From contig DATLFN010000096.1 of assembly GCA_035540975.1 (NCBI GenBank), positions 1 through 34,734 on the forward strand: a DNA stretch of 34,734 bases, in the 5' to 3' direction. Below the pieces are notes generated by a model. It did not search any database, was not told where the DNA came from, and saw nothing but the letters and a program-made list of their open reading frames with translations. The stretch is from Acidimicrobiales bacterium. GTDB lineage: Bacteria; Actinomycetota; Acidimicrobiia; Acidimicrobiales; GCA-2861595. The position numbers and the translations under genes were made by a program. Below, piece by piece: positions 1 to 34,734 of this stretch; the stretch's first letter is position 1, and each line of letters opens with the position of its first letter.

Positions 1-1
1 G

Positions 2-331
2 GCCAAGCAGTTCGAGGAGGTGTTCCTCCCCGGGCGGGCCGACCCCGTGCGCATCCCCCGCCAGTCGGAGGCCCTGTACCTGCTCCAGCGGGTGCGGGAC
101 GAGGCCCACCGCTTCGCCGTCACCTACCACCGCCAGCTGCGCGGGAAGCGGATGACGAGGAGCGCTCTGGACGAGATCCCGGGCCTCGGCCCCACCCGCC
201 GGGCCCGCCTGCTGAAGGAGCTGGGCGGCGTGGGGCCGGTCAAGAAGGCGTCACTGGAGACGCTGAAGGCGCTGCCGTGGCTTCCCGACCGCGTGGCCGA
301 GGCGGTGTACGAGAAGCTGCACGGCTCATGA
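2..331 (+). CDS. uvrC: UvrABC excinuclease subunit C, C-terminal fragment (partial, 5' end outside window)
   Basis: The frame is open from the window edge to the TGA at 329-331, so only about the last 109 residues are present. The first part (LYLLQRVRDEAHRFAVTYHR) is the conserved end of the UvrC RNase H-like nuclease domain. It is followed by tandem helix-hairpin-helix motifs (IPGLGPTRRARLL and LPWLPDRVAEAVY) that bind DNA at the damage bubble. UvrC makes the dual incisions in nucleotide excision repair together with UvrA and UvrB in the cytoplasm. The gene reads toward the rapZ-yvcK block downstream, as in many actinobacteria, but glycosyltransferase and methyltransferase genes lie between them here. 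Identification is firm. Confidence 0.93.
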   Translation, partial: AKQFEEVFLPGRADPVRIPRQSEALYLLQRVRDEAHRFAVTYHRQLRGKRMTRSALDEIPGLGPTRRARLLKELGGVGPVKKASLETLKALPWLPDRVAEAVYEKLHGS

Positions 332-394
332 CGGGCGCCGGGGCCCGTCCTGGCCGCCCCCACCTGCTCGAGGTTCTGCTCCATTCGTCGTTCG

Positions 395-1750
395 CTACCC
401 ATCGGGGCAGGCCTCGCCGTCGGGGAGAGGGATCAGGGTCCGGTCGATCCGGTCGTAGAGGAATACCGGCTCGCCGGCAGATGCCGCGACGAGATCGGCG
501 CAACGAGGCGTGCGGGCCGGCATCCGCACCGACGCCCACTCCGGCCCGTGGCGAAGTTGCAGCGCGGCGTTGAGGTCGCTGTCGAGGATGAACTGCGCGA
601 CCCCGGTGTCCCCCGGCAACGGTGGTACGACGACGATTCGGCCGACGCTGGGATCCACGTCGGCAAGAACAATCTCGACGAGGGCGTCGCCCTCACGCGC
701 CGCGTCCCGGTAGTCGCGGACGTCCTGGACGTTGCCGGCGGCCAGCACGACGATGACCAGTGTGGCTACGACGGTGCCGAGCGGGCGGGACAGGCGGACG
801 GTCGCCGCCAGCAACGCAGCGAGGACGAGGCAGGAGCCGAGGTCGGGAACGAGGTTGTTGCGGTCGAAGATCCCGCGGACAGCGAAGGGCGCTCCTCCGA
901 GAGCGAAGGGCGCCGCGCCGGCCGCCAGTAGTGCGCAGCCGATCAGCACCTCGCGACGCACCGTCGACGGGCCCCGGAACGACGGGAGCACCGTGGTGGC
1001 GATGGACCACGTGGCGGCGGCGACGAGAACGACCATGGCGATCGCTCCGAGCAGGTCGGACCCCCAGAACCCCGCGCCCAGCTGGCCGGCCCCCAGGGTG
1101 TCGAGGTTCGCCAAGGGACCCGGCGAGCTCCCGCCTCTCTTCGGAGAGACCAGGAGTGCGACTGTCGTGATCGCTGCAACCGGCGCGAGTGCCACGGCAG
1201 CCGGGCGCAATCGTGCACGCCTGTCCTGGAGCCACCACCATCCGATGACGAGCGCAGCGACGGCGGCGATTCCCTCGTGGGCGAGGATCCCGACGACGAA
1301 CAGCGCCACAGCCGTTCCGACGCGCCCTCGCCGGAGGAGCAGGAAGGCCCCGCCGGCGAGGCAGGCGAGCGAGACGAGGTTCGGTCCCAGCACGAACCAG
1401 AGGCGGGTCGCCCCGCGGTTCGGTACCACCGCGAAGGCCAGCGCGGCCAGGAGGGCGGTCCGGCTGGTGACGACCTCCCTGAGGGCCCGCCAGACGAGCA
1501 ATGCGACGAGTGCGTTGAGAGAGCCCATGAGAACGGCGTGGAGGACAGGGCGGTCGCCGAGGACCTGGTACGCCAACACGTAGTAGGGGCCCACCGCCGG
1601 GCGGGCCGGCGCCTCGAACGAGAGGTTCATCGCACCCTCGAGCACACCGTTGGCGACGAGCTCGTGAGCGACCCAGAAGTCGTCGGACAGGTAGTCGGCG
1701 CCCGCGAGGCCCCACGCGATCGACGGGATCGCGGCGAGCACGGCGATCAC
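395..1750 (-). CDS. Multi-pass membrane protein, possible GT-C-type glycosyltransferase
   Basis: About 450 residues with roughly ten hydrophobic helices. The N-terminal helix is followed by a short loop YLSDDFW, and an acidic pair in the first extracytoplasmic loop is typical of GT-C (PMT/ArnT-like) glycosyltransferases that use polyprenyl-phosphate sugars. The C-terminal 90 residues are soluble. It lies directly downstream of a GT2 polyprenyl-phosphate glycosyltransferase and a methyltransferase on the same strand, which supports a role in cell-surface glycan assembly. The function is inferred from topology and neighbours, and no sequence family was recognised. The start is uncertain: the frame is open far upstream, the upstream gene stops at 1798, and the first standard in-frame start near there is the GTG at 1750. 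A non-standard CTG at 1801 would overlap that stop. Confidence 0.6.
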   Translation of the reverse strand: MIAVLAAIPSIAWGLAGADYLSDDFWVAHELVANGVLEGAMNLSFEAPARPAVGPYYVLAYQVLGDRPVLHAVLMGSLNALVALLVWRALREVVTSRTALLAALAFAVVPNRGATRLWFVLGPNLVSLACLAGGAFLLLRRGRVGTAVALFVVGILAHEGIAAVAALVIGWWWLQDRRARLRPAAVALAPVAAITTVALLVSPKRGGSSPGPLANLDTLGAGQLGAGFWGSDLLGAIAMVVLVAAATWSIATTVLPSFRGPSTVRREVLIGCALLAAGAAPFALGGAPFAVRGIFDRNNLVPDLGSCLVLAALLAATVRLSRPLGTVVATLVIVVLAAGNVQDVRDYRDAAREGDALVEIVLADVDPSVGRIVVVPPLPGDTGVAQFILDSDLNAALQLRHGPEWASVRMPARTPRCADLVAASAGEPVFLYDRIDRTLIPLPDGEACPDG

Positions 1751-1797
1751 GAGGCCCCAACGCCGGCTTGCCGCTTCGGTTTCCAGCGATCCCGTCG

Positions 1798-2544
1798 TCA
1801 GGACGGCCCCACGCGCGCCACAGCGATGAGCGAGACGCCGAGCCGCAGCCCGCGGCCCGAGACGAGCCGGCGTTCGCCGCCCAGCAGCCCGGCAAGGAGA
1901 CGGTTGACCGGCTTGGGCGGAAGCCCCATGTCGAAGTCGCTGCGCCCGGGCCGCTCGGCCCGGCGCAGGCGCCCCACAAGACGGACGGCAGCGATCGGAG
2001 CGAACAGCACGGCGTTGAAGAACGAGAGGTGGCGTACGTCCATGCCGGCCTCGTCCAGGACACGGGCCAGATCTCGTCGCCGGTATCGGCGGAAGTGCCC
2101 GTTCGCCACGTCGTGCTCGCTCCAGAGCCACGGCAGGGCCGGGACGGTCACCAGCACGGTGCCGCCCGGGCGGGTGGCGGACGCCATGGAGCGAAGGGCG
2201 CCGACGTCGTCCTCCAGGTGCTCGATCACGTCGAACGCCGTGACGAGGTCGAAGTCGGCGGTGGCCGGGACGTCCTCGGGTACGCGGCCGAGGACGACCT
2301 CGGCCTTCACTGGTTGCCTTCGGGCGTGGTCGACGGCAAAGGGCTCGGGTTCCAAGGCGGTGACGTCCCCGAAGCGGGCCAGGAGCGGCAGCATCCCTCC
2401 TGTTCCGCAGCCGACGTCGAGGATGCGGCCGACCCGGGTGCCGACGTGGCGCTCCAGGACGTCGCCCACGACGGCCCGCCGGCCGACGAACCACCAGTGG
2501 TCGCGCTCGAGCTCGGCGTGGGCCCGGTAGACCGCGGCGTCCAC
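1798..2544 (-). CDS. Class I SAM-dependent methyltransferase
   Basis: 248 residues from a GTG at 2544, two bases after the stop of the upstream glycosyltransferase gene. Motif I is clear (ILDVGCGTGGMLPLL), followed by the acidic loop of motif II (ALEPEPFA), the motif IV region (FDLVTAFDVIEHLED) and motif V (ATRPGGTVLVTVPA). The W-rich segment after motif V (LPWLWSEHDVANGHFRRY) is typical of the Methyltransf_11/23 type found in surface-polysaccharide gene sets. The methyl acceptor cannot be read from the sequence. Tight spacing with its neighbours suggests co-transcription with the GT2 gene and the downstream membrane protein. Confidence 0.85.
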   Translation of the reverse strand: MDAAVYRAHAELERDHWWFVGRRAVVGDVLERHVGTRVGRILDVGCGTGGMLPLLARFGDVTALEPEPFAVDHARRQPVKAEVVLGRVPEDVPATADFDLVTAFDVIEHLEDDVGALRSMASATRPGGTVLVTVPALPWLWSEHDVANGHFRRYRRRDLARVLDEAGMDVRHLSFFNAVLFAPIAAVRLVGRLRRAERPGRSDFDMGLPPKPVNRLLAGLLGGERRLVSGRGLRLGVSLIAVARVGPS

Positions 2545-2546
2545 CG

Positions 2547-3749
2547 CTACGCCGGCCGTTCGTAGTCGGCGGTCGTCTCGGCCACGAGGAAATTGGGCCG
2601 CGCCTTCGTCTCGTCGTAGATCCTCGCCACGTACTCCCCGAGCACGCCGACCACGATGAGCTGCATCCCCCCGATGGCCAGGACAACCGCCACGATCGAC
2701 GTCCAACCCTTCGGCACGCCACCGAAGAAGATCCGGGCGGCAATGGCCACGCCGATGTAGAGGCCGCCGGCGACCGCGACGATCACCCCGAAGATCGAAG
2801 CGAGGCGTAGGGGAGCGGCGGAGAAGGAGACGAGCCCGTCGAGGGCGAGCCGGATGAGCTTGCGGAACGTGTACTTCGGCGTGCCGGCATGACGGGCGTC
2901 TCGGTCGTACGGAAGGCCGATCTGGCGGTAGCCCACCCAGCTCCGCAGCCCTCGCAGGAAGCGATTGTGCTCGGGCAGGGCGAGCAGTTCGTCGACCACC
3001 CGGCGATCCAGGAGGGCGAAGTCGCCGCTGTCGAGGGGCACGTCGATGTCGGCGACCTGCTTGTAGACCCGGTAGAACCAGCGGTACGCCTGGCGCTTCA
3101 GCAGCGCCTCCTTCCTGGTCTGCCTGACCGCGTAGACCACCTGGTTCCCGTTGCGCCATTCCTCGACGAGCCGGTGCAGCAGCTCCGGAGGATCCTGGAG
3201 GTCGGCGTCCATGAGGCAGACCGCGTCACCCCGTGCCGCGGCCATGCCGGCGGACAGGGCCGCCTGGTGGCCGAAGTTCCGACTGAGGCGGACGCCGCGG
3301 ACGCGACGGTCCTCGGCCGCCAACTCGACGATCACCTTCCACGTCTCGTCCCCGCTGCCGTCGTCGACGACCACCAACTCACCGGGGTCGAGCTCGTTGA
3401 GCACCGGTTTGAGCCGCTCCCACAGGCTCCGAAGGTTGTCCGACTCGTTGAACGCGGGGACGACAACGCTGACGACGACGGGGTCCGAGCCGCCCTGGCC
3501 GTCGACTCGACCGGCATCGGCAGCGATGGCCCGGAGCTCCTGGGCCGTGCACGGGCTCAGGAGGGCCGCCGCCTCGGGGCTGAGTCGCCCGCGCAACACC
3601 GCCCCGGTCGCCAGCGAGCGCGCCGCCTCCGTCATGGCCGCGCCGGCACCGGCGAGCTCGGCGAGGGCGGCGCGCTCCGGGAGCCCGTCCTTCTCCGCCT
3701 CGCCCGCGGTTCCCCGCGCCGCTTCAGGCCGCCGGAGGGACCCTGGCAT
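2547..3749 (-). CDS. GT2 family glycosyltransferase (polyprenyl-phosphate sugar transferase, ArnC/DPM1-like)
   Basis: 400 residues. A GT-A fold starts near residue 92 (VVVSVVVPAFNESDNL). It has the nucleotide-binding VVDDGSGDET, the metal-binding DADLQDPPE and the acceptor-side DSGDFALLDRRV motif. Two C-terminal membrane helices (FGVIVAVAGGLYIGVAIAA and IVAVVLAIGGMQLIVVGVL) precede the typical GEYVARIYDETKARPNF ending. Proteins of this architecture transfer a sugar from a nucleotide donor to polyprenyl phosphate at the inner membrane face. The 90-residue N-terminal extension is Ala-rich and unlike the family. An internal ATG (residue 39, MTEAARSL) is a plausible true start. The gene heads a minus-strand unit with the methyltransferase and membrane protein, and is divergent from the methyltransferase at 3802. 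Confidence 0.88.
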   Translation of the reverse strand: MPGSLRRPEAARGTAGEAEKDGLPERAALAELAGAGAAMTEAARSLATGAVLRGRLSPEAAALLSPCTAQELRAIAADAGRVDGQGGSDPVVVSVVVPAFNESDNLRSLWERLKPVLNELDPGELVVVDDGSGDETWKVIVELAAEDRRVRGVRLSRNFGHQAALSAGMAAARGDAVCLMDADLQDPPELLHRLVEEWRNGNQVVYAVRQTRKEALLKRQAYRWFYRVYKQVADIDVPLDSGDFALLDRRVVDELLALPEHNRFLRGLRSWVGYRQIGLPYDRDARHAGTPKYTFRKLIRLALDGLVSFSAAPLRLASIFGVIVAVAGGLYIGVAIAARIFFGGVPKGWTSIVAVVLAIGGMQLIVVGVLGEYVARIYDETKARPNFLVAETTADYERPA

Positions 3750-3801
3750 GCCCGCAGTCTACGGACGCTCCGGTGCGGCGGGCCGCTCGTACGCTGCGGG
3801 C

Positions 3802-4548
3802 GTGGCCATCCCCGACACCCCTGACGACCTCTGGGAGACCCACGCCGGGTGGTGGCAGGAGGGGTTCACCGAGGGCGCCGACGCCGAGTACGAGGAGCAG
3901 ATCCTCCCCCTGGCGGCCGAGCACCTGGCGGGCGCCACCCGCGTGCTGGACGTGGGGACGGGGGAGGGGCAGGTGGCCCGCCTGGCCGCCCGTCTCGGCG
4001 CCACGCTGGTCGCCGGCGTCGACCCCACCCGGGCCCAGCTCGTCGCCGCCCGGGACCGGGCGGGCGGGCCCGCTTACGCGCGGGCCGGGGCGGCCGCCCT
4101 CCCCTTCGCCGATGGGGCGTTCGACGCCGTCGTCGCCTGCCTGGTGTTCGAGCACATCGAGGCGCCCGACGCCGCTGTCGCCGAGGTGGCCCGGGTCCTG
4201 CGCCCGGGCGGGCGCTTCCTGTTCTTCCTCAACCACCCGCTGCTCCAGACGCCGGGGAGCGGATGGATCGACGACCACATCCTGGAGGAGCAGTACTGGC
4301 GCATCGGGCCCTACCTGGTGGAGGACTCGACCCTGGAGGAGGTGGAGAAGGGCATCTTCATCCCGTTCATCCACCGGCCGTTGTCCCGCTACGTGAACGC
4401 CATGGCGGGCGCCGGGCTGCTCGTCGTGCGCATGGAGGAGCCGGCCCCGCCGCCCGGCTTCATCGCCCGGGCCGAGGAGTACCGGGACGCCGCCACCATC
4501 CCCCGCCTCCTCTTCATGCGGGCCGAGAAGCGCCCAGCGCCCGCCTGA
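3802..4548 (+). CDS. Class I SAM-dependent methyltransferase
   Basis: 248 residues. The GTG at 3802 is chosen because the open frame upstream is antisense to the GT2 gene and has no family similarity. Motif I is RVLDVGTGEGQVARLAA, followed by VAGVDPTRAQLVAAR, the motif IV region FDAVVACLVFEHIEAPD and motif V VLRPGGRFLFFLNHPLL. It most resembles Methyltransf_11/UbiE-like small-molecule methyltransferases, and the substrate is unknown. It is divergent from the GT2 gene, with a short shared upstream region (3750-3801), so the pair may share control. Its 3' end overlaps the end of the convergent pseudogene by 35 bases. Confidence 0.85.
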   Translation: MAIPDTPDDLWETHAGWWQEGFTEGADAEYEEQILPLAAEHLAGATRVLDVGTGEGQVARLAARLGATLVAGVDPTRAQLVAARDRAGGPAYARAGAAALPFADGAFDAVVACLVFEHIEAPDAAVAEVARVLRPGGRFLFFLNHPLLQTPGSGWIDDHILEEQYWRIGPYLVEDSTLEEVEKGIFIPFIHRPLSRYVNAMAGAGLLVVRMEEPAPPPGFIARAEEYRDAATIPRLLFMRAEKRPAPA

Positions 4549-5406
4549 CCGCCGCCCCGGCCACTGCCGGGCGGCCCCGCACGTCGGGCCACGTGAACCG
4601 CAGCACCGTCCACCCGGCCAGCACCAGGACGTTCTGGCGGGCCCCGGTCGTCCTGGAACGCCTCCCGGGACGAGTGCGGCCCGTACCCGTCGACCTCGAC
4701 GGCCACCCGGGCGTCCGGCCAGGCGTAGTCGAGCCGGTACGGCGTACCGCCCACGGGGTGCTGGCGCACCGGCGGCGGTACGCCGAACCGCACCACCACC
4801 CGGTCCATGGCGCTCTCCAGGGCGCTCACCCGCTCGCCGTCGGCGTCCAGCCGCGTGCCAGCACCCGCCGCAGCACCCCGGCACCCCGGATGCCCCTGCC
4901 GGCCGTGGGCTCCAGCGCCGCCCGCACGGCGGGGCGGTGAACAGCCCGTCGGCGATGCCGCGGTCGAGCGCACCGGCGACCAGCACCTCGTCGCCCGTCG
5001 CCGCCAGGTCCAGCACCGTGCGCAGCGGGTCGGTGCACGGGATCCCCCGGCGCACCACGGCCCGGCACCCCGCCGGGCGGACGTGGGTCGTCACCCCGGG
5101 GACGCGCGACCGGCGAGGGGCCGTCACCTCGATGCGCAGGTCGTCGACCAGGCGCCACACCCACGCCGCCGCCCGGTGCGAGGCCGCCGCGCCGGGGCCG
5201 ACGGCGAGCACGGCGGCGAGGAGGCGCTGCTCGTCGCCGACCGGCGCGCCACCCATCCGGTGGACGCCCCGGTACAACCGCTCCCGGCGCCCGGGGCGCT
5301 CCCCGGCCTCGACCTGGCGCGGGGACAGGCCGGCGTCCATGGCCTGGACCACGGTGAACAGGGCGTACTGGCGCCGGGCGACGCCGGCCAGCGCTTCTTC
5401 GGTCAC
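4514..5406 (-). pseudogene. DUF559 / AbiEi-antitoxin-like protein, broken by three frameshifts
   Basis: The reading frame starts at an ATG at 5406 with RRQYALFTVVQAMDAGLS, the winged-helix start of proteins annotated as AbiEi-like antitoxin plus DUF559. It runs through LLAAVLAVGPGAAASHR and RRGIPCTDPLRTVLDLA. After GLFTA (about 4935) similarity moves to a second frame (VRAALEPTAGRGIRGAGVL), then near 4855 to a third (RVSALESAMDRVVVRFGV ... RLDYAWPDARVAVEVDGYG). At a GGGGCCC run near 4645-4650 it moves again (NVLVLAGWTVLRFTWPDV), ending at the TGA at 4514-4516. The conserved DUF559 core VAVEVDGYGPHSSREAF is still readable. The breaks are either genuine decay or indels at G/C runs in the assembly. 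Length and motif order fit one ancestral gene of about 295 codons. Confidence 0.8.
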
Positions 5407-5490
5407 TTTCCCACCTCAGCGGTCGCTTTCTGACAGAAGAAGGGGAAGGGCCGGCCACCAGGCTGCCCCCGGCCTGTGACAATGAGGCCC

Positions 5491-6351
5491 ATGGCCGAGT
5501 TCCTCGTCGTCACCGGGCTGTCCGGGGCGGGCCGCAGCACGGCGGCGGCCACCCTGGAGGACCTGGGGTGGGTCGTCATCGACAACCTGCCCCCGTCGCT
5601 GATCCCCCAGGTGGCCGAGATGAACCTCACCGGGGGGGAGACGGAGAAGGTCGCCCTGGTCAGCGGGCGCAGCGGCGCCGCCTACGTGGGTGAGTTGACC
5701 AGCGCCATCGACCACCTCAGCAAGGCGGGGCGGGGGCCGGTGCGGGTCCTCTACCTCGACGCCGCAGACGACGTGCTCGTGCGCCGCTTCGAGGGCACCC
5801 GCCGCCGCCACCCGGTGGACGCCGACACGGTCACCGAGGGGATCGACCTGGAGCGGGAGTCGCTGGCCGCCATCAAGGCGCAGGCCGACATCCGCATCGA
5901 CACCACGGAGATGAACGTCCACCAGCTGAGGGACCGCCTGGTCGACCTGTTCGAGCCCGACCCGGTGGGCGGCATGCGGACGTCGGTGGTGTCGTTCGGC
6001 TACCAGCACGGGATCCCCCTCGACGTGGACCTGGTGTTCGACTGCCGCTTCCTCCCCAACCCCCACTGGGTGGACGAGCTGCGCCCGCTCACCGGCCTCG
6101 ACCCCGCCGTGCGGGACTACGTCCTCGCCCAGCCCGACACCAAGGAGTTCCTGGCCCGCCTCGACGACCTGTTCGGCCTGGTGCTGCCCGGTTACGTGAA
6201 GGAGGGCAAGACGTACCTGTCGGTGGCGGTGGGGTGCACCGGGGGCCGGCACCGGTCGGTGGCCCTGGCCGAGGAGGTGGCGCGGTCCATGGAGGCCCAC
6301 GGGTTCCGCCCCGTCGTCAACCACCGGGACATCGCCCGGGGCAACCGGTGA
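5491..6351 (+). CDS. rapZ: RNase adapter / nucleotide-binding protein RapZ (YvcJ)
   Basis: 286 residues with a Walker A loop (GLSGAGRST), the conserved VVIDNLPPSLIP segment, and the C-terminal domain ending in the signature VGCTGGRHRSVALAEEV. RapZ-family proteins bind nucleotides. In enterobacteria they deliver GlmZ to RNase E; in Gram-positives (YvcJ) the role is less defined. The ATG at 5491 has GAGG a few bases upstream and gives the usual MAEFLVVTG start. The ATG at 5482 and GTG at 5476 are in frame and possible. The stop overlaps the next start as GTGA, so rapZ and yvcK are translationally coupled, as in most actinobacteria. Confidence 0.93.
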   Translation: MAEFLVVTGLSGAGRSTAAATLEDLGWVVIDNLPPSLIPQVAEMNLTGGETEKVALVSGRSGAAYVGELTSAIDHLSKAGRGPVRVLYLDAADDVLVRRFEGTRRRHPVDADTVTEGIDLERESLAAIKAQADIRIDTTEMNVHQLRDRLVDLFEPDPVGGMRTSVVSFGYQHGIPLDVDLVFDCRFLPNPHWVDELRPLTGLDPAVRDYVLAQPDTKEFLARLDDLFGLVLPGYVKEGKTYLSVAVGCTGGRHRSVALAEEVARSMEAHGFRPVVNHRDIARGNR

Positions 6352-7259
6352 CCGCCGGCTCCACCGGCGGCGCCGGTGGCGGACCTCGGGTCGTGGCCGT
6401 GGGCGGGGGGCACGGCCTGGCCGCCAGCATCTCGGCCGTCCGCCGCTACGCCGGCGACGTCACCGCCATCGTCAGCGTGGCCGACGACGGGGGCTCCAGC
6501 GGCCGGCTGCGGGAGGCGCTGGGCATCTCCCCGCCGGGCGACCTGCGCCGGTGCCTGGTCGCCATGGGCGACCCCGACTCCCTGTGGGCCCGGGCCTTCG
6601 AGCACCGCTTCGACGCCGGCGAGCTGGAGGGCCACTCCCTCGGCAACGTCGTCATCGCCGGGCTGAGCGCCACCACCGGCGACTTCCTGGCCGCCCTGGA
6701 GGAGGCGGCCCGCCTGGTCGGCGTCGGCCCCGGCGGGCGGGTGCTGCCGGCCACCGCCCACCCGGTGGTCCTGGAGGCGGAGGGGGAGAGCGGGACGGTG
6801 CGGGGGCAGCTGGCCGTCGCCACCGGCACCGCCGCCGGGCGGATCAAGCGGGTGTCCATCCTCCCGGCCGACGCCGGGACGCCGCCCGCCGCCCTCGCCG
6901 CCGTCGCCGAGGCCGACCAGGTGGTGGTCGGCCCCGGCTCGCTGTTCACCAGCGTCCTGGCCGCCCTGGCCGCCCCCGAGCTGGCCCGCGCCGTGGCCGC
7001 CAGCCGGGCCTGGCGGGTCTACGTGTGCAACCTCGGCCCCCAGGAGCCGGAGACGGCGGGGTACGACGCGGCGGGCCACGTGGAGGCCCTCCTCGCCCAC
7101 GGCGTGGAGATCGACGTGGTCCTGTGCGACCACACGTTCCCACCGCCCCCCGACGGCCGCCTGCCCGTCCCCGTGGTGACCGCCGACGTCGCCCGGGACG
7201 ACGGCCGCGGTCACGACCCCGCCAGACTGGCGGCGGCGCTGGAGAATCTGCTCGGATAG
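6348..7259 (+). CDS. yvcK: Gluconeogenesis factor YvcK/CofD-like protein
   Basis: 303 residues from a GTG overlapping the rapZ stop by 4 nt. The family signature VVAVGGGHGLAASISAVRRY is followed by IVSVADDGGSSGRLR and PPGDLRRCLVAMGD, which form the nucleotide-sugar binding Rossmann site. Later come GHSLGNVVIAGL and VVGPGSLFTSVLAAL. YvcK (CuvA in mycobacteria) binds UDP-sugars and is needed for growth on gluconeogenic carbon sources and for wall synthesis. In most actinobacteria the next gene is whiA. Here only 58 bases separate yvcK from gap. Confidence 0.93.
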   Translation: MTAGSTGGAGGGPRVVAVGGGHGLAASISAVRRYAGDVTAIVSVADDGGSSGRLREALGISPPGDLRRCLVAMGDPDSLWARAFEHRFDAGELEGHSLGNVVIAGLSATTGDFLAALEEAARLVGVGPGGRVLPATAHPVVLEAEGESGTVRGQLAVATGTAAGRIKRVSILPADAGTPPAALAAVAEADQVVVGPGSLFTSVLAALAAPELARAVAASRAWRVYVCNLGPQEPETAGYDAAGHVEALLAHGVEIDVVLCDHTFPPPPDGRLPVPVVTADVARDDGRGHDPARLAAALENLLG

Positions 7260-7317
7260 GGTCTGGCGCAACCCAGCATCCAGTGGGCGGATTCGAGCAG
7301 ACACGGGAGGCACATCC

Positions 7318-8331
7318 ATGACCGTGAGGGTCGGTATCAACGGCTTCGGGCGCATCGGGCGCAACTTCTTCCGGGCGGCCCGGGCAGCAGGCGCCGACCT
7401 CGAGGTGGTGGGAGTCAACGACCTCGTGCCGCCCGCCACCAACGGCCACCTCCTGAAGTACGACTCGACGCACGGCCGGCTGGACGCCGAGGTCGTCTCG
7501 GGCGACAGCTCCATCACCGTCGACGGCAAGGAGATCAAGGTCTTCGCCGAGCGCGACCCGGCCGCCCTGCCGTGGGGCGACCTGGGCGTGGACGTCGTGG
7601 TGGAGTCCACCGGCTTCTTCACCGACGGCGAGAAGGCGTCGGCCCACATCAAGGCGGGCGCCCCCCGCGTGGTCATCTCCGCCCCCGCCACCAACGTGGA
7701 CGGCACCTTCTGCGTGGGCGTGAACGACGACACGTTCGACCCCGAGCAGCACAAGGTCATCTCGAACGCCTCGTGCACCACGAACTGCTTCGTCCCCATG
7801 GTGAAGGTCCTCGACGACGCCTTCGGCGTCGAGAAGGGCCTCATGACGACGGTCCACGCCTACACCAACGACCAGAACCTGCTGGACCTGGCCCACAAGG
7901 ACCTGCGCCGCGCCCGCGCCTCGGCCGTCAACATCACCCCCTCGTCCACCGGCGCCGCCCGCGCCACCGGCCTGGTGCTCCAGGCCATGCAGGGCAAGCT
8001 GGACGGCACCGCCCTGCGGGTGCCGGTGCAGGACGGCTCCGTCACCGACCTGGTGGCCATCCTGGGCCGCGAGGTCACCGTCGACGAGGTCAACTCGGCC
8101 TTCGAGAAGGCGGCGGCCGACGGCCCGCTGGCCAAGGTGCTCGTCTACACCGACGACCCCATCGTGTCGTCCGACATCATCGGGTCGCCGGCCAGCTGCA
8201 CGTTCGACTCGGGGCTCACCATGACCATGGGCAGCCTGGTGAAGGTGCTCGGCTGGTACGACAACGAGTGGGGCTACTCGAACCGACTGGTCGACCTGGC
8301 CCTCATCGTCGGCGCCGCCAACCAGAAGTAG
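7318..8331 (+). CDS. gap: Glyceraldehyde-3-phosphate dehydrogenase, type I
   Basis: 337 residues, normal family length. The NAD-binding start is VGINGFGRIGRNFFRAA and the catalytic cysteine is C153 in NASCTTNCF. The catalytic histidine lies in the segment TTVHAYTNDQNLLD, and the C-terminal NEWGYSNRLVDL is conserved. It converts glyceraldehyde 3-phosphate to 1,3-bisphosphoglycerate in the cytoplasm. A GGGAGG ribosome binding site lies about 9 bases before the ATG. It is the first of four glycolytic/secretion genes in one orientation, and pgk starts 2 bases after its stop. Confidence 0.97.
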   Translation: MTVRVGINGFGRIGRNFFRAARAAGADLEVVGVNDLVPPATNGHLLKYDSTHGRLDAEVVSGDSSITVDGKEIKVFAERDPAALPWGDLGVDVVVESTGFFTDGEKASAHIKAGAPRVVISAPATNVDGTFCVGVNDDTFDPEQHKVISNASCTTNCFVPMVKVLDDAFGVEKGLMTTVHAYTNDQNLLDLAHKDLRRARASAVNITPSSTGAARATGLVLQAMQGKLDGTALRVPVQDGSVTDLVAILGREVTVDEVNSAFEKAAADGPLAKVLVYTDDPIVSSDIIGSPASCTFDSGLTMTMGSLVKVLGWYDNEWGYSNRLVDLALIVGAANQK

Positions 8332-8333
8332 TA

Positions 8334-9464
8334 GTGGACCTTCCCCGGCTGGAGGACCTGCCGGATCCTTCGGGCAAGCGGGTCCTCCTCCGCGCCGACT
8401 TCAACGTGCCCATCTCCGACGGGCGCATCGACGACGACCTGCGCATCCGGGCCGCCATGCCCACCATCCGGTGGCTCCAGGAGCACGGGGCCACGGTAAC
8501 CGCCTGCACCCACCTGGGCCGCCCCAAGGGCAAGCCCGACCCCAGGTACACGGTCGAGCCGGTCAGGGAGCGCCTGGCCGAGCTCGCCCCCGGGGTGGAC
8601 CTCTTGGAGAACCTCCGCTACGACCCCGGCGAGGAGGCCAACGACCCCGCCTTCGTCGACAAGCTGGTCGAGGGCCAGGACCTCTACGTCAACGACGCCT
8701 TCGGTGCGGCCCACCGGGCCCACGCCTCGGTCGTCGGCCCGCCGGCCCGGCTCCCCAGCGCCGCCGGCCGGCTGCTGGCCCGGGAGGTCGAGGTCCTCGG
8801 CGGCCTGCTGGAGGGCCCCGACCGGCCGTTCGTGGCCGTGCTGGGCGGCTCCAAGGTGAGCGACAAGCTCAAGGTCATCGACGCCCTGCTGAAGTCGGTG
8901 GACACCCTGCTCATCGGCGGCGGCATGTGCTTCACGTTCCTCAAGGCCCTGGGCCACGAGGTGGGCGACTCGCTGCTCGAGCCCGAGCAGGTCGACAACT
9001 GCCGGCGGCTGCTGGACGCCGGCGCCACCATCCTCATCCCCACCGACGTGGTGGCCCTGGGGCCGGGTGGCGAGATCATGGACCCCGACGCCGGGGGCGA
9101 GGTCGCCACCCTGGGCCAGGACGTCCCCGAGGGGTGGAAGGGGCTCGACATCGGCCCGGGGACGGCGGCCAACTTCGCCGACCAGGTCTCCTCGGCCGGG
9201 ACCGTCCTCTGGAACGGGCCCATGGGAGTGTTCGAGGACCCCCGGTTCGCGGCCGGGACGCGGGCGGTGGCGGAGGCGATGGCGGAGGCCAAGGGGTTCA
9301 CCGTCGTCGGCGGAGGCGACAGCGCCAGCGCCATGGCCGCCTTCGGCCTGGCCGACCGCATCGACCACGTGTCCACCGGCGGCGGGGCGTCCCTCGAGCT
9401 CATCGAGAACGGCGACCTGCCCGGCCTCAAAGCGCTCCGGGAGGCGGTGGCGCGCAATGGCTGA
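8334..9464 (+). CDS. pgk: Phosphoglycerate kinase
   Basis: 376 residues from a GTG two bases after the gap stop, slightly shorter than the usual 390 to 400. Family motifs are in order: RVLLRADFNVPISDG, TACTHLGRPKGKPDP (substrate arginine loop), DLYVNDAFGAAHRAHAS, VAVLGGSKVSDKLKVI, LWNGPMGVFEDPRFAAGT and the nucleotide loop VVGGGDSASAMAAFG. The enzyme transfers the acyl phosphate of 1,3-bisphosphoglycerate to ADP. The end overlaps tpiA by 8 bases, so the two are probably translationally coupled. Confidence 0.96.
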   Translation: MDLPRLEDLPDPSGKRVLLRADFNVPISDGRIDDDLRIRAAMPTIRWLQEHGATVTACTHLGRPKGKPDPRYTVEPVRERLAELAPGVDLLENLRYDPGEEANDPAFVDKLVEGQDLYVNDAFGAAHRAHASVVGPPARLPSAAGRLLAREVEVLGGLLEGPDRPFVAVLGGSKVSDKLKVIDALLKSVDTLLIGGGMCFTFLKALGHEVGDSLLEPEQVDNCRRLLDAGATILIPTDVVALGPGGEIMDPDAGGEVATLGQDVPEGWKGLDIGPGTAANFADQVSSAGTVLWNGPMGVFEDPRFAAGTRAVAEAMAEAKGFTVVGGGDSASAMAAFGLADRIDHVSTGGGASLELIENGDLPGLKALREAVARNG

Positions 9465-10239
9465 TCGCAAGCCGCTCATCAGCGGGAACTGGAAGATGCA
9501 CCACACCCACCTCGACGCCATCCAGGTGGTGCAGAAGCTCTCCTACGCCCTGCGGGACGACGACTACGACGCGGTGGACGTCTCCGTCCACCCGACGTTC
9601 GTGTCCCTCCGCTCCGTGCAGACGGTCATCCTGGCCGACAAGCTCCATATCACCCTCGGCGCCCAGAACTGCCACTGGGAGGAGAGGGGCGCCTTCACGG
9701 GCGAGGTCAGCCCGCAGATGCTCGCCAAGCTGGACGTCGGCTACGTCATCGTCGGCCACTCGGAGCGCCGTGAGCTGTTCGGCGAGACCGACGAGATGGT
9801 GAACAAGAAGGCCAGGGCCGTGTTCGCCGCCGGCATGACGCCGATCATGTGCGTGGGCGAGACCCTCGACGAGCGGGAGGCGGGCAACGCCGAGCCCAAG
9901 GTGCACGGGCAGGTGCGGGCCGGCCTGGCCGGCCTGGCCCGCGAGCAGGTCGGCGCCATGGTCATCGCCTACGAGCCCATCTGGGCCATCGGGACGGGGA
10001 AGACGGCCACCGCCGCCGACGCCCAGGCCATGTGCGCGCTGATCCGCCAGGTGGTCGGCGACGTCTCGGGGACCGACGCGTCCGCCACCGTCCGGGTGCA
10101 GTACGGGGGCTCGGTCAAGCCGTCGAACACCGCCGAGCTGATGGCGCAGCCCGACATCGACGGCGCCCTGGTGGGCGGCGCCAGCCTGGACGCGGACGAT
10201 TTCGCGCGCATCGTGCGGTATCGCACGAGCCCTGAATGA
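9457..10239 (+). CDS. tpiA: Triosephosphate isomerase
   Basis: 260 residues. The start MADRKPLISGNWKMH is the family signature, with the substrate lysine in NWKM. The catalytic histidine is in VIVGHSERRELFGE and the catalytic glutamate in VIAYEPIWAIGTGKTA. The phosphate-binding loops VQYGGSVKPSN and LVGGASLDADDF close the barrel. It interconverts dihydroxyacetone phosphate and glyceraldehyde 3-phosphate. It begins inside the end of pgk and is followed 28 bases later by secG, the standard actinobacterial order. Confidence 0.97.
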   Translation: MADRKPLISGNWKMHHTHLDAIQVVQKLSYALRDDDYDAVDVSVHPTFVSLRSVQTVILADKLHITLGAQNCHWEERGAFTGEVSPQMLAKLDVGYVIVGHSERRELFGETDEMVNKKARAVFAAGMTPIMCVGETLDEREAGNAEPKVHGQVRAGLAGLAREQVGAMVIAYEPIWAIGTGKTATAADAQAMCALIRQVVGDVSGTDASATVRVQYGGSVKPSNTAELMAQPDIDGALVGGASLDADDFARIVRYRTSPE

Positions 10240-10267
10240 AGTTGACTGCTGTTAGCCTGGAGCCACA

Positions 10268-10498
10268 GTGCTGACCGCGGTCGTCGTCGTCGTCCACGTC
10301 GTCGCCTCCCTCCTGCTCGTGGTGCTGATCCTGCTCCACAGCGGCCGGGGCGGCGGCCTGTCCGACATGTTCGGCGGCGGCATGGGCAGCGCTGCGGCAG
10401 GGTCCACCGTCGTGGAGCGCAACCTCGACCGCATCACCGTGGCGACCGCGCTCGTGTTCGCCTTCACCACCACGATCCTCGCCATACGTCTGCAGTAG
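10268..10498 (+). CDS. secG: Preprotein translocase subunit SecG
   Basis: 76 residues from a GTG start with CTGGAG upstream. Two membrane helices (VVVVVHVVASLLLVVLILL and ITVATALVFAFTTTILAI) flank the conserved cytoplasmic loop HSGRGGGLSDMFGGGMGS, which is diagnostic of SecG. It forms part of the SecYEG channel in the inner membrane. Position after tpiA matches other actinobacteria. Confidence 0.94.
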   Translation: MLTAVVVVVHVVASLLLVVLILLHSGRGGGLSDMFGGGMGSAAAGSTVVERNLDRITVATALVFAFTTTILAIRLQ

Positions 10499-10518
10499 CC
10501 GGGGGGCAACCAGCAGGG

Positions 10519-10534
10519 GGTCCCCCCGGGGACC
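10519..10534. terminator. GC-rich palindrome between secG and the ABC importer operon
   Basis: Seven-base arms GGTCCCC and GGGGACC are separated by CC. The palindrome lies after secG and just before the AAAGGAGG ribosome binding site at 10538. It could end the glycolytic transcript or act as an operator for the importer operon. There is no T-run, so the terminator call is weak. Confidence 0.3.
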
Positions 10535-10553
10535 GTCAAAGGAGGCCGACAAG

Positions 10554-12266
10554 GTGGTTGGAGGAAGGCGCCGCAAGGCGCTGCTGGGCACGCTGCTCGC
10601 CGTCTCGCTCGTGGCGGCGGCCTGCGGCGGGGACGACGAGGACGAGGGCGGAGCGACCGGCGGCGAGACCGAGGAGGTGCGCGAGGGGGGCTCGATCGCC
10701 TACGCCGCCGAGCAGGAGCCGACGGGGTTCAACAACCTCACGTCGAAGGACAACCTGCTCGAACTGCGCCACATCATGCAGCACGTGTGGCCCTATTCCT
10801 ACCGGGCGCTGCCCGACCTCAGCGTGGAGCCGACGCCGGCGCTGGCGGGTGAGGCCGAGGTCGTCTCCGAGAGCCCGTTCACCGTCGAGTGGAAGATCGC
10901 CGAGGAGGCGATCTGGGACGACGACACGCCGGTGAGCAGCGACGACTTCGAGTGGGTGTGGCTGAGCTGCAACGGCAAGATCGACCAGGGTGAGCCGACG
11001 GCCAAGGACGAGGACACCGGCCAGGACGTCACCGGCCTCGACTGCGCCAGTACGGCGGGCTACGACGTCTCCACCTTCGAGAAGGTCGACGAGAAGACAT
11101 TCCGCCTGGCGTTCGAGGAGCCCTACGTCGAGTACGAGGGGCTGTTCGGCGACCCGCTGCCGCCCGCCCACCTGGGCAAGGCGCAGCCGGGCGGCTGGAA
11201 CACCGGCTTCGACGCCAGCCCGCTCGCCTCGGCCGGCCCGTACAAGCTGAAGGAATGGGCCAAGGGCGCCCACATCACGCTCGAGCGCAACCCCAAGTAC
11301 TGGGGCCCCGAGCCCAACCTGGACACGATCGTGTTCCGGCAGATCCCCGACCCGTCGACGCACGCCGACACGCTGCGCAACGACGAGGTCCAGATCATCT
11401 ACCCCCAGCCGCAGGTGGACCTCTTCGAACAGCTGCGAACGCTCTCGGGCGTGCACAGCGAGGCGAACTTCGGCCCGGCGTGGGAGCACCTCGACTTCAA
11501 CTTCAAGAACGAGCTCCTGGCCGTCAAGGAGGTGCGCCAGGCCATCGCCTACGGCATCGACCGCGACCGCTACGTGGCCACGCTGATGAAGCCGTTCTCC
11601 GACGAGGCCAGCCGCCTCGACAACCGGATGTTCGTCACCAACCAGCCGGAGTACGAGGCCCACGGCCAGGAGTACGCCAAGCGTGACGTGGCCAAGGCGA
11701 CCGCTGCGCTGGAGAAGGCCGGCTTCGTCAAGGGCGGCGACGGCATCTACGCCAAGGACGGGAAGCGGGCGTCGTTCCGCATCCGGGTCCTCCAGCCCAA
11801 CCCCCTCCGCGAGCAGCTCGAGCAGCTGATCCAGGCCGACCTCAAGGGCGTGGGGATCGACGTCCGCATCGACAACTTCGCCGCCCCCGACTCCATCGGC
11901 AAGATCGGGGCGTCGGGCGACTTCGACCTGTTCATCTTCGCCTGGGTCGGCACGCCGTTCGAGGTGAGCGGTGGCCAGCAGATCTTCTCCTCGGACAGCG
12001 ACTCGAACTTCGGGAAGTACGCGAACCCGGAGTTCGACGCAGGGATCAAGGAGGCGGCCGCGATCCTCGACGAGGGCGAGCGGGCCGACAAGCTCAACGA
12101 GCTGGACGAGCTGTTGTGGGAGGACCTCCCCAACATCCCGCTGTTCCAGAAGCCGGCTGGCGTGCTCGCCTACCAGGACCGGTACGCCAACATCATCGAC
12201 AACACCTCGACCGAGTCGTTCTTCTGGAACTCGGTCAACTGGGGCCTCAAGCCCTCAGCCCAGTAG
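10554..12266 (+). CDS. ABC transporter substrate-binding lipoprotein, family 5 (peptide/nickel type)
   Basis: 570 residues from a GTG with a strong AAAGGAGG site 8 bases upstream. The signal peptide is KALLGTLLAVSLVAAAC with the lipobox cysteine at residue 24, followed by an acidic linker. The mature protein has the SBP_bac_5 pattern: EPTGFNNLTSKDN, VSSDDFEWVW, the KLKEWAKGAHITLERNPKYW block, then VRQAIAYGIDRDRY. It should be membrane-anchored outside the cell and deliver oligopeptides or a similar ligand to the permeases encoded next. The ligand cannot be read from sequence. It is the first gene of the operon and is separated from the permeases by a strong hairpin. Confidence 0.93.
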   Translation: MVGGRRRKALLGTLLAVSLVAAACGGDDEDEGGATGGETEEVREGGSIAYAAEQEPTGFNNLTSKDNLLELRHIMQHVWPYSYRALPDLSVEPTPALAGEAEVVSESPFTVEWKIAEEAIWDDDTPVSSDDFEWVWLSCNGKIDQGEPTAKDEDTGQDVTGLDCASTAGYDVSTFEKVDEKTFRLAFEEPYVEYEGLFGDPLPPAHLGKAQPGGWNTGFDASPLASAGPYKLKEWAKGAHITLERNPKYWGPEPNLDTIVFRQIPDPSTHADTLRNDEVQIIYPQPQVDLFEQLRTLSGVHSEANFGPAWEHLDFNFKNELLAVKEVRQAIAYGIDRDRYVATLMKPFSDEASRLDNRMFVTNQPEYEAHGQEYAKRDVAKATAALEKAGFVKGGDGIYAKDGKRASFRIRVLQPNPLREQLEQLIQADLKGVGIDVRIDNFAAPDSIGKIGASGDFDLFIFAWVGTPFEVSGGQQIFSSDSDSNFGKYANPEFDAGIKEAAAILDEGERADKLNELDELLWEDLPNIPLFQKPAGVLAYQDRYANIIDNTSTESFFWNSVNWGLKPSAQ

Positions 12267-12278
12267 CAGGACAGGCCT

Positions 12279-12314
12279 GGCGGTCCCGGCGCCGGCGACG
12301 GCGCCGGGACCGCC
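12279..12314 (+). promoter_or_regulatory. Perfect 15-bp stem-loop between binding-protein and permease genes
   Basis: Arms 12279-12293 and 12300-12314 are exact reverse complements (GGCGGTCCCGGCGCC pairs with GGCGCCGGGACCGCC) around a six-base loop GGCGAC. No U-run follows. In binding-protein transporter operons such as malE-malF, intercistronic hairpins keep the binding-protein mRNA abundant by blocking 3' exonucleases or by partial termination. The same role is inferred here. Confidence 0.75.
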
Positions 12315-12328
12315 ATACTTGAAATCAA

Positions 12329-13306
12329 GTGCTCGCCTTCACCCTGCGCCGGCTGGCGGTGTCCATTCCCGTCGTCATCGCGTCGAGCTTCATCGTGTTC
12401 GTGCTCGTCGCCACCGCCGGAGGAGACCCCCTGGCCGACCTTCGCCTTCGCCCGGGCGTCACCGAGGAGGTCATCGAGCTGCGCCGCCAACAGCTCAACC
12501 TCGACAAGCCGGTGCTGGAGCGCTACGGCATCTGGGTGAAGGACGTGGTGAGGGGCGACCTCGGGCGCTCCTTCACCAACGAGGAGGTTCGCCCGCTGCT
12601 GTTCCGGCGCCTGGGCGTGACGCTGCGACTCGTCGTGTTCGCCACGCTGGTCTCCGTGCTCCTCGCCATGGTCATCGGCGTCGTGGCGGCCGTGAAGCAG
12701 TACTCGAGGTTCGACTACGCCGCCACGTTCCTCGCGTTCGTGTTCTTCTCCATGCCCGTGTTCTGGCTGGCCGCCGTGCTGAGGGACGTCGGCATCCGGG
12801 TCAACCGGAGGCTGGGCGAGAGGGTGTTCTTCGTCGCCGGCGAGCAGACGCCGAACCTGGCCGGCGGCTTCTTCACCGTGTGGGCGGACCGGATCGGCCA
12901 CCTCATCCTCCCGAGCCTGACCCTGGTGCTCATCCAGATGGCGGCCTGGAGCCGCTTCCAGCGGGCCAGCATGCTCGAGGTGCTCAACGCCGACTACATC
13001 CGCACCGCCCGGGCCAAGGGCGTCTCGAGTGCCCGGGTGCTGTTCCGTCACGGCCTGCGCAACGCGCTGATCCCGGTGGTCACCGTCGTGGCCATCGACT
13101 TCGGCCTCGTCCTCGGCGGTGCCGTCATCACCGAGACCGTCTTCGGCTGGGCCGGCATGGGGCGGCTGCTGGTCGACGCGCTGGGCGTCGGCGACGTGAA
13201 CGTCGTGCAGGCGTGGCTGCTCGTCACCGCCATGATGGTCGTGGTGTTCAACCTCGTCGCCGACCTGCTCTACGGCTTCTTGGACCCGAGGACCCGCCGT
13301 GGCTGA
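12329..13306 (+). CDS. ABC transporter permease, DppB/OppB type
   Basis: 325 residues from a GTG. The N-terminal helix (LAVSIPVVIASSFIVFVLVA) and periplasmic segment LRRQQLNLDKPVLERYGIWV are typical of BPD_transp_1 family B subunits. The cytoplasmic EAA loop is visible as YIRTARAKGVSSARVLFRHGLRNALIPV, shown here in two parts (YIRTARAKGVSSARVLF and RHGLRNALIPV). Five to six membrane helices follow the expected topology. It pairs with the DppC-type permease that overlaps its end by 8 bases to form the transmembrane channel of the importer. Confidence 0.93.
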   Translation: MLAFTLRRLAVSIPVVIASSFIVFVLVATAGGDPLADLRLRPGVTEEVIELRRQQLNLDKPVLERYGIWVKDVVRGDLGRSFTNEEVRPLLFRRLGVTLRLVVFATLVSVLLAMVIGVVAAVKQYSRFDYAATFLAFVFFSMPVFWLAAVLRDVGIRVNRRLGERVFFVAGEQTPNLAGGFFTVWADRIGHLILPSLTLVLIQMAAWSRFQRASMLEVLNADYIRTARAKGVSSARVLFRHGLRNALIPVVTVVAIDFGLVLGGAVITETVFGWAGMGRLLVDALGVGDVNVVQAWLLVTAMMVVVFNLVADLLYGFLDPRTRRG

Positions 13307-14234
13307 CCTGGCGCCCGCCCCCGTCGGGGTCCCCGAGCTGCCGGTCGGCGACCAGCTGGACGAGTTCGGTGCCGAGGCGGAGAGCCAGTCCCGCCGGATC
13401 GTCCGCCGGTTCGTGCACCACCGCCTCGCCATGGCGAGCCTGGTGGTCCTCCTGGTGCTGATGACCGCGTCGTTCCTGGGCGAGACGATCACGTCGTACC
13501 GCTACGACGAGCTCACGCCCGACACCAACCAGCCGCCGTCGTCGAAGCACTGGTTCGGCACCGACTTCATCGGCCACGACATGTTCACGCTGGTGCTGCG
13601 GGGCGCCCGCCGGTCGATCCTCGTGGCGCTGATCGTGGCCGCCCTCGCCACGTCGTTCGGGGCCACCGTGGGCGCCCTGGCCGGCTACTACCGGGGCCTA
13701 CTGGACACCGTGCTCATGCGGGTCACCGACCTGTTCCTCACCATTCCCAGCCTGGCCGTGCTGCTGGTGCTGGCCTCGCGATACAGGGGCCAGAGCGGCA
13801 ACTGGATGGCGATCGCCCTGGTGATCGCCGCCTTCGCCTGGATGCCGCTCGCCCGCGTCGTGCGGGGGATGTTCCTGTCGCTGCGCGAACGCGAGTTCGT
13901 CGAGGCGGCCAGGGCGTTGGGGGCGAGCGACTCCCGCATCATCCTCCGCCACCTGCTGCCCAACAGCCTGGCGCCGATCATCGTCAACGCCACGCTGCTG
14001 GTGGCGGCGGCCATCCTCATCGAGACGGCGCTGTCGTTCCTCGGCTTCGGCATCGCCCCGCCGGACACGTCGCTCGGCCGGCTGGTGGCCGAGGGCTCCA
14101 ACGCCTCCTACACCCGACCGTGGATGTTCTACCTGCCGGGCCTGTGGCTGATGCTGATCTGCCTGTGCATCAACTTCGTGGGTGACGGGCTCCGGGACGC
14201 CATCGATCCCCGCGACGCCAGGGTGCGGGCATGA
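13299..14234 (+). CDS. ABC transporter permease, DppC/OppC type
   Basis: 311 residues from a GTG overlapping the previous stop. The order is a cytoplasmic N-terminus, a first helix ([19 protein letters not shown]), the conserved [19 protein letters not shown] motif of family C subunits, and the EAA loop [17 protein letters not shown]. It ends with the characteristic [18 protein letters not shown] and a final helix before [12 protein letters not shown]. It is the second channel subunit of the importer. Its end overlaps the first ATPase gene by 4 bases (ATGA). Confidence 0.93.
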
Positions 14235-15271
14235 GCGGCGAAGCTCCCGGGCCCGGGCCGTCGGGTGGGGCGAGCGCCGAGCCGGTCCTCGTGGTCGAGG
14301 ACCTGACGGTCGACTTCGCCACCCCCGACGGCCCCGTCCACGCCGTGCGGGGCGTCAGCTTCACGGTGGACGCCGAGGCGGTCGTGGGCATCGTCGGCGA
14401 GTCGGGATCGGGCAAGTCGGTGACGATGATGGCGGTCATGGGGCTGCTGCCCAGGACGGCGACGGTGAAGGGCTCGGTCCGCTTCCGCGGCGAGGAGATC
14501 CTCGGGCTGCCCGACAAGCAGCTGCGCCGGTACCGGGGCCGCAAGCTGGCGATGATCTTCCAGGACCCGCTCACGTCCCTGAACCCGGTGTTCACCGTCG
14601 GCGCCCAGATCGCCGAGGCCATCCGGGTCCACAACGACGTCAAGCGCTCGGCCGCCATGGAGCGGGCGGTCGAGCTGCTCGACCTAGTCGGCATCCCCAA
14701 CGCCGCCAAGCGGGCCCGCCAGTACCCCCACGAGTTCTCCGGGGGCATGCGCCAGCGGGCCATGATCGCCATGTCGATCGCCAACGACCCCGACGTGCTC
14801 ATCGCCGACGAGCCGACGACCGCCCTCGACGTCACCATCCAGGCCCAGATCCTCGACGTGCTGGAGCGGGCCCAGCAGGCGGTCAGCTCCGCCATCGTGC
14901 TGATCACCCACGACCTCGGCGTGGTGGCGGGGGTGGCCGACCGGGTCATGGTGATGTACGCCGGGCGGGCCGTGGAGCAGGGGCTGGTCGACGACGTCTT
15001 CCTGCGGCCCCGCCACCCGTACACGCTGGGGCTGCTGGAGTCGCTGCCCCGTCTCGACGCCGAGGGCCAGGAGCGGCTCACGCCGATCGTTGGGGCGCCG
15101 CCCAGCCTGCTGCACCCGCCCACCGGCTGCCCGTTCCACCCCCGCTGCCGGTTCGTCCGGGAGATGTGCAGCGAGGTGATCCCCGAGCTGCGGTTCGTGG
15201 GGGGCCTCGGCCAGCGGTCCGCCTGCCACTACGCCGAGGAGCTGGAGGCGCTCGAGGTGGAGCCGACATGA
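14231..15271 (+). CDS. Peptide ABC transporter ATP-binding protein, DppD/OppD type
   Basis: 346 residues. Walker A is [11 protein letters not shown], the Q-loop is in [14 protein letters not shown], the signature is [13 protein letters not shown], Walker B is [11 protein letters not shown] and the H-loop is [11 protein letters not shown]. The C-terminal oligopeptide-transporter extension ([15 protein letters not shown]) carries the cysteines that bind an iron-sulfur cluster in some relatives. It hydrolyses ATP to drive import, paired with the ATPase that follows with a 4-base overlap. Confidence 0.95.
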
Positions 15272-16314
15272 CGGTGGCGGACGGCGACGGGGCGGCGGCG
15301 GCCGCTGGGGCGTCGGCGGTTGCGGGTGCGGGCGCGCCCGTGCTCGCCGTGCGCGACCTCGTCAAGCACTTCCCGGTCCACTCCGGCGAGTTGATCCGCC
15401 GCAGGGTGGGCGACATCCACGCCGTGTGCGGGGTGTCGTTCGACCTCCATCCCGGCGAGACGCTGGGCCTGGTCGGCGAGTCGGGCTCGGGGAAGTCCAC
15501 CATCGCCCGTTGCGTGCTGCGGCTCCACGAGCCGACGGCCGGCTCCGTGGAGTTCGACGGCGTCGACCTGCTGGCCCTCAAGCGCAAGGAGCTGCGCCGG
15601 CTGCGGCGTGAGATCCAGATCGTGTTCCAGGACCCCTACGCCTCGCTCGACCCCCGGATGACGGTGGCCGACATCGTCGGCGAGCCGTTCAGGATCCACC
15701 GGCTGGACGTGGACGTGCGAGGCGAGACCCGCGAGCTGCTGCGGCTGGTGGGGCTCAACCCCGAGCACGGCAACCGCTACCCGCACGAGTTCTCGGGCGG
15801 GCAGCGCCAGCGCATCGGCATCGCCCGCGCCCTCGCCCTCGAGCCCCGGGTCATGGTGCTGGACGAGCCCGTGTCCGCCCTCGACGTGTCGATCCAGGCC
15901 GGCGTGGTGAACCTGCTGGAGGACCTCCAGGCCCGCCTGGGGATCGCGTACCTGTTCGTCGCCCACGACCTGTCGGTGGTGCGCCACATCTCCGACCGGG
16001 TGGCGGTCATGTACCTCGGCAGGATCGTGGAGACCGGCACCCGCGACGACATCTACCAGCGGCCGTCGCACCCCTACACCCAGGCCCTGCTCTCGGCCGT
16101 GCCCGTCCCCGACCCCCAGGCCGAGCGGCGCCGGCGCCGGATCGTCCTCCAGGGCGAGGTCCCGAGCCCGGTCGACCCGCCGTCGGGCTGCCGGTTCCGC
16201 ACGCGGTGCTGGAAGGCCCAGGACGTGTGCGCCGAGGAGGAGCCCGCCCTCGTCGACCGTGGCCAGGGGCACCCGTCCGCCTGCCACTTCGCCGAGGTCA
16301 AAGAGGTCGTCTGA
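15268..16314 (+). CDS. Peptide ABC transporter ATP-binding protein, DppF/OppF type
   Basis: 348 residues from the ATG overlapping the previous stop. An Ala/Gly-rich start of about 25 residues precedes the ABC domain. Walker A is [11 protein letters not shown], the Q-loop is in [14 protein letters not shown], the signature is [16 protein letters not shown], Walker B is [11 protein letters not shown] and the H-loop is [11 protein letters not shown]. The C-terminal extension has [15 protein letters not shown]. It forms the heterodimeric motor with the DppD-type protein. The region before [13 protein letters not shown] is low-complexity, so a slightly later start is possible. Confidence 0.95.
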
Positions 16315-16322
16315 CCGTCCTC

Positions 16323-17813
16323 GTGCCTCGGGGTGGGGCGCCCTCGGGGCGCGCCGTCGGCCGCTGGGCGGCGTCGCTGCTGGTGGGTGCCGTGGCGGCG
16401 GCGGGGTGCTCGTCGTCGCCCTCGTCGCCGTCGTCGACGCCGTCCTCGGCGTCGTCTGGTGGGTCGGGGGCCGGGCCGGGGGGCGCTGGTCCCCCTTCCT
16501 CGGAAGCGCCGCCCGCCACCCGGGTCGACCGGCCCCGGGGCGGCTCGGCCCGGGTCGGGGTGTGGGGGGAGCCCGACCCGGCGGCGCCGACGCTGGGCGG
16601 CTCCGCCGTGCGGGCCCTGGTGCTGCCGCAGCTGTTCGTGGCCGGCCCCGACGGGCGCTGGTCCCCGTCGCTGGTCGCCGACGGGAGCGACCGGGACAGC
16701 CCCGGCCACACCACCGCCACCTTCCGGGTCCGCGACGGGGCGGTGTGGTCGGACGGCTCGCCCGTGACCGCCGACGACCTGCGCCGCTCGGCCGACCCCC
16801 GCTTCGTCGCCGGCGTGGACGGCCCGGGGGCCGACGGGACCGTCACGGTGCGGTTCACGTCGCCCCTGCCGGGATGGCGCCGGCTGTGGTCGGGGACGGA
16901 CTCGGTAGCGGCGCCGGGGCCCGGTGTGTGGGGCGGCCCGTTCGTGGTGGAGGCGTACGTCCCCGGGCTGGAGGCGGTGCTGCGGGCGAACGACCGGTGG
17001 CACCGGGGGCGGCCTTTCCTCGACGAGGTCCGGCTCGTGCTCGTCCCCGAGGCGACCATCGCCCGCAAGCTCCTGGAGAAGGGCGACCTGGACGTGGTGA
17101 TGCCGCCGGCGTCGTCCGTGCGGACGCGCCAGCTGGAGTCGATCCCGGGCGTGTCCGTGGCGCGCAGCGAGCGCAGCGGGTGGTGGACGGGGCTGCTGCT
17201 CCGCGCCGGCGGCCTCGCAAGGGCGCAGCGGGCGGCGGTGGCGGCGAGCGTCGACCGGGGCGCCTTCGTGGGCACGCTCCTCCGGGACGAGGCCGCGGTG
17301 CTCGACGGGTTCGCCGACGGCGCTGGCGCTGGCCGGGGCGGGGCCTGGGCAGGGGTGGGGCCGGGGACGCCCTCGGCCCTGCGCGGCGTCACCGTCGACG
17401 TGGTGGGCCAGCTGGAGGAGCCCATGCTGGAGGTGCTGCAGCGGGCCATGCAGAAGCGGGCGCACCCGGCGGGCGGGCGGCTGGAGCTGCGCAACGCCGA
17501 GGCCGACCGGGTGGAGCGGTGGGTGGCGGAGGGGGCGTACCAGGCGGCCGTCGTGATGCAGCTCGACGGGCCCGATCCGTGCTGGACGTGCCGGTGGGCG
17601 TCGGTCGACGAGGGGCTGGCGCGGGCGGCCGACGCCGGCGACGAGGCCGCCGTCAGCGCCCTGGAGGCCAGGCTTCGGGACGACGCCCTCCTGCTGCCGC
17701 TGTGGCGGCCGGTGACCGTGGTGGCGTGGCGCGACGGGCTCGGCGGGGTGCGCCCCAACGGCTACGCGCCGAGCGCCGCCTGGAACGCCGAGGAGTGGTG
17801 GCGGGTGCGCTGA
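16323..17813 (+). CDS. Divergent ABC substrate-binding-like lipoprotein
   Basis: 496 residues from a GTG at 16323, nine bases after the DppF-type stop. The signal peptide is RWAASLLVGAVAAAGC with the lipobox cysteine at residue 29. A Ser/Pro/Gly-rich linker of about 40 residues follows. The mature part keeps family 5 features: FRVRDGAVWSDGSPVTADDLRRS near residue 145 (written here as two blocks, FRVRDGAVWSDG and SPVTADDLRRS), then ANDRWHRGRPFLDEVRL and AAVAASVDRGAFVG. It is shorter and more diverged than the operon's first binding protein. It may be a second receptor with a different ligand or a helper lipoprotein for the same importer. Confidence 0.8.
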   Translation: MPRGGAPSGRAVGRWAASLLVGAVAAAGCSSSPSSPSSTPSSASSGGSGAGPGGAGPPSSEAPPATRVDRPRGGSARVGVWGEPDPAAPTLGGSAVRALVLPQLFVAGPDGRWSPSLVADGSDRDSPGHTTATFRVRDGAVWSDGSPVTADDLRRSADPRFVAGVDGPGADGTVTVRFTSPLPGWRRLWSGTDSVAAPGPGVWGGPFVVEAYVPGLEAVLRANDRWHRGRPFLDEVRLVLVPEATIARKLLEKGDLDVVMPPASSVRTRQLESIPGVSVARSERSGWWTGLLLRAGGLARAQRAAVAASVDRGAFVGTLLRDEAAVLDGFADGAGAGRGGAWAGVGPGTPSALRGVTVDVVGQLEEPMLEVLQRAMQKRAHPAGGRLELRNAEADRVERWVAEGAYQAAVVMQLDGPDPCWTCRWASVDEGLARAADAGDEAAVSALEARLRDDALLLPLWRPVTVVAWRDGLGGVRPNGYAPSAAWNAEEWWRVR

Positions 17814-17880
17814 CCCAAGCCGGTCCGGGGGACGTCTGCGGTAGAGTGACCGTCCCGTGCCGGTCGACGGGCGGGGCCAC

Positions 17881-17967
17881 GTCGGAGTGGCGGAATAGGC
17901 AGACGCGCCAGCTTGAGGGGCTGGTGCCCGCAAGGGCGTGGGGGTTCAAGTCCCCCCTCCGACACCA
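17881..17967 (+). tRNA. tRNA-Leu (anticodon GAG)
   Basis: The acceptor stem GTCGGAG pairs with CTCCGAC, followed by discriminator A and an encoded CCA (17965-17967). The anticodon arm is CCAGC-TTGAGGG-GCTGG with anticodon GAG. A long variable arm (GCCC-GCAA-GGGC) marks it as a class II tRNA, and the T arm is GGGGG-TTCAAGT-CCCCC. A TAGAGT hexamer at 17842 is a possible -10 element. The last 22 bases of the gene (to 17965) form the left attachment site of the mobile element, so the 3' end of the gene, including CCA, is supplied by the element. Confidence 0.95.
17944..17965 (+). repeat. attL core (22-bp direct repeat in tRNA 3' end)
   Basis: It begins GTTCAAG in the T arm and ends CCGACAC at the discriminator and first C of CCA. 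The identical copy lies at 30881-30902. Neighbouring bases differ on both sides (G before and C after here, A before and A after at attR), which fixes the exact repeat length. Confidence 0.93.
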
Positions 17968-17981
17968 CTGGGGAGCCGCGA

Positions 17982-18000
17982 AAGCCCTGGTCAGGGGCTT
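17982..18000 (+). terminator. Hairpin after tRNA-Leu, possible terminator
   Basis: AAGCCCTG and CAGGGGCTT can pair with a two-base loop and one bulged G, 15 bases after the tRNA CCA. No T-run follows. The 13-base core CCCTGGTCAGGGG occurs again at 32103-32115 next to the third att-like sequence, so it may be a conserved part of the island end rather than only a terminator. Confidence 0.4.
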
Positions 18001-18031
18001 GCGGCGGCGCCGGTGTAGATGCCCGAAGGGC

Positions 18032-18055
18032 CGCTTGTCATCAATTTGTCATCAC
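18032..18055 (+). repeat. Left arm-type integrase site (24-bp repeat)
   Basis: The sequence holds two TGTCATCA motifs in direct orientation, 12 bases apart start to start, and lies 66 bases inside attL. The identical 24-bp sequence sits 129 bases inside attR. Paired octamers flanking the core on both sides are expected for arm-binding sites of tyrosine integrases with an N-terminal DNA-binding domain. The integrase assignment is inferred. Confidence 0.75.
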
Positions 18056-18156
18056 CGTCACGCGGCCGCTGACCGTTGCTGGACCGCAGGGTCCGACGTC
18101 AGTTGGCGTCGTCGTCGGCGTGAATCGAGCAACGAGGACCCTCGGCAAAGCTCGAA

Positions 18157-18183
18157 GGCACCGTGCTCGGAGCGCACGGTGCC
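18157..18183. promoter_or_regulatory. Perfect 10-bp hairpin upstream of the DUF4209 gene
   Basis: GGCACCGTGC (18157-18166) and GCACGGTGCC (18174-18183) pair exactly around a seven-base loop. It lies 58 bases before the start of the DUF4209-like gene and within the non-coding left end (17968-18241), which otherwise holds only the arm site and the tRNA-proximal hairpin. It could be an attenuator, an insulating terminator against tRNA read-through, or a regulator site. Confidence 0.5.
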
Positions 18184-18241
18184 TGGCGACTTCGGGCGAA
18201 AATGACCCAGCACGTCGACACCGGGATGGGACCATGAGGTG

Positions 18242-19957
18242 ATGGCCGATGGAGGCGACGACGACCTGGTGTTGGAGCTCGCGAGGCGGGCCGATGCCGC
18301 GGCGACCGAGCATGAGTGGGAGCACCAGATCGTCGACGCCATCGTCGGCGGCCGACGTCACGACACCGATCGCCAGCGCCTCGCCGACGCCTTCCGGTTC
18401 CACGCCCGCGATAAGGACGGGGATGGTGAGCGATTCGGGCCGATGGTGACCTTTGAAGGTGGAGGGTCAGTGCCGGCCCCGCTCCCCAAGATGCCCGACC
18501 AAGCGTACGAGCTGTGGGAGCGGGTGCTGGGGCACGCACAGCATCCCCGCGTTCGGGCTCGGTTGCACGACCTCCTCTTCGAGCGCAGGTGGGGCGAAGT
18601 CGGAGTTCATCTCACCGGTGCAGCGGAGGCGTACATCGAGGACGGGATTTCAGGGAACCCTCAGTCGTTGCACTCGGTCGACGCACTTCGCCGCGCAGAT
18701 CACCTGGCTCGGCTCGGCCGCCGAAACGATCTCGTCGACCGTGTCACGGCTGAGGTCGTTCGGACTGCTGGAGCCAGCATCGATGACGCCGAGCCAAAGC
18801 CAGGGGTTGCCGTGCGCTTGATCAAGATTCTTGTCGATGGTCGTTGTGCCGATCCGGTGGTCGACGATCTTCTCCATCGAGCACGCTGCCGCTTTCCGGA
18901 CGCCTCGAACGTTGAGAGGACGATCGAGCTCCAGCGCCGACGCGCAGCCGACGAGGGCGCGCGGAAGGATCTCGACCGTCAGCTTGTCGAGCGTTGGCTC
19001 GACGAGGCCGAATGCGCCGACCCGCTCGTTGCAATAATGCATCGGGAGAAGGCGGCGAAGCTCGCTCGAGAGCGGGGACTCCCCGATCTCGTCGATCGTG
19101 CCGTTGTGGCCATGCAGACGGCCGGCCCGCCCGAGCTGGCGCGCATCCAAGTCGAGATTCCATCGACCATCACACCAGAGCAGGTTGAGGAGTACATCGG
19201 CTCGATGGTGGGCGGCACCTGGTGGGAGTCGGTGATGAGGTTGCTTGCGAATGGTCCGCCCACCGGGGATGTCGACCGCAATCGCAAGACGGCTGCCGAA
19301 CTCGGTCGGGAGCATCCGCTTCAGGCGCTGTTTCCCAAAGTGCGTCTCGGCGGAGACGGTTTGCCGCGTTACTCGGCCCAGTCCAACGACGACAAGCTCG
19401 ACGACCAGCTGACCGACATCGAAATCATGGGACTCCAGTTGTATGGCCCGCTGGTGGCTGAGGCGCTCCGAAGGGTCGGTGCGGCATTCGACCCAACAGT
19501 CGAGGACGTTGTCGAGGCGCTTGGCGCCGTCCGTTGCGACGGAGCGACCGCGGCGTTGATCGCCCGGGTGGTGTGCCGGTTCAATGCCGGCGACTACGAA
19601 GCCGCCGCGTACACCGGTCTTCCGCTGGTCGAACGGCTGTCCCGCACCCTCCTGCTTGCAGTCGATTCGCCGCTGTACCGCGTCCAGAGGGAGCGAGCAC
19701 CCGGAACGTATCCCGGGCTCGGCGCACTGCTGCCGCAGCTCGCCGAGCGCGGTCTCGATGAGTCGTGGTACCGGTTCCTGCGGACGCTCCTCTCAGCCCC
19801 GAACGGTTGGAACTTCCGAAACGAAGCCCTTCATGGGTTCGTCGACGACGTCGGCGCCACCGGTGCTGGTCTGGTCCTGATCGCTGTCCTGTACCTGACT
19901 TTCGTGCATCCGAAGCCCATCGACGGCGCGGATTCTGAGCCAGCGCGCAATGCTTGA
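18242..19957 (+). CDS. DUF4209-like protein with HEPN-type RNxxxHG motif (candidate defence effector)
   Basis: 571 residues. Most of the protein is helical and acidic, without membrane segments. Near the C-terminus it has NFRNEALHGFVDDVG, with R526, N527, H531 and G532. This matches the RNxxxHG signature of Pfam DUF4209, and R-x4-H is the catalytic pattern of HEPN ribonucleases. A hydrophobic helix (GLVLIAVLYLTFVH) follows the motif. HEPN proteins often act as abortive-infection or toxin RNases. Activity here is an inference from motif and location at the end of a mobile element. The ATG at 18242 is preferred, and a GTG at 18239 is in frame. The gene has more A/T-ending codons than chromosomal neighbours. 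It converges on the gene at 20006. Confidence 0.75.
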   Translation: MADGGDDDLVLELARRADAAATEHEWEHQIVDAIVGGRRHDTDRQRLADAFRFHARDKDGDGERFGPMVTFEGGGSVPAPLPKMPDQAYELWERVLGHAQHPRVRARLHDLLFERRWGEVGVHLTGAAEAYIEDGISGNPQSLHSVDALRRADHLARLGRRNDLVDRVTAEVVRTAGASIDDAEPKPGVAVRLIKILVDGRCADPVVDDLLHRARCRFPDASNVERTIELQRRRAADEGARKDLDRQLVERWLDEAECADPLVAIMHREKAAKLARERGLPDLVDRAVVAMQTAGPPELARIQVEIPSTITPEQVEEYIGSMVGGTWWESVMRLLANGPPTGDVDRNRKTAAELGREHPLQALFPKVRLGGDGLPRYSAQSNDDKLDDQLTDIEIMGLQLYGPLVAEALRRVGAAFDPTVEDVVEALGAVRCDGATAALIARVVCRFNAGDYEAAAYTGLPLVERLSRTLLLAVDSPLYRVQRERAPGTYPGLGALLPQLAERGLDESWYRFLRTLLSAPNGWNFRNEALHGFVDDVGATGAGLVLIAVLYLTFVHPKPIDGADSEPARNA

Positions 19958-20005
19958 ACCGGGAGCGGTGAGTCGCGACCGCCTTGGTGCACTCGTGGCT
20001 GCGTG

Positions 20006-20980
20006 CTACGTCTGGTCGGCCTCCTCTTCGCCATGATTGGCTGGCTCCCGCCCGCCATCGTCCAGGAGCGGTCGTCCAAGGTATCCGGCTGGATCAGGCA
20101 GGTTTCTGTCGAACCAGTGCGTTCGGTAGACGGCTGCACCGTCCGTCCACCAGGCAAGGTGCCAACCACCATCCTTGAAGATGAAGGCAGCTCGCTCCAT
20201 ACCGGGAAACACGCCACGTTCCCGCTGAAGGCCGGCGAACCCCGCAAGCGTGTTCGCCTGCTTGAGCCCGGCCAGCAGGTTCTCCTCAGCTTCGACGGCG
20301 TCGTACTCGGAAGGTATGAAACCGTAGAGCAAGGTGCCATCACCAAGTTCAAATCGCAGGACGAGCATGCGGTCACGATCAGGTTCCCTAGACCGACTCC
20401 ATGCGGCGCGCAGCCACCTCGCAAATGACTCCGCAGACTCCTTGCCGAGAGCCTCGAAGAAGGCACCCGTGAACTTGCAGGCGCCCCAGACAACCGGAAT
20501 ACTGAGGGTCCAAATCAATGGTGGGAGGTGTGACCACTTCTCCTCGACTTCGACTTCGAAGGGCGCCTCCTCAATCAACGCCTCGAGTGAATCGGTCGAG
20601 TAATTCCGACCGACAAGATTTAGCCTCACGTCAGTAACTGGCGGATGATCCGCTTCTGGCAGCAACTCGGTTTGGAGGAGTATGTCCGTCGGGTCGTCAC
20701 CTGCTGGAACGAGCTGTCGAAGGGAGCTGCCTCGAAGCTCCAACTCAAACTCACCATCGGGTGCTTCAACCACCTCAGCTGAATGCCATCGGCCGATGGG
20801 CGGTATGTAGTCGAGGTGCTCGATCGTCATCGGGAGAAACGCGCCTTCTGAGACCTGAGCAGCGGCTCCTTCGAGCGCTTCGCGAGTCACCTGGGTGATG
20901 TGGTCGGTGCCTGCGACGCGGACTTGGCGTGTAGACATCGCTCTGGCTACATAGTCGGAAGGAACCCACTCGTCACTCAT
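20006..20980 (-). CDS. Unrecognised protein with one central hydrophobic segment
   Basis: 324 residues and no family recognised. Residues 1-150 are polar, including LPMTIEHLDYIPPIGRW and a beta-rich stretch EFELELRGSSLRQLV. A single hydrophobic segment lies at about 152-172 (LPPLIWTLSIPVVWGACKF). A basic helix (FARWLRAAWSRSREPDRDR) follows, then a second domain with LRFELGDGTLLYGFIPSEYD and GGWHLAWWTDG. The C-terminus is acidic and probably disordered. It starts 9 bases after the integrase stop on the same strand without a clear ribosome binding site, so it is probably co-transcribed with int. Base composition is clearly lower in GC than the chromosome, which fits recent transfer. Confidence 0.75.
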   Translation of the reverse strand: MSDEWVPSDYVARAMSTRQVRVAGTDHITQVTREALEGAAAQVSEGAFLPMTIEHLDYIPPIGRWHSAEVVEAPDGEFELELRGSSLRQLVPAGDDPTDILLQTELLPEADHPPVTDVRLNLVGRNYSTDSLEALIEEAPFEVEVEEKWSHLPPLIWTLSIPVVWGACKFTGAFFEALGKESAESFARWLRAAWSRSREPDRDRMLVLRFELGDGTLLYGFIPSEYDAVEAEENLLAGLKQANTLAGFAGLQRERGVFPGMERAAFIFKDGGWHLAWWTDGAAVYRTHWFDRNLPDPAGYLGRPLLDDGGREPANHGEEEADQT

Positions 20981-20989
20981 AGATTCAGG

Positions 20990-22372
20990 CTATGCGCTGC
21001 CGGTATGTTTGTTGAATATGCGTTTGGCTACCCGCTCTGCAGCATCGCTCTGCATCGGGGGCGTGACGTGGGTGTAGATCTCCCGGGTCACAAAGGTGCT
21101 GGAGTGGTTGAGGCGGTCGCTGACGACCTTGATGTCGATGCCCTCGTGTAGCGCCAGGGTGGCCCAGGTGTGGCGGAGGCCGTGGAGGGTGAGCCTAGGT
21201 AGCCGGTCGCCGACGTGGAGCCGGTTGTACTGGTCCTGCTTGCGGAGGAACTCCCGGCTGAAGCGGTCGGGGTCGTAGGCGGAGCCGTCGGGCTTGCAGA
21301 AGACGTAGCCCTGGTCGACGTAGCCCGGCCCGACGAGGAGGCGCTCCTCGTTCTGCTGAGCCCGCCAGCGCCGGAGCATCGCCACCGTGTTGGAGTCGAG
21401 GGCGACCATGTGACCACGCTTGGTCTTCGGCAGCTCCTTCACGACGATCACGTGGTCGATCGATGTGACCTGGCGGGAGATGACCGCCGTCGCCCGGTCG
21501 AGATCGACGTCGGACCAGCGCAGTCCGAGGCACTCGCCGCGCCGGCAGCCCGTGGTGGCCACGAAGATCCACGGCGCCAGGTAACGGTTGTCGGCGACGA
21601 AAGAGAGGAAGGCGCCGAGCTGCTCGGCCGTCCAGGTCGTGCGCTGGCCGCGCATTGTCGACCCGACGGGCGGGGGAGTGGCGGCGTCGGCCACGTTGCG
21701 GGCGACACGGTTCCACCGCATGGCGTCCTTCAGGGCGGCGTGGAGGATCGAGTGGACGTACCGCACCGTCCTCGGGTTGAGCCCGGCCGGTGGCGGCACC
21801 CGCGTCGCCGGCGGGGTCTGGCGGCGGCGGTGGAGGGCGGCGACGGCGTGGCGGGTGATGCCGGCCTCGTTCGGGAAGGCCTCGGCGACGCCGGCGGCCA
21901 CCGCCGTCCAGGTGAGCCCGCTCGCCCGGAGGTCGTCGACCAGGTCGCCGACGTCGGCCGGGTGGACGTGCTTCGGCGGCGTCGCCGGGCGGCGGCCCGA
22001 CTCGAGGAGGGCCCGGTACATGGCCGTGAGGTCGAGGGGAGTGAGCTGCTGGAGAAGGATGCCGCCGATGTGCGGGACGACATGGAGGCGGACGTAGCGC
22101 CGATACGACCGGTAGGTGCTCTCCTCCAGCGTCGGGGGTGCCTGGGTTGGAAGCCACTCCTCTTCGAGGAACTCCCGGACCGTCACCCGCTCCGGTCGCA
22201 CCCACGTCCCCTTCTGGAGGGAGCTCATCGCCGCAATGCGGGCCGCCTCGGCCTCCCGCCGGGTGCGGAAGCCGCCCTTGCTGACCTGGCGGCGTTCGCC
22301 GCCGCCATCGGTGACGTACACGTAGTACGTCCAGGTGGTCCCTCGCTTGCGGACATTGCCGCGGCTACTCAT
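20990..22372 (-). CDS. int: Tyrosine recombinase (element integrase) with an internal insertion
   Basis: 460 residues from the ATG at 22372, preceded by GGAGG and overlapping the upstream regulator's stop by 8 bases. An N-terminal arm-binding domain (TWTYYVYVTDGGGERRQVSK) is followed by an SAM-like core-binding domain (VREFLEEEWLP ... HIGGILLQQLTPLDL) and the catalytic domain. Catalytic residues are R277 (TTGCRRGECLGLRW), K316 or K318 (PKTKRGHMVALD), H397 and R400 (LTLHGLRHTWATL), H423 (LNHSSTF) and the nucleophile Y433 (REIYTHV). Residues 130-196 interrupt the core-binding domain with an extra HTH-like segment. It should integrate and excise the element at the tRNA-Leu 3' end. Confidence 0.95.
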   Translation of the reverse strand: MSSRGNVRKRGTTWTYYVYVTDGGGERRQVSKGGFRTRREAEAARIAAMSSLQKGTWVRPERVTVREFLEEEWLPTQAPPTLEESTYRSYRRYVRLHVVPHIGGILLQQLTPLDLTAMYRALLESGRRPATPPKHVHPADVGDLVDDLRASGLTWTAVAAGVAEAFPNEAGITRHAVAALHRRRQTPPATRVPPPAGLNPRTVRYVHSILHAALKDAMRWNRVARNVADAATPPPVGSTMRGQRTTWTAEQLGAFLSFVADNRYLAPWIFVATTGCRRGECLGLRWSDVDLDRATAVISRQVTSIDHVIVVKELPKTKRGHMVALDSNTVAMLRRWRAQQNEERLLVGPGYVDQGYVFCKPDGSAYDPDRFSREFLRKQDQYNRLHVGDRLPRLTLHGLRHTWATLALHEGIDIKVVSDRLNHSSTFVTREIYTHVTPPMQSDAAERVAKRIFNKHTGSA

Positions 22373-23129
22373 CGTCGACCTCCTGCGCATCGGTTGCGGG
22401 CGCACGGCGGCGCCGCTTGGCTGCGGGGCGGCGCTTGGCCGCGAGGTCGTCCACGACCTGCGGGTCGAGGAAGGTACCGGGACGGTAGTTGTTGAAGGCG
22501 TTCAGGGCGTCGGCCAGACCGCGGAGGTTCTCAGCGAACGTGGCCACGTCGTCCCCCCGGCGGGGAGCACCCCGCATGCGCCGGGCGGCGAGCCCGTGGA
22601 AGGCGGCGGCGAGGACGTCCTCCGGCAGGAGGGGCGTCCGGAGCCGGGCGCCGGCGAGGGCGGCGAGGCGGTCGTCGTCGTCCAGGTTGTCTCCGGGCGG
22701 GGCTTCGACCGCCGCCCGCAGCACGTGCTCCCAGTTGGCGGCGCGCTCAGCGAGGACGGCGAAGTTGCCGCGATGGCCAAGGGCGAGCACCAGCAGGTAC
22801 TCCCACGGGAGCCCGCCCTCGGCGTCATCCGTCACGAGCTGGCCCTCGCCGTCATCGGGCGGCAGGAAGAAGAAGAGCACGGGCAGGTCGAACGTGCGGG
22901 CCAGCGCCACCAGTTCGTTGGCAGTGAACTGGCGGACCCGCTGACCGGCGACCGACCCCTCGGCCTGGGCAACCGTGGCCTGGCTCCACTTCGAGCCGGT
23001 GAACTTGCTGAGCCGCTCAGCGACCTCGGTCTGCGTCAGCCGCCGTAGCTCCCGGGCCCGAGCGAGGTTGTGTGCCACGACCTGGCTGGCGTTCCAGCTC
23101 CGGTCGCCTTGCGCTCGGGCTCTCGCCAC
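22365..23129 (-). CDS. XRE-family transcriptional regulator
   Basis: 254 residues. The N-terminal HTH_3 domain is [20 protein letters not shown] followed by AERLSKFTGSKWSQATVAQAE (shown as AERLSKFTGSK and WSQATVAQAE), then ANELVALARTFDLPVLFFFLPP, as in many XRE proteins with a LPVLFFF segment. The C-terminal half is helical and ends in a basic stretch (AAKRRPAAKRRRR). It is transcribed divergently from the excisionase-like gene across a 124-base region with an ATTACGC inverted repeat. It is upstream of and coupled to int, so it is the likely switch controlling integration, excision and mobilization. Confidence 0.85.
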   Translation of the reverse strand: MARARAQGDRSWNASQVVAHNLARARELRRLTQTEVAERLSKFTGSKWSQATVAQAEGSVAGQRVRQFTANELVALARTFDLPVLFFFLPPDDGEGQLVTDDAEGGLPWEYLLVLALGHRGNFAVLAERAANWEHVLRAAVEAPPGDNLDDDDRLAALAGARLRTPLLPEDVLAAAFHGLAARRMRGAPRRGDDVATFAENLRGLADALNAFNNYRPGTFLDPQVVDDLAAKRRPAAKRRRRAPATDAQEVDDE

Positions 23130-23213
23130 AGGGCCTCCGTCTCAGATGGGGGACAGGCGGCCGGCGGCCTGGTGTTGCGCCGTCCGCCCCGCCATTCCAT
23201 CATGTTATGAGAA

Positions 23214-23229
23214 ATTACGCCAGCGTAAT
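23214..23229. promoter_or_regulatory. ATTACGC inverted repeat in divergent control region
   Basis: ATTACGC and GCGTAAT pair around the dinucleotide CA, 16 bases in all, 24 bases before the excisionase-like start and 84 bases before the divergent XRE gene. An AT-rich TTATGA lies just upstream at 23205-23210. This is the only AT-rich palindrome in the control region and is a natural operator candidate for the XRE protein. ATTACGCCA recurs at 30863-30871 near attR. Confidence 0.6.
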
Positions 23230-23253
23230 CTTCCGAGCGAGCCGGAGGTGGCG

Positions 23254-23481
23254 ATGAGCTACGACGATCTTCCTCCCTTCCTGCGGGTCGAGCAGGCCAT
23301 GGAGCTGCTGCAGCTGGGCCGGTCGCAGCTCTACGCGCTTACCAACCGGTGGCTGGAGACGGGCGGCAAGGAGGGCATCCCGGTCGTGAAGTTCGGGCGG
23401 TGCCTGCGCATCCCCACGGCTGCCGTCCTGCGGATGGCGCTCATCCTGCCGGGCCCAGCGGGCGACACCGATGCCGCCTGA
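23254..23481 (+). CDS. Excisionase-like helix-turn-helix protein
   Basis: 75 residues. The ATG at 23254 has GGAGG seven bases upstream. The sequence FLRVEQAMELLQLGRSQLYAL is split here as FLRVEQAMELL and QLGRSQLYAL, followed by GIPVVKFGRCLRIPTAAVLRM. It has the winged MerR-like fold of HTH_17/excisionase proteins, with the wing VVKFGRCLRIP. Such proteins bind att arms or oriT-proximal DNA and act as recombination directionality factors or regulators. It overlaps the next gene by 11 bases and opens the mobilization operon. Confidence 0.82.
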   Translation: MSYDDLPPFLRVEQAMELLQLGRSQLYALTNRWLETGGKEGIPVVKFGRCLRIPTAAVLRMALILPGPAGDTDAA

Positions 23482-23806
23482 GGTCCTGATCGAGCACCAC
23501 TACCCGGCGGCACTCGCCTTCCTGCGCGCCCACGGGGGTCACTCGCTCGCGGTCCTGCACGACCTCCTGGCCCGGGCCGAGCGCCGTGACGGGGCGCTCG
23601 TCGCCCGGGCCAGCACCCGCGAGATCGCCGAGCGCCTGCAGTTCCTCTCCAAGGACACGGTGCACCGCTCGCTGCGCCAGCTGGCCCGCGCCGGCGTGAT
23701 CGAGGCGCTCGACCGGCGGGCCGGCTCGTCCTTCGCGCCGACGACCTACGTCGTCCACCTCGACGACTCCGGCATCACCGTCCTTCCCGACGGCCGATCC
23801 GCCTGA
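23471..23806 (+). CDS. Winged-helix DNA-binding protein
   Basis: 111 residues. Helices HYPAALAFLRAHGGHSLAVL and a typical winged-helix core ARASTREIAERLQFLSKDTV, then HRSLRQLARAGVIEAL, end with the wing SSFAPTTYVVHL. The recognition helix is KDTVHRSLRQL. It resembles small GntR/MarR-like or replication-type HTH proteins of actinobacterial mobile elements, but no precise family is claimed. It lies between the excisionase-like gene and the relaxase leader ORF, so it could regulate mobilization or act as a relaxosome accessory factor. Confidence 0.75.
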   Translation: MPPEVLIEHHYPAALAFLRAHGGHSLAVLHDLLARAERRDGALVARASTREIAERLQFLSKDTVHRSLRQLARAGVIEALDRRAGSSFAPTTYVVHLDDSGITVLPDGRSA

Positions 23807-23822
23807 CCACCGAGGGAGCCCC

Positions 23823-23900
23823 ATGACCCACCCGATCGCACCCCACCTGTCGCACTTCCAGACAGACGAGTGCACGGCCTCGTGCGGGACGCGGCCGTGA
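23823..23900 (+). CDS. 25-residue His/Cys leader ORF coupled to the relaxase
   Basis: The ORF has an ATG with GAGGGAG nine bases upstream. It starts MTHPIAPHLSHFQTDEC and ends ASCGTRP, with three histidines (residues 3, 8, 11) and two cysteines (17, 21). The stop overlaps the preferred relaxase start as GTGA. It sits 16 bases after the winged-helix gene. It may simply couple relaxase translation, or encode a small metal-binding or regulatory peptide. No homologue is recognised. Confidence 0.5.
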   Translation: MTHPIAPHLSHFQTDECTASCGTRP

Positions 23901-26900
23901 CCGCCCGCACCACCACGCTCAAGGGCGCCGACGCCGGCCGCTACTACGTGGAGGACCAGCTCGGCTACTACCTCGACCGGGGCGAGCCGCCCGGGCGGTG
24001 GATGGGCAGGGGAGCGGAGCACCTCGGACTTGCCGGCGAGGTGGACGAGGACGCCTTCCTCGACCTCATGGCCGGCATTGACCCCGGGCGCGGGGAGCTG
24101 CTCGGCACCCGCCATACCGAGCGCACCGTGCGCGGCTACGACGTGACCTGTTCGGCGCCCAAGTCGGTCTCGGTGCTGTGGGCCGTCGGCGACGACCCCG
24201 TGCGCGAGCAGGTCCTGGCCGGCCACGACGCGGCGGTGAACGGGGTCGTCGACTGGATCGACAGCCACGCCCACTGCCGCTACCGGGTGGCCGGCGACGT
24301 GCGGGTGTTCGACGCCGAGGGAGTCGTGGCGGCGCTGTTCCGCCAGCACACCAGCCGGGCGCTGGACCCGCAGCTCCACACCCACGCCGTCATCGTGAAC
24401 CGGGTCCTCGCGCCAGACGGTCGGTGGCTGGCCCTCGACGCCCGGACCATCAAGCGGGACCAGCGCAGCCTCAGCGCGCTCTACCACGCCGGGCTGCGGA
24501 CCGAGCTGACGCAGCGCCTCGGCGTGCGGTGGCGGGAGCCGGCCAACGGGATCGCCGAGATCGCCGGCGTGCCCGACGACGTGCTGGCCGAGTTCTCCCA
24601 GCGGTCGGAGGCGGTGGAGGCCCGCATCGAGGAGAAGCTGGAGCGCTTCACCGAAACCTTCGAGCGCGACCCGACGCCGCGGGAGCGATGGACGCTGGAG
24701 CGGGAGGCCGTGCTCGACAGCCGCCCGGCCAAGACCGAGTCCGACCCGGCGTCACTGGAGCGCGAGTGGCTGGGCCGGCTGGCCGGCCTCGACCTGACCC
24801 CTGAGAGGCTGGTCGCCGGCGCCGTGGAGGTCGAGGCCGGCATCCACCACCTCGACCGTGCCGCCGAGGCCGACCTGGTGGAGCGGGCCCTCGTCTCGCT
24901 GGCCGAGCGGCAGTCCACCTGGCGGGTCGCCGAGCTGGTCCGGGAGCTGGCGGCCGCCGTGCCGACGTCGCTGGCCGTGCCGGCCGCCGAGCTGGCCCCC
25001 TGGCTCGACCGCGTTGCCGACCAGGTCGTGGCTACCCGCATGGTCGACCTGTCCCGGCCCGTCGCCGACGGCGTCGAGCTGCGCATCGACGGCCGTCCGG
25101 TCACCGAGGGGGCAGTCGACCGGGTGCTGACACTTCCCGCGGTCCTGGCCGAGGAGGAGCGGGTCGTGACCCTGGCCGAACGGCGCACCGCCGCCGGCGG
25201 GGATGACCACGCCGTCACCGCCACGGAAGAGCTCGACGCTCCCCAGCAGGCGCTGGCCGAGGCGGTGGCGGGTGAGCGGGCGCTGGTTCTGGCCGTCGGG
25301 CCCGCCGGCACGGGGAAGACCTCGGCCCTGCGCCCGGCCGTCGACCAGCTGCGCCGGGAAGGGCGGGCCGTGTTCGGCGTGGCCCCGTCGGCCGCCGCCG
25401 CCGAGGTCCTCGGCTCGGATGCCGGGGTGGACGCCGACACCATCGACAAGCTCCTGGTGGAGCACACCCTCGACCGCCCGCCAGATCACCGTTACGCCCT
25501 GCCGGCCGGCGCGACGGTCATCGTCGACGAGGCCGCGATGGTGGCAACCCCGCGGCTGGCCGAGCTCGTCGACCTGGCCGACCGGCACGGCTGGCGCCTC
25601 GCCCTGGTCGGCGACCCGCTGCAGTTCTCCGCCGTCGGGCGCTCAGGGATGTTCGGCCACCTGGTCGATACCTTCGGCGCCATCGAGCTGGGCCGGGTCC
25701 ACCGGTTCCACCACGAGTGGGAGCGCGAGGCCAGCCTCCGGCTCCGTCGGGGGGACACCTCGGTCATCGACCTCTACGAGCAGCACGGTCGCCTGCACGG
25801 CGGTACCCCGCGGCAGATGCGGCGGGCGGTCGTCGAGCGGTGGTGGCGGGCCGTCGAGAACGGGGAGACGGCGTCGATGATGGCGCCGAGCAACGAAGCG
25901 GTGGTGGCCCTCAACCGGGCGGCGCAGTGGCGCCGGCTCGAGGCCGGCCAACTGGATCCCGAGGGCCCGTCGCTGGAGGTGGGGCAGTACCGCCTCCACC
26001 CCGGCGACCTGGTGGCCACCCGCCAGAACGACCGCAAGCTCGTGACCGATCGCCATCTCATGGTCAAGAACCGCGACCGCTGGACGGTGGAGGCGGTCCA
26101 CCGTGACGGCAGCCTGTTCGTGGCGGGCCGGACCGGCAGGGTGCGGTTGCCGGCGGCGTACGTGGCCAGCCAGGTGGAGCTGGCCTATGCCGAGACCAGC
26201 CACGCCAACCAGGGCCGCACCGTGGACCGTTCCTTCCTCTACCTCGACGGGCCCACCGGGGCGAGCGGCGTCTACGTCCCGCTCACCCGCGGCCGGGAGT
26301 CGAACGACGCCTACGTGGCGATCCAGGGGCTGCAGACCCCGGCCGACGTGTTGGCCGAGGCGCTCAGCCGGACCTGGGTCGACCGCCCGGCCGTCGCCGT
26401 GCGGGCCGAGCTGCGGGCGGAACCGGCCGGCGACGGCAGCGGCCAGCTCCTCGACGGCGCCGAGCTGCGGCGGCTCATGGAGCGGTCGGCAGAGATCGGG
26501 CGGAGCCTGGCCAGCGCCAGGTACGAGCCGGACGCCCAGCAGAAGAGACTCGACCGCCTGACCGCCGGACGGCAGGCCATGGCGCAGTCCATCGCCCAGC
26601 ACGAGGCCCAGCTCGACCAGGCGCGCCGCATCCTGGCCGAGCACGACCACCCGCTGGTGTGGCGCCTCCACCGGGCCGACGTCGAGAGCGCCCGCGCCGG
26701 GATCAAGTGGCTGCCGGGCGCTATCAAGGGGGACCGGGCCAAGCTCTCTGCAACCGATGCGCAGATTGCTCAGGTGGAGCGCAACCTTGAGCGCGCCGCC
26801 CGGCTCGCCGACCAGAAGCCGGAGCTCCTGGCCGAGCGCGCCATGATCAGCGTTCAGCTGGAAGGGGACCTCCGGGCCCGTGGCGTGTCGGCGGCCGCCG

Positions 26901-27172
26901 AGCCAGCCGTCGTCGAGACCCTCGGCCCCAAGCCGGCCGGTGGCGCCGCCGAGGCGCTGTGGTGCGACGCCGCCGCCCACGTCTCGCAGCATGAGGCGGC
27001 CTTCGGCCACTCCGGAGGCCGGTCGCGCGGGTGGCCGAACGTCGGGCTCGGGGATGACGCATACGCGTCAAGCCAGAAGGCGATGCGGGACGCCATCGAG
27101 AGGCTCGACCGGTCCCTCGGGCGTGGCCCAGAGATCGAGCCGCCCCATCGCTCGCTCGGGCTGTCGCTGTAG
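23897..27172 (+). CDS. MobF-type relaxase-helicase (TrwC/TraI family)
   Basis: 1091 residues from the GTG at 23897, which overlaps the leader ORF stop and gives the family start TARTTTLKGADAGRYYVED. A GTG at 23870 is in frame. The relaxase domain (about 1-290) has the N-terminal tyrosine pair Y16/Y17 and the three-histidine site H151, H161, H163 in HTSRALDPQLHTHAV. Helicase motifs follow: Walker A GPAGTGKTSAL (G468-T475), Walker B VIVDEAAM (D544, E545), GDPLQFSAVGRSGMF, and the C-terminal VPLTRGRESNDAYVAI. The tail (about 870-1091) is helical and charged. The protein nicks oriT and unwinds the transferred strand during conjugation. It is the defining mobilization gene of the element. Confidence 0.95.
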   Translation: MTARTTTLKGADAGRYYVEDQLGYYLDRGEPPGRWMGRGAEHLGLAGEVDEDAFLDLMAGIDPGRGELLGTRHTERTVRGYDVTCSAPKSVSVLWAVGDDPVREQVLAGHDAAVNGVVDWIDSHAHCRYRVAGDVRVFDAEGVVAALFRQHTSRALDPQLHTHAVIVNRVLAPDGRWLALDARTIKRDQRSLSALYHAGLRTELTQRLGVRWREPANGIAEIAGVPDDVLAEFSQRSEAVEARIEEKLERFTETFERDPTPRERWTLEREAVLDSRPAKTESDPASLEREWLGRLAGLDLTPERLVAGAVEVEAGIHHLDRAAEADLVERALVSLAERQSTWRVAELVRELAAAVPTSLAVPAAELAPWLDRVADQVVATRMVDLSRPVADGVELRIDGRPVTEGAVDRVLTLPAVLAEEERVVTLAERRTAAGGDDHAVTATEELDAPQQALAEAVAGERALVLAVGPAGTGKTSALRPAVDQLRREGRAVFGVAPSAAAAEVLGSDAGVDADTIDKLLVEHTLDRPPDHRYALPAGATVIVDEAAMVATPRLAELVDLADRHGWRLALVGDPLQFSAVGRSGMFGHLVDTFGAIELGRVHRFHHEWEREASLRLRRGDTSVIDLYEQHGRLHGGTPRQMRRAVVERWWRAVENGETASMMAPSNEAVVALNRAAQWRRLEAGQLDPEGPSLEVGQYRLHPGDLVATRQNDRKLVTDRHLMVKNRDRWTVEAVHRDGSLFVAGRTGRVRLPAAYVASQVELAYAETSHANQGRTVDRSFLYLDGPTGASGVYVPLTRGRESNDAYVAIQGLQTPADVLAEALSRTWVDRPAVAVRAELRAEPAGDGSGQLLDGAELRRLMERSAEIGRSLASARYEPDAQQKRLDRLTAGRQAMAQSIAQHEAQLDQARRILAEHDHPLVWRLHRADVESARAGIKWLPGAIKGDRAKLSATDAQIAQVERNLERAARLADQKPELLAERAMISVQLEGDLRARGVSAAAEPAVVETLGPKPAGGAAEALWCDAAAHVSQHEAAFGHSGGRSRGWPNVGLGDDAYASSQKAMRDAIERLDRSLGRGPEIEPPHRSLGLSL

Positions 27173-27387
27173 CCGACCGGCGCGGCACGAATGACTGTCG
27201 CACCCGGCTTGGATACTTGTAGTTGGCGGTGCCGCTTCTTCCGGACCGGCCCGGCTCGGGCGTCAGCCGAACATGCCGCCCCAGATTTCGGCGGCTCCAG
27301 ACGTTCGGTGGTCCGCAGACCGCAGACAGCGGCCCGTTAGGGTTCCGCTGGTGCCCATGGGTCAACCCCCGTCGATGGCGAGCCCCC

Positions 27388-27405
27388 TATGATCGAACAC
27401 GTGTT
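27388..27405 (+). promoter_or_regulatory. Candidate promoter and operator of the R-M unit
   Basis: TATGAT at 27388-27393 is a good -10 hexamer. A 10-base palindrome AACACGTGTT follows at 27396-27405, where transcription would begin, 15 bases before the methyltransferase ATG. No convincing -35 is visible. The rest of the 247-base gap after the relaxase (27173-27387) holds no gene. Only a short CCGCAGA direct repeat (27318-27331 region) stands out, and no oriT could be assigned. Confidence 0.4.
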
Positions 27406-27419
27406 TGTGGGTGGTCGCC

Positions 27420-29108
27420 ATGGTCAAGCCGCATCAACTGTCCCTGCTCGAGGTCCCGGTGACGCTCGCTGAGCTCACCCGTGATCCCGGCTCCGACTAC
27501 GGCGAGGTGTTCACTCGGCGCTGGATCGTCGATCTGATCCTCGACCTCGTCGGCTACACCGAGGACCAGGACCTAGGGGGCCAACGACTAGTCGAGCCCT
27601 CGTGTGGGACCGGCGCGTTCCTGGTCCCGGTCGTCGACCGCCTGATCGCCTCCTGTCGCCGGCAGGGTCGAAAGCTGGGCTCGATCGAGGGCGCCGTTCG
27701 GGCCTTCGACCTGCTCGACGCCAACGCGCAGCGGGCTCGGAAGGCGGCTGCACAGCGTCTGGAGGAGGCCGGGCTCGACCCGCCCTCGGCGGCGCGCATC
27801 TCGAGGAGCTGGGTGACGACAGGGGACTTCCTGCTCGCCCACCACGAGCCTGTCTCCGCCGACTACGTCGTCGGGAACCCGCCGTACATCCGCCTGGAGA
27901 ACGTCGAGCCGGCGGTAATGGCCGAGTACAGACGCCGGTGCCCGACCATGCGGGGGAGGAGCGACATCTACGTCGGCTTCATCGAGCTCGGCCTCGATCT
28001 CCTGGCGCGCGAAGGCAAGTTGGGCTTCATCTGTGCCGACCGCTGGATGCGCAACCAGTACGGCGCCGACCTGCGGGCGCTGGTCGCCGGATCGTTCGCG
28101 GTCGATGCCGTGCTCACCATGCATGACGTCGAGGCCTTCGAGGATGAGGTATCGGCCTATCCGGCGATCGTCGTGCTCCGCAACGGCCCCCAGGCGAGCG
28201 CTGTCGTCGCCGACGCATCGAGCCGGTTCGGCGAGCCCGAGGCGGCGAAGCTGGCCCAGTGGGCCCGCCGGCCGCGGCGGCCGGTGCTGTCTACGCCCGG
28301 CCTCCAGGCCGCTCGCCTCGGTGAGTGGTTCAACGGGGGCGACCTCTGGCCGACGGGCAGCCCCGCTCAGCTTGCCTTGGTCGCCCAGCTGGAGGCGAGG
28401 TTTCCCCCACTTGAGGACATCAGGACGGGAACAAGGGTCGGTATCGGCGTGGCCACCGGTTGCGACGACGTCTACATCACCCACGACCGAGACCTTGTGG
28501 AGAGCGACCGGCTCCTGCCCCTCTTGCAGGCAAGCGACATAACGAACGGCACGCCGACTTGGGGTGGTGGCTACCTGGTGAACCCCTGGGAGGGCGACGG
28601 CTTGGTCGACCTGGGGCGGTACCCACGGCTGCGCCGGTACCTCACCAGGAACGCTGCCCGGCTCCGCGAGCGACACACGGCACGCAAGAACCTCAGCCAG
28701 TGGTACCGAACGATCGACCGCGTGCACCCCGACCTTCAGGGGAGGCCGAAGCTCGTGCTACCGGACATCAAGGCGGCGTCGCACCCGGTCCTCGACGATG
28801 GCCGCTACTACCCACACCACAACCTGTACTTCGTGACCAGCGACGAGTGGGATCTTGAGGTGCTCGGAGGCCTCCTGCTGTCGGACGTCGCCAATCTCTT
28901 CGTGGGGGCGTACTGCGTCAAGATGCGAGGCGGGTGCTACCGGTTCCAGGCCCAGTACCTGCGGCGGATCCGTGTGCCGCAGCCCCAAGCGGTATCCGCG
29001 CGTGACCGGCGAGCGCTGAGATCCGCCTTCGTCTCGAGAGACGTTGAGGCTGCGACGGCAACTGCGTTGAGGCTGTACGGGATCCAGGATCTCCTCCAGG
29101 TCCCTTGA
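27420..29108 (+). CDS. N6-adenine DNA methyltransferase (gamma-type, Eco57I/TaqI-like N-terminus)
   Basis: 562 residues from the ATG at 27420. GTG 27411 and TTG 27405 are in frame and would suit a near-leaderless transcript. The SAM-binding motif I is LVEPSCGTGAFLVP (residues 58-70). The catalytic motif IV is NPPY at 153-156 (DYVVGNPPYIRLENV), typical of N6-adenine methylation with motif order X-I-IV. The C-terminal half (GTRVGIGVATGCDDVYI ... LVLPDIKAASHPVL ... YCVKMRGGCYRFQAQYL) is the target-recognition part found in type II methyltransferases of this class. It is followed 16 bases later by a PD-(D/E)xK nuclease gene, so the pair is read as a type II R-M system carried by the element. Confidence 0.9.
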   Translation: MVKPHQLSLLEVPVTLAELTRDPGSDYGEVFTRRWIVDLILDLVGYTEDQDLGGQRLVEPSCGTGAFLVPVVDRLIASCRRQGRKLGSIEGAVRAFDLLDANAQRARKAAAQRLEEAGLDPPSAARISRSWVTTGDFLLAHHEPVSADYVVGNPPYIRLENVEPAVMAEYRRRCPTMRGRSDIYVGFIELGLDLLAREGKLGFICADRWMRNQYGADLRALVAGSFAVDAVLTMHDVEAFEDEVSAYPAIVVLRNGPQASAVVADASSRFGEPEAAKLAQWARRPRRPVLSTPGLQAARLGEWFNGGDLWPTGSPAQLALVAQLEARFPPLEDIRTGTRVGIGVATGCDDVYITHDRDLVESDRLLPLLQASDITNGTPTWGGGYLVNPWEGDGLVDLGRYPRLRRYLTRNAARLRERHTARKNLSQWYRTIDRVHPDLQGRPKLVLPDIKAASHPVLDDGRYYPHHNLYFVTSDEWDLEVLGGLLLSDVANLFVGAYCVKMRGGCYRFQAQYLRRIRVPQPQAVSARDRRALRSAFVSRDVEAATATALRLYGIQDLLQVP

Positions 29109-29124
29109 CTCCACTCGAGGCCGG

Positions 29125-30105
29125 TTGACGCCGCCGATCGCACCCCGCACACCGAAGGCCGTCCTCCTCACAAATCCTTACTGCGCGCCGCTCCGCTCCA
29201 TGTACGACCGGCTGAGCCGTGGAAGAGCGACGAGTTGGAACCAGATCGAGGATGCGTTTCTGGCGGCGATGTCATCGTTCGACGACGGACTCCCGCCAGC
29301 CTTCAGCGGGACCGATCAGGACAAGACACGCCAGAGCAAGGAGCTGAGCGCCGCCATCCAGAATGGCAAGGGGGACTGGTTCAACAACCTCCTTGCCGAC
29401 CTCTTGGAGACGTGCTCGGGCATCGAGAGGCTGTACGTACGTCGCCGCGTGCCCGGCCTCATCATTCCCGAGCACAACCTGGACGGCGTGTACCCAGGCG
29501 ACGAGACCCGGGAGATCGAGTTCCTCCTGGAAGCGAAGATGATGGGCACTCCGAAGCATGCCAACAGTCCGGGCGAGAAGTCTGCGGGCCGCGCCGGCTC
29601 CATGGATACGGGCAAGCGGGTCAAGGAGCTGGCCTTCAAGTCGATCGACCTGAAGGGAGAGGCGGCTCGCCGGCTCGCGATGGCCGGCATGGCGCCGACG
29701 AGCGGGGGCGCCGGCGGCGGAGACCTATCGACGTGGCTCCATGGGAGTCGGCCCCGCATCTACTTCTTCATGGCGGTGCGTGTGCTGAACGACACTGATC
29801 TGGCGGCGGTCGTCCGATGGGCGGAGACCGCTGCGCAAGTGGTCGATGCAGTCGGGCTCTACTGCTACGAGCCCGTGACGGGATCGTTCACGACGTACCG
29901 TCGTCGTGGCGGCGTTCCCACCGCCTACGAACTCGAGCGCGTCCTCTACCGCGCGTGCATCGAACTCCAGGGTCTGAAAGCTGCGCCACCGCCGCCCATC
30001 CCCCATGACGTCGAGCCGAGCGCTGCAGCAAAGGCCGACGTTCTCACCGACGAAGCGAAGAAGACCGAGCCGCCCGCCGAGCGGCAGCCAGGCGTCGAAA
30101 ACTAG
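29125..30105 (+). CDS. Probable type II restriction endonuclease, PD-(D/E)xK fold
   Basis: 326 residues from a TTG at 29125. The sequence VPGLIIPEHNLDGVYPGD then REIEFLLEAKMMG gives D120 ... E136-A-K138, the PD-(D/E)xK catalytic pattern with a 15-residue spacing. The N-terminal half is helical (ELSAAIQNGKGDWFNNLLADL precedes it, written in part as GDWFNNLLADLLETCSG). The C-terminus is acidic and low-complexity (KTEPPAERQPGVEN). It lies directly after an N6-adenine methyltransferase, the usual arrangement of R-M pairs. The specificity and exact restriction family are not recognised. It could instead be another nuclease, but the context makes restriction most likely. Confidence 0.75.
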   Translation: MTPPIAPRTPKAVLLTNPYCAPLRSMYDRLSRGRATSWNQIEDAFLAAMSSFDDGLPPAFSGTDQDKTRQSKELSAAIQNGKGDWFNNLLADLLETCSGIERLYVRRRVPGLIIPEHNLDGVYPGDETREIEFLLEAKMMGTPKHANSPGEKSAGRAGSMDTGKRVKELAFKSIDLKGEAARRLAMAGMAPTSGGAGGGDLSTWLHGSRPRIYFFMAVRVLNDTDLAAVVRWAETAAQVVDAVGLYCYEPVTGSFTTYRRRGGVPTAYELERVLYRACIELQGLKAAPPPPIPHDVEPSAAAKADVLTDEAKKTEPPAERQPGVEN

Positions 30106-30113
30106 GAGGTTCG

Positions 30114-30326
30114 ATGGCGGTGTTCGTCCAGTACCTCGTACCGGTTCTGGCCGAGGTCGATCTTGCGTCAGGCCGGGTGACCCGGGTTCACGTCGAGGAC
30201 GAGGCGGTGGGCGACGCCGATGAGGTCCTTGTCATCGACGAGCCGGACGTCTCAGCTGCAGATCGCGAACGTGCCATTGCAGTGGCGGCCGAGCAACCAT
30301 GGCCAGCATGGGAGTTCGGGGGGTAG
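30114..30326 (+). CDS. Small acidic protein, copy on the element
   Basis: 70 residues, acidic, with a GGAGG site before the ATG. It ends in PWPAWEFGG. No family is recognised. A related but 5'-truncated copy lies just outside attR (30902-31033; DAEQVFVVD versus DADEVLVID, and FWPAWEF versus PWPAWEF). In both places it precedes a vapB gene, so it probably belongs to a conserved vapBC-associated cassette. The gene follows the endonuclease stop by 8 bases. Confidence 0.65.
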   Translation: MAVFVQYLVPVLAEVDLASGRVTRVHVEDEAVGDADEVLVIDEPDVSAADRERAIAVAAEQPWPAWEFGG

Positions 30327-30383
30327 AGGTCGAGCCCGGACTCCCGGACAGGACGCCGCTCGCACGAGCGAGAGGGGAGATCG

Positions 30384-30584
30384 ATGAGAACCACTGTGGA
30401 CATCGACGACGAAGCGTTGGCTGCCGCCGCGGCCGTACTCGGTACCTCGACGAAGGTCGACACCGTGAACCGGGCCCTGGCCGAGGTCGCGGCGAGGCCA
30501 CGTCGGGTCACCGCCGTTGAGCGGCTGCTCGCGGCCACAGACGATCTTGGGGATGCCGAGACCATGCAGCGAGCGTGGCGCTGA
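30384..30584 (+). CDS. vapB: VapB-family antitoxin, element copy
   Basis: 66 residues with AGAGGGGAG upstream. The N-terminal ribbon-helix-helix is MRTTVDIDDEALAAAAAVLG, then TSTKVDTVNRALAEVAARPR, the standard VapB pattern (type II VapB of PIN toxins). The C-terminal toxin-wrapping segment is DDLGDAETMQRAW. It is about 80 percent identical to the antitoxin at 31292. The following toxin gene is destroyed, so this antitoxin has no partner on the element and might neutralize the neighbouring VapC. Confidence 0.85.
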   Translation: MRTTVDIDDEALAAAAAVLGTSTKVDTVNRALAEVAARPRRVTAVERLLAATDDLGDAETMQRAWR

Positions 30585-30699
30585 GCGCCGTCGGCCGGTT
30601 CCGCGGCGGGTCGACCGGTCAGGTTCAGCGTGTCGGCGACGGGCCTCTCGGCTCGCTGGAATCACCCCTGCTGGGACCGGCCAGGGCGGCGCCGTGTGA
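30575..30699 (+). pseudogene. vapC remnant with the PIN core deleted
   Basis: It starts at the GTG overlapping vapB as in the intact pair (GTGGCGCTGAG versus ATGGCGCTAGG at 31486). From about 30645 it matches only the last 65 bases of the intact vapC: TCGGCTCGCTGG, CTGCTGGGACCGG and GGCGGCGCCGT are shared. About 300 bases encoding the catalytic acidic residues are missing, and the frame is not preserved. Similarity continues beyond the stop (TGATGTCG-CGACAC). Confidence 0.8.
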
Positions 30700-30705
30700 T
30701 GTCGA

Positions 30706-30729
30706 CGACACACCCGGCCGGGTGTGTCG
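30706..30729. terminator. Perfect 24-bp palindrome, probable bidirectional terminator
   Basis: CGACACACCCGG is followed immediately by its exact reverse complement CCGGGTGTGTCG. As RNA it would form a 10-bp stem with a GGCC loop. It lies after the vapC remnant and abuts the right arm site at 30728. The homologous stretch after the intact vapC is not palindromic. Confidence 0.6.
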
Positions 30730-30751
30730 CTTGTCATCAATTTGTCATCAC
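30728..30751 (+). repeat. Right arm-type integrase site (24-bp repeat)
   Basis: It is identical over 24 bases to 18032-18055, in the same orientation, with two TGTCATCA motifs. It is 129 bases inside attR. In a circular form, one arm site would lie on each side of the joined core, as in a P-core-P' attachment site. Confidence 0.75.
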
Positions 30752-30785
30752 TTCTCGGAAAAACTGCCTGGAAACGGCGCTACCT

Positions 30786-30871
30786 GTAATTACAAGCCGT
30801 CACGGATGACCCCTAAAAAAGTGGCTCTGACCAGCACTTATGCGAATTACATGCTATGTGACATTACGCCA
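30786..30871. promoter_or_regulatory. AT-rich segment inside attR with repeated ATTAC motifs
   Basis: GTAATTAC (30786-30793), AATTAC (30845-30850) and ATTACGCCA (30863-30871) occur in an AT-rich stretch that is unusual for this window. The last matches nine bases of the operator-like repeat at 23214. Excisionase or host-factor binding next to attR would fit, by inference. Confidence 0.4.
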
Positions 30872-30880
30872 CGGGCATGA

Positions 30881-30902
30881 GTTCAAGTCCCCCCTCCGAC
30901 AC
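30881..30902 (+). repeat. attR core (22-bp direct repeat)
   Basis: It is an exact copy of the tRNA-Leu 3' end at 17944-17965. It is not preceded by a tRNA body, so it marks the right junction of the element. The sequence immediately after it is the truncated reading frame of the small acidic protein. Confidence 0.93.
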
Positions 30903-31033
30903 ACGAGGCCGTCGGCGATGCCGAGCAGGTCTTCGTTGTCGACGGGACCGATCTCGCGGACGCTGAACAGGAGGCGGCCATCTCCGTCGCCGAAGACTCG
31001 TTCTGGCCGGCCTGGGAGTTCGGCTCGGGGTAG
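30902..31033 (+). pseudogene. 5'-truncated copy of the small acidic protein, cut at attR
   Basis: The frame from the last base of the att core reads HEAVGDAEQVFVVDG, then ISVAEDSFWPAWEFGSG and a TAG at 31031-31033. It aligns with the C-terminal 44 residues of the 70-residue protein at 30114. The first 26 or so codons are missing and replaced by the att core. No start codon or upstream signals remain. Confidence 0.8.
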
Positions 31034-31048
31034 CAGCTGGCTCGAGGC

Positions 31049-31231
31049 ATGGAACCCGCGAGCCGCGTCTACCGGTTCGTTCTCACTTTCGAGGTCGAAC
31101 CCGGCCACGATGCCTACGCCGACCCCGAGTGGGCGGCGGACGCAGCTTGGGGCGCTCTCACCAACCTGTACGGACTGCGTTCGATCTACAGCGGCATCGA
31201 GGAGCTCGACCCGAGCGAAGGTTTCTCCTGA
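31049..31231 (+). CDS. Small hypothetical protein between the truncated gene and vapBC
   Basis: 60 residues, starting MEPASRVYRFVLTFEVEPGH and ending EELDPSEGFS. It has a beta-alpha look (YRFVLTFEV, then AADAAWGALTNLYGL) and strong acidity. No family is recognised. The ribosome binding site is weak (CTCGAGGC). No counterpart exists in the matching position of the element copy of the cassette (30327-30383). Confidence 0.5.
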   Translation: MEPASRVYRFVLTFEVEPGHDAYADPEWAADAAWGALTNLYGLRSIYSGIEELDPSEGFS

Positions 31232-31247
31232 CCGCCGCGGCCGCCCC

Positions 31248-31279
31248 CTGATATCCTACGAGAGCCGTCGTGATATCAG
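31248..31279. promoter_or_regulatory. Inverted repeat upstream of vapBC, probable VapB operator
   Basis: CTGATATC (31248-31255) and GATATCAG (31272-31279) form an eight-base inverted repeat with a 16-base spacer, ending 12 bases before the vapB GTG. VapBC complexes usually autorepress by binding such repeats through the antitoxin ribbon-helix-helix. The element copy of vapB has no equivalent repeat. Confidence 0.6.
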
Positions 31280-31291
31280 ACGGAGGAGTCG

Positions 31292-31495
31292 GTGGCACGA
31301 ACCTTGGTGGACATCAACGAAGAGGCGCTGGCCGCTGCGGCGGCGGAGCTCGGGACCACGACGAAGGTGGACACCGTCAACCGGGCGCTCGCCGAGATCG
31401 CGGCCAGGCCCCGACGGCTCGCCGCGCTGGAGCGGCTCCGCACCACCGCTGACGACCTGGGCGACGCGGAGATCATGCGGGGAGCATGGCGCTAG
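31292..31495 (+). CDS. vapB: VapB-family antitoxin, intact pair
   Basis: 67 residues from a GTG with GGAGG upstream. The ribbon-helix-helix is RTLVDINEEALAAAAAELG, followed by TKVDTVNRALAEIAARPR and the C-terminal DDLGDAEIMRGAWR. It overlaps vapC by 10 bases, the normal arrangement for a co-translated TA pair. It should bind and inhibit the PIN RNase and repress its own promoter at the inverted repeat just upstream. Confidence 0.88.
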   Translation: MARTLVDINEEALAAAAAELGTTTKVDTVNRALAEIAARPRRLAALERLRTTADDLGDAEIMRGAWR

Positions 31496-31917
31496 GCCGC
31501 TACCTGGCGGACAAGTCGGCATTCGAGCAGCAGCGCCACAGCGAGGCCGCTGCCGGGTTGCTCTCGGCCCTCGCCGCCGACGGCGCACTCTTCATGACGG
31601 AGATCGTCGCCCTGGAGCTGCTGTACTCCGCCCGCAGCTCGGACGACTACGACGTACGCCGCGAGGACCTGTTGAGCCTTCCCTGGTTCCACCTGACCCA
31701 GGCGGTGGCAGCACGTGCGCTCACGGTCCAGCACGAGCTGGCCGGGCGGGGACAGCACCGCCGACCGATCCCCGATCTCCTTGTCGCCGCCACCGCCCTC
31801 GAACACGACGCGATGCTGCTCCACTACGACCGGGACTTCGATCTCATCGCTGAGGTCACCGGTCTTTCGGCTCGCTGGATCATCCCTGCTGGGACCGGTC
31901 ACGGCGGCGCCGTCTGA
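31486..31917 (+). CDS. vapC: VapC-family toxin, PIN-domain ribonuclease
   Basis: 143 residues. The PIN acidic site is visible: D9 in YLADKSAF, E44 in MTEIVALELLYSAR, D97 in IPDLLVAATAL, and D115/D117 in LLHYDRDFD. VapC toxins cleave tRNA or rRNA and are held inactive by VapB. This is the only complete toxin of three vapC-related sequences within 1.6 kb: a deleted copy lies at 30575-30699 and a 5' fragment at 32129-32175. The C-terminus (GLSARWIIPAGTGHGGAV) is the part still matched by the remnant. Confidence 0.9.
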   Translation: MALGRYLADKSAFEQQRHSEAAAGLLSALAADGALFMTEIVALELLYSARSSDDYDVRREDLLSLPWFHLTQAVAARALTVQHELAGRGQHRRPIPDLLVAATALEHDAMLLHYDRDFDLIAEVTGLSARWIIPAGTGHGGAV

Positions 31918-32068
31918 TGTCGGCGACACGCCCCGCCTCCACGAGCACCCGCCGGGAGAATAAACGGCCAAGAGGGGGCCGGGGTGAGATTGAGATGCCG
32001 TCGAAGCGGTAGTGCCGGGTACCTCCGCCGGGAGCGCCTCCAGCCTACGCTCAGCCCGGCTTCGAGGT

Positions 32069-32092
32069 ATGAGTTGAAGCCCCCCCTCCAAC
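32069..32092 (+). repeat. Third, degenerate att-like sequence
   Basis: It matches attR with its left flank (30877-30900) at 21 of 24 bases: ATGAGTTGAAGC against ATGAGTTCAAGT, then the same CCCCCCTCC run. Eleven bases later CCCTGGTCAGGGG (32103-32115) repeats a 13-base sequence found 20 bases after attL (17985-17997). It lies in the 405-base gene-free stretch 31918-32322, which otherwise holds the vapC fragment. Confidence 0.7.
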
Positions 32093-32128
32093 GTTAAGAA
32101 CACCCTGGTCAGGGGTCCCTTATTCGCT

Positions 32129-32175
32129 CTGGCGGACAAGTCGGCTTTCCGAGCAGCACCGCCACAGCGAGGCCG
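32129..32175 (+). pseudogene. Fragment of a third vapC (5' part)
   Basis: CTGGCGGACAAGTCGGC is identical to 31504-31520 in the intact vapC. The following GAGCAGCACCGCCACAGCG differs by one base from its counterpart, and one inserted C breaks the frame. Only codons for about residues 7-22 survive, and no start or PIN core is present. Confidence 0.75.
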
Positions 32176-32322
32176 ACACGAACACTTCATATGATCGTGG
32201 ATGTTCCGCCCGGCGGGCGCGAAGATGGGACCAACGGCCCTGCCAGGAAGGACCTCCGGCCCGGGCACCGTCCCCGTCGCGGCGGTTCGACTGGGAGCGG
32301 ACCTCGTGGAGGTGGATCAGCC

Positions 32323-33819
32323 ATGCGCCCAGCCAAGGTCGTGTCCGTCGTTGTCGGGTCGCTCGCCGCCCTGCTCGCCCTGGGGCTGGCGGCGGGGGGA
32401 GTGGCGCTGCTGTCCTTCCACGCCTCCGAGCGGGACGACGGCTTCTACACCACGTCGTGGGAGCGCTTCGAGACGCCGACGTACGCGCTGACGTCGGAGC
32501 GGGTCGACCTCGGCGCCGGCGGCGTGCCCTTCGACCCGGTGGACGGCGCGCAGATCTCGGCCCGGTCGAGCGACGGCCGGCCGGTGTTCGTCGGCATCGG
32601 CCGCTCGGCCGACGTGGGCCGCTACCTCGCCGGCGTGGCCAGGGACGAGCTCACCGACGTGGACTACGCACCCTTCGGGGCGACCCTCGAGCGCCACCCG
32701 GGGGAGCGGGCCCCCGCTCCGCCCGCGGAGCAGGCGTTCTGGGCGGCGTCGGCGAGCGGTCCGGGCCGCCAGGCCGCCACCTTCGACCCCGACGGCGGGG
32801 AGTGGGACGTGGTCGTGATGAACGCCGACGCATCGCGTGGCGTGTCGGTGGACGCCGCCCTCGGCGTGGACACCGGCCTCGTGCTCCCGCTCGGCATCGG
32901 GCTGCTGGTGGGCTCGGTGTCCTCGGCCGCCATCGCCGTCGTGCTCTTCGTCGTCGGGCTGCGGGGCACCGGCACGCAGCCGCAGCCCGCCGCCGGTTCC
33001 CCGTCCGCGGCCGCCAGCCCGCCGCCGACCCCGCCGCCGGCCGCGCCGCCGACGGCGCCCACGTCGCCCACCGGTGCCGCCGCCTACCCGGTACGGCTCG
33101 ACGGCCGCCTCGACGAGCCGCTGAGCCGCTGGCTGTGGCTGGTCAAGTGGCTCCTCGCCCTACCGCACCTCGTCGTGCTGGCGTTCCTCTGGGTGGCGTT
33201 CGCCGTGCTGACGGTGATGGCGGGCTTCGCCGTCCTCTTCACCGGCCGGTACCCGCGAGGGATCTTCGACTTCAACGTCGGCGTCCTGCGCTGGACGTGG
33301 CGGGTCACGTTCTACGCCTTCGCCCTGGGGACCGACCGGTACCCGCCGTTCAGCATCCACCCCGACGCCGGCTACCCGGCGGGCCTGGCGGTGGACTACC
33401 CGGAGCGGCTGTCGCGGGGGCTGGTGGTGGTGAAGTGGTGGCTGCTCGCCCTGCCGCACTACCTGGTGGTGGCCGTGTTCGGCGGCGGGTTCACCTGGTG
33501 GTGGTGGGCGGGCCGCGGCGGGGCGGCCTTCGGCGCCGGGCTCATCGGCGTCCTGGTCCTGGTGGCGGCCGTGGCCCTGGCCTTCACCGGGCGCTACCTG
33601 CCCTCGGTGTTCGACTTCGTCGCAGGGATGTACCGCTGGTCGTACCGGGTGTGTGCGTACGCCGCCCTCCTGCGCGACGAGTACCCGCCCTTCCGGCTGG
33701 ACGCCGGCGGCACCGACCCTGGTTCGGTGGTGGACGTCGCGGCGCCGCCGCCTCCCACGACACCCCTCGCCGGCGGCGACGGCGACCGGCTCCAGTCGAC
33801 GGGCGCCCCCTCCCGCTAG
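32323..33819 (+). CDS. DUF4389 domain membrane protein
   Basis: 498 residues from the ATG at 32323 with GTGGAGGTG upstream. An N-terminal helix (VVSVVVGSLAALLALGLAAG) leads into an extracytoplasmic domain of about 160 residues. A second helix (LPLGIGLLVGSVSSAAIAVV) and a Pro/Ala-rich linker follow. Two DUF4389 repeats come next, each with WLVKWLLALPHLVVL-like and GRYPRGIFDFNVGVLRWTWR-like motifs (second copy VVKWWLLALPHYLVV and GRYLPSVFDFVAGMYRWSYR). The family is common in actinobacteria and has no established function. Its stop overlaps the convergent gene by 3 bases. It marks the return to ordinary chromosome. Confidence 0.88.
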   Translation: MRPAKVVSVVVGSLAALLALGLAAGGVALLSFHASERDDGFYTTSWERFETPTYALTSERVDLGAGGVPFDPVDGAQISARSSDGRPVFVGIGRSADVGRYLAGVARDELTDVDYAPFGATLERHPGERAPAPPAEQAFWAASASGPGRQAATFDPDGGEWDVVVMNADASRGVSVDAALGVDTGLVLPLGIGLLVGSVSSAAIAVVLFVVGLRGTGTQPQPAAGSPSAAASPPPTPPPAAPPTAPTSPTGAAAYPVRLDGRLDEPLSRWLWLVKWLLALPHLVVLAFLWVAFAVLTVMAGFAVLFTGRYPRGIFDFNVGVLRWTWRVTFYAFALGTDRYPPFSIHPDAGYPAGLAVDYPERLSRGLVVVKWWLLALPHYLVVAVFGGGFTWWWWAGRGGAAFGAGLIGVLVLVAAVALAFTGRYLPSVFDFVAGMYRWSYRVCAYAALLRDEYPPFRLDAGGTDPGSVVDVAAPPPPTTPLAGGDGDRLQSTGAPSR

Positions 33820-34691
33820 TCGCCCCGTGCCGTCACCCGATCGAGGGCGGCGAGGGCGCCGTCCCGGGCGGTGGGCGGCCCCGTGTCGGCGAGCTGCATC
33901 AGGGCGAACAGGACCGCCCAGCCCCGCGCCCGCGCCGCTGCCGCCGGGTCGTCGTCGGCGTAGGCGGCGACGAACGTGCCGCGGGCCCACGAGGGGAGAA
34001 GCAGCCAGGCGGCGGCCAGGTCGGTGGCGGCGTCGCCCGCGCACAGGTCGCCCCAGTCGAGGACGCCGGCCAGGGTGCCGCCGGCCACCAGCACGTTGCC
34101 GGGGTGCAGGTCGCCGTGGACCCACACGGGCGGGCCGGGCGCCGGCGGCGCCGCACAGGCGTCGTCCCACACCCGGCGGACGGCGCGCGCGTCGACCTCG
34201 GGCGCCGCCAGCTCCAGCCGGTGCTCGAACGTGTCGGCCCGGTCGGCCAGCGGCACGCTCCGGAAGGGGTTGTAGGGGGCGTCACCGGGCGCCGGGGTGT
34301 GGAGCGTCCGGAGGAACCGGCCGAGCCGGCGGGCGGCGTCGGCCGCGGCGGTGACCTCGGTGCGGTCGGCGGAAGTCCCGTCCAGCCAGCGGACGACGGC
34401 CCATGGCCACGGGTACCCATCGCCCGGGCGGCCGGTCCGCACGGGAACGGGAACGGTGAGCGGGAGCGCGGGAGCAAGGGCGGGGAGCCACCGCTGCTCG
34501 TTGGCGGCGAGGGCGGCGGCCGCGGCGCGTCGCGGGAGACGGACCAGCAGCTCGTCGCCAAGGCGCCACAGCAGGTTGTCCCAGCCGGCCTCGACCTCCG
34601 CCAGCGGGAGACCGGCCAGGTCCGGGTGCTGGTCGGCGAGCAGCGACCGGACCAGCGCCTCGTCCACGTCGATCTCGGCCGGCGGGCGCAA
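33816..34691 (-). CDS. Aminoglycoside phosphotransferase (APH) family protein
   Basis: 291 residues, complete. The kinase-like fold shows the catalytic loop VWVHGDLHPGNVLV, the metal-binding loop GVLDWGDLCAGDAATDLA, and an N-lobe with WDNLLWRLGDELLVRLPRR. The inserted segment WPWAVVRWLDGTSAD is typical of APH relatives close to macrolide 2'-phosphotransferases. The substrate may be an antibiotic or an ordinary metabolite, and resistance should not be assumed. It is convergent with the DUF4389 gene. The 43 bases after its start, to the window end, show nothing further. Confidence 0.88.
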   Translation of the reverse strand: MRPPAEIDVDEALVRSLLADQHPDLAGLPLAEVEAGWDNLLWRLGDELLVRLPRRAAAAALAANEQRWLPALAPALPLTVPVPVRTGRPGDGYPWPWAVVRWLDGTSADRTEVTAAADAARRLGRFLRTLHTPAPGDAPYNPFRSVPLADRADTFEHRLELAAPEVDARAVRRVWDDACAAPPAPGPPVWVHGDLHPGNVLVAGGTLAGVLDWGDLCAGDAATDLAAAWLLLPSWARGTFVAAYADDDPAAAARARGWAVLFALMQLADTGPPTARDGALAALDRVTARGD

Positions 34692-34734
34692 GGCCGCGAT
34701 CCTACGGGCGGCGACGAGGTTGCCGTCGTTCAGT

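Follow-up and report, generated by a model that had tools for sequence, protein, structure and literature searches.

At the tRNA-Leu(GAG) gene of an uncultured Acidimicrobiales bacterium, two related integrative elements appear to have accumulated in tandem: an older element, E1, would have integrated and shrunk to its right end, and a related element, E2, would have integrated later, a history to which we assign a probability of roughly 0.8. E2 is followed by a remnant with an intact vapBC toxin-antitoxin pair, and parallels to this anatomy are found in other genomes. The window analysed is the whole of contig C96 (34,734 nucleotides) of a draft assembly (3.45 Mb, 171 contigs), and the anatomy is read from this one contig. 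The integration target and the principal parts of E2 are as follows.

17881-17967, forward strand: tRNA-Leu(GAG), called by ARAGORN; integration target, its 3' end forming attL (core 17944-17965)
17968-30880, no strand: inner element E2, a putative integrative mobilizable element bounded by perfect direct repeats
20990-22405, reverse strand: tyrosine integrase of E2 (Pfam Phage_integrase E=7.7e-20; SAM_3 and Arm-DNA-bind_4)
23870-27172, forward strand: TrwC-type relaxase-helicase of E2 (Pfam TrwC E=3.7e-81)
27405-30105, forward strand: type II methyltransferase of E2, with a probable restriction enzyme (PADLOC MTase_II E=2e-198, REase_II E=1e-9)
30720-30880, no strand: right arm of E2, 48% GC, containing TTGTCATCAATTTGTCATCAC, which is found again in the left arm at 18032-18055
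30881-30902, forward strand: attR of E2, an exact core copy by sequence match to the tRNA 3' end

E2 spans 12.9 kb between the tRNA gene and an exact 22-bp repeat. This 22-mer, GTTCAAGTCCCCCCTCCGACAC, is the 3' end of tRNA-Leu(GAG) and occurs exactly at 17944-17965 and 30881-30902, and no further copy of the core with at most two mismatches was found in the 3.45-Mb assembly. Besides the integrase, the relaxase-helicase and the type II restriction-modification (R-M) genes, E2 contains HTH regulators and a candidate defence gene. The tyrosine integrase, the direct repeats of a tRNA att site and the TrwC relaxase are present, and no T4SS genes were found among the larger ORFs scanned in 17968-30880. 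With an integrase and a relaxase and without recognisable secretion genes, E2 fits a putative integrative mobilizable element. The gene at 18239-19957 matches the candidate anti-phage family PDC-S39 (E=1.3e-19), so that E2 appears to have defence cargo in addition to type II R-M. Relatives of E2 are found at tRNA-Leu genes elsewhere in the order. Its integrase and relaxase are 64% and 56% identical to those of a 20.9-kb island in G209, which also carries an acidic-gene relative and the 60-aa ORF described below; the methyltransferase has a 70% identical counterpart in the G003 island, and arms homologous to the E2 right arm occur in G003 (72-78%) and G082 (86%). A viral origin of vapC or the integrase was rejected, as no relatives of either were found in viral contigs.

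The right end of E2 is formed by an inner cassette (cassette A) in the order acidic gene, vapB, gutted vapC, right arm and attR, of which the genes are the following.

30114-30326, forward strand: inner small acidic protein gene (70 aa), identified as an ORF
30384-30584, forward strand: inner vapB (Pfam VapB_antitoxin E=1.6e-9), frame intact
30575-30719, forward strand: gutted vapC, reduced to its start and a frameshifted 3' tail, without the PIN core

The inner acidic protein is 38% identical to an ORF of the G209 island and has no match to a Pfam family. In the gutted vapC, which opens with GTG at 30575, only a few codons at the start and the 3' tail are recognisable; vapC similarity is undetectable in 30586-30640, and the tail (30661-30719) is 88% identical to 31879-31937 in the outer cassette and carries a 1-nt frameshift. 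Since the catalytic core has been lost from this vapC, the inner vapB is an orphan; its reading frame has been kept, and a palindromic operator is absent upstream of it.

Outside attR lies the outer remnant (30903-32094), in the order acidic-gene fragment, 60-aa ORF, vapB, vapC and att3, from which integrase and transfer genes are gone. Its features, and a vapC fragment beyond it, are listed here.

30903-31033, forward strand: outer acidic gene, 5'-truncated, 71% identical over 128 bp to 30199-30326
31049-31231, forward strand: 60-aa ORF, function without assignment, island cargo; 69-71% identical ORFs in the tRNA-Leu islands of G336 and G209
31247-31278, no strand: inverted repeat TGATATC...GATATCA resembling a vapB operator; five related vapBC loci align here
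31292-31495, forward strand: outer vapB (Pfam VapB_antitoxin, just below cut-off)
31486-31917, forward strand: outer vapC, intact PIN toxin gene (Pfam PIN E=2.8e-12)
32073-32094, forward strand: att3, a degenerate third att and putative decayed attR of the outer element, by match to attR
32125-32175, forward strand: 5' fragment of a third vapC, 51 bp, ~90% identical to outer vapC 31498-31549, with indels

Homology to the acidic gene begins at the first base past attR, and the first ~28 codons of the outer acidic gene are missing. The 60-aa ORF was found in 5 of 397 genomes of the order; outside G209 and G336 its neighbour is a relaxase gene in G102 and an R-M pair in G277. Outer vapB and vapC overlap by 10 nt. 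VapB scores 22.2 against PF09957, whose cut-off is 23.4, and VapC matches NCBIfam TA_toxin_VapC with E=4.5e-18, below the cut-off of that model. Residues D9, E44, D97 and D115 of VapC are invariant in a three-way alignment, and we take them to be the four acidic active-site residues of the PIN domain. The operator-like repeat aligns in the outer copy, G082, G003 and L145, and most weakly in L146. With its PIN toxin, overlapping VapB and putative operator, the outer pair is predicted to be a VapBC type II toxin-antitoxin system. In L146 (2284-2720), a related vapBC (80%) has its vapC cut after ~50 codons by a repeat-rich stretch, CTCTCCACAGCCCAATGGCTGTG..., which looks like CRISPR repeats.

The two ends of the remnant are preserved to different degrees: the left att is exact and common to E2's attR, and the right att, att3, has 5 mismatches in 22, matching the core at 17/22 positions. 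When compared with attR together with 7 right-arm flanking bases, which are element arm and not tRNA, att3 matches at 23/27, a value that none of 3000 shuffles of the region attained; after att3, the best 27-mer of the window matches at 18/27. The att site follows the vapC stop by 156 bp in the case of att3, as against 182 bp in E2 and 183 bp in G003. Unlike the other arms, the outer right arm (31938-32072) has no TTGTCATC repeats, so that att3 alone marks that end. Further out, in 32191-34734, a DUF4389 gene has no strong match in same-family genomes, and the DNA past att3 may thus be foreign as well.

An initial annotation of this DNA had placed an intact vapBC between attR and a degenerate third att-like site, a PIN-deleted vapC just inside attR and a 5' vapC fragment just beyond the third site. 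All three are borne out, by the genes at 31292-31917 and the state of att3, by the loss of all but the start and 3' tail from the inner vapC, and by an alignment score between 32125-32175 and 31498-31549 that was reached in 0 of 500 shuffles. The fragment raises the question of a third accretion, in which it would be the trace of a third, oldest element or of a G082-like remnant. This possibility carries some weight, though we do not favour it: the fragment lies beyond att3, it is preceded by CCCTGGTCAGGGG, which is also present 3' of the tRNA at about 17985-17997, and it resembles the intact outer vapC only, with no similarity to cassette A. However, it is only 51 bp long with indels and a rearrangement that displaced debris of the outer vapC would explain it equally well, and the short hairpin-like motif before it may be a common post-tRNA terminator. 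There may have been two accretion events, or three if the vapC fragment stands for one of its own.

The acidic gene, vapB and the vapC tail recur in the same order on both sides of attR, and for each of them 0 of 500 shuffles reached the alignment score. The cassette order that the initial annotation had described as repeated is thus confirmed for acidic gene, vapB, vapC and att, but the outer acidic gene is truncated and the 60-aa ORF occurs in the outer cassette only. A lack of similarity outside the vapB genes, which the initial annotation would have taken as a refutation, is not what is seen, since att, the vapC tail and the acidic gene are similar as well. The annotation's proposal of related elements in tandem, with the older reduced to a toxin-antitoxin remnant of ~1.2 kb, is likewise supported, "older" being deduced from att decay and the junction. 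The like gene order and the common att core might also arise from a single element, if the outer cassette were a local duplication of the E2 right end that later diverged. Such a duplication is extremely improbable and was rejected on the basis of divergence and gene content. Inner and outer vapB share 76.9% nucleotide identity, with a synonymous divergence (dS) of 0.83 and a dN/dS of 0.16, whereas between the outer vapBC and that of G082, a genome of another family, the identity is 91.6% over 641 bp. In the latter comparison, vapB is 95.4% identical in nucleotides with zero amino-acid changes over the 195 nt (65 codons) compared, and vapC is 90% identical with a dN/dS of 0.20; identity of the outer vapC to that of G003 is 80%. 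That the outer vapBC is nearer to G082 (91.6%) than to the inner vapB (~77%) points to two elements rather than to local duplication. The 60-aa ORF, which occurs in other islands, and the operator-like repeat are both present in the outer copy and missing from the inner one. Branches are weakly supported, none of them starred, in a tree built from six vapB genes, which adds little to the identities. The low dN/dS values show the outer vapB and vapC to be under apparent selective constraint.

Close relatives of the outer vapC are rare. Among 198 relatives, vapC at ≥80% identity was found only in the genome studied here (G000), G003 and G082; a search of 85,000 species genomes gave three vapC relatives only, G003 among them, and the plasmid relatives of VapC are all <60% identical. 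In G082, vapBC lies ~250 bp after tRNA-Leu(GAG) between element-like arms, the left nearly identical to the left arm of the G209 island and the right truncated, with a TTGTCATCAAT repeat; neither attR nor an integrase was found near it. A near-same vapBC at this position in another family, without integrase or attR, would be understandable if the outer vapBC were an ancestral chromosomal toxin-antitoxin locus after tRNA-Leu, E2 having inserted between the two. This explanation is very unlikely, considering the restriction of vapC to those three genomes, the 91.6% DNA identity between families, which points to transfer, and the left and right element arms that the G082 copy retains. The same-family genomes G002, G004 and G005 moreover have no vapBC, and no outer cassette, after the tRNA. 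An ancestral origin, which the initial annotation had named as grounds for abandoning the tandem reading, is thereby disfavoured. Because the G082 vapBC retains both arms, its locus looks like a remnant itself, and it resembles the middle stage of the history proposed here.

G003, which belongs to the same family, independently shows an apparent element followed by an att-bounded toxin-antitoxin remnant. Its element, the one with the 70% identical methyltransferase, has vapBC and a right arm at its end, after which come a broken att (GTTCAAGTCC), a remnant of ~1.05 kb, a second right arm and an exact attR. The remnant contains genes for a toxin of the Gp49 type and an HTH antitoxin; each appears to be frameshifted, either by decay or by assembly error. 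The two genes were also noted in one open run (L100:4126-4938). In G005, of the same genus as G003, the sequence after the tRNA resembles that after the G003 attR, and G005 therefore looks like an unoccupied site. Within the 23-kb island of G336 lies a degenerate att that is accompanied by a left arm of the element type.

In the tandem history favoured here, E1, belonging to the element family with tRNA-Leu(GAG) as its target in Acidimicrobiales, would have integrated at the tRNA 3' end. Its left part, integrase and transfer genes included, would then have been deleted, leaving the right end (acidic-gene fragment, 60-aa ORF, vapBC and att3) flush against the tRNA. Subsequent entry of E2, with integrase, relaxase and R-M, into the intact tRNA end would give the order tRNA/attL-E2-attR-remnant-att3. 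Chance may have preserved the right end, or cells that lose vapBC may pay a penalty: VapB would bind the palindromic operator and neutralise VapC, and after vapBC loss the labile VapB would decay and the stable VapC RNase would poison the cell. Recombination of attL with attR could release E2, which a helper conjugative system might then mobilise; with five mismatches in the att3 core, excision of E2 and the remnant together through att3 is unlikely. We infer this order of events, the cause of retention and the activity of the toxin.

The outer homology starts exactly at the end of the tRNA core, which suggests that E1 had decayed before E2 arrived, as a deletion after that arrival need not have stopped at the core, a copy that no longer served as tRNA. 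One junction is thin evidence, from which we infer that E1 probably decayed first. In G003, where the core is broken, deletion probably followed the second integration. We did not adopt a deletion of E1 by integrase at a pseudo-att of the acidic gene, GTTCACGTC, the whole 22-bp core being intact at the junction and the register different. G000 is the only genome of its genus, and no intermediate-stage strain was found at that level. Co-transfer of element-CIME tandems has been reported (PMC5704250), and E2 and the remnant might have arrived as one composite unit instead of by successive integrations in this lineage. This is unlikely, as att3 is degenerate, as expected of a long-resident end.

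Toxin-antitoxin pairs are also found beside attR in other islands. Five genomes (G209, G336, G279, G126 and G204) were picked by att pattern alone, not by toxin. In G209, G336 and G279, a toxin gene and its partner antitoxin lie 244-746 bp inside attR, the pairs being Fic/Doc with RHH in the first two and PIN with Phd/YefM in the third; no such pair was detected by Pfam among the ORFs scanned beside attR in G126 and G204, the tRNA of G204 being on another contig. The expected number of toxins ≤1.5 kb from attR, derived from the PIN and Fic counts of the genomes, is 0.03 (Poisson tail 4e-6), in a test designed after the first examples were seen and with cases that are not fully independent, since G209 and G336 are in one family. 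These counts provide a lead that tRNA-Leu(GAG) islands may often end in a toxin-antitoxin pair by attR, of several types. Pairs of different families lie by attR at L137:4424-5031, L139:4647-5260 and L134:6101-6762, in tRNA-Leu(GAG) islands other than the one described here. Rather speculatively, and with more doubt than confidence, it may be suggested that these islands in Acidimicrobiales possess an exchangeable toxin-antitoxin slot by attR (VapBC, RHH-Fic/Doc, Phd-PIN, Gp49-HTH) that survives island decay, and that surviving antitoxins, such as the orphan inner VapB, may neutralise the toxins of related islands as these arrive or leave, thereby influencing which islands can stack at the site.

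Other traces of insertion were seen at this tRNA. Two complete tRNA-Leu(GAG) genes lie 8.7 kb apart in G121 (L135:1563-1650, 10237-10324) and 2.3 kb apart in G176 (L136:2073-2159, 4363-4449), suggesting islands that import a whole tRNA copy, or tRNA duplication. In G002 (L103:370-421), another partial att-like copy, CTCCCCCCTCCGACAC, comes after the tRNA-Leu end and may be a scar left by earlier insertions. Att-like matches in G028, G031, G139, G061 and G171 could not be tied to islands and were excluded.

Our literature search found no report of tandem accretion of islands in Acidimicrobiales. It has been proposed in a review that of older elements "only the TA system remains" (PMC12548467). 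The present locus clearly exemplifies a toxin-antitoxin pair that has outlasted almost all the rest of a decayed element. The independent cases at one site (the outer remnants of G000 and G003, and G082) permit a test of whether toxin-antitoxin pairs protect islands or simply sit at a protected end, and several unrelated toxin-antitoxin types share one position by attR.

In its features, the outer pair has in common with VapBC type II systems the overlapping genes for a small antitoxin and a PIN toxin and the upstream palindromic repeat, whereas its scores fall under the NCBIfam equivalog cut-offs. As a likeness, the mosAT module of SXT is a toxin-antitoxin module on an integrative element that promotes the maintenance of that element (PMC2654960); SXT, unlike the present locus, is a ~100-kb conjugative element without a tandem remnant. 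GI21/CGI48 of Shewanella putrefaciens, in which hipBA adjoins attR21 and was shown to stabilise the composite island (PMC8978831), resembles this locus as a composite island with a toxin-antitoxin pair by attR and R-M in the middle. GI21 is nested within another island and carries HipAB, whereas the present locus is a tandem at one tRNA with a predicted VapBC. For CIMEs, a three-step route of integration, decay and second integration has been described, and in ICESt1-CIME302 of Streptococcus thermophilus a decayed, att-bounded end likewise lies beside a related element at the same site (PMC5704250). As a putative CIME tandem, the locus here differs in lying at an actinobacterial tRNA-Leu(GAG), in its remnant of only ~1.2 kb and in having one degenerate att. 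The locus is a new example of this known route of tandem accretion; a toxin-antitoxin pair also stands at the end of related islands in other families.

Follow-up and report, generated by a model that had tools for sequence, protein, structure and literature searches.

Stacking and decay of integrative mobilizable elements at a tRNA-Leu gene as the probable origin of an att core joined to a truncated gene in an Acidimicrobiales bacterium

The stretch of DNA analyzed here (the window; 34,734 nucleotides) was one whole contig, C96, of an Acidimicrobiales draft genome in 171 contigs. A tRNA-Leu (GAG) gene, the integration target, was located on the forward strand at positions 17881 to 17965 (the ARAGORN call spanned 17881-17967). 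The 3' end of this gene formed a 22-bp attL core (17944-17965), and an attR core that matched it at 22 of 22 positions was found on the same strand at 30881-30902. These two exact copies were the only ones in the window when up to three mismatches were allowed, and shuffled sequences contained none. The DNA from the first core through the second (17944-30902), which we call element A, was inserted in the 3' end of the tRNA-Leu gene. Its left (P') arm, at 17966-18055, carried CCCTGGTCAGGGG (17985-17997) and TTGTCATCAATTTGTCATCAC; it had an arm repeat in common with the right end of A, and its first bases were similar in genomes G209, G079, and G089. The right (P) arm, at 30719-30880, had homologues in G135 (two P arms) and in contig C62 of G009 (one). 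The CCCTGGTCAGGGG motif of the left arm was also observed at 32103-32115, and other left arms displayed an inverted-repeat form, CTGACCAGCACGAAAGTGCTGGTCAG. It is possible that this motif is a site for the integrase or an accessory factor.

Element A carried a tyrosine integrase gene on the reverse strand (20990-22405; Pfam Phage_integrase, 7.7e-20, with SAM_3 and Arm-DNA-bind_4), and the features described below from the relaxase gene to the vapC scrap at 32129-32175 were on the forward strand. A MobF (TrwC) relaxase was encoded at 23870-27172 (Pfam TrwC, 3.7e-81; NCBIfam MobF, 241.3 bits against a cut-off of 100). It was followed by an Eco57I-type DNA methyltransferase gene (27405-29108; Pfam Eco57I, 6.5e-18; PADLOC MTase_II, 2.1e-198) and a probable type II restriction enzyme gene (29125-30105), which matched PADLOC REase_II at 1.1e-9 and nothing in Pfam or NCBIfam. 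In G555, too, the restriction gene was located behind the methyltransferase gene. Next came an intact gene for a 70-residue protein, P70 (30114-30326), with homologues in G209, G191, G555, and G641. A lone vapB antitoxin gene (30384-30584; Pfam VapB_antitoxin, 1.6e-9) preceded a vapC remnant that had lost the middle of the gene (30585-30718); positions 30661-30719 were 88% identical to the end of a second vapC at 31879-31937, and the rest of the remnant was assigned by eye. Contig C62 of G009 likewise had vapB without vapC ahead of a right arm, and a lone antitoxin such as that of A could protect against the VapC of a neighbor. At the other end of A, the large protein adjoining attL (18239-19957) resembled the candidate defense family PDC-S39 (PADLOC, 1.3e-19).

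Judged by its sequence, element A is probably an integrative mobilizable element (IME). It had an integrase together with site-specific att repeats (the 22-bp attL and attR at tRNA-Leu) and a relaxase of its own (MobF/TrwC), and no mating-pore or transfer-pore genes were found among the larger proteins scanned. Among 397 genomes from the order, 27 (counting that of the window) encoded integrases alike at an E value of 1e-60 or better. Comparable integrase-relaxase pairs were also observed in G209, G089, and G099. A 2017 IME review (PMC5704250) places a MobF relaxase in no known canonical IME, so element A, with its MobF relaxase and tyrosine integrase, may merit interest of its own.

Immediately to the right of attR was a truncated copy of P70, referred to here as the stump (30903-31033, forward strand). 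It ran from codon 29 to a TAG at 31031-31033 and had no start codon. In a protein search, the stump was 56% identical to P70 over residues 29 to 69, an identity that marks the two copies as old relatives and led us to reject a recent tandem duplication of P70. Over 40 codons, the two copies differed by 10, 7, and 26 substitutions at codon positions 1, 2, and 3, respectively. This excess at third positions (p = 2.4e-4) shows that the stump gene was under selection and working until recently. Because P70 stood behind a methyltransferase and a restriction gene in both A and G555, the stump plausibly came out of such an operon. No relatives of P70 were detected in plasmids or phages by protein search, in IMG/VR, or in a first scan of genome contigs; weak matches in G334 (in an 847-residue frame) and G476 (in a 362-residue frame) were not taken as homologues.

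Further to the right, a 60-residue protein, P60, was encoded at 31049-31231, with relatives in 4 other genomes of the 397 in the order. P60 matched nothing in IMG/VR and one locus in genome contigs; its match in L054, an Acidimicrobiales MAG, had the same coordinates as that in G336, so the two are evidently one contig. An inverted repeat, TGATATC...TGATATCA, at 31249-31278 preceded a second vapBC pair and is possibly the vapB operator. Similar repeats were present in G079 and G135, and none was found ahead of the lone vapB of A. In the pair itself, vapB (31292-31495; Pfam VapB, 1.3e-4, 22.2 bits, slightly under the curated cut-off of 23.4) was 98.5% identical in amino acid sequence to its counterpart in G079, and the full-length vapC toxin gene (31486-31917; Pfam PIN, 2.8e-12; NCBIfam VapC below its cut-off) was 90% identical. 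A degenerate att core that matched at 17 of 22 positions followed at 32073-32094, ahead of the P'-like CCCTGGTCAGGGG noted above. Sixty simulations gave 0.07 cores scoring at least 17/22 per window. This degenerate core was probably where the right end of the element to the right of attR met the left end of a third remnant, and a vapC scrap at 32129-32175, 89% identical to the vapC of G079, was the last trace of a third copy. Proteins encoded to the right of 32191 had no relatives at an E value of 1e-8 among the compared loci, the window's own loci aside, and no synteny partner.

The two sides of attR were alike in gene order, with P70, vapB, and vapC or its remnant on each and the 60-residue protein gene only on the right. 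The DNA to the right of attR (stump, P60 gene, vapBC, degenerate core, and vapC scrap) is best read from this arrangement as belonging to an older, related element, B, whose right end it forms. The TTGTCATC repeats in the right arms of A, G079, and G135 were absent from the right arm of B. As in a CIME, the integrase and transfer genes of B were gone; the identified features of 30903-32072 were the stump, the 60-residue protein gene, and vapBC. A CIME also keeps both flanking att sites. In the case of B, the left core was perfect but common with A, and the right core retained 17 of 22 positions, so we call B a relic and not a CIME.

The junction itself was sharp. Homology to P70 began at 30903, the base after the attR core, which is equivalent to 30199 in codon 29 of the intact gene. 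With the two copies in register, they agreed at 5 of 30 bases to the left of 30902/30903 and at 24 of 30 to the right. A first-pass annotation of this DNA had described an attR core joined to a truncated gene, and that description held up, with a perfect 22-bp core and stump homology from the very next base. The same annotation correctly had the reading frame resuming downstream of attR, but placed the resumption at "codon 27 or so" instead of codon 29. An exact 26-base junction pattern was present in no IMG/VR contig, and among 124 loci a 28-base pattern was found in three, each of which was the window itself.

We compared this arrangement with related loci. The core was present with at most one mismatch in 253 of 327 genomes of the order, and 38 of the 327, the genome of the window included, had at least two copies (0 in the reversed control). 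The draft genome G024 had eight such copies on several contigs. In G056, G119, G176, and partly G287, tRNA-like sequence was located ahead of the repeated core; some repeated cores are tRNA duplications, and not all mark stacked elements. Stacking was seen directly at four loci, in G135, G089, L054, and contig C62 of G009. In G135, two right arms followed vapBC, the first with an altered core and the second with a perfect one, and between them was another toxin-antitoxin-like stretch (recognized by eye). The outer flank was 72% identical over 162 positions to the right flank of the tRNA gene in G162, which is presumably an empty site. The inner core of G135 (locus L042, about 6600-6580, minus strand) read GTTCAAGTCC and then left the consensus. 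No other exact copy of this 17-base core variant was found in the 6 genomes searched, and the variant could show on which side of the core the crossover took place. In G089 and L054 (by eye in the latter), a second core was followed by a P' arm, and contig C62 of G009 carried, after its lone vapB, a right arm with core that was 83% identical and then a P' arm. An apparent scar beside the tRNA gene of G009 was set aside as evidence because it may be a tRNA duplication. G209 had a single element and no stack.

In G079, the tRNA core was followed by a P' arm, a vapBC pair that was 91.6% identical to that of B at the DNA level, and a partial right arm with no second core; tblastn with the proteins of A found neither its integrase nor its relaxase in 19.9 kb. 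We read this locus as a separate collapse with a different breakpoint. In G191, an intact P70 gene was located about 200 nt to the right of a core, and no relative of the integrase of A was found in the 19.9 kb around that core. A P70 match within 1,300 nt to the right of a core was found at 2 of 76 distinct cores (the window and G191), as was vapB with vapC (the window and G079), with a weak partial VapC match at one more, L099; these cores had at most three mismatches and at least 100 nt to their right, they included cores of other tRNA-Leu genes, and the loci were partly picked for relatedness, so the counts are no survey. Among the 77 distinct core contexts listed, only two (G089 and G009) had the exact P' motif behind a core with no tRNA ahead of it. 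Matches of P535 and P542 in tblastn were left out of three of the locus comparisons, and matches of P535 were treated as noise in another.

The two cores, the homology of both right ends, the abrupt junction, and the retained vapBC could all be read directly from the locus. We consider that stacking and decay of integrative mobilizable elements, with an illegitimate deletion, probably explains the junction, and we put the probability of this reading at about 0.78. We infer that B once had its own att core, integrase, relaxase, and restriction genes, followed by P70, the 60-residue protein gene, vapBC, a right arm, and a terminal att core that would survive as 32073-32094. A deletion, which we suppose occurred by illegitimate end-joining, would have taken out everything from the end of the tRNA gene with its att core through codon 28 of the P70 gene of B. 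Because the tRNA must stay intact, a deletion that entered the core would have been lost. Element A would then have integrated at the same tRNA end, and such an integration after the deletion would place a full core directly ahead of the stump. This order of events is suggested by the right-hand core: after A had restored the tRNA gene, nothing would have held that core against decay, yet it was perfect. The looser proposal of the first-pass annotation, that related tandem copies had undergone a deletion, fits this history.

Some observations count against decay as a full account. The left endpoint of the deletion fell within about one base of the core edge; the need to spare the tRNA bounds how far a deletion could reach, and the exact hit at that bound stays outside this explanation. 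In addition, P70 stood to the right of a core in G191 with no integrase like that of A in the surrounding 19.9 kb, so P70 can be located there for other reasons. The mere two occurrences of the P' motif among the 77 core contexts, and the lack of a synteny partner to the right of 32191, also weigh against it. No intact element B was present among the genomes and loci compared, which leaves the missing part of B and its own P70 bases at the breakpoint unseen. The relics here and in G079 had different breakpoints, and in both a TGATATC...GATATCA-like repeat preceded the retained vapB and vapC. This suggests, from two cases that are no proof, that the toxin-antitoxin pair stayed in place as the other parts disappeared, and vapBC may have been retained since its loss kills the cell. 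A more ambitious version, in which array bodies are deleted, vapBC is held by addiction, and ends are actively set at the core edge, so that such loci act as traps that collect toxin-antitoxin pairs, is a long shot.

The exactness of the left endpoint also bears on whether the deletion end arose from cutting or stalling at the core's 3' edge, through arm-side nicking by an integrase or a barrier to replication forks. A junction exact to about one base is what such an event might leave, but this is a single case, the collapse in G079 retained at least about 45 nt of the P' arm, and the tRNA scar in G009, although also near the core, may be a tRNA duplication. We regard this mechanism as improbable. 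An assembly misjoin at the core is a slightly poorer candidate. The junction was located at a repeated sequence in a 171-contig draft, but the repeat was merely 22 bp, both sides were related right ends, and a second core with a new left arm was also found in G089, a genome for which one contig is listed.

The first-pass annotation had favored a strand exchange joining the att core to a look-alike within the gene; here, the integrase of A or B would have recombined the core with GTTCACGTC in the P70 gene of B and deleted the DNA between them. We consider this very unlikely. The resemblance was real, as GTTCACGTC at 30186-30194 matched the att start GTTCAAGTC at 8 of 9 positions, but its place was not the equivalent one. 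Counting back from the junction puts the core at 30177-30198 in the intact P70 gene, where it begins 22 nt ahead of the equivalent breakpoint, and GTTCACGTC begins 13 nt ahead of it, a displacement of 9 nt (three codons). This shift is divisible by three, so the core and the look-alike fall in one frame by coincidence, and the likeness looks better than it is. A crossover at GTTCA.GTC would put the gene's GAGGACGAGG-like bases after it. Instead, the whole core, CCCCCTCCGACAC included, reached the junction, with 9 more core bases than such an exchange permits before homology begins, and no hybrid core with look-alike bases on one side, as off-target integrase recombination would leave, was present. 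The full core strongly disfavors an exchange. The inner core of G135, which diverges after GTTCAAGTCC, does make a crossover near the T-loop end plausible. The codon 25 region of the P70 gene of B itself was deleted, and the look-alike was read from the copy in A.

The look-alike itself is, as judged from the homologues, a coding coincidence. GTTCACGTC comprised the codons of a V-x-[VLI] stretch, and the homologous place in five other homologues (two copies in G209 and one each in G191, G555, and G641) read VHL, VVV, VAV, VYV, and VHI. Att-like sequence, for which the first-pass annotation had proposed inspecting codons 20 to 30 of orthologues, was missing from this region in the five genes; their best matches to GTTCAAGTC over codons 20 to 32 reached only 5 to 7 of 9 positions, and the sole 7/9 match was located elsewhere, near codon 31 of G191. 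When the P70 protein was synonymously recoded 20,000 times, 1.7% of the recodings had a match of at least 8/9 near that place, a figure given before allowing for choice. All five homologues started with ATG or GTG and had no core at the start. A normal start unrelated to the core had been named as evidence against the exchange; these are homologues of the whole P70 gene and not of the truncated locus, so the comparison only leans that way.

The idea that the stump is a host or fusion gene whose new 5' end is the att core can be dismissed because, although the core reads in frame with the stump, a TGA (30878-30880) lay directly ahead, the 50-codon frame had no ATG, GTG, or TTG start, and no open reading frame of at least 20 residues began with one of these codons in the stump frame, which ruled out an expressed fusion gene.

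Stacking and decay at one target gene have precedents. The 2017 IME review describes a three-step history of integration, decay, and new integration at the restored site, and the accretion of IMEs with CIMEs or decayed elements, for which it cites the ICESt1 family (PMC5704250). As in that accretion model, the window displayed site-specific stacking at one target gene and a decayed, related neighbor that lacked genes for integration and transfer. Unlike the model, the B relic had a left end cut back to the core and a degenerate right core, so it is probably not cis-mobilizable alone. In Dehalococcoides tandem islands downstream of ssrA (PMC3146451), copies of an RNA-gene 3' end also mark successive islands, and many islands lack an integration module, like the relic described here, but those islands use a serine recombinase and a tmRNA target, whereas the window had a tyrosine integrase and tRNA-Leu. 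The tandem AICEs of Actinobacteria (PMC3218068) likewise integrate at tRNA 3' ends and occur in tandem pairs, with one case of three att repeats at one tRNA, and that study reports no AICE in Acidimicrobidae. Unlike AICEs, element A encoded a MobF relaxase, and the proteins scanned included no FtsK-type transfer protein. Since the three-step history and tandem AICEs have already been described, the window adds an example of a known phenomenon.

The locus illustrates that a layered record can accumulate when elements are inserted and lost again and again at a single tRNA gene. It also indicates that an att look-alike inside a gene needs a register check before it is read as off-target recombination. 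Finally, this element family would be suited to studying whether survival within such arrays is decided by toxin-antitoxin pairs.
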